27,750 nucleotides of DNA from a virus (IMGVR_UViG_3300037011_000287:1-27750); one strand, 5' to 3'; shown: positions 1 to 27,750, numbered from the stretch's first letter. Notes: a model not told the origin generated them from the sequence alone. Translations and numbers: made by a program.

Positions 1-469
1 ACATCTGACCCGCCGCAGTGACCGCGCCGCCGCTCACCGTGAGGTCGTTGGCATTGGCAAGCCGATCCGTGAGGAGAAGCGCCCCATTGAGCCCCAGGCT
101 GTAGGCGCTCACAAACCCGGAGTTGAACGCCGCCCTCTGCGAGGCAAGGCTCGGCATGGCAGCCGCCGGGTTCTGCCACTGTGCATAGATCACCCCGCCG
201 CTTGTTGCACTCGGGATGCTGACTTGCGCCTCCAGCGTTTGCCCTGATAAGCTGCCCGTATCGAGGTAGTGGGACAGCAACGTTCCATCCGTGAGCGTAA
301 ACCGCAGGTCCCGCAGGTCCTCGAAGCTCCCGGCATCCGCCCCGGACCAGAACCCAGCGGGCATGTTTGCGCCCATGACCGTACAGGGCCAGTTCGGGAG
401 GGTGCCGGTGATGGTCCCAAGGGTGATCTTGGCCGCTCGGGTCCAGCCGCTCAGGAGTGTTGCCGCCAC
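1..469 (-). CDS. DUF2341-domain virion or tail protein, partial (C-terminus beyond window)
   Basis: A GTG-initiated frame opens one base after the TAG of the preceding gene and stays open to the left edge, giving 156 visible residues. The order of motifs fits the DUF2341 family: an N-terminal SGWTRAAKITLGT strand, then DLRDLRFTLTDGTLL, then a strand ending QVSIPSATSGGVIYAQWQNPAA. Family members usually read 'DIRFTDSDGTTLL ... VWVKVPSLSSG ... YMYYGNPAA' and are often followed by a LamG-like domain. DUF2341 is common in large surface and phage tail-associated proteins, so a receptor-binding or fibre role is plausible but inferred. A purine-rich AAGGCGG just upstream lies inside the end of the previous gene, which suggests translational coupling. 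The start is chosen because no ATG fits the beginning of the domain. Confidence 0.75.
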   Translation of the reverse strand, partial: MAATLLSGWTRAAKITLGTITGTLPNWPCTVMGANMPAGFWSGADAGSFEDLRDLRFTLTDGTLLSHYLDTGSLSGQTLEAQVSIPSATSGGVIYAQWQNPAAAMPSLASQRAAFNSGFVSAYSLGLNGALLLTDRLANANDLTVSGGAVTAAGQM

Positions 470-470
470 G

Positions 471-836
471 CTACGCCGCCTTCAGCGCCGTGTTGTTTGC
501 GAGCAGCGCCGCGAAGGCGTTCGTCAGGCCGTCCTTCTCAGGCGAGTCGAACACGAGGTCCACCGCCGAGGCCTTGAGCACTTGGTTCCCGGCCTTGATC
601 GCCATCTGCTTCGCCGCCGTGATGGCCGCGTTCGCCGGTGCCCCCAGGGCAACTCCCTCCGCCACCGAGATCGCCTTCAGAGCCGCCAGGGATTGCGCCG
701 ACTCGCCCAATGCCGTCAGGCTCGCCACTGCGCCGCTGAGGCTACTGCGGAACGCCTCCGAGTTTGCCCGTGCTCGCGCCACCTCTTCATCCACCTTCGC
801 ACCGAACGCCAGTTGTGCCGCGTCTGATAGTGCCAT
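471..836 (-). CDS. Small alanine-rich protein of unknown function (121 aa)
   Basis: The family is not recognised. The protein begins MALSDAAQLAFGAKVDEEVA and is mostly predicted amphipathic helix rich in Ala, Leu, Ser and Glu, with no membrane segment or cysteine. It could form a coiled-coil bundle. A strong Shine-Dalgarno site (GAGGAGGT, 6 nt spacer) precedes the ATG. The gene follows a 44-codon membrane ORF and is followed one base later by the DUF2341 gene, so it probably belongs to the distal-tail or late accessory transcript. A small tail-fibre or assembly-factor role is conceivable, but nothing in the sequence shows it. Confidence 0.72.
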   Translation of the reverse strand: MALSDAAQLAFGAKVDEEVARARANSEAFRSSLSGAVASLTALGESAQSLAALKAISVAEGVALGAPANAAITAAKQMAIKAGNQVLKASAVDLVFDSPEKDGLTNAFAALLANNTALKAA

Positions 837-848
837 CCCGGCACCTCC

Positions 849-983
849 TCAGTTTCTCGTTTTCTCCCGCGCCGCCCTCCCCGCCGCCTCCCACCGCCGC
901 CACATCGCCCGGTAGTGACAGAACCGGGCGCACCGCAACGCTACAACCCCCGCTACGATCACCCCGAGCCCCAGGACTACCAT
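849..983 (-). CDS. Small single-span membrane protein (44 aa)
   Basis: This short ORF starts MVVLGLGVIVAGVVALRC, an almost uninterrupted hydrophobic helix of about 16 residues. It is followed by a strongly basic, Trp-containing tail (RAMWRRWEAAGRAARE), the positive-inside arrangement of an N-out, one-span membrane peptide. It fills the gap between the tiny ORF ending at 985 and the gene starting at 836, and its TGA abuts the Shine-Dalgarno site of that next gene. The upstream ribosome site is weak (GGGTGAA). Size and topology resemble small holin-like or phage membrane accessory proteins, but there is no family evidence. It could also be a spurious ORF. Confidence 0.45.
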   Translation of the reverse strand: MVVLGLGVIVAGVVALRCARFCHYRAMWRRWEAAGRAAREKTRN

Positions 984-984
984 A

Positions 985-1068
985 TCAGTTCACCCACGGC
1001 CCGACCGCGATCCCCGTCTCGCACTCCAGCACCTTGTGCCCGTTGAGCGGCACTGTCACGTAGATCAT
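985..1068 (-). CDS. Possible 27-aa microprotein
   Basis: An ATG preceded by CCCGGTGG opens a 27-codon frame (MIYVTVPLNGHK... ending AVGPWVN) between the secreted-protein gene ending at 1087 and the membrane ORF starting at 983, with one base separating its stop from the next ATG. The tight head-to-tail packing and non-random composition are the only support. It could be a translated leader for the membrane peptide or simply chance. Confidence 0.25.
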   Translation of the reverse strand: MIYVTVPLNGHKVLECETGIAVGPWVN

Positions 1069-1086
1069 CCACCGGGTCCACGGGTT

Positions 1087-1437
1087 TCACGTCGGGAAGA
1101 GCGCCGTGATGTACGGGGCCGTCCAGCTCAGCCCGAAGTCCGTCCGCACGCTGAACTCGCTCGGGGCCAAGCGCCGCATTGTCCGATCCCGCAAGGTCCC
1201 CAATACGTACAGTTCACAGCTCTCGGAGCAGTTGATCTCAGTCACCAGGTAGTAGGGGATCTCGAAGCCTGTATGCAGCCACTCCCGGACGCAGGACACC
1301 TGCACCGCCGTGATCTTCTGCTTCCCCACCTCATCCGTCGTCCCCGGGTGCTTCGTCATCCTCCCCGCCCCCGCCGTCCCGCACATGATCGCAACCACCA
1401 TCACCACAAGCATCCCGCGCCTTGCCGTCGCCTTCAT
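1087..1437 (-). CDS. Putative secreted protein with signal peptide (116 aa)
   Basis: The N-terminus has a classical signal peptide: a basic start (MKATARRG), a hydrophobic core (MLVVMVVAIMCG) and a small-residue cleavage region (TAGAG, about residue 25). The mature part is about 90 residues with three cysteines (VSCVREW, NCSESCELY), which could form disulfides outside the cytoplasm. No lipobox of the usual form is present. A GAGG motif 9 nt upstream supports the start. It lies next to a two-span membrane protein downstream of the tail genes, a position where lysis or envelope-interaction genes are often found. No spanin or lysin signature was recognised, so the function is unknown. Confidence 0.68.
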   Translation of the reverse strand: MKATARRGMLVVMVVAIMCGTAGAGRMTKHPGTTDEVGKQKITAVQVSCVREWLHTGFEIPYYLVTEINCSESCELYVLGTLRDRTMRRLAPSEFSVRTDFGLSWTAPYITALFPT

Positions 1438-1468
1438 CCCTCATCACCTCGCCTTTTCCGTTCCCGTC

Positions 1469-1510
1469 GTTCTCAGTGTCTCTGTGTTCTCTGTGTCTGG
1501 CCTTCGCCGT
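1469..1510 (-). repeat. Dispersed purine-rich repeat, CACAGAG variant, translated at a C-terminus
   Basis: The copy encodes the last residues (TQRTQRH) of the 1473-2090 membrane protein and extends past its stop towards the gene starting at 1437. Confidence 0.8.
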
Positions 1511-2090
1511 CCCCCTCGACCCCGTTCCTCTTGTCCGTCTCTTCCTCCACCGCCCTGTCGTGGGCCTGCCTTGCCTCCTCCAGGGCCTTGTCCTGCTCAG
1601 CCACGACTTCCCCGAACGCCGCCTCCGCCACCACCGCAGCCCGCTTCGCCCTCTCGCACGTCGGCTGCAGCACGGTGATGAACTCGACCATCTGCCCCTG
1701 TTGCAGGACGATGCAGTCGCCCTGGACGGTGCCGATCCCCTGCCTCTCAAGGTCGTCGAGCAGCTCGCCCCACGCCGTGTCTGTTGCGGGGGCCACAGAG
1801 TTCACCAGCAAAGTCTTGACTGACATCGAGGTCCAGGCGGGCAGGTCCTCAGGATAGACGATCAGCCCTTCGCCGATGCACCAGCCTGCCACTGCTACCA
1901 CGATCAGCCCGAGACACAGCGTCCACAGCATGAGCCCGCCCCTTCTCATCCGCTTCCCCTCCGCCAGTGCCCGGCATTCTGCCCGTCCTCTCTGCTCCCA
2001 CCTCCGCAGGTACTTCACCAGCGGCGCCGCCAGCACCCCGATCCCGAGCCCGACGAGTCCCGCCGTCACCACGATCAGCAATCCGCTCAT
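1473..2090 (-). CDS. Two-span membrane protein with coiled coil (205 aa); paralogue of the 2136-2339 product
   Basis: Two hydrophobic segments are evident: about residues 4-25 (LLIVVTAGLVGLGIGVLAAP) and about 53-75 (LMLWTLCLGLIVVAVAGWCIG), joined by a basic loop. A soluble domain follows (about residues 90-150: SVKTLL ... DTAWGELLDDLERQG ... VQGDCIVLQQGQMVEF), then a helical, charged, probably coiled-coil stretch (VVAEQDKALEEARQAHDRAVEEE). The last 10 or so residues (GEGQTQRTQRH) are encoded by a copy of the dispersed repeat. The soluble domain clearly resembles the small ORF immediately upstream (2136-2339). A Shine-Dalgarno site AAGGAGG supports the ATG. A membrane-associated accessory role is inferred; spanin or holin identity cannot be claimed. 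Confidence 0.72.
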   Translation of the reverse strand: MSGLLIVVTAGLVGLGIGVLAAPLVKYLRRWEQRGRAECRALAEGKRMRRGGLMLWTLCLGLIVVAVAGWCIGEGLIVYPEDLPAWTSMSVKTLLVNSVAPATDTAWGELLDDLERQGIGTVQGDCIVLQQGQMVEFITVLQPTCERAKRAAVVAEAAFGEVVAEQDKALEEARQAHDRAVEEETDKRNGVEGDGEGQTQRTQRH

Positions 2091-2107
2091 ACCTTTCTCC
2101 TCCTTCG

Positions 2108-2159
2108 CCTTTCTCCGCGGCCGTTCTCCGCGTTCTCAGCGTCTCTGCGTTGAAGCCGT
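2108..2159 (-). repeat. Dispersed purine-rich repeat
   Basis: Near-full copy with core AACGCAGAGACGCTGAGA on the minus strand. It carries the end of the 2136 ORF and runs to the Shine-Dalgarno region of the gene starting at 2090. Confidence 0.85.
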
Positions 2160-2339
2160 CTTCCTCGCCGCCTCACACGCCGGCACGAGCTTCCACAGGA
2201 ACTCCAGCACCTGCTCCTGCCCCAGCACGATCTTGTCGCCCTGCACCACGCCGTCCTTTTCCAACTCCGCCAGCAGGTCCGGCCAAGCGTCGGCGACTGC
2301 CGGCTCGACGTAGCTCTTCATCACCGCGGAGATCGCCAT
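2136..2339 (-). CDS. Small protein or gene fragment homologous to the domain in the adjacent membrane protein (67 aa)
   Basis: The segment YVEPAVADAWPDLLAELEKDG-VVQGDKIVLGQEQVLEFL aligns with VAPATDTAWGELLDDLERQG--VQGDCIVLQQGQMVEF in the downstream gene. The similarity continues upstream of the ATG: APAWQSM precedes this ORF in frame and LPAWTSM occupies the same place in the paralogue. The annotated ATG may therefore be internal to a longer original gene, with the upstream part now in the +1-related frame of the 2173-2550 ORF. No good Shine-Dalgarno site lies at normal spacing before 2339. The C-terminus (TASTQRR) is encoded by the dispersed repeat. It could be an independently translated small protein or the 3' part of a frameshifted gene. 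Confidence 0.5.
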   Translation of the reverse strand: MAISAVMKSYVEPAVADAWPDLLAELEKDGVVQGDKIVLGQEQVLEFLWKLVPACEAARKTASTQRR

Positions 2340-2550
2340 GGACTGCCACGCCGGCGCCTTCCCCTTCCCGCATCCCCAGCGCCTCCCGCAACTCGCCGAT
2401 CCAGGCCTCCGATACTGTCAGGACGATCCTCCCTCTCTCAATCTCTAACCCGATGTCCGGCGGGAAGTCCACCGGCAGGTTCAGCACCAGGTTGCCCTTG
2501 CGCCTCACACATTCGACCTTCCCCGAGAGCGTCGCCCAAACCGATCTCAT
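2173..2550 (-). CDS. Small unknown protein; 3' half overlaps the next ORF and may be out of frame
   Basis: The start at 2550 has GGAGG 8 nt upstream. The first 55 or so residues (MRSVWATLSGKVECVRRKGN ... IERGRIVLTVSEAWIGELREALGM) look like a real folded domain with beta character. Beyond that the frame becomes Gly/Arg/Ala-rich low complexity (GSRRRLAGPAGG, GAGAGAGVPVEA), typical of an out-of-frame shadow of the overlapping 2136-2339 ORF. Either this gene truly ends at 2173 with an unstructured tail, or an indel around 2340-2380 (a G/A-run stretch) has separated two parts of one gene. Function is unknown. Confidence 0.5.
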   Translation of the reverse strand: MRSVWATLSGKVECVRRKGNLVLNLPVDFPPDIGLEIERGRIVLTVSEAWIGELREALGMREGEGAGVAVHGDLRGDEELRRAGSRRRLAGPAGGVGKGRRGAGRQDRAGAGAGAGVPVEARAGV

Positions 2551-2562
2551 GCTCCTCACCTC

Positions 2563-2593
2563 CGGCCGTTCTCTGTGTCTGTCTTTGCCTTCC
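2563..2593 (-). repeat. Dispersed purine-rich repeat, short copy
   Basis: Truncated copy of the CACAGAGA-type repeat filling the gap between the 2605-4848 gene and the gene starting at 2550. Confidence 0.7.
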
Positions 2594-2604
2594 CTCTTCC
2601 CCCC

Positions 2605-4848
2605 TCACACCGGCGGCTCCACCGGTGGCCCCTTCAGGTCCGCCTCCAATGTCTGCCAGTACCGCCCGTCCTCCCGAATGCCCCACCGCTTGTCCAGTAT
2701 CCGGTAGACGCTGCCCTGGACGATGTTCAGGCTCGCGTCCACATAGACCTCGGCTCCATCTCCCGGCATGATGCTGGGCCGATCATACTCCGTCCAGCTC
2801 ACCAGGCTGTCCATGCAGACAACCTCATCCCAGATCCGCACCGCGATGCTGTTCAGGTCATCGCCGCTCGGGTAGCTGTCATAGCGCGTCCACAGATCGC
2901 CGATGAACCGGGCCACCGCCGCATCGCTCCAGCTCGCATCATCGTGCATAACCCTCGCCGCCGCGGCGACGCCCTCACCCACCATCACCTGCAGCAGGTT
3001 GACGAAGTCGCCGGTGCTACGGGTATGCCGGAAGTCATGGATCATGTTGTGGGCCGTTCCGGCCTCCGAGACCGTCCAGACATCGTTCAGGCCCATCGGC
3101 TCATAGCGCCGCAGGAATGCGATGCCCAGCGGCGTGATCCCCCATTCGAGGCAGCGCAGTCTGCAGATCTCATCCAGCGCCGAGGGCACCCTCACCTGCG
3201 GCCCAAAGCACAGCTTTCTTCTCCCCCGCCGGATGCTCGTGGGCAGATAGTACAGCGCCCCCATTTCGGCAAAGCTGATCGCCTCATCCACCCCGATGAG
3301 CCCGGGCGGGACGCCCGCGCGGTTCAAGATGTGCTCGAAGGCATCGTCTACCGGCCATCCCTCATAGCTGCAGTGCCAGCCCATGCACTTCTTCCGCAGC
3401 CGCGCCGATGCCATGTCCGCACAGCTCACATGCCCCTCGCTTTGCCCCTCATGGCGCCTTTTCTTCGGCGGCAAAGCATAACCCACAAACTGCGGGTGCC
3501 AGGTGATGGCGTCCCCCTCCGGCATGGCCCCGATGGAGACCCCGACCTTCGCGTTCGGCCGGATCTCGTTCAGCACGTATCCCGGCTTGCAGATGTAGTC
3601 AATGTCCACAGTCGCGCCCTTGTAGCTCCTGTCCACGTGCCCCGAGACCGTCAGCGTCCGAAAGGTCTCCTCACCGCTCGTCAGCTCCACCGGGTCGCTG
3701 TCCGCGCCGCCGATGGTCGCCAGGCGGTACTCCTGCACGTTGTACAGCGCGGCCCGCTTGCTCCGGTCGCTCGCCGCGAAGGTCACCTTCGGCCGCTTCT
3801 GATCGCTGTCGCCGCCGTTCACATCCACCGCGACGCTGAGCGTCGTCCCCGTCGGCGCCGAACCAATCAGCCGATACAGGGGCGAGTTGCTCTCGGGCGG
3901 GTCGGTCCCCCGGATGTAGAACGCCCTCGGGTACAGGTCCGCCGTCGCCGGCGCCTGCAGCGGCCAGACTCCCACCAGCCCGGGGTGCCCGGTGATGTTC
4001 ACGGTCACGTTTCCCGTGTCGGCCAGGGCGAAGTCCAGATAGTCCCCGTTGTGCAGCCACTGCCCGCAGAACACCCACGGCTCGTTCTGCTTGTCCGTCC
4101 TCACCAGCAGCGCGCCGTCGAGGTACTCGATCCGCAGGGCGAGCAGGCTCGCCTTCCGCTGGGGCCCTGAGTTCCCCGGTGCGCACCCGACATTCAGATG
4201 GTCCAGCACGGTCCAGTATGTGTCACCCGTCCGCTTCCCCATCAGGTACGGGTGCGACTGCCAGCCGGTCCGCCCCTGGGCCGTCCCCATGATCCCCGCG
4301 TCGCCGTTGCTGGGGAAGCCGATGCAAAACTGCTCCCCGCTCGTGGCGCCCTCCAGGATGAACTCCACTGCCGCGGCCTCCGTCTCCAGGGGGCTGCCCG
4401 GCATCCGCCAGACGTAGACCTGCATGTTCGGCGCGAGCTCATCAACGCTGGTCACCTGCCCCCAAGCGTTCGCCGCATAGCGCCCTGGCCGGCCGTCGTA
4501 GTATTCCAGCAGCCCCCCGCCCATGACGCCCAGGACGCCACTCGCCGCGCTCTGCCGCCACAGCCCCTTGTTGACCGCCCACTGCCCCGCGCCGGAGCCC
4601 AGCTCCATCGGCGCCGCCGCGTAGGTCATAATCGGCGCGATGCAGTTGAGTTTGGTGATGTGCTCGAAGACCCCCTCATACCACCACCCATACATGCCTC
4701 CCACATCCGGCGTCCGTTGGTCCAGGGCGAGGGTGTTGCGCGGCTCGTCGGCCGTCCAGTCCCGCCCGACGCCCAGGGTCGTGATCATGCCGTCGCAGTG
4801 CGCCGCATCTACGATGATCTTGACCGCCGCCCTGGCATACCTACTCAT
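2605..4848 (-). CDS. Large distal-tail or baseplate protein (747 aa)
   Basis: Long, well-coded gene three genes after the tape measure. It begins MSRYARAAVKIIVDAAHCDG with AGGGA 7 nt upstream. The middle part is beta-rich (residues about 130-420, e.g. VTVNITGHPGLVGVWPLQAP and LTVSGHVDRSYKGATVDIDY). The C-terminal part has a cysteine-rich stretch (KKCMGWHCSYEGW) followed by DAFEHILNRAGVPPGLIGV and ALDEICRLRCLEWGITPLG. That layout (an ILxxAG helix, then a domain with 'LxxIxxxxG') is reminiscent of baseplate hub or gp44-like domains of long-tailed phages. The resemblance is inferred from pattern, not a confident family match. A role in the tail tip or baseplate is likely from position and length. 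Confidence 0.75.
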   Translation of the reverse strand: MSRYARAAVKIIVDAAHCDGMITTLGVGRDWTADEPRNTLALDQRTPDVGGMYGWWYEGVFEHITKLNCIAPIMTYAAAPMELGSGAGQWAVNKGLWRQSAASGVLGVMGGGLLEYYDGRPGRYAANAWGQVTSVDELAPNMQVYVWRMPGSPLETEAAAVEFILEGATSGEQFCIGFPSNGDAGIMGTAQGRTGWQSHPYLMGKRTGDTYWTVLDHLNVGCAPGNSGPQRKASLLALRIEYLDGALLVRTDKQNEPWVFCGQWLHNGDYLDFALADTGNVTVNITGHPGLVGVWPLQAPATADLYPRAFYIRGTDPPESNSPLYRLIGSAPTGTTLSVAVDVNGGDSDQKRPKVTFAASDRSKRAALYNVQEYRLATIGGADSDPVELTSGEETFRTLTVSGHVDRSYKGATVDIDYICKPGYVLNEIRPNAKVGVSIGAMPEGDAITWHPQFVGYALPPKKRRHEGQSEGHVSCADMASARLRKKCMGWHCSYEGWPVDDAFEHILNRAGVPPGLIGVDEAISFAEMGALYYLPTSIRRGRRKLCFGPQVRVPSALDEICRLRCLEWGITPLGIAFLRRYEPMGLNDVWTVSEAGTAHNMIHDFRHTRSTGDFVNLLQVMVGEGVAAAARVMHDDASWSDAAVARFIGDLWTRYDSYPSGDDLNSIAVRIWDEVVCMDSLVSWTEYDRPSIMPGDGAEVYVDASLNIVQGSVYRILDKRWGIREDGRYWQTLEADLKGPPVEPPV

Positions 4849-4867
4849 GTGCCGTTCCCTCTATCCT

Positions 4868-4890
4868 CGCCTTTCTCTGTGTCTCCGTTG
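4868..4890 (-). repeat. Dispersed purine-rich repeat, truncated copy
   Basis: Short CACAGAGA-type copy in the 146-nt gap 4849-4994. The rest of that gap holds the adjoining palindrome and the ATTCATC tandem repeat; no gene was seen. Confidence 0.65.
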
Positions 4891-4908
4891 CGCCCGGCAC
4901 GGGCGCAA
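4888..4908. repeat. Perfect 9-bp inverted repeat with 3-nt loop
   Basis: TTGCGCCCG and CGGGCGCAA flank GCA. The hairpin lies at the edge of a dispersed-repeat copy (4868-4890) in the gap between two tail genes, where that copy would normally continue into the GTTGAAGCC end, so the palindrome may have inserted into or replaced the repeat end. Confidence 0.7.
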
Positions 4909-4948
4909 TGGTTCACTGCCCTGGCCCTGGCCTTCGCCTTGCCCCTTG

Positions 4949-4988
4949 CCTTCAACTCATCATTCATCATTCATCATTCATCATTGCC
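4949..4988. repeat. 7-bp tandem repeat (ATTCATC)n
   Basis: About four units of ATTCATC flanked by CCTTCA-A and GCC, in the gap after the 4995-6599 gene. A nearly identical block with the same flanks occurs at 13851-13891. Confidence 0.85.
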
Positions 4989-4994
4989 TTCCCC

Positions 4995-6599
4995 TCACCC
5001 GACCGCCCCCTGCGCATCCCAGCTCACTCCTCCATCCTCGCTCGTGAACAGGTACAGCAGCCCGTCCTCCGCGCCGGCCCCGATGACGTAAATGACCGAG
5101 CCCCCGGAGGTCGCCCGGGCCGCCGCATAGGTCCGCGAGTTGTCCACCAGGACCGCCGTCCCCGGCACCGAGATGCCCTCGATGATCCGGTTGTGCATCA
5201 GGTCGCCACCGGAGTCCGGGTAGGCATAGCCGGGCACCAGCGTCCCAGGCTGGACGTACATGCCGATGTCTCCTTGGGCCTGCACCCGCGCCTTGATGAT
5301 CCCGACGAAGCTGTACTCGCGGTTGGCCACCTGCACGCCGGCGATGCTCAGCGAGATCGCGGCGCACGTCGCCCCCAGATCCTGGTTTGAGACCCCGTAG
5401 TACCAGCCCTTCTCAAGCAGCGCGTCCGTGCGCCAGAAGCCCTGAGCGTCCGGCGTGTAGGACCCGACGCGCGAGTACGTCCCCTCCGCGGTCTCGCACT
5501 GATACAGCCACACCAGGCCGGTCAGACGCTTACGGGCGCTGCCCTGGTACAGCAGCCCGCAGAGCTTGCCGCGCGGGAAGACCGTGTAGTACAGGTCGTG
5601 CGGCACCCCCGCGGCGTAGTGGTAGGTGCCCACGCAGACCGCGCCGTACAGGTTCGACTGCCTTTGGTGCTGCACGTCCCAAAAGTGCAGGGAGGGCGCG
5701 AAGTAGGCGTCGTCAGCGTCCTTGTTGCCCGCCGCGTTCAGAGGGTCAAGCCAGGTCGTCTGCCAGCCCTCGCACAGACCCATCTCCGTCGCAAGCCGGT
5801 TCGCGTCCTTCGCGTAGTTGAGTTCGTCCTCGGCCTCGCTCTCCGGGTCGTGCTGGGCGTATTGAATGTACTGCAACCCCAACTGCTCTTCCCGGAAGCG
5901 CCTGTATCCGGGGTCAATCTCCAGCGCCCGCTTGCCGTCTACGAAGCCGCCGAGGCCGAACCAGCAGGCATCGCGCCAGTCCCAGGCTCGCTTGTTGTGG
6001 GTGATGATGATGGAGGGGTGCCCGGTGCCGGGGCTGACCTCAGGCCAGGTTGACTTGTAGGCCGAACCGTAGGTGCTACTGCTAGGCCCGGTGACATACC
6101 CCCCTGTAAGCACGAGGGCATCGTCGCCTGCCGTCCAATCGGCGAGTTCCGAGGCATTGTTCCAGGGCCATTCACTCGTGACCCCGTTCGCCGTAACCTC
6201 TGTGCGCAGATTCCGGGCGGTATCGCCGGTGGTTCCTACCCACCTTGCCCAGAGTTCAGCGGTATCCCACTGCTCCGCTGCGAGGTCGGTGAATGTCCCA
6301 CTGGCCTTGCTCACACCGTCAACGAAAATCTCCCAGGCGATGTCATCTCCGGCCACCGTCAGCTCAATTCGCCCGGTCCCGTCGGACCCCCCGTTGTAGG
6401 GGGTCAGGTAAATCCAACCAACCTCGTGTGTGGTGTATCTCCAGCAGTCGAAGCCGTATCCGGTCATCCGCGCTACGGTGATGTAGTAACTCTCGTCCGG
6501 CGTGCCTACAACGATAGCTGCGTAGGTGTTCGTGCTCCCTGGTGTAGAGTAAGGGTTACAGGCCAGGTCCGCCTCTATTGCCGTGACGGTGAGGGCCAT
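4995..6599 (-). CDS. Distal-tail protein with C-terminal Asp-box (534 aa)
   Basis: Starts MALTVTAIEADLACNP three bases after the stop of the previous gene, with GGAG inside that gene 6 nt from the ATG, so the two are probably translationally coupled. Residues about 1-180 are beta-rich, with a concanavalin-like feel (WEIFVDGVSKASGTF). A Trp/Tyr-rich central region (RAWDWRDACWFGLGGF, HFWDVQHQRQSNLYG) follows, and the C-terminus ends with one Asp-box/BNR-like motif (TSEDGGVSWDAQG). Asp-boxes decorate beta-propellers and carbohydrate-interacting tail proteins, so host-surface binding is a reasonable inference. No complete sialidase-like propeller is visible. It could equally be a structural baseplate upper-protein homologue. 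Confidence 0.72.
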   Translation of the reverse strand: MALTVTAIEADLACNPYSTPGSTNTYAAIVVGTPDESYYITVARMTGYGFDCWRYTTHEVGWIYLTPYNGGSDGTGRIELTVAGDDIAWEIFVDGVSKASGTFTDLAAEQWDTAELWARWVGTTGDTARNLRTEVTANGVTSEWPWNNASELADWTAGDDALVLTGGYVTGPSSSTYGSAYKSTWPEVSPGTGHPSIIITHNKRAWDWRDACWFGLGGFVDGKRALEIDPGYRRFREEQLGLQYIQYAQHDPESEAEDELNYAKDANRLATEMGLCEGWQTTWLDPLNAAGNKDADDAYFAPSLHFWDVQHQRQSNLYGAVCVGTYHYAAGVPHDLYYTVFPRGKLCGLLYQGSARKRLTGLVWLYQCETAEGTYSRVGSYTPDAQGFWRTDALLEKGWYYGVSNQDLGATCAAISLSIAGVQVANREYSFVGIIKARVQAQGDIGMYVQPGTLVPGYAYPDSGGDLMHNRIIEGISVPGTAVLVDNSRTYAAARATSGGSVIYVIGAGAEDGLLYLFTSEDGGVSWDAQGAVG

Positions 6600-6602
6600 T
6601 GC

Positions 6603-8579
6603 CTACTCCGAATCCAGGATCAGGTTCAGCCCGCTCAGCGTCCACGCTTCGTCAGTCCCGCCCGCGCCTGGCAACGTCCACTCCAGTTGCTTCACCACGC
6701 ATAGGCGACACTCGCCCACCGGCACGATGCCCTCCTGCGGCTTGCACAGGTCAACGGTCACGCCGTTCGCGCCTGCTGTCACGGCGAACCTGTAGGTCAA
6801 TACCTTCTCCGTGTAGGAGATGGAGAATGCGCCGCCGCTGCCTTTGTAGCGTTCGCCTGGCGAGCTAAAACACGGGTCAAAGACCCAGGGCACCCATACC
6901 GTCAGCTTGAGCTGGACGGTGCCCGTTTTCGGCGCGGTGAGGCCGATGAAGAGGTAGGCAAAGTCCCAGTTCCACACGTCCTCCTCGTCGCACCCGCCCG
7001 CGCCGCTGTCCCACCAGTCCGGGTCATCGTTGAATGTGGCGTAGGTCTCGCCCGCCCGGTTGCGCCTGAGCACATAGGGCCAGTCCGGGTTCCATTCTTC
7101 TCCCTCCCCCACGCCCCCCGCAAGCCGCGCCATCCGCAGCTCATAGCGGTTCGTCAGCACGCGCGAGACCTTCGGGCTGCCTGTGCCCGCCGCCACCGTC
7201 CATGCGTCGTTGTCGCCCCCGTCTACCGTGACCCCAGCCCCTCCCGTCCACAGGCTCGGCCTCGTCGCGGCCCCCCGCGGGTCGTTGAGGTTGAGGCTCG
7301 CGAGGTGCGTCACCGTCAGGAACGGCCCCCAGAACGGGTTGCCCACGACGCCCGCCGTCAGCGGCTGGCAGACGAACAGCACCTGCGCGTCGTTCTGGGC
7401 AATGGTGCTCCCGCCCACGTCCTCTCCCTGCGCCACTCGCGAGGCCTGCGTGATCTGCCCGATGCCGCTGCCCGACAGGAACTGCCACTCCCGGGGGAAC
7501 AGCTCCGTGCGCCCGAACTGCGTCTTGGAGTAGTCACTGCCCGCCGTCCAAGTGTCCTGCACCCATGCGTCATCAACCCAGCTTCGCGGTTCAGCGGCGA
7601 CCAGCAACCCGCTTGGCGCGTCACCGTCCGGGTCAAACTGCCTGGTGAGCTCGCCCTTGTAGTTGAGGATGTACGGCGCCGACCGGATGCAGCCTCCCGT
7701 CCCCCCGCCGTTACTGGTCGCCGACCTCTGCAGCGCAATCCCACCATCGTCTACCAATCTCAGATAGGCCCCCGACTCCGGTGCTTCCCGCTTCCAGTCC
7801 GGGTAGACGCTGCTGGGCGCGTCCCCGGCGCCGGGATTGTACAGCGTCGCCGCGAGCTCCCCGGAGACCCCGAAGACCATGACATCCGCCAGTCTGCCGA
7901 ACGTGGTGTCGGCGGTCGGGAAGTTGTTGTTGTGGACCTCCGCGATCCAACTGAACGCGCTCCCCAGGTCCACCTCCCCGCCGGCCCCCGTCAGTCCTCC
8001 CGTCGCCGAGACGCCATCCCCTGCGACAGTCACCTCGGATGCCTCGTCGGCGAACCATGTCTCTGCCTTCGTCCTGTCGGTGGGGTCCAGCGGGCTCGTG
8101 CGATCCTCATACTCCGCGTTGGTGACCTTCTCGCACAGCGTCAACCCGGTGATCGTGCAAGTCACCGGGATGCTCAGGCTGGTGCAGATGACGCCACCCC
8201 CGGGCACTCCCGGGGGCATCGCAGGGAAGGTGTACCGCGCCTGCCCACAGTGGACATAGTAGACCGAGGTGCCGTAGACCGGGGTGACGCCGACGTTCAG
8301 CTTGAGGCGGAAGGGGTAGTACAGATCGTACAGGCATTCCGTGGGAGGCGGCCCCGGGCCTGGCGTGGGCTCCCCGGCTGCCAGGACACCGCGCACTCCG
8401 CCGTCGTAGGTCCCTCCGGCGCCTGCGTTTTCAAGGACCGCGATCCCCCCGAGCCCGGTGGCGCTGATGTACTGGGTGTTGGCCACGTCCTCTGCCAGAT
8501 AGACCTGCACCGGCACTTCGAGCGCAGTGGCCCACACCTCGCTCAGCACTCTCGCCGTCTTCGCCCATCCCTCCGGCAT
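6603..8579 (-). CDS. Large tail protein immediately after tape measure (658 aa)
   Basis: Begins MPEGWAKTARVLSEVWATAL behind GGAGG (7 nt spacer). A short N-terminal domain of about 70 residues is followed by a Pro/Gly linker (GEPTPGPGPPPTECL) and then several beta-rich regions. It has many cysteines in pairs (VICTSLSIPVTCTITGLTLC; CRLCVVKQLEW near the C-terminus). Position directly after the tape measure is where siphoviruses encode the distal tail protein or tail-tip proteins, but the size and the linker argue for a fused or unusual version. No family is recognised with confidence. Compositional continuity with the neighbours and the lack of internal repeats suggest normal coding throughout. 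Confidence 0.74.
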   Translation of the reverse strand: MPEGWAKTARVLSEVWATALEVPVQVYLAEDVANTQYISATGLGGIAVLENAGAGGTYDGGVRGVLAAGEPTPGPGPPPTECLYDLYYPFRLKLNVGVTPVYGTSVYYVHCGQARYTFPAMPPGVPGGGVICTSLSIPVTCTITGLTLCEKVTNAEYEDRTSPLDPTDRTKAETWFADEASEVTVAGDGVSATGGLTGAGGEVDLGSAFSWIAEVHNNNFPTADTTFGRLADVMVFGVSGELAATLYNPGAGDAPSSVYPDWKREAPESGAYLRLVDDGGIALQRSATSNGGGTGGCIRSAPYILNYKGELTRQFDPDGDAPSGLLVAAEPRSWVDDAWVQDTWTAGSDYSKTQFGRTELFPREWQFLSGSGIGQITQASRVAQGEDVGGSTIAQNDAQVLFVCQPLTAGVVGNPFWGPFLTVTHLASLNLNDPRGAATRPSLWTGGAGVTVDGGDNDAWTVAAGTGSPKVSRVLTNRYELRMARLAGGVGEGEEWNPDWPYVLRRNRAGETYATFNDDPDWWDSGAGGCDEEDVWNWDFAYLFIGLTAPKTGTVQLKLTVWVPWVFDPCFSSPGERYKGSGGAFSISYTEKVLTYRFAVTAGANGVTVDLCKPQEGIVPVGECRLCVVKQLEWTLPGAGGTDEAWTLSGLNLILDSE

Positions 8580-8595
8580 CGCCGTCCCTCCAGTT

Positions 8596-8658
8596 TCGCC
8601 GTTCGCCGCGCTCTTTGCCTTCTCAGTGCTTCAGTGTTCTCTGTGTCTGCCTTTGCCC
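8596..8658 (-). repeat. Dispersed purine-rich repeat, mixed-variant copy
   Basis: Fills the junction between tape measure and next tail gene. It combines CACAGAGAACAC-type units with degenerate CGCAGAG units, in the transcribed orientation. Confidence 0.75.
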
Positions 8659-11001
8659 TTACCCCGCCGGCACCGCCAGCCCGTAGTATGACTTCGCCCG
8701 GTCCTCCTCCTCGAACACCTGCTTGGCGATCTCCCGGATGCCCTCTGCCCCGTAGACCGGCCCGTTGATGATGACCGTGACGTTCCTCCCTCCCCCTCCC
8801 GCCGCGCTCTGCGCGCTCTGCGTCTCTGCGCTGAAGCCTTCCGCTCCCCCTCCCAGCATCTCCATGCCTCCACCCGCCCCCCGCCCAAACCAAAGCCTTC
8901 CGCCTACCGCCCCTGCAACTCCTCCTGCTGCCATCATGCGCCCCTGCAGATCCTCCTCCGGCAGCCGGAGCACAGGCGCCCCGCCTGCCATCCCGCCGCC
9001 CCTCCTGTCGGGGTACACCCTCCCCGGCGTCCCATAGTTCCGCGCCATGTTCCTCCGCCCCGCCAGCGCCTGTCCCTGCATCGCCGCGATCTGCGCGCCG
9101 ACCCCCGCCGAGCTATCTCCGTAGCCTCCCCGTTGCGTCGCGCTCTGGTCGCCCGCCCACAGAGGGCTCCAGTTGTTCCCTCGGGCCGCCTCCACCCCTC
9201 TCGCCGCCTGTATCGCCGATTGCCAATCCATGCCACCAGCCGCGTATTGCTCTACAAGTGCGTTGAACGCTGGGGTACTCATGCCCCCCTTATAGGGGGC
9301 ACTTGGCTGCCCCGCCATCATCTTCGCCATTGCCCCCCACGGGTCCGACTGCCCCGGCCCCGTCCCATAGCCCACCCACTTTGGATCACTGCTTTTCCAG
9401 GCAGTCGGATACTGAGGGTTCGGGTAGTACGCCATCTCCGGGGTAATATGCTCGGGATGCTGCTTCGCCTGATCTGCCTGCAGGGCTCGTGAGTAGCTCT
9501 GGCCCCGGCTCAACGTCCCTCCCCCCGCAAACCCCGGCACCCTCCCCAGCGGGATGATCTCCACTCCGCCCCCCCTGGCAACCGCCAGCTCCGGCCCCGC
9601 CTCTCCCACGATCGCGACTCCATCCCCCGCGATCCTCCCGCCCCCCGCCATATGCCTGAGCGCACTCGCCTGGGCCCCATAGACCCGTTCCCGGGCGATG
9701 TCCTGGCCGGTCTTGCCCGGCGTGATCCACCCCAGGATGCGCTCCCCCATTGTCGGCCTCGCCGCATCCCGCTCCGCCTTCAGCCCCGCCTCGATCCCGC
9801 CACGCCAGGCCGCATTGGCCGCCGTCTCCTCCGCCCCGATGCCCTGTCTCGCCGCCGCGACAGAATCCTCTGCCGCCTTCTTTGTGTCATCCCACAGGCC
9901 CTTGAGCTTCACCAGCTCGATGCCCAGCAGGACCAGGGCCGCGATGACCGCCGCGATGGGTCCCGCCGCCGCCGAGAGGCCCAGCATCCCCTTCGCGGCT
10001 GCCGCCCCGGCAGTCTCCACTCCTGCCAGCCCCGCCGCCGCCGCCTCGGCCGCACCCGCGGCGCCGCCGATGCCCAGCGCCGTCGCGATCCAGCCCGCCG
10101 CCGTCGCGATCCCCGGCAGCATCACCAACAGCGGCCCCGCCACCGCCATCACCGCCGAGATGCCCAGGGCCGCCTTCCCCAGGCTCGCCGCCAACTCCGG
10201 GTTGGCCCTCGCCCACGCAATGACATTGGTGACAATCGGGATGATCTCATCGGCGATCTGCTGCAGCACCGGCGCCACCGCGATCCCCAGCTCGACGAAC
10301 GCCTTTCCTGCCGTCGCCTTCAGCCGGTCAATGCTGTCCCCGAGCTCATCCATCTTGGCCGCGGTCTGGGTATCCATGACCAGGCCGAGCTTCTCGGCCT
10401 CCTTGGCGAAGTCCGCGACGGACATCTTGGCATCCGTGAACATCGGGATGAGCTGTGTCCCCGACCTCCCAAACAGCCCCACCGCTATCGAGGTCCGGGT
10501 GGCATCATTCTCCACCATCCGCAGCTTCCCGCCCACCTCGACCAGCAGGTCCGCGGGGTCTTTCAACCGCCCGCCCGCAACCGTCGCGCTGATGCCAAGC
10601 TCCTGCAGCGCATTCGCGCCCGGCGTGGTGCCGCCTTGCGTCGCCGACACCGCCGCGATGCTCAGGCGCTTGAGGCCCGTCTCGACGCTTCCCAGATCGC
10701 CCCCGGTCTGTTCCGCCGCATACCTGAGCTTGCTCAGGGCCTCCACGCTGACGCCGGTGCGGGCGCTCATGTCATTGAGCTCGCTGCCCACCTTCGCCGC
10801 ACTGGCCGCCGCCGCGATCAGTCCGGTGGCGACCCCACTGCCGATCAGCCCCATGCCGGTGCCGATGGCCTTCTGCGACATCCCGAGCTTGTCAATCCCA
10901 CTCGCCAACTCAGTAACTTCCCCCCGCACCTTCCCGACGATCGGCGAGGCCAGGTCCAGGCCCTTGAGCGTGATGCTCACCAGCATATTGCCCTGTTCCA
11001 T
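8659..11001 (-). CDS. Tail tape measure protein (about 780 aa)
   Basis: Defines tail length and is threaded through the tail tube. It begins MEQGNMLVSITLKGLDLASP (ATG at 11001; a TTG two codons upstream is an alternative; GGCGGTG precedes). The first half is helical with typical tape-measure phrases (SELNDMSARTGVSVEALSKL, AAKMDELGDSIDRLKATAG). Three hydrophobic stretches follow (about residues 50-70, 280-330 and 345-370: AVMAVAGPLLVMLPGIATA; IAAVIAALVLLGIELVKL). The C-terminal half has the common GEAGPELAVARGGG element. At about residues 720-733 a dispersed-repeat copy is translated in frame (GFSAETQSAQSAAG). At about 1.5 angstrom per residue the tail would be near 117 nm. It directly follows the chaperone overlap, as usual. 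Confidence 0.93.
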   Translation of the reverse strand: MEQGNMLVSITLKGLDLASPIVGKVRGEVTELASGIDKLGMSQKAIGTGMGLIGSGVATGLIAAAASAAKVGSELNDMSARTGVSVEALSKLRYAAEQTGGDLGSVETGLKRLSIAAVSATQGGTTPGANALQELGISATVAGGRLKDPADLLVEVGGKLRMVENDATRTSIAVGLFGRSGTQLIPMFTDAKMSVADFAKEAEKLGLVMDTQTAAKMDELGDSIDRLKATAGKAFVELGIAVAPVLQQIADEIIPIVTNVIAWARANPELAASLGKAALGISAVMAVAGPLLVMLPGIATAAGWIATALGIGGAAGAAEAAAAGLAGVETAGAAAAKGMLGLSAAAGPIAAVIAALVLLGIELVKLKGLWDDTKKAAEDSVAAARQGIGAEETAANAAWRGGIEAGLKAERDAARPTMGERILGWITPGKTGQDIARERVYGAQASALRHMAGGGRIAGDGVAIVGEAGPELAVARGGGVEIIPLGRVPGFAGGGTLSRGQSYSRALQADQAKQHPEHITPEMAYYPNPQYPTAWKSSDPKWVGYGTGPGQSDPWGAMAKMMAGQPSAPYKGGMSTPAFNALVEQYAAGGMDWQSAIQAARGVEAARGNNWSPLWAGDQSATQRGGYGDSSAGVGAQIAAMQGQALAGRRNMARNYGTPGRVYPDRRGGGMAGGAPVLRLPEEDLQGRMMAAGGVAGAVGGRLWFGRGAGGGMEMLGGGAEGFSAETQSAQSAAGGGGRNVTVIINGPVYGAEGIREIAKQVFEEEDRAKSYYGLAVPAG
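8801..8842 (-). repeat. Dispersed purine-rich repeat translated inside tape measure
   Basis: Copy with core AGCGCAGAGACGCAGAGC on the minus strand, encoding SAETQSAQSA in the tape measure frame without interrupting it. Confidence 0.8.
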
Positions 11002-11021
11002 CGCCAATCACCGCCTTTAAC

Positions 11022-11106
11022 AGGCTGTGTCATGTGCTCATGTGTCATGTGTCATGTCACGGCGGCTTAGCCTTTACGTGACACCTGACACCTGACACCT
11101 GACACG
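11022..11106. repeat. Tandem 7-bp repeats in opposite orientation (TGTCATG and CCTGACA arrays)
   Basis: The gap between tape measure and the second chaperone ORF holds GTGTCATG-type units at about 11027-11060 and four CTGACAC units at about 11076-11106, separated by GGCGGCTTAGCC. The two arrays are roughly inverted relative to each other (GTGTCA versus TGACAC) and could form an imperfect hairpin. No gene was seen here. Confidence 0.8.
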
Positions 11107-11108
11107 CC

Positions 11109-11291
11109 TCAGCCTTCCCTCACCACCATCCCCATCGCCGCATTCGCCTCCGCCGCACTGATCTGCCCCGCCGCGACCATCCCCTCCAGCCTCCTCTGCT
11201 CCCCGTCCAGCCGTATCTGCTGCGTCATCGCCCGCACCTGCCAGGCATCCAAGTCCCCGATCTGTTCCGGCGTGAGCCCCGTCTCTCTCAT
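11109..11291 (-). CDS. Tail assembly chaperone, second ORF (gpGT-like extension, 60 aa from ATG)
   Basis: Second member of the chaperone pair that precedes a tape measure. Its ATG shares one base with the TGA of the first ORF (TGATG). The frame is also open upstream through the repeat to at least 11522, in the -1 frame relative to the first ORF. The protein (MRETGLTPEQIGDLDAWQVRAMTQQIRLDG ... AANAAMGMVVREG) is a helical domain typical of gpT-like C-terminal extensions. It could be made as a fusion by -1 frameshifting at the CCCTTTG heptamer (11504-11510, about 231-aa product) or by re-initiation at TGATG, with the purine block GGAGGAGGAGGA about 24 nt upstream. Both routes are inferred. Confidence 0.7.
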   Translation of the reverse strand: MRETGLTPEQIGDLDAWQVRAMTQQIRLDGEQRRLEGMVAAGQISAAEANAAMGMVVREG

Positions 11292-11803
11292 CAGCCGCCA
11301 GATGCTTCGGGCGGTTCCTCCTCCTCCTGACTTCTGACTTCCGCCTTCTGACTTCTGACTTCCGCCTTCTGACTTCTGACTTCCGCCTTCTGACTTCCGC
11401 CGTCCTCCTCTCCCTTCTCCTGCACCATCTCGATCAGCATCCTCAGCGCCGCCGGGTCCACTCGCTGCGCCGCGGCCTGTGCCGTCTCGGCGCGCTTGCG
11501 GGCCAAAGGGCGCAGGCTCCACATCGCCTCCTCACACCTCAGCAGGTCGTCGCCTTCGAGCAGCTCCGCCAGGTCCTCCTCGCTGCCCTGGTAGCCGCCT
11601 CTGCGCGCGCTCTCCCAGGTCTCGGCCAGACAGGCTTCGCTCCCGCCCTCGAAGCTACGCTTACCCAGGGCGATTTGCTGTTTGATGCTCAGCGGCCGCA
11701 GACACAGCTCGACTTCCCCGCGTCCATCATCCCCCACCGGCCCGACCCGCACCGCCACCGACTTCAGTCCCAGGATCTCCTCGACTCGCTCTTGGTCCCC
11801 CAT
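11291..11803 (-). CDS. Tail assembly chaperone, first ORF (gpG-like, 170 aa)
   Basis: Begins MGDQERVEEILGLKSVAVRV and shows the usual chaperone pattern: an N-terminal beta segment (GRGEVELCLRPLSIKQQIAL), then helices (EEDLAELLEGDDLLRCEEAMWSL). After about residue 130 it becomes the repeat-encoded tail SQKAEVR x3, then EEEEPPEASGG and TGA. Position between tail tube and tape measure is diagnostic. In lambda and many siphoviruses a -1 frameshift joins this ORF to the following one; here the next ORF is indeed in the -1 frame. The tail of the protein is built from the 21-bp tandem repeat and is unlikely to be ancestral. Confidence 0.8.
   Translation of the reverse strand: MGDQERVEEILGLKSVAVRVGPVGDDGRGEVELCLRPLSIKQQIALGKRSFEGGSEACLAETWESARRGGYQGSEEDLAELLEGDDLLRCEEAMWSLRPLARKRAETAQAAAQRVDPAALRMLIEMVQEKGEEDGGSQKAEVRSQKAEVRSQKAEVRSQEEEEPPEASGG
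11327..11402. repeat. 21-bp tandem repeat, about 3.5 units, open in two frames
   Basis: The unit contains CTTCTGACTTCTGACTTCCGC on the plus strand. The 21-nt period equals 7 codons, so copy number does not change frame. It encodes SQKAEVR in the first chaperone ORF and GGSQKSE in the -1 frame of the second. Confidence 0.92.
11504..11510 (-). promoter_or_regulatory. Candidate -1 ribosomal frameshift heptamer CCCTTTG
   Basis: On the minus strand the first chaperone ORF reads CGC CCT TTG, so the last C plus the next two codons form C CCT TTG, a correct X XXY YYZ arrangement. Slipping back one base gives CCC TTT and enters the frame of the second ORF, which is open from here to 11109. It is the only canonical heptamer in the overlap. 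The distance to the first-ORF stop is long (over 200 nt). Confidence 0.5.
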
Positions 11804-11820
11804 CTCATCTCCTCCGTTTC

Positions 11821-11866
11821 CCGCCGTTCTCTGTGCTTCTGTGTTCTCAGTGTCTGCCTTTGCCTT
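11821..11866 (-). repeat. Dispersed purine-rich repeat, CACAGAA variant
   Basis: Lies between the stop of the tail tube gene and the start of the first chaperone ORF, in the transcribed orientation. Confidence 0.8.
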
Positions 11867-11869
11867 CCC

Positions 11870-12763
11870 CTACGCCTCCCCCTCATCCATGTCGAAGCTC
11901 ACGATGGCGAAGTCGTTGGGCGTGCTGGTCCCGCCGATCTTGAACAGCACATCCTCCTCGCCCCGGACGATCTCCACCGGCTGCCCATCGGTCATGTCCA
12001 GACCGAGGCCGCCGGTCATGTCCAGCGTGAAGGTGTGCGGCGTCGCGTCGGAGTTGAGGGCGATGACCTTGAAGCTGAGTACATCGGGGTAGTCGGCGTA
12101 GAAGTCGTTCGTCACCGCAATGGGCACCGCGACGGTTGCACCCATCCGGGCCTGAAAGTTCCCCGGCACGGCCAGGTCCGGCAGCCGCTGAATGCCGGCG
12201 GTCTTAAGGTCCAGGGAGCTCAGAAACCTCACGCCGTTGGTGAACTCGACCTCCCACGACATACACCGATACGGGGCTACCAGGAACTCGATGTCCATGT
12301 CGTGCCAGGCGAAGACCGTCGGCGTCTGTTTGTCTTCCGGCGCGGCGATGGTGCTGGGCACATCGGTCATCGCGCCCCAGTCATACTCCACCAGGAGGAT
12401 GCCGTCCATGGCGCAGGACAGCTTGACGCCGGTGAGGTAGCAGTCCTCCATCAGCCGTGCGGCGTTGGTGTCCACCAGCGGCCCGCCCTGGATCTTCTCG
12501 ATGATCGCCGGCAGGGTTCCGACCCCCGCGGGCACCAGATTGTCCAGCAGGCCGAGGGTCTGCAGCTCGCACTTGGCGCTGGCCACCGGCCGCACCCCGG
12601 GCCGCCACTTGTTCGCAGCCTGCCCGCCGGCGCCGACGGAATACTGCGGTCCTCCGCCGGTGGGGCCGATGGTGCCGCTGTTCACGCTGTCGAACGCCAC
12701 GAAGTCCGTCCCAGCAACCGAATGCTCCAGGCATTCCTGTACTCCGGTCCATGGGGCCGCCAT
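11870..12763 (-). CDS. Major tail tube protein (297 aa)
   Basis: Predicted subunit of the tail tube. It starts MAAPWTGVQECLEHSVAGTD with AAGG close upstream (GGTGAAGGCTT). The protein is mostly beta-strand. It has a conserved-looking centre (LSCAMDGILLVEYDWGAM, APYRCMSWEVEFTNGVRFL) and a C-terminal part (FKVIALNSDATPHTFTLDMTG, VEIVRGEEDVLFKIGG) like tail tube proteins of siphoviruses. Position after the tail terminator-like gene and before the chaperones and tape measure supports this. No sheath gene is present, so the tail should be non-contractile. A C-terminal immunoglobulin-like extension cannot be excluded. Confidence 0.8.
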   Translation of the reverse strand: MAAPWTGVQECLEHSVAGTDFVAFDSVNSGTIGPTGGGPQYSVGAGGQAANKWRPGVRPVASAKCELQTLGLLDNLVPAGVGTLPAIIEKIQGGPLVDTNAARLMEDCYLTGVKLSCAMDGILLVEYDWGAMTDVPSTIAAPEDKQTPTVFAWHDMDIEFLVAPYRCMSWEVEFTNGVRFLSSLDLKTAGIQRLPDLAVPGNFQARMGATVAVPIAVTNDFYADYPDVLSFKVIALNSDATPHTFTLDMTGGLGLDMTDGQPVEIVRGEEDVLFKIGGTSTPNDFAIVSFDMDEGEA

Positions 12764-12776
12764 AAGCCTTCACCTC

Positions 12777-12826
12777 TGCCTTCTCTGTGTCTCTGTGTTC
12801 TCTGTGTCAAGGCCGTTTCCGTTGCC
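12777..12826 (-). repeat. Dispersed purine-rich repeat, CACAGAG variant
   Basis: Three CACAGAGA-type units in the junction between the tail terminator-like gene and the tail tube gene, transcribed orientation. Confidence 0.85.
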
Positions 12827-12827
12827 G

Positions 12828-13283
12828 TCAGTCCTCGCTGCTCGCAAAGCTCACCAGCACCGGAATGGTCTCCATCTCAAAGCTCTGGTTCTTGTCGTCT
12901 CGGAAGTGCACCGCATCCGAGGCCCCGAGCTGGGCGGTGCTCCAGTAGCCCGGCTCCGACTTGTGCCTCAGCATCACCCGGCAGACGTTGGCCGCCATCC
13001 GGGCCACGAGCTGCTCCAGGACTTCCGGTTCGGCGAGATGCCGCACGACGCAGACGATGGCCCAGCTCGCCTTGACATCGGTGCCCTTCTCGCCCATCCA
13101 GTAGCCCCACTGCTCGACGCTGGCCCGGAAGACGAACACGCACGCTTGCTCGGGTCCCAGTCGCCGCACGCCTTTATGGACGCCAACGCGGAAGCCAAGG
13201 CCCTCACTCAGATCCTCGGCGGTGTCCAGGATCAGCACCAGCCGGTCGGTGATCCGGTCGAACAAGTCGTATGAGAATGCCAT
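12828..13283 (-). CDS. Tail terminator-like or minor tail protein (151 aa)
   Basis: Begins MAFSYDLFDRITDRLVLILD. An N-terminal helix, then alternating strands and helices (ACVFVFRASVEQWGYWMG, AIVCVVRHLAEPEVLEQLVARMAANV), and a last strand (METIPVLVSFASS) match the size and layout of tail terminator (lambda gpU-like) proteins, which cap the tail tube at the head. The order connector, tail completion, this gene, tail tube supports that. No diagnostic motif is seen, so the assignment rests on size, fold pattern and gene order. GGAGA lies just upstream of the ATG, contributed by the edge of the dispersed repeat. Confidence 0.65.
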   Translation of the reverse strand: MAFSYDLFDRITDRLVLILDTAEDLSEGLGFRVGVHKGVRRLGPEQACVFVFRASVEQWGYWMGEKGTDVKASWAIVCVVRHLAEPEVLEQLVARMAANVCRVMLRHKSEPGYWSTAQLGASDAVHFRDDKNQSFEMETIPVLVSFASSED

Positions 13284-13290
13284 GCCGTCT

Positions 13291-13333
13291 CCGCCGTTCT
13301 CCGCGCTCTTCGCGTCTCTGCGCTGAGGCCTTT
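13291..13333 (-). repeat. Dispersed purine-rich repeat
   Basis: Core AGCGCAGAGACGCGAAGA on the minus strand. It starts right after the stop of the gpG-like gene and ends in the ribosome-binding region of the gene starting at 13283. Confidence 0.87.
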
Positions 13334-13337
13334 ATCG

Positions 13338-13826
13338 TTACTTCACCGCCGCCTCCAGGTACCTCAGCGCCATCTTGACCATCATCTCTCGGTCCTCATT
13401 GTTGATGCCGACGAAGGGTCTCGCCGGCATGTACTTCGTCCCGCCCTGATGGAATAGCCCATAGGCGACCCCGGTTCCGATGGTCACGACCCCCCCGGCG
13501 ACGATGCTGGCGATGGACTGTTTGAGCCGCCCGGTGTCTTGCAGTATCCGCGCTCCGCCTCTGCCCTTGCCTTTCCCTTTCCTGCGCCTCAAGAGCGTCT
13601 CCGCGGCGAGTTCTGCCCAGGGCCGCCCCATTGCCGCCGCGCCTTTGCCGCCGGGCCCATCCGGCCCGATCTCCGGCGCCGTGGCGGCCCCGAAGGCCCG
13701 CTTGATTCGCCGCTCCACCACGATGCCGATGTCCCGGGCGATCTCCTCCGGCGCCCCGGCGACTTTCTGCAGCTTCTCCAGCGCCCGCTTCACCGCCTCG
13801 ATCCCCGCCACACTGACCTCGATCAT
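13338..13826 (-). CDS. Phage virion morphogenesis / tail completion protein, Mu gpG-like (162 aa)
   Basis: Joins head and tail in Mu-type head modules. It begins MIEVSVAGIEAVKRALEKLQ. Family features are visible: an N-terminal helix, a basic linker (RRRKGKGKGRGGARILQDTGRLKQSI, residues about 80-105) containing the LxDTGRLxxSI motif, a strand (VVTIGTGVAYGLFHQGG), and the terminal KYMPARPFVGI typical of Phage_tail_S / gpG proteins. The Shine-Dalgarno site is modest (AAGG, 8 nt). It sits directly after the gp36-like gene as in Mu-like head modules. Confidence 0.88.
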   Translation of the reverse strand: MIEVSVAGIEAVKRALEKLQKVAGAPEEIARDIGIVVERRIKRAFGAATAPEIGPDGPGGKGAAAMGRPWAELAAETLLRRRKGKGKGRGGARILQDTGRLKQSIASIVAGGVVTIGTGVAYGLFHQGGTKYMPARPFVGINNEDREMMVKMALRYLEAAVK

Positions 13827-13850
13827 GGTCGTCGCCTTTTCCCTTCCCTG

Positions 13851-13891
13851 CCTTCACTTCATCATTCATCATTCATCATTCATCGTTAGCC
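13851..13891. repeat. 7-bp tandem repeat (ATTCATC)n, second copy
   Basis: Same ATTCATC units and same CCTTCA flank as 4949-4988, located between the gp36-like gene and the gpG-like gene. Confidence 0.85.
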
Positions 13892-14326
13892 TTCACCGAA
13901 CCCAAACTCCCCGCCCGGCGCCGGCGCGATGTGGTACTCATTGAAGTAGGTGCTGTCCGCCGGCCTGGGCAAGAGCAGGTCGGCCTTCCCCGCGCCCACA
14001 TCCCGCAGCCACCTCTCCGCGCGGTCCGCCTCGATGCGCAGTTGCGTCAGAAGCTCCAGGCTCGCGGTCTCCATGCCGACGCCCCGGAAGGCGTTGTAGA
14101 CGGCGATGGCGGCCACGGCGTCTCTGAGTTCCGAGGGCGGCGTGGCGAAGGGCCAGGCATCCGGCCACCGCGCCCGCAGCCAGCTTTGGGCTTTCCCGCT
14201 GGCTGCCAGGAGCGCGCGCTGCACCGGCGCAATGTCACCGTGCATGTACTCCTGCAGCGACCCGAGCTGGTCTGAGCAGTCTCGTGGGCTGGCCCAGCCG
14301 CTCAGCGCATCCTCGTTGAATGCCAT
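13886..14326 (-). CDS. Head-tail connector, Mu gp36-like / DUF1320 (146 aa)
   Basis: Adaptor on the portal ring. It starts MAFNEDALSGWASPRDCSDQL with GAGGT 5 nt upstream. The DUF1320 layout is visible: an N-terminal helix, a helix ending RALLAASGKAQSWLRARWP, then PSELRDAVAAIAVYNAFRGVG, then a helix with LRIEADRAERWLRDVGAGKADL, where family members carry a 'Y..A..WL..IA.G' segment. The C-terminus is an extended tail (EFGFGEG). It lies between the capsid region and gpG-like protein as in Mu-type head modules. Confidence 0.82.
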   Translation of the reverse strand: MAFNEDALSGWASPRDCSDQLGSLQEYMHGDIAPVQRALLAASGKAQSWLRARWPDAWPFATPPSELRDAVAAIAVYNAFRGVGMETASLELLTQLRIEADRAERWLRDVGAGKADLLLPRPADSTYFNEYHIAPAPGGEFGFGEG

Positions 14327-14338
14327 CTCACACCTCTC

Positions 14339-14393
14339 GCCGTTCTCCGCGCTCTCTGCGGCCTTTCTCTGCGTCTCTGCGTTGAGGCCGTTG
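14339..14393 (-). repeat. Dispersed purine-rich repeat
   Basis: Full copy with core AACGCAGAGACGCAGAGA, upstream of the gp36-like gene. The rest of the gap 14394-14461 holds two hairpins. Confidence 0.88.
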
Positions 14394-14398
14394 GCCGT

Positions 14399-14429
14399 GC
14401 CCCGAGGAGCCGGAGGAACCCCTCGGGGC
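14399..14429 (-). terminator. Stem-loop, 9-bp stem (GCCCCGAGG/CCTCGGGGC), possible terminator or mRNA stabiliser
   Basis: Perfect 9-bp stem with a 13-nt loop downstream of the 14462-15037 gene. There is no U-tract, so intrinsic termination is uncertain; protection of an upstream mRNA end is equally likely. Confidence 0.45.
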
Positions 14430-14442
14430 CCGGCCGTCCTGT

Positions 14443-14459
14443 GCGCTCGTCCCGAGCGC
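14443..14459 (-). terminator. Stem-loop, 7-bp stem (GCGCTCG/CGAGCGC), 3-nt loop
   Basis: Compact perfect hairpin immediately after the stop codon of the 14462-15037 gene, with no T-run. Together with 14399-14429 it makes a double-hairpin 3' end. Confidence 0.45.
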
Positions 14460-14461
14460 GT

Positions 14462-15037
14462 CTATCCCAGCAGCGCGTTCGCGATCTGCACTTCCACATG
14501 CGCGCTGTCCATCTCATCAGACGGCGATGCCGTCCGGGTGAGCGTCAACGAGTAGGTGATGATGTCGCCGATGGCCAAAGCCACCTTCGTCGGGTCCAGC
14601 ACCCCCACGGTAACCCCGGTGCCGGCGACGTTCGTGCGTGCGCCATCCGCCGCAGTCTTGGCGATGGCCGGCTTGATCGTCCAGGACGATACGCCATTGA
14701 TCAACGTATCCATCTCCAGACTGAGCGGGTTCGACGCATCCGTGCCCGTGTTCCCCACGTGCAACACAGCCCCTGCAATCACCCCGGCTTGGAGGGCGAG
14801 CCCCAGGAAGGTCGCGGTGACGCTCGCGACGATGTCGCCCGAGGTCGCCGCCTGCAGCCGTTCCCGATCATCCTGTGCCTGCAGCTTCGTCGTCAGCGAT
14901 TCCAGCAGTGCCTGCACCGTCGCTCCGCTGAGGCCCGCGATCGCCGTCGCGCCGATCAGGTCCGCCCCCGCGACGCCATCGGCCGTCGCCGACAGCTCGC
15001 TCGTGACTTGTCTCAGTCTTGCCCATCGTCCAGCCAT
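14462..15037 (-). CDS. Virion-associated protein of unknown function (191 aa)
   Basis: Begins MAGRWARLRQVTSELSATAD (GAGGTGA upstream). Residues about 20-75 are helical (GATVQALLESLTTKLQAQDDRERLQ). The remainder is beta-rich (residues about 85-190: GVIAGAVLHVGNTGTDASNP, TNVAGTGVTVGVLDPTKVALA, DIITYSLTLTRTASPSD). Position directly after the capsid gene and flanking hairpins suggests abundant expression as a capsid-associated protein. Helix plus beta-domain architecture resembles head fibre or spike proteins, but this is inference. No family is recognised. Confidence 0.7.
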   Translation of the reverse strand: MAGRWARLRQVTSELSATADGVAGADLIGATAIAGLSGATVQALLESLTTKLQAQDDRERLQAATSGDIVASVTATFLGLALQAGVIAGAVLHVGNTGTDASNPLSLEMDTLINGVSSWTIKPAIAKTAADGARTNVAGTGVTVGVLDPTKVALAIGDIITYSLTLTRTASPSDEMDSAHVEVQIANALLG

Positions 15038-15050
15038 TCAACTCACCTCG

Positions 15051-15074
15051 GTAGGACAGGTCACCAGACCTGTC
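15051..15074. repeat. REP-like palindrome (GTAG head, GACAGGTC stem)
   Basis: GTAG is followed directly by GACAGGTC-ACCA-GACCTGTC (perfect 8-bp stem, 4-nt loop), then CGCC. A second copy lies at 25852-25876. Confidence 0.85.
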
Positions 15075-15098
15075 GCCTTTGCGCTTCTCACCTCACGT

Positions 15099-15138
15099 GC
15101 CCGGGAGGCGGGGATGCCTTACCCCCGCTCCCCCGGGC
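15099..15138 (-). terminator. Strong GC stem-loop downstream of capsid gene
   Basis: GCCCGGG and CCCGGGC arms extend through a bulged inner stem (GGCGGGG with CCCCGC) around ATGCCTTA, 35 nt after the capsid stop. There is no U-tract on the minus strand. It could stabilise or attenuate the capsid transcript. Confidence 0.5.
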
Positions 15139-15172
15139 GCATGGGATGGCGCGGATGTCCTTCAGAACCGGC

Positions 15173-16180
15173 CTACGTCACATCGGTATCGTAGACCACC
15201 TCGTCGGGGTTCGGCAGGTACGGCAGGAACGTGATCTCGCACTGCACCTTGATCGGATCGTTGATGTTCGGGCCCTCGACGACCCAAAAGAACATCCCCC
15301 GGCTGCTGTCACTCGCATGGAGCGACGCCGGTGCGCACTCGATCATTGCCCGGTCGGTGCTATCGCCGGCCAGGATGGCCACGAAGTCGTCCGGGATGAT
15401 GCTCGTCGCGGTCCCGGTCAGGTCGTTCACGTAGGTCTCATCAACATACGTCACGTCCAGCCCGGCGATTCGCGGGATGACTCCGTTCTCGCGGACCTGG
15501 TCCCGTGCATTGTCGCTCAGCAGATCAATGATCTCATCGTTGCCGGACAGGTAGGCGCCCGTCACCGAGTTCATCACCATATCGGTGGGCTGCTTGCCGC
15601 TGTCCTGGGCGATCTTGAGCTTCGCTGCGATGATCTCGGCGAGGACTCCGGTGCTGGCCGTCTGCCAGGCGCTCCCGATCGTCGCATGGTTGTTGGGCGT
15701 CGAGCTGTACCCCAGGCTCACGGTGGTGGCCGAAGCCGCTCCCGGGAGCGTGAACGAAAGACTCCCGGATGCGATGCCCAGGGCCTGGGCTGCAAGCAGT
15801 GCCTTCCGCTTGTTCACGCGGATTCTGAGCTGCTTCATCGCCCGCGCGACCCAGGCCGAGGCCGGCCCGATTGTCGTGCTGCCCGCGTCGCGCAGGCCCT
15901 TGATTACGGTGGCCGGCACGATGATCTCTTCCGACATCGTCAGCCCGGCCGCCATCACGGTCCCGCGAATCGGCGGCTTCACGGCATTCGGTGCGCCGCC
16001 GTAGATGTTGACCTGCGCCACGTCGCTCCCATACTTCACGATGTCGTACTGGACCTTGTTCCCCACCTCGACCGCCGGCCGATCCGGGAACCACTTCAGA
16101 AGCGCCGAGGGCGTTTCCGCCCCGAACTTCTCATAGAGCCCCTGCAAGTTGCGGGGCTCCAGCATCATTGGGATTGCCAT
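15173..16180 (-). CDS. Major capsid protein, lambda gpE-like (335 aa)
   Basis: Forms the icosahedral shell. It begins MAIPMMLEPRNLQGLYEKFG with a near-perfect Shine-Dalgarno site (AAGGAGG, 8-9 nt). Characteristic gpE-family features are a start describing a target conformation, the WFPDRPAVEVGNKVQYDIV segment, PPIRGTVM, and a C-terminal region with RIAGLDVTYVDETYVN ... IIPDDFVAILAG ... and VQCEITFLPYLPNPDEV. Length matches the lambda E family (about 340 aa). It is preceded by the decoration-like gene and the protease/scaffold, the lambda order C-Nu3-D-E. Confidence 0.9.
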   Translation of the reverse strand: MAIPMMLEPRNLQGLYEKFGAETPSALLKWFPDRPAVEVGNKVQYDIVKYGSDVAQVNIYGGAPNAVKPPIRGTVMAAGLTMSEEIIVPATVIKGLRDAGSTTIGPASAWVARAMKQLRIRVNKRKALLAAQALGIASGSLSFTLPGAASATTVSLGYSSTPNNHATIGSAWQTASTGVLAEIIAAKLKIAQDSGKQPTDMVMNSVTGAYLSGNDEIIDLLSDNARDQVRENGVIPRIAGLDVTYVDETYVNDLTGTATSIIPDDFVAILAGDSTDRAMIECAPASLHASDSSRGMFFWVVEGPNINDPIKVQCEITFLPYLPNPDEVVYDTDVT

Positions 16181-16214
16181 TGCCTGTGTTCCTCCTTTCT
16201 TCTGAAGCTGCCGC

Positions 16215-16865
16215 CTACGTGACCACGCCGGCGACAGTGTTGACGAAGTCCATCAGCGGCATCATGGCCTGCAGCCGCGTTACGGTGATGCCCAGCGCGA
16301 TGTTGAAGTTTAGCGCCGACTTCGCGATCTGCCCGGCGATGACGCCGATGCCGCCGCTGTCCACTGCCGTCCCCGCCGCATTGCGCAGGTCAACGGTCGC
16401 CTCCAAGACGACCGTGTCCTTCCATGCGGCGAGCACCGTGTTCTCTGCGACCTCAACGATGTCCCCGGAGACGACTGCCGTTGTCGCGTTGCCGGTCAGC
16501 TCCAGCGAGACGCCGGCCACAATGCTGGCGATGGTGCCCACCGCCAGCGGCACGGTGAGGCCCGGCGTCGCCTGTGCCACGACCACGATCACATCGCCGA
16601 CCGCGAACATGCTCGTCTCGACCACCGGCACCGAGCTCTGGCCGGTCGTGCAGCCGTTATCCGCCAACGTCATCCGCACCGGCTTGTACTTCCCGGTCGC
16701 CGGCACCGGCGCGAGCACGGTCCCCGCGGGGATCTCGCTCGTTGGCGCCACTGCCAGCGGGTCCAACGACGCGGCCAGGATGACCCCGGACCGCTTCAGC
16801 AGCATCTCCCGAAACCCGACGCCGTCCTTCCAGTTCTCCGACACATGGTCCCATATCGTTGCCAT
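16215..16865 (-). CDS. Putative head decoration protein (216 aa)
   Basis: Starts MATIWDHVSENWKDGVGF with AAGGAGG 8 nt upstream; an ATG-less 7-codon upstream extension is less likely. The segment AGTVLAPVPATGKYKPV closely resembles the gpD decoration family ('GtVLgk...tGKY.p'), and the remainder is a beta-rich domain followed by a helix-strand end (ALNFNIALGITVTRLQAMMP). It is longer than lambda gpD (110 aa), so a fused domain or a gpD-like N-terminus on a larger protein is possible. Position between scaffold and capsid gene is exactly that of gpD. Confidence 0.7.
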   Translation of the reverse strand: MATIWDHVSENWKDGVGFREMLLKRSGVILAASLDPLAVAPTSEIPAGTVLAPVPATGKYKPVRMTLADNGCTTGQSSVPVVETSMFAVGDVIVVVAQATPGLTVPLAVGTIASIVAGVSLELTGNATTAVVSGDIVEVAENTVLAAWKDTVVLEATVDLRNAAGTAVDSGGIGVIAGQIAKSALNFNIALGITVTRLQAMMPLMDFVNTVAGVVT

Positions 16866-16895
16866 TCGGTTGTCCTCCTTCCTCATCTACTCCTG

Positions 16896-16960
16896 TCGTT
16901 CTTTGCGCTCTCAGCGTTCCTTGCTGTTCTCTGCCTCTCTGCGCTGAGGCCTTTTCCGTC
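16896..16960 (-). repeat. Dispersed purine-rich repeat, degenerate copy
   Basis: Copy with core AGCGCAGAGAGGCAGAGA in the junction between protease/scaffold and decoration genes. Confidence 0.8.
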
Positions 16961-16963
16961 GCC

Positions 16964-17497
16964 TCACTTCGCCTGCGCCGCCACTGCCGTCAGCGCCCCA
17001 TCATCCATCGCTTCCGGCTCCGCGTTCGGGTCCTCGTTCCCGACCCAGCTGAGCCCACGGGCGTGGGTGGACACCTTCGGCCCCTGGGCGTCCAGGGTCG
17101 CGAAGTAGGCGTCCAGCGCAGGCGTCTCGACCGCGGTCTTGCCGTCGGCCGCGAAGATCTTGATCTTCGCCTCTTCCGGCAGGGCCATCGCCAGGGCGAT
17201 GATGGCCTCGCGCTGCGCCGGTGCAACGATCCCGCCGCGCACGCGCATGTCCACCAATGCCATGACCTTCTCGGCCCGAGCGTTGACGGCCACGGTCGCG
17301 ACCCGCGTCTCCAGCTCGCCGATGCGCTTATCGCGCTCTGCCAACTGGGCCATGTGTTCGGCCCGCAGCGTCGCCAGCGCATCCGGCTCACCGGCCGTCG
17401 CGTTCGCCATCACATCGGGCTCGCCCAGTTCCGCCAGGTCCTCCTCCGCCACGCCGGCCTTGGACAGCACCGCCTTCAGTCGGTCAAACCAGTTCAT
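16964..17497 (-). CDS. Nested in-frame scaffold protein (177 aa, internal start)
   Basis: An internal ATG (residue 213 of the protease) is preceded by AAAGGAGG with a 7-nt spacer, the best ribosome site in the window. It would produce MNWFDRLKAVLSKAG through the shared C-terminus: a predicted helical, coiled-coil scaffold. The same nested arrangement is established for lambda C/Nu3 and Mu I/Z, where the internal product is the scaffold. It is separated from the protease domain by a long hairpin at 17517-17552. Expression is inferred from the ribosome site. Confidence 0.75.
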   Translation of the reverse strand: MNWFDRLKAVLSKAGVAEEDLAELGEPDVMANATAGEPDALATLRAEHMAQLAERDKRIGELETRVATVAVNARAEKVMALVDMRVRGGIVAPAQREAIIALAMALPEEAKIKIFAADGKTAVETPALDAYFATLDAQGPKVSTHARGLSWVGNEDPNAEPEAMDDGALTAVAAQAK

Positions 17498-18133
17498 GCT
17501 GTTTCCTCCTTTCTGAGCGGACGTTGTCCGCGCATTCGCGGACGACGTCCGCGTTGCATCTCGCTTCATCGGGCGCACCTGATAGTCCGCCCGGTTGACG
17601 ACGAGTTCCCAGCCCAGCCCGGTCACCGCCGGATCATCCACCCAGGCCGCCCCCACCAATACCTTGCCGATGTCCTTCGACTCCCCGCTCGCCTGATCCA
17701 TCAGTTCGTAGCCGCTCGCAATCTCGCTGCTCAGGTACCGCAGTTGCCCCGAGCGCATTCCACATTCCATGCCATAGTCCACCACGAGGCAGTCCCCGAA
17801 CAGCACCTGTGCCTCCTGGTCGAACCACAGCAGCTTCCACCACGCCTGCACCGTGTCCGCCGGCAACGAGATTCGGTTGCCGTCGGCGTCATAGCTGTGC
17901 CGGTCCTTCAGTGCGGGCTCGATGCCTTCCACATCGCGGCGCAGCACGAAGTTATCGGCGATCTGCTGCATGTCAGGGACGGTCAAGGTCTCCCCGTTCC
18001 AGATCCCCGGCCGCGTGATCGGCAGTCCCCGGGCGAGTGTCTGCCCATCGCTCATCACGATCTGCACCGGATAGGTGGTCAGGTCGTTGGCAAACTGCAG
18101 CACCGTCGCCTTCTTCGCCGTCGCCTTCCGCAT
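16964..18133 (-). CDS. Prohead protease with C-terminal scaffold, Mu gpI-like (389 aa)
   Basis: Matures the prohead; the C-terminal part acts as scaffold. ATG at 18133 has GAGGG 7 nt upstream (a TTG at 18139 is the less likely alternative). The protease part (residues 1-185) has Mu I-like segments: YPVQIVMSDGQTLARGLPI, LRRDVEGIEPALKDRHSYD, LRYLSSEIASGYELMDQ and IGKVLVGAAWVDDPAVTGL. A linker (about 190-212) is followed by a helical scaffold part (DRLKAVLSKAGVAEEDLAELG, LRAEHMAQLAERDKRIGELETRV), with a C-terminus rich in Ala. An internal ATG with a perfect Shine-Dalgarno site begins the scaffold part. Neighbours are MuF upstream and decoration/capsid downstream. Confidence 0.87.
   Translation of the reverse strand: MRKATAKKATVLQFANDLTTYPVQIVMSDGQTLARGLPITRPGIWNGETLTVPDMQQIADNFVLRRDVEGIEPALKDRHSYDADGNRISLPADTVQAWWKLLWFDQEAQVLFGDCLVVDYGMECGMRSGQLRYLSSEIASGYELMDQASGESKDIGKVLVGAAWVDDPAVTGLGWELVVNRADYQVRPMKRDATRTSSANARTTSAQKGGNSMNWFDRLKAVLSKAGVAEEDLAELGEPDVMANATAGEPDALATLRAEHMAQLAERDKRIGELETRVATVAVNARAEKVMALVDMRVRGGIVAPAQREAIIALAMALPEEAKIKIFAADGKTAVETPALDAYFATLDAQGPKVSTHARGLSWVGNEDPNAEPEAMDDGALTAVAAQAK
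17517..17552. repeat. Long palindrome (16-bp stem, one mismatch, loop CATT) inside protease/scaffold linker
   Basis: GCGGACGTTGTCCGCG pairs with CGCGGACGACGTCCGC. It encodes the linker TRTSSANART and lies a few bases upstream of the internal Shine-Dalgarno site at about 17505-17512. Each arm is itself nearly palindromic. Confidence 0.88.
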
Positions 18134-18152
18134 AAGCAATCCCTCACTGTTC

Positions 18153-18209
18153 CCGCCGTTCTCTGCGTCCGTTCTCTGCGCTCTCTGCGTCTCTGCGCTG
18201 AGGCCTTAG
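18153..18209 (-). repeat. Dispersed purine-rich repeat
   Basis: Full copy between the MuF stop and the protease start, core AGCGCAGAGACGCAGAGA. Confidence 0.88.
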
Positions 18210-19237
18210 CCGTTCATCCCCGCCATGATCTCCTGGTACAGCTCCCTCAGCCCCGCCTTCTCGCTCGCTGCCAGCGGTGCATACAGGTCCTGCGGCTGCC
18301 GCGCCGGCGGGAACCCCGTCAGGTCGAGCCCCCCGAAGCCCTCCATCGGGTTCTCGGTCTCGGGGTCCGCGAGGTAGCCCGCGGCGGTGTCGAACTCCTC
18401 CGGCGTCTCGTCAAACAGCACCGGCTCCAGCTCGCTGCGGCACTCGAAGTGCAACGGTGGCGTGACCCCATCCACATCATCCACCGCGAAGATCATCCCG
18501 TTGAGATCATGGCACTCATCGGTGGTCCGGTCGTCATCCGGGTTGCTGAACTGCAGGCCGGTGACGCAGGAGCTGGCCGAGTACCTCGCCACGCTCCCAT
18601 GCACATAGAGCGTCGTGGCCTCGGTGCGCGCGATGTTCTCGCGCTGCAAGGCCGACTTCCCAAAGCCCTCATCTTCCAGCGCCCGCATCGCCTCTCTCGC
18701 CCCTCCACCCTCTTCGCTGATCCGCGCAATGATGTCCCGACAGAGCGCCTTGCGCTGCTCGCTGATGGTCCCCCGCAGGGGCACGACGCGCCCCTGGGCA
18801 TACCGCCGCACCGCCTCCACCGGCACCACCAGGTCCTCCCCTTCGAGCAGCAGCCGGATCGCCTCCGCCTCCAATCCAGCCCCGGAACCAAAAACAGCCG
18901 GCCCAGCAGCCTGCCGTCCCGCCGTTCTCTGCGTCCCTTCTCCGCGCTCTCCGCGTCTCTGCGTTGAGACTTTTGCCTTCGGCCTCACCAACCTCCCTCC
19001 CGCCCGCCTCAACATCTCCAGCGCCCGGCCGTTCGCATCGTGCCACGCCGCCGCGACACCCGCCTCGAAGGCCTGTTCCAGCTCCCCCACCAGGGGGTAG
19101 CTGACCGCCAGGGCCGCATGTGCTTCATCCGCCCGCCGGACCGCCTCGGCGCACTCCCCGAAGTATCTCCGGTCCCCAACCGCCAGGGCCTTTCGCAGGC
19201 TCTGCCAAATGTTGGCCATCCGCGCCTGCGCCTTCAT
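18206..19237 (-). CDS. Phage head morphogenesis protein, MuF-like (343 aa)
   Basis: Minor head protein associated with the portal. ATG at 19237 (MKAQARMANIWQSLRKAL) has AAGG 7 nt upstream; upstream codons in the same frame run through REP-like DNA and are rejected. The N-terminal part is helical. Residues about 87-106 are repeat-encoded (KVSTQRRGERGEGTQRTAG). The MuF core follows: IARTEATTLYVHGSVARYSA, then DDDRTTDECHDLNGMIFAVDD, then TPPLHFECRSELEPV, matching the conserved R-T-E, D-x-R-x-x-x-x-C-x-x-L-x-G and P-P-x-H-x-x-C-R elements of Phage_Mu_F. The C-terminus is acidic/helical. It follows the portal gene. Confidence 0.9.
   Translation of the reverse strand: MKAQARMANIWQSLRKALAVGDRRYFGECAEAVRRADEAHAALAVSYPLVGELEQAFEAGVAAAWHDANGRALEMLRRAGGRLVRPKAKVSTQRRGERGEGTQRTAGRQAAGPAVFGSGAGLEAEAIRLLLEGEDLVVPVEAVRRYAQGRVVPLRGTISEQRKALCRDIIARISEEGGGAREAMRALEDEGFGKSALQRENIARTEATTLYVHGSVARYSASSCVTGLQFSNPDDDRTTDECHDLNGMIFAVDDVDGVTPPLHFECRSELEPVLFDETPEEFDTAAGYLADPETENPMEGFGGLDLTGFPPARQPQDLYAPLAASEKAGLRELYQEIMAGMNG
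18919..18977 (-). repeat. Dispersed purine-rich repeat translated inside MuF
   Basis: Full copy (core AACGCAGAGACGCGGAGA) encoding STQRRGERGEGTQRTA between the N-terminal helical part and the MuF core. Confidence 0.88.
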
Positions 19238-19250
19238 GCCCCTGCCTTCT

Positions 19251-19312
19251 GTAGGCCCGACAATCCTGTCGGGCGCCGTTCCGAACGACAGCCCGACAAG
19301 ATTGTCGGGCCT
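19251..19312. repeat. Inverted pair of REP-like palindromes (BIME-like)
   Basis: First element: GTAG, stem GCCCGACA/TGTCGGGC, loop ATCC, then GCCGTTCC. Second element in opposite orientation: stem GCCCGACA/TGTCGGGC, loop AGAT, ending CTCC (GGAG on the other strand). It fills most of the gap between portal stop and MuF start. The first element is repeated exactly, over 32 nt, at 24861-24892. Confidence 0.9.
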
Positions 19313-19325
19313 CCAGACCCCGCCG

Positions 19326-20624
19326 CTACCCATACCGCCTCGCCTGTGCCGCCGCCGTTTTGCTTGCCGATGGCAGGGCTGCCCCTCCAAACGCTTCTGG
19401 CGCTTGGTCGGCGGGGGCGTAAAGCGCAGGGAAGGTCTGCCTGCGCTTCGCCTCATCCGCCGGCACGAAGGGCAGCCCGGCCATCGCACCCTCCGCCTTG
19501 CCCCGCTCGACGGTCTCGAACACGCGCGCCAGGTTTTCCATGTCGCTCGTCTGCAGCGGCCCCCATGCCCACTCCCCGGGCTCAGTCACATTCCCCTCGT
19601 TGTGCTCGATGATCGGCCCCACGAGCTGATCCACGATCACCTTCCCGACCTCTTGCCGCAGCCCGTCAATGACCATGTAGTACAGGTCCAGCACGGTCCC
19701 GGTCTGGGCCCGGCTTGCGTGCTCGGGTTCCTCCAGGACGATCCGCGGCGTGAACATGGAGTTGAACAGCTCGTTCTTCCAGTAATCGGTGAGTCGCTCG
19801 AAGGTCACGCTGGCGCCGTCGCTGGGCACCAGCGTCTTCATGTCCGGCACGAGTCCCTCTTGCAGCGGAAGCGACAATGCCATCCCCGGCTCGCACTTCG
19901 CCCACAGGTCCACCAACAGTTTCCCGATGGAGATGTCGTTTCCGGTCGCCGGGTCCTTCACCGTGCCCGCCGGCACGATGAAGACGGGCGTCGGCATCGC
20001 CGCCTTCTGGGCGAAGGTGTTCCAGTAATTCTCGACCTTGGTCTTGGAGAACCAGCCCCGTCTCGCGGCCGCCAGCAGGCTCTGCCCGAAGACCTCTTCC
20101 CTCAGCTCCGCGAACATCGGCCAGTACAGGATCTCCTCGACTGGCAGCTCGATGCTTTCCTCACCGGGCTTGGAGTTGAACTGCCGCACCTTCTCCACCC
20201 GACCACTCTTCGGGTCGAGCTGCAGCCCTGTCGCATCTTCGGGGCGGCTCGCATTCCGGTTGAAGAAGGTCAGCGGGTGCAGCAAGTCTACCCGTGAGAC
20301 CCACCACTCCGACGCCTCTGTCGCCCAGATCGGTTCTGCGACCGCGAAGCCCGCCCAGAGCGCCGACAGTAGGTCGCCCACTACCCTCTCCATTCCGCCC
20401 TCCACCCGCGACAGCCACCCATTGACGCGCTCCGTGAGCTGACCATCGGGATGCCGGTAGCCTCCCAGGGTGTTCAGGATCAAAGTCCGCAGGAGCGCCA
20501 GCACGCGCTTCGTGGTGGGCTCATAGGTCCGCATCAGCCAGTATTCGGCGATGAGCTGTGCCCGGGGCGCGAACTTCTTGTAGGGCCCCGCCTGCCACTC
20601 TTCCCAGCCCTCCTGCGCGATCAT
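19326..20624 (-). CDS. Portal protein, Mu gp29-like / DUF935 (432 aa)
   Basis: Forms the dodecameric DNA-entry channel. Start chosen at MIAQEGWEEWQAGPYKKF (GGGAG about 5 nt upstream). The frame stays open for 64 more codons upstream, but that part is repeat-derived and low complexity. DUF935 features: an early helix (AEYWLMRTYEPTTKRVLALLRTLIL), DLLSALWAGFAVAEPIWA, WWVSRVDLLHPLTFFNRNA, EEILYWPMFAELREEVFGQSLL, WFSKTKVENYWNTFAQKAAMPTPVFIVPAG, and a C-terminal crown region with FNSMFTPRIVLEEP. Length is close to the family norm. It lies between TerL and MuF. Confidence 0.88.
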   Translation of the reverse strand: MIAQEGWEEWQAGPYKKFAPRAQLIAEYWLMRTYEPTTKRVLALLRTLILNTLGGYRHPDGQLTERVNGWLSRVEGGMERVVGDLLSALWAGFAVAEPIWATEASEWWVSRVDLLHPLTFFNRNASRPEDATGLQLDPKSGRVEKVRQFNSKPGEESIELPVEEILYWPMFAELREEVFGQSLLAAARRGWFSKTKVENYWNTFAQKAAMPTPVFIVPAGTVKDPATGNDISIGKLLVDLWAKCEPGMALSLPLQEGLVPDMKTLVPSDGASVTFERLTDYWKNELFNSMFTPRIVLEEPEHASRAQTGTVLDLYYMVIDGLRQEVGKVIVDQLVGPIIEHNEGNVTEPGEWAWGPLQTSDMENLARVFETVERGKAEGAMAGLPFVPADEAKRRQTFPALYAPADQAPEAFGGAALPSASKTAAAQARRYG

Positions 20625-20701
20625 CCCACTCCCGCGCTCCGGCGCCCTTCCCGCATCCCCCGCCGCGAATGTCCGCACCCCACCGCCCGGGTCTTGCCGT
20701 T

Positions 20702-20723
20702 GTGGGAGGGACATTCCTGTCCC
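20702..20723. repeat. REP-like palindrome (GTGGGA head, GGGACA/TGTCCC stem)
   Basis: A 6-bp stem around TTCC followed by GACGCCG, the same GCC-rich tail as the other REP-like elements. It lies in the TerL-portal gap and overlaps a rejected upstream ATG for the portal. Confidence 0.7.
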
Positions 20724-20740
20724 GACGCCGTCCGCCGTCG

Positions 20741-20776
20741 CCGTTGACAGTCCACCGTCAACGGCCGACAGTCCAC
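20741..20776. repeat. Hairpin CCGTTGAC/GTCAACGG plus direct repeats of GACAGTCCAC
   Basis: An 8-bp stem with 8-nt loop; GACAGTCCAC occurs inside it and again 20 or so nt downstream. With the palindrome at 20702 it makes the 160-nt TerL-portal gap almost wholly repetitive. Confidence 0.7.
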
Positions 20777-20787
20777 GCCGTCTCCTC

Positions 20788-22395
20788 TCACGCGTACTGC
20801 GCGACATAGCTCCCACTTCCCATCACGTAGTCCGCGATCGTCGCCGTCACCCGGGCCGCCTCCGGCGCCGCCTCGCAGCTCCACGCCAGCGAGTACACGG
20901 TGTCATCGTGCCCGGATTGCGTGCCCCACTTCCAGATGCCGGCGCTCCGCCCGTACTCGAAGTTCAGCAGCTCGCTCTTGAGCAGCCCCGGCTGCCGCTT
21001 GCGTGGGTCGAAGCCACAGTCTTGCGGGTAGCCGATCCGCCGCTCGTTGAACAAGCGATACAGGCCGTTGAAAAGCTGCCTCTGGTGCGGGCTACTGGGG
21101 CTTGCCAGCTCCGCCCGCCGCACCTTCCCCACCAGGTCCACGCAGTTGAAGTACTCCATGCGCGTCTCGCACCCGAGAGGTCCGCAGATCGCCGCGAGCT
21201 CCCGGAACGCCGCCAGGATCTCCGCCTCCTCCCCGGTCTCGAACACCCACACCCGGATCACCCGGTACTGCTCCACGCCCGCCCCGCCGTTGCCTCCCCC
21301 CAGCCCGCCGTTCCGCGTCCCTCTCTGTGTCTCTGTGTTCTCTGTGTCAAAGCCTTTGCCTCTGCCTGCCTGCTCCCTCGGGCTGAACTTCGCCGTCGCC
21401 GTCAGCACGCTCCGGTCCCCCGTGGCCGACACTCCGGCTCTGTCCAGTCCCGCGCCGATGACGCAGTCCCAGCCCCCGAAGCCCCACTCCCTGATCCGCT
21501 CCTGGAGGTCGGCGTGGCTATAGCACTCCGCATACTCCATGGCCGCGGCGCCCAGGGCCTGCGCCTCGAACAGCTTCTGACCGAGCCCGGCCCACAGGTT
21601 GCGGTGCAGGGCATCGAACTCCGCCGGCGTCAGCTCCGCCCGCTGCTGCTGCGCCAGCTTGATACCCCAGGCCGTCCGATGCTCCTCCGAGTAGTCAAAC
21701 AGGATGTGCGGCTCATCTCGGGCGAGCCAGAGCCGCCACACCGGGTTGTCCAGCTCCGGCGATCCGGCCTGCGTCGAGATCGCCACCTGCGAGCCTCGCA
21801 TCTCCGTCTGCGCCCGCAGGTAGTTGTACGCCCGGATGTCCGCCACCGCGTGTAGCTCGTCAACCATCAAAAGGGACGGCACCGCGATCCCCTGTACCGT
21901 TCGGTAGTTACAGGGTAGGCAGGTGATCTCATTGCCCAGCTCAGGGATGGTCAGCGTCCGCTTCCCGATCTGGTCCTCTGCCACCCAGCCTCCCAGCCGT
22001 GGAGAATTGCGTAAAAAGCCGACGATCTCGTCATAGATAATCGAGGCCGCCTGCTCTTTCGAGTTGGCAAGGATCACGGACTTCTGCTTCGTGAAACACA
22101 TCGCCCGGTGGGCTCCCAGCAGGGACACCCCCAGCGACTTCCCTTCGCGCTTGGGCCAGGACGCCACCACGATTTTTTTGGCCAGGTCCCCGTTCGGGTC
22201 CCGGGCCGTCGCCCCCCGCAGCCACTCTTTCTGATGCGCGTCGAGCCGCAGGGACCCCATGAGGCCGGTGTCGGGCCGCTGAATGTGAACGACTTCCTCC
22301 GCCCAGGCGACGATGTCCTCCTTCCACCGCGCGAGCAGCCGCTTCCGTTCTGCCCGATCATCTCGCCCCTGTGTCGCCGTTGCCGTCCCCATCAT
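20788..22395 (-). CDS. terL: Terminase large subunit (about 535 aa)
   Basis: DNA-packaging ATPase and nuclease. It starts MMGTATATQG with GGAGGG just upstream; the second ATG (22392) has the better spacing. The ATPase has an adenine/Walker A region VVASWPKREGKSLGV (about residues 77-90), Walker B LLMVDELHA (175-183) and coupling motif AISTQAGSP (205-213). The RNase H-like nuclease has GAGLDRAG (315-321, first Asp), EYFNCVDL (414-421) and GHDDTVYSLAW (495-505, last Asp). The VDELH signature places it with Terminase_1-type large subunits. Residues about 341-374 are a repeat-encoded insert (TENTETQRGTRNGGLGG) between two nuclease strands. All catalytic residues appear retained. Confidence 0.95.
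   Translation of the reverse strand: MMGTATATQGRDDRAERKRLLARWKEDIVAWAEEVVHIQRPDTGLMGSLRLDAHQKEWLRGATARDPNGDLAKKIVVASWPKREGKSLGVSLLGAHRAMCFTKQKSVILANSKEQAASIIYDEIVGFLRNSPRLGGWVAEDQIGKRTLTIPELGNEITCLPCNYRTVQGIAVPSLLMVDELHAVADIRAYNYLRAQTEMRGSQVAISTQAGSPELDNPVWRLWLARDEPHILFDYSEEHRTAWGIKLAQQQRAELTPAEFDALHRNLWAGLGQKLFEAQALGAAAMEYAECYSHADLQERIREWGFGGWDCVIGAGLDRAGVSATGDRSVLTATAKFSPREQAGRGKGFDTENTETQRGTRNGGLGGGNGGAGVEQYRVIRVWVFETGEEAEILAAFRELAAICGPLGCETRMEYFNCVDLVGKVRRAELASPSSPHQRQLFNGLYRLFNERRIGYPQDCGFDPRKRQPGLLKSELLNFEYGRSAGIWKWGTQSGHDDTVYSLAWSCEAAPEAARVTATIADYVMGSGSYVAQYA
21306..21360 (-). repeat. Dispersed purine-rich repeat translated inside TerL nuclease domain
   Basis: CACAGAG-type copy encoding FDTENTETQRGTRNGG, in frame, between the strands TATAKFSP and YRVIRVWVFETG. 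Confidence 0.88.
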
Positions 22396-22399
22396 TCCC

Positions 22400-22472
22400 T
22401 CCGTTCTCAGCGTCCGTTCTCCGCGTTCTCCGCGTCATTTGCGCTCACGCGTGAGCGCGAGCGTTGAAGCCG
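22400..22472 (-). repeat. Dispersed purine-rich repeat interrupted by a perfect palindrome
   Basis: Copy upstream of TerL. Where others run straight into the AACGCAGAGA end, this one contains the 18-bp palindrome at 22441-22458. Confidence 0.8.
22441..22458. repeat. Perfect 18-bp palindrome GCGCTCACGCGTGAGCGC upstream of terL
   Basis: Fully self-complementary with no loop, about 45 nt before the TerL start. A near-match, GCTCACGCGTAAGC, is at 24785-24798. It could be a protein-binding site or another inserted palindrome. Confidence 0.75.
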
Positions 22473-22498
22473 TCGCCGCCCCCCCCCCAGAACGCAAA

Positions 22499-22529
22499 GC
22501 GCGCCCAGGGATGCCCAACCTGGACGCGC
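22499..22529 (-). terminator. Possible intrinsic-like terminator after the 22554-22931 gene
   Basis: GCGCGCCCAGG and CCTGGACGCGC (11-bp stem, one mismatch, 9-nt loop). On the minus strand it is followed by TTTGCGTT, a weak U-tract. A G-run (22481-22489) lies further downstream. Confidence 0.45.
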
Positions 22530-22553
22530 TGTGAAAGTCGCTTGCCCCAGAGC

Positions 22554-22931
22554 TTAGTTCACGCAGATCAGCTTGTCAAGTACAAGTTTGAACCCCTGAA
22601 CCTCCGCGATCGTGAACTCCACGCCCGGCTTCTCACTCATTACCTGCTTCAGCCGGCGCAGGATCGCCTGCACCATCGCCTTCTCCACCTGGCAGCCCGT
22701 GAGTTGACCGCACCCCGCCGAGCCCCCGACCCCATCGCCCTTGAGCATGTTGCCGGCCTCGCGTTGTGATGCGGCGCTGGCCTCGATGCTCTGCAGCCAG
22801 TCCCCCAGCTCCCAGTACTCCGGCGCCTCCACGGCCAGGGCCCGGCTCAGGCGCCGTTCCCGCAGCCACTGCGCCCGAAACAGCGCCTGTGTCTTCAGCC
22901 TGCGATCCTCGATCCGCCCTGGCGTCTCCAT
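22554..22931 (-). CDS. Small unknown protein upstream of TerL (125 aa)
   Basis: Start METPGRIEDRRLKTQALFRA follows AAAGGCGGG; an alternative ATG at 22991 (MANGQRRM) would read through a REP-like palindrome and has poor spacing. The protein is highly charged and helical (FRAQWLRERRLSRALAVEA, AMVQAILRRLKQVMSEKPGVEF), with a Gly-rich centre containing two cysteines (GGSAGCGQLTGCQVEK). Adjacency to TerL suggests a packaging or regulatory role, for instance an alternative small-terminase candidate, but no HTH is recognised. Confidence 0.6.
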   Translation of the reverse strand: METPGRIEDRRLKTQALFRAQWLRERRLSRALAVEAPEYWELGDWLQSIEASAASQREAGNMLKGDGVGGSAGCGQLTGCQVEKAMVQAILRRLKQVMSEKPGVEFTIAEVQGFKLVLDKLICVN

Positions 22932-22948
22932 CCGGTTCCCGCCTTTCT

Positions 22949-22972
22949 GTAGCATGACCGTCTCGGTCATGC
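22949..22972. repeat. REP-like palindrome (GTAG head, GCATGACCG stem)
   Basis: GTAG overlaps a 9-bp perfect stem GCATGACCG/CGGTCATGC with loop TCT, followed by GCCGTTGG. A degenerate copy is at 26668-26697. Confidence 0.85.
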
Positions 22973-22996
22973 GCCGTTGGCCATTCGCCATCCCCC

Positions 22997-23239
22997 TCAC
23001 TGCAAGCCTCCCCCGCGCCCGTGGGCCGCACAGGTGCCCGACGTGATGACAGAGCAGGAGTGGCAAGCCTCCCCCGCTTCCTCCTCCGCGTGCAGCAGAT
23101 GTGGGACCTCTTCCCAGGCCGCCTCGCGATAGACATGATGGCCCCGCTCCATGTTGCCCAGGGCGATCTGCAGGAGCCTCTCCGGCGCGACGCCTTCCGC
23201 GATCTGTCTCACGCCCTCCAGCTTCTCCTTCAGCTCCAC
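22997..23239 (-). CDS. Small protein with C-terminal cysteine/histidine knuckle (80 aa, GTG start)
   Basis: A GTG start at 23239 lies one base from the stop of the upstream gene, with GGAGG 9 nt upstream (within that gene). The sequence VELKEKLEGVRQIAEGVAPERLLQIAL is a helical N-terminus, followed by GNMERGHHVYREAAWEEVPHLL. The C-terminus has CHSCSVITSGTCAAHGRG, a possible C-x2-C-x8-C-x2-H metal-binding knuckle. Longer ATG starts at 23284 overlap the upstream coding sequence and are less likely. Function is unknown; a small zinc-binding regulator is conceivable. Confidence 0.58.
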   Translation of the reverse strand: MELKEKLEGVRQIAEGVAPERLLQIALGNMERGHHVYREAAWEEVPHLLHAEEEAGEACHSCSVITSGTCAAHGRGGGLQ

Positions 23240-23240
23240 C

Positions 23241-24239
23241 CTACCCCACCTCCCCCGTCGCCACATACCGCCCGAAGACCTCAAACTGCCCAGTGGCGCT
23301 CAAAAACTCCGCCATCAGCTCCCCGGCCCCAAGCCTCGCCTCCGTCACGACCCCGTTCGGCATCAACCTACGCCCATGCTCATCCGACAGCATTCTGCCG
23401 ATCCCGGTGTAAGATGTCTCCAGACCATGACTACCGTCCCCGCCATCCCCGCCGTCCGCCTTCGCCTCCCCATCCCTCGCCGTCTCCGCCGTTCTTTGCG
23501 GCTGTGCCGTCCCCTGCGTTCTCTGCGTCTCTGCGCTGGCCTTTGCCGTCGCCTTCCCCTTCCCTCTGCAGGCCTTCTCCACCGCGCTCGACGCCACTTC
23601 CAGCCCCAGCAGCTTCGGCACCTCCCCCCACGTCTTGCCTTCCGCCCTCAGCTTCTTCACCACTTCCCGCACGCTCAGTCCCTCGCATCCCTCCGGGCAG
23701 TTCTCCCCCAGCGCCTCCGCCGCATCCTCATCCCAGATTCCTCGCCTGACCCGCGGCCCTCCCCTGGCCACCGTCGCCAGCTTCGATACGATGCTGCTCA
23801 CTGTGCATCCCATCTCCCTCGAGATCGAATTGGCGGAGTCCCCTGCAGCGATCCTACGCTGCACCCATTCCAGGAGCTTTTCCTCCTTCGGCGTCCCCAC
23901 TCTCTCCACTCTGGCCGGCTCCACCGTCTCCGACGCCGGCCGATTCCACTTGATCGTCCCACCCATTGGCATCTCCTTCTCCTCCCTTCCCGTCGTCTCT
24001 GCGCTCTTCGCGGCCGTTTCCGTTCTCTGCGTCTCTGCGTTGAAGCCTTCGCCTTCCCCATCCCACAGTCGCTGCATCCTCCCCCGCCATTCCTCCTCTG
24101 TCTCATGCCTCTCGCACTGTTCCTTCACGCACCGCTGCGGGTTCGGCTCCTTCCCCCGGGTATTGCACCAGTACCTCGTGGGCCTCCCGGCCCGCGAGTC
24201 CTTCTTTTCCAGCGATCTGCACATGCCCGCCTCGCCCAT
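23241..24239 (-). CDS. HTH protein fused in frame to a Cys-rich leader, carrying two repeat insertions (332 aa)
   Basis: ATG at 24239 overlaps the TGA of the ASCH gene (TGATG). Residues 1-60 contain a Cys pattern (MCRSLEKKD, RYWCNTRGKEPNPQRCVKEQC) that could bind metal. Residues about 62-83 are repeat-encoded (FNAETQRTETAAKSAE). Residue 90 is an internal ATG (MPMGGTIKWNRP) with a strong GGGAGGAGAAGGAG just before it, so two proteins may be made. Residues about 115-150 look like a helix-turn-helix (KLLEWVQRRIAAGDSANSI, SREMGCTVSSIVSKLATVA), and a second helical motif follows (VREVVKKLRAEGKTWGEVPKLLG). Residues about 231-251 are a second repeat insert (ASAETQRTQGTAQPQRTA). DNA binding is likely; target unknown. 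Confidence 0.62.
   Translation of the reverse strand: MGEAGMCRSLEKKDSRAGRPTRYWCNTRGKEPNPQRCVKEQCERHETEEEWRGRMQRLWDGEGEGFNAETQRTETAAKSAETTGREEKEMPMGGTIKWNRPASETVEPARVERVGTPKEEKLLEWVQRRIAAGDSANSISREMGCTVSSIVSKLATVARGGPRVRRGIWDEDAAEALGENCPEGCEGLSVREVVKKLRAEGKTWGEVPKLLGLEVASSAVEKACRGKGKATAKASAETQRTQGTAQPQRTAETARDGEAKADGGDGGDGSHGLETSYTGIGRMLSDEHGRRLMPNGVVTEARLGAGELMAEFLSATGQFEVFGRYVATGEVG
23487..23548 (-). repeat. Dispersed purine-rich repeat translated inside the HTH protein (second copy)
   Basis: Encodes AETQRTQGTAQPQRTAETA between the second helical motif and the C-terminal domain, without breaking the frame. Confidence 0.85.
23970..23990 (-). promoter_or_regulatory. Strong internal ribosome-binding site and ATG in the HTH gene
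   Basis: GGGAGGAGAAGGAG directly precedes ATG at 23972. It would yield a 243-aa HTH protein without the Cys-rich leader and first repeat copy. Confidence 0.6.
23991..24053 (-). repeat. Dispersed purine-rich repeat translated between leader and HTH parts
   Basis: Full copy (core AACGCAGAGACGCAGAGA). It probably sat between two separate genes; because it has no stop in this frame it now joins them. Confidence 0.85.
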
Positions 24240-24847
24240 CAGCGCATCGCCTCCGGCAAGTCCAGACATCCTTGCTTGCCGCCCAACACATCCCCCATCC
24301 CACCATCCCAGTTCCACAGCCGCCGTCCTCCTCGCACCGGCACGGGCGGATCGAGCATCTCGACCACCTCCAGTTCCCAGGCCCACCGCCCATAGGACCA
24401 ATCGCCCAAAAACTTCTCCTGGTCGCCGATCAGCAACCCATATTCCCCATGGCTCACACGGTAATCAGCAGCGTTGGTGCTGACGCACCGCACGAATCGA
24501 CACACGCAAAGTATGACATCACGCGGCAGCCCCCATGGTCCAGTCTCCACCCCATGACGCTTCAGGATGTCCAGCAGGTCTCCGGTCTCATCATCGGCCC
24601 AGTCGTCCATCCGCGGCACCCGCAACGCCGCATGGATCGCCAGCAGGGAACCCGCGCAAAACCCAAGGGACGACGGCCGCCAGGACCGGGTCTCGAACCG
24701 CTTTTCTTTCCAGGCGACGAGCGACGCCCAGGGCTGCCATAGCGAGATTGCCTTCATGCCCGCTAAACTCCCTTCCGCCCATTCGCTCACGCGTAAGCCC
24801 ATTACCGGATTGACCGTCTCATCACACCACCCGATCGGGTTGCTCAT
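24239..24847 (-). CDS. ASCH-domain protein with DUF5131-like N-terminal stub (202 aa; core 172 aa from 24757)
   Basis: The core begins MKAISLWQPWASLVAWKEKRFETRSW (start 24757, AAGGGAG upstream), the canonical N-terminus of ASCH/PUA-like proteins, with the K-x-x-E-x-R signature in KEKRFETR. ASCH proteins bind RNA or modified nucleotides. Further typical elements are LLAIHAALRVP, GLPRDVILCVCRFVRC and HGEYGLLIGD...WELEVVEML. The frame extends upstream to MSNPIGWCDETVNPVMG, which has a better Shine-Dalgarno site (GGAGG, 8 nt) and resembles the first 16 residues of DUF5131 (phage Gp37/Gp68) proteins. So either a fusion after deletion, or two possible starts. TGATG couples it to the next gene. Confidence 0.82.
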   Translation of the reverse strand: MSNPIGWCDETVNPVMGLRVSEWAEGSLAGMKAISLWQPWASLVAWKEKRFETRSWRPSSLGFCAGSLLAIHAALRVPRMDDWADDETGDLLDILKRHGVETGPWGLPRDVILCVCRFVRCVSTNAADYRVSHGEYGLLIGDQEKFLGDWSYGRWAWELEVVEMLDPPVPVRGGRRLWNWDGGMGDVLGGKQGCLDLPEAMR

Positions 24848-24860
24848 GCCGTCTCCCTCC

Positions 24861-24892
24861 GTAGGCCCGACAATCCTGTCGGGCGCCGTTCC
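24861..24892. repeat. REP-like element identical to 19251-19282
   Basis: GTAG head, GCCCGACA/TGTCGGGC stem, loop ATCC, tail GCCGTTCC. The remaining part of the gap 24893-24984 is C/T-rich, with a GGGACC...GGTCC-type imperfect hairpin (CCGGGACCCCGCC / CTCGGGGTCC), and no gene seen. Confidence 0.9.
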
Positions 24893-24984
24893 TCCGTCCC
24901 CATCCTCACCGTCTCCCCGGCCCCCTCGAAGCCTTACCTCCCCCGGGACCCCGCCCCGCTCGGGGTCCTCCTCCTCTCCGGTCC

Positions 24985-25443
24985 CTACCCCGGCACGTCA
25001 TCCGGCCCCTCCATGTTCCGCCCGAGCTGCAGCTCCAGACTGACGATCGGGTCCGCCACAGCCAGCAACGCGACGCCGGTGATCGTCGGGTTTGCCAGCA
25101 GCGTTGCCGTGATGATCGCCACGCCTTCCTCGCGGCCCCTCACGAGGTCGCCCACGACCTCCGCATACACCCCGTCACTGGCCGAGTAGTCTGCCGGCGA
25201 CAGGTCCACGATGACCCCGGACTTCTTGACCGCCACGACCTTGAGCAGGCACTCCTCACCGACTTCGATCTGATCCACTGGCACCCACATGTTCTGTCTC
25301 AGCTCCTTCCAGATGCTGACGCGAAACCCGATCATCGGGTCTTTGCGCCTCGCGATGATCCATGCCAGTCCTATCCACACCCCCACCAGCGCCAGCCCAA
25401 GCCACAGCCATCCCACTGGCCACTCCTCCTTCCTCGTCTTCAT
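24985..25443 (-). CDS. Single-span membrane protein of unknown function (152 aa)
   Basis: A basic start (MKTRKEEWPVG) leads into a hydrophobic helix (WLWLGLALVGVWIGLAWII, about residues 12-31), followed by RRKDP, so the soluble part is predicted cytoplasmic or the protein is a signal-anchor type. The soluble domain is beta-rich (VPVDQIEVGEECLLKVVAVKKSGVIVDLSP, GVAIITATLLANPTITGVAL). ATG is preceded by GCGAGG from the end of the dispersed repeat, 5 nt away. The family is not recognised; phage accessory genes of this kind often act at the host membrane, but nothing specific is visible. Confidence 0.62.
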   Translation of the reverse strand: MKTRKEEWPVGWLWLGLALVGVWIGLAWIIARRKDPMIGFRVSIWKELRQNMWVPVDQIEVGEECLLKVVAVKKSGVIVDLSPADYSASDGVYAEVVGDLVRGREEGVAIITATLLANPTITGVALLAVADPIVSLELQLGRNMEGPDDVPG

Positions 25444-25449
25444 TCAGGC

Positions 25450-25510
25450 CTCGCCGTTCTCCGCGTCCGTTCTCTGCGCTCTCCGCGTCTCTGCGTTGAG
25501 GCCGTTGCCG
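25450..25510 (-). repeat. Dispersed purine-rich repeat
   Basis: Full copy (core AACGCAGAGACGCGGAGA) that starts right after the stop of the DUF4406-like gene. Its end supplies the GAGG ribosome site of the gene starting at 25443. Confidence 0.9.
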
Positions 25511-25840
25511 TTACCCCCTCAGCTCCTCCAGCGTCAGGTACACCCGGATGCCTTCCTCCCTCGCCGCCCGCACTTCGATGGCCGTCCCCTCGGACTGTTC
25601 CAGCCCGGGCCCCTGCACTAGGAGCACCGCGTCGCACCGTTCGAGCTGCGCGAGCCCGTTGCGCAGGTAGACCTCATCCGCCAGGTCGTAGGCCTCGAGG
25701 GGGTGCGTCATGGTGTGGGGGCAGATGACCTCATGCCCCAGCCGCAGGACCTCGACGGAGAGGTCCGCGGCGCGCCCGATGTTGGCTAGCACTTCCCCCG
25801 GCGTCGCCGCTCGATACGCCCCTGCGATGTACACCAGCAT
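25511..25840 (-). CDS. DUF4406 / nucleoside 2-deoxyribosyltransferase-like protein (109 aa)
   Basis: Start MLVYIAGAYRAATPGEVLAN with GGAGG 5 nt upstream; longer starts are rejected because they read through a REP-like palindrome. The family pattern is visible: YIAGAYR at the N-terminus, N-I-x-R-A helix, LRLGHEVICPHTMTHPL, a central D in LERCDAVLLVQGPG, and EGTAIEVRAAREEGIRVY, with the Glu of the TAxEV motif in the usual catalytic position of 2-deoxyribosyltransferases. Such proteins are common in phages and may act on nucleosides or bind nucleotides; substrate unknown. Small size matches DUF4406. Confidence 0.83.
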   Translation of the reverse strand: MLVYIAGAYRAATPGEVLANIGRAADLSVEVLRLGHEVICPHTMTHPLEAYDLADEVYLRNGLAQLERCDAVLLVQGPGLEQSEGTAIEVRAAREEGIRVYLTLEELRG

Positions 25841-25851
25841 GGCACCCTCCG

Positions 25852-25876
25852 GTAGCGACAGGTCACCAGACCTGTC
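25852..25876. repeat. REP-like palindrome (GTAG head, GACAGGTC stem)
   Basis: GTAG-C followed by GACAGGTC-ACCA-GACCTGTC, same stem and loop as 15051-15074. It lies between the small-terminase-like gene and the DUF4406-like gene. Confidence 0.85.
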
Positions 25877-25911
25877 ATGTGGGCCAGCCAATCCTGCCCT
25901 TCCGCCGTCCC

Positions 25912-26652
25912 TCAGGCCTCGCCGTTCTCCGCGGCCTTTCTCTGCGCTCTCCGCGTCTCTGCGTTGGCCGTTGCCGTCCCCGCCGTCCCGTCCTCCACCT
26001 CGAACTCCCCTTCCAGCATCGTCTGCTGCCCTGCCTCTCTCCGTTCCCGAAGCTCCTCCTCCACCTCCGCAAACAGGTCCAGCATCCCCTGCAGCGGCGA
26101 TCCGGCGCGCGTGAGCCGCAGTCTCGACTGCGCCGCCGGCGTCAGCCCGAGCTTCTCCGCGTAGTTCAGAGCGGCTGCATCTACCCGCATCCGCATCTCC
26201 CAGATCGCCGAGGGATGCAACCCATCGGAGGTGTCCTTGCGGAACAGCCCGTCCATCTGCACGTGCTTGTCAATGACCTCCAGCAAGACGATCAACTTCC
26301 CGTAGGCGCGCACCTGATCCTGGGCCAGGGGGGTGATATGCTCCGCGGCGGTGACCCGCGCGATGACCTCCTCCGTTGCCCGGGCCGCCTGGATGCAGAG
26401 CCCTCCGGGCGAGAACTCATCACACAAGTGCGAGACCAGGCAGATGTCGCATCCCGGCGCCATGCCGGTCTCCATCATCCGGTACAGGCCATGGGACGTG
26501 CTGCGCGCGGAGATCACCGCGAGCCCCTCGGCTGTCTTGGGCCCACCGCCGCGGTTCCCCCCGGGGTCCCCGACCCGCCGCCCCGTCCGCCCCGTGCTCG
26601 CCCGCGAGCGCATGGGGACTTCCTGCTCCTGATCCTGCTCGTCATCGAACAT
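25912..26652 (-). CDS. Probable terminase small subunit, P27-like (246 aa)
   Basis: Recognises phage DNA for packaging if correctly assigned. ATG at 26652 (MFDDEQDQEQEVPMRS) has GAGGGAG 8 nt upstream. After an acidic/basic N-terminus the segment GGGPKTAEGLAVISARSTSHGLYRM resembles the 'GPKTxEGKxxSxxNxxxHGLY' element of terminase-small-like phage proteins, followed by cysteines CDICLVSHLCDEFSPGGLC. The centre is helical (AQDQVRAYGKLIVLLEVIDKHVQ). The end, WEMRMRVDAAALNYAEKLGLTPAAQSRLRL, matches the P27-family C-terminus. The last 20 or so residues (TANAETRRAQRKAAENG) are encoded by the dispersed repeat. It is separated from TerL by about 3.5 kb. Confidence 0.68.
   Translation of the reverse strand: MFDDEQDQEQEVPMRSRASTGRTGRRVGDPGGNRGGGPKTAEGLAVISARSTSHGLYRMMETGMAPGCDICLVSHLCDEFSPGGLCIQAARATEEVIARVTAAEHITPLAQDQVRAYGKLIVLLEVIDKHVQMDGLFRKDTSDGLHPSAIWEMRMRVDAAALNYAEKLGLTPAAQSRLRLTRAGSPLQGMLDLFAEVEEELRERREAGQQTMLEGEFEVEDGTAGTATANAETRRAQRKAAENGEA
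25919..25976 (-). repeat. Dispersed purine-rich repeat translated as a C-terminus
   Basis: Full copy encoding NAETRRAQRKAAENGEA, then stop, in the small-terminase-like gene. Confidence 0.88.
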
Positions 26653-26667
26653 CACGCCGTCTCCCTC

Positions 26668-26697
26668 ATAGCATGACCGTCTCGCCCATGCGCCGTT
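26668..26697. repeat. Degenerate REP-like palindrome (ATAG head, GCATGACCG arm)
   Basis: Same left arm, loop TCT and GCGCCGTT tail as 22949-22980, but the right arm (CGCCCATGC) has lost pairing. It lies immediately upstream of the small-terminase-like start. Confidence 0.7.
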
Positions 26698-26710
26698 ACC
26701 GTCCCTCAAG

Positions 26711-26864
26711 CCTCGCCGTTCTCCGCGTCCGTTCTCCGCGCTCTCCGCGTCTCTGCGTTGAGGCCTTCCTCCCCCAAACCCCTCCCGCGCTCAAAGCCGC
26801 CCCCCTCCCCTCCCTCGCCCCCCGACCCCCCGACCGATTCGATGGGGGTGCCCCGGCCTCGCCG
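26711..26864 (-). repeat. Dispersed purine-rich repeat followed by C-rich spacer without a gene
   Basis: The repeat occupies 26711-26768 (core AACGCAGAGACGCGGAGA). The remainder up to the integrase stop is a C/T-skewed spacer; no ORF or hairpin of note was seen. Confidence 0.85.
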
Positions 26865-27536
26865 TCATTCCACGTTTCGCGTTCCGCCTTCCGCCCCCAT
26901 GGCCTGCGCCAGGCGCGTCGGGTGCACGTGCGCGTACCGCTCGGTCATCGTGCTGCTGGCGTGCCCGGCCACCGTCTGCACCATCCGCAGGTCCTGTGTG
27001 CGGTCATAGAGCGCGGTCAGGGCCGTGTGCCGCAGCATGTGTGGGTGCACGCGTCGCTCAATGCCCGCCTCCTGGGCCAGCCGCCTCACCAGTTCGCGCA
27101 CATAGCGCCCGTCCAGCGCCCGACCGCGCACCAGCTCGCCCTCACCCTGGCTGAACCCCGCCCGCCGCTTCCCCTCGCTGATCGTCCCAAACAGCGGCCA
27201 CGCCGCGCCGTTGATCCCCAGCTTCTCCCGCCATGCCTCCCACAGTTGCAGCGCCGCTACCGTCTCCACCGACAGCGGGATGCCGATCCGCTCGCGCTGT
27301 CGCTTCGTCGCCCGCGCCGGCAGCCGCAGCACCCAGACTTTCCCGTCCATGCCTGGCCAGTCCTCACGCCGCAGGTCCCCCACCGTCGCCTTGAGCGCCT
27401 CGCCGCAGCGTACGCCGGCCTGGGCCATGAGCTGCAGGAGCGCATAGTTGCGCGCTCCACTCGCCGTGCTGGTGTTGATATGCTCGAACATAGCCTTTAT
27501 CTCGGCCTCGCTCAGGACTTCCGTCAGCTCTGTCAT
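26865..27536 (-). CDS. int: Tyrosine recombinase / phage integrase, catalytic domain only (223 aa)
   Basis: Site-specific recombinase for integration. ATG at 27536 (MTELTEVLSEAEIKAMF) has GGGAGG 8 nt upstream; the longer frame to 27611 would start inside the promoter. Catalytic residues: Arg43 in AGVRCGEAL, a Lys in the beta-hairpin region (ARATKRQRERIGIPL, about residues 76-90), His166-x-x-Arg169 in HPHMLRHTALT, His192 in AGHASSTMT and nucleophile Tyr201 in ERYAHVHP. The N-terminal SAM-like core-binding and arm-binding domains are missing: the protein begins at the catalytic domain. It is complete in catalytic residues, so activity is plausible. It is the first gene of the minus-strand cluster. 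Confidence 0.93.
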   Translation of the reverse strand: MTELTEVLSEAEIKAMFEHINTSTASGARNYALLQLMAQAGVRCGEALKATVGDLRREDWPGMDGKVWVLRLPARATKRQRERIGIPLSVETVAALQLWEAWREKLGINGAAWPLFGTISEGKRRAGFSQGEGELVRGRALDGRYVRELVRRLAQEAGIERRVHPHMLRHTALTALYDRTQDLRMVQTVAGHASSTMTERYAHVHPTRLAQAMGAEGGTRNVE

Positions 27537-27557
27537 CAGGTCCGCCTCCCTGTGTTT

Positions 27558-27585
27558 AATACCACTATACCCTATTCGTGGTATT
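27558..27585. promoter_or_regulatory. Inverted repeat AATACCAC-N12-GTGGTATT, candidate operator
   Basis: Perfect 8-bp arms lie between the -10 hexamer and the integrase ribosome site, overlapping the -10 by three bases. This is a typical repressor or autoregulator position. It is the most AT-rich spot in the window. Confidence 0.65.
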
Positions 27586-27611
27586 GTATAGAGGCAGTCG
27601 CGCCCTGTCAA
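27583..27611 (-). promoter_or_regulatory. Sigma70-type promoter for integrase (TTGACA-17-TACAAT)
   Basis: On the minus strand a perfect -35 TTGACA (27606-27611) is separated by 17 nt from TACAAT (27583-27588), one base off consensus TATAAT. The transcript start would be near 27576, about 40 nt before the integrase ATG. Confidence 0.78.
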
Positions 27612-27750
27612 GCCCTTCCTCGCCCTTTCCGGTATTCAACCCCTCCCCTCCCCTCGCCCCCTCTCATCCCTCTCCCGTTCGTCCGAACCCCCCCTTCGCC
27701 TTTAGACCTGCCTCCCCCCATCCACCCCTCCCCTCGCACGCCCCCGCCAG
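27612..27750. other. C/T-skewed spacer at the right edge, no gene seen
   Basis: Polypyrimidine runs (CCCCTCCCCTCCCCTCG-like) on the plus strand with no convincing ORF, hairpin or tRNA. It could flank an attachment site, but no direct repeat is available to test that. Confidence 0.5.

Follow-up and report, generated by a model that had tools for sequence, protein, structure and literature searches.

The intergenic gaps of the phage DNA studied here contain short hairpins with GTAG-type heads which, with a probability of roughly 0.78, belong to the GTAG superfamily of REP elements and were inserted into phage DNA by a host TnpA-REP/RAYT transposase. Four stem families are present: at least one of them, family A, is a proven REP family, its palindrome flanking RAYT genes in bacteria, and the other three are probable REP families. 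REPs themselves are known; the papers searched contained no description of phages rich in them.

Results

Headed hairpins in a phage contig

The window, by which we mean the whole stretch of DNA analysed, is a 27,750-nt IMG/VR virus contig with its genes on the minus strand. Its integrase gene, together with head, portal, terminase and tape measure genes, shows that the phage is temperate or a prophage:

26865..27611 (-): tyrosine recombinase / phage integrase (Pfam PF00589, E=4.5e-27; NCBIfam XerC/D-like, below cut-off)
20788..22395 (-): terminase large subunit (phrog_9, E=5.7e-13)
19326..20660 (-): portal protein, start approximate (phrog_113, E=6.2e-19)
16964..18139 (-): head maturation protease (phrog_976, E=6.9e-11)
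15173..16180 (-): major head protein (phrog_29, E=2.7e-19)
8659..11007 (-): tail tape measure protein (phrog_8462, E=1.6e-36)

Neither a tRNA gene nor a Y1 transposase gene was found in the window; a RAYT gene is missing too, as an earlier note made from the sequence had said. Relatives of its capsid and terminase proteins were not found in IMG/VR, nor relatives of its terminase among annotated phages. Planctomycetota, considered as the host, are unsupported: a single search of 392 genomes, run without a positive control, returned 0 terminase relatives.

The earlier note had listed seven REP-like palindromes, beginning at 15051, 19251, 20702, 22949, 24861, 25852 and 26668. All seven are there, along with an eighth copy that it overlooked, a GGAG-headed GCCCGACA hairpin in inverted orientation at 19291-19314:

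15051..15074 (+): REP of stem family B (GTAG-GACAGGTC-ACCA-GACCTGTC), located in the gap on the upstream side of gene 14462-15037(-)
19251..19274 (+): REP, stem family A, GTAG-GCCCGACA-ATCC-TGTCGGGC; the stem-loop recurs in another phage, G001, and flanks Planctomycetota RAYT genes
19291..19314 (-): second family A REP, inverted, GGAG head, in the portal/minor-head gap, paired with 19251-19274
20702..20723 (+): REP-like element of stem family D (GTGG-GA-GGGACA-TTCC-TGTCCC), located between the terminase and portal genes
22949..22972 (+): REP-like, stem family C, GTAG and a 9-bp stem, GCATGACCG-TCT-CGGTCATGC
24861..24884 (+): REP, stem family A, abutting the Shine-Dalgarno of gene 24239-24847(-) on its upstream side
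25852..25876 (+): REP of stem family B in which an additional C follows the head
26668..26691 (+): degenerate family C element, ATAG head, imperfect stem

The two family A copies at 19251-19274(+) and 19291-19314(-) form a REPIN-like pair, two inverted REPs with a short spacer, and the window in total holds this pair and six single copies: two to three each of families A to C and one of D. The several stems previously described are indeed four, GACAGGTC (at 15051 and 25852), GCCCGACA (19251 and 24861), GCATGACCG (22949 and, degenerate, 26668) and GGGACA (20702). A common GTAG head holds for five of the seven elements, the variants being GTGG at 20702 and ATAG at 26668; at 22949 the stem begins with the head's last base. 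The elements thus have the structure by which GTAG REPs are recognised, a 20-40 nt stem-loop immediately preceded on its 5' side by a GTAG- or GTGG-like tetranucleotide.

Palindromes might arise by chance in GC-rich intergenic DNA, and the window, at 66% GC, does contain other hairpins that lack a GTAG head. Five of its elements, however, combine GTAG with a perfect stem, whereas 200 order-2 Markov shuffles gave 0.075 on average and never more than 1, and headed hairpins are 11-fold denser outside genes (2.74 per kb noncoding vs 0.24 coding). When every one of the 256 tetranucleotides was compared, AGGC alone equalled GTAG; it overlaps GTAGGC and is three times commoner. The case against chance is strengthened by exact copies in a second phage and by near-exact ones in bacterial genomes, with 0 matches to a control. 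Recurrence elsewhere refutes chance for families A, B and D; family C has two copies, both in the window. We regard chance as a highly improbable source of the set.

Family A and RAYT genes

Among viral contigs the exact family A 24-mer, GTAGGCCCGACAATCCTGTCGGGC, occurs in one other, G001, which represents a different phage with genes for tape measure, scaffold, head protease and repressor; in the GTDB-representative collection it occurs once, in the Planctomycetota MAG FR_29 (G002 below). The 20-nt stem-loop is present in G001 in 14 exact copies, several of them within the head-protease ORF, including three tandem 69-nt units. When one mismatch is allowed, 39 family A copies are found in 6 of 392 Planctomycetota genomes (0 with a reversed control), five of these genomes having 5-13 copies apiece and the sixth, G195, one. 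Family A therefore shows, in G001 and in the Planctomycetota genomes, the dispersed, mainly extragenic multi-copy distribution characteristic of GTAG REPs.

Y1 transposase genes are present in all six of these genomes, at 5 to 28 each. In three of them, G002, G122 and G106, a RAYT ORF is bounded by inverted GTGGGCCCGACAATC[CT]TGTCGGGC copies separated by about 590 nt, so that GT[AG]G-GCCCGACA palindromes form the inverted flanks of the gene. With 91.1 and 86.8 bits, the proteins of G002 and G106 exceed the cut-off of 80 set for the NCBIfam equivalog NF047646, 'REP-associated tyrosine transposase', and matches of the RAYTs to PF01797 reach 22-24 bits, around the cut-off of 23; the G002 protein matches TnpArep, PDB 4er8, with E=2.4e-4. 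A PDHVH/PDHTH motif is present in the RAYTs, and the expected tyrosine is embedded in YIR[ML]NPV (PDHVH and YIRMNPV in G002). The attributes that identify a RAYT, namely a Y1 HUH domain, a PDHVH-type motif, the tyrosine and an above-cut-off score, are thus found in the bacterial genes and not in the window. Since a RAYT lies between inverted stem A palindromes in three genomes, stem A has the association by which a REP family is defined, a cognate RAYT flanked by the same palindrome. A palindrome search around the remaining RAYT loci, in which strict heads were demanded, recovered only a few pairs.

One bacterial coding site is found empty in G195, with one REP in G002 and with two in tandem in G122. 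The G195 orthologue reads KYYKEDSVAYASFGE and that of G002 KYYTGRPDNPVGQSPVVFASFGE, a net gain of 8 codons that equals the length of the REP (24 nt, in frame); the G106 orthologue contains a partial, diverged REP, so the series is not perfectly clean. The FR_29 ORF that holds the insert resembles what we take to be a 2-oxo-acid dehydrogenase E1 alpha subunit. The empty site that proves insertion is in a bacterial gene, not in a phage. With the RAYT-flanking copies and this occupied/empty site, the proposal that the palindromes are REPs moved by RAYTs stands for stem A; for B, C and D we infer it.

Families B, C and D

Headed copies of families B and D are found in other phages. The family B stem GACAGGTC with its GTAG head is present three times in L095, a third phage, with portal, major head and head-tail adaptor genes, in which an inverted pair at 5678(+)/5754(-) lies upstream of the ribosome-binding site of the adaptor gene; family D recurs in contig L106 as 27 nt identical to the window element. 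No copy of the family C stem GCATGACCG with a GTAG head was found outside the window: a match in another phage lacks the head and was set aside as chance-like. Also discarded were 17 GGGACATTCCTGTCCC matches, most of which have no GTAG-like head and resemble chance or unrelated hairpins.

In the 392 Planctomycetota genomes families B and C have one isolated 1-mismatch match each and no cluster of copies, and the family D stem gave 0 matches in the six genomes that carry family A. No RAYT tied to B or C was found in the 392 genomes, or to D in the six, and neither G001 nor L095 contains a RAYT gene. The suggestion that the different stems represent several lineages mobilised by related enzymes is therefore supported by a RAYT for family A, and for the other three stems is inferred.

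Placement, orientation and flanking words

The heads of the seven elements share one orientation (7/7, P=0.016), and six of the seven stand right against a Shine-Dalgarno, the head being 11-17 nt upstream of the start codon; on the gene strand one such site reads CTAC followed directly by GGAGGGAGACGGC-ATG. Distances as short as these have a probability of about 3e-6 under random uniform placement in the gaps, in a test for which gene starts were picked by eye and two are off by about a base.

Such placement and orientation are what one would expect if the hairpins were phage-encoded regulatory stem-loops of the 5' UTR, serving mRNA stability, translation insulation or attenuation, and hence selected and immobile. 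Other copies fit this poorly. An unrelated phage has identical 24-mers, and bacteria have near-identical ones beside RAYT genes; copies in G001 lie inside coding sequence; and in a relative of the window phage homologous gaps lack the same hairpins and have other repeats instead (see below). Moreover, 12 of 13 independent events in G001 are oriented on one DNA strand (P=0.003), and this orientation stays constant beyond about 10.9 kb, where plus-strand genes take over from minus-strand ones. A regulatory origin thus seems unlikely. For inserted REPs, the one-strand orientation in G001 and in the window would fit insertion into one single strand, a behaviour known for IS200/IS605-type HUH enzymes (PMC6006769). 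Flanks of stem A show no single consensus for the cleavage dinucleotides predicted by the guide model of PMC8266576.

The earlier note also gave the elements a fixed GCCGTT-like tail. In the window this is close to what is seen, GCC[GT]TT lying directly 3' of the stem in five of the seven, but the word is not constant in stem A copies elsewhere: those in six bacterial genomes have no GCCGTT-like tail, and in G001 a similar word stands 3 nt off, in some copies only. GCCGTT is 7-fold enriched outside genes (6.85 per kb noncoding vs 0.93 coding), the majority of its 20 noncoding occurrences are away from REPs, and the intergenic filler also adjoins CAGAGA-type repeats. Because it is mostly away from REPs and is missing from the bacterial copies, we reject GCCGTT as part of the REP and regard it as an intergenic filler word of the window phage.

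Repeat content of a related phage

L106 (11.3 kb), which was reached only via the family D hairpin, is related to the window phage and syntenic with it: 11 proteins in a row, corresponding to window positions 11870-22395, are 54-77% identical. At none of ten homologous gene junctions do the two carry the same repeat (0/10). Stem D itself lies in the terminase/portal gap in the window and, in L106, between the homologues of 13886-14326 and 14462-15037; the portal/minor-head gap holds the stem A pair in the window vs an inverted GCGACCA-stem pair in L106. Gaps in L106 also contain ATTCATC, CAGAGA, TGTCA and long GAGCTGC-type inverted repeats. Homologous junctions with differing repeats indicate that phages gain and lose hairpin elements much faster than their genes diverge, and the pair of phages amounts to a natural experiment on the rate of turnover at phage gene junctions. 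These differences represent turnover in phages; that a RAYT is its agent does not follow from them alone. Differences between the gaps of the window and L106 could also stem from recombination.

The elements might, then, be true REPs acquired by recombination with host intergenic DNA, or by exchange of gap modules between phages, rather than by RAYT insertion. General module exchange is possible since non-REP repeats (CAGAGA, ATTCATC and GAGCTGC types) differ between homologous gaps as well, and REP and CAGAGA-type modules both adjoin the same AAC/AAA-GGC filler words. The net 24-nt in-frame insertion in the bacterial gene and the copies within phage coding sequence point instead to insertion of a minimal unit, and the single strand orientation in G001 fits strand-specific insertion. 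On balance we consider recombination rather unlikely, though the most serious competitor of RAYT insertion.

Discussion

We propose that insertion of REPs into phage DNA would proceed as follows. A TnpA-REP/RAYT made by the host would act on single-stranded DNA, where it would recognise both the GTAG-type head and the stem-loop specific to it, and would cut the short element and join it into phage DNA during phage replication or in the prophage state; copies that survive would be those in intergenic gaps, usually just upstream of a ribosome-binding site. On this proposal a host RAYT would have done the inserting, insertion would be strand-specific, and families B to D would have RAYTs of their own.

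RAYTs and REPINs have been described as vertically inherited, with replicative horizontal spread unlikely, and RAYTs have not been seen on plasmids (PMC8049555). Because one of the four hairpin types flanks a transposase gene in planctomycetes, our results suggest that phages acquire an element whose inheritance is regarded as almost exclusively vertical, and that they may transfer it from host to host. Four phage contigs with GTAG/GTGG-type hairpins, one type being tied to a RAYT in bacteria, provide a testable horizontal route. More tentatively, and at somewhat less than even odds, temperate phages could be regular landing sites and vehicles for host REPs and REPINs, which would be inserted by RAYTs into one strand; in a wider form of this idea, several classes of short repeats at the gene junctions of these phages would be exchanged much faster than the surrounding genes diverge. 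If it is true, new hosts can receive REPs from phages, contrary to the view that inheritance of REPINs is essentially vertical.

A full-text search of the open-access literature found no paper on REPs in phage genomes. It has already been published that one genome can hold several families of GTAG REPs, that heads can be GTGG, that some copies are intragenic and that Planctomycetes have such elements (PMC3733652, the text of which has no word beginning 'phage'). That TnpA-REP cuts REPs, and what GTAG contributes, has been published as well (PMC8266576).

The closest known system is the GTAG-tagged REP superfamily (Di Nocera et al. 2013, PMC3733652). The elements described here resemble it in their GTAG/GTGG head, 6-9 bp stem and short loop, in occurring as singles and inverted pairs, in several families per genome and in intragenic copies, in being found in Planctomycetes and in flanking a RAYT; they differ from it in being carried by phages, where they directly precede ribosome-binding sites. 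The inverted pairs at 19251-19314 and in L095 are like REPINs (Bertels and Rainey 2011, PMC3116915), although copies in the window are mostly single REPs. The gene that stands between family A palindromes in G002, G122 and G106 belongs to the TnpA-REP/RAYT family of Y1 HUH transposases (PMC8266576; NF047646; PDB 4er8), a gene that the window, G001 and L095 lack.

Other repeats in the window and its relatives

Besides the REPs, the GTAG-headed hairpins of its gene junctions, the window carries a second dispersed repeat, CAACGCAGAGACGCGGAGAGCGCAGAGAACGG (variant form CACAGAGA), which occupies about 13 gene junctions and is flanked by AACGGC/AAAGGC filler, as the REPs are. A literature search for the repeat words of both forms found no relevant paper. 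Tandem repeats are also present, one of them shared with L106, an 11.3-kb syntenic phage relative, where it lies in a neighbouring junction that is non-homologous to the two that hold it in the window. Gaps in L106 hold degenerate GAGCTGC units in long inverted arrays, and AAAGGC forms the centre of some of these. A different phage, G001, carries a similar array built from GAGCTT/GAGCATT units (sequence L003, about 815-890).

Window 2103-2152, 14339-14384, 18151-18200, 25449-25498, 26711-26760 and others: CAACGCAGAGACGCGGAGAGCGCAGAGAACGG-type dispersed repeat (sequence given for the gene strand)
Window 4944-4985 and 13846-13887 (two junctions), L106 1387-1454: ATTCATCATTCATC tandem repeat
Window 11319-11402: 21-nt tandem repeat TCCGCCTTCTGACTTCTGACT, close to a gene end
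L106 821-930, 2466-2720, 3297-3419, 4422-4539: GAGCTGC-type inverted arrays
L003 1369-1530: three 69-nt tandem units, one stem A REP per unit

The units of this last feature are in frame within the head maturation protease ORF of G001. The head protease gene of L106 has an in-frame insert of a CAGAGA-type repeat (5928-6031), encoding the peptide NAKTQRRRERP.

Transposases with other stems

Y1 transposase genes number up to 28 per genome in the Planctomycetota genomes G002, G106 and G122 (sequences L021, L049, L066 and others). Some lie between inverted palindromes with stems other than A (CCCGGCCC, CCGGGGGC, CACGGGCG), and distinct RAYT genes therefore pair with distinct stems in these genomes.
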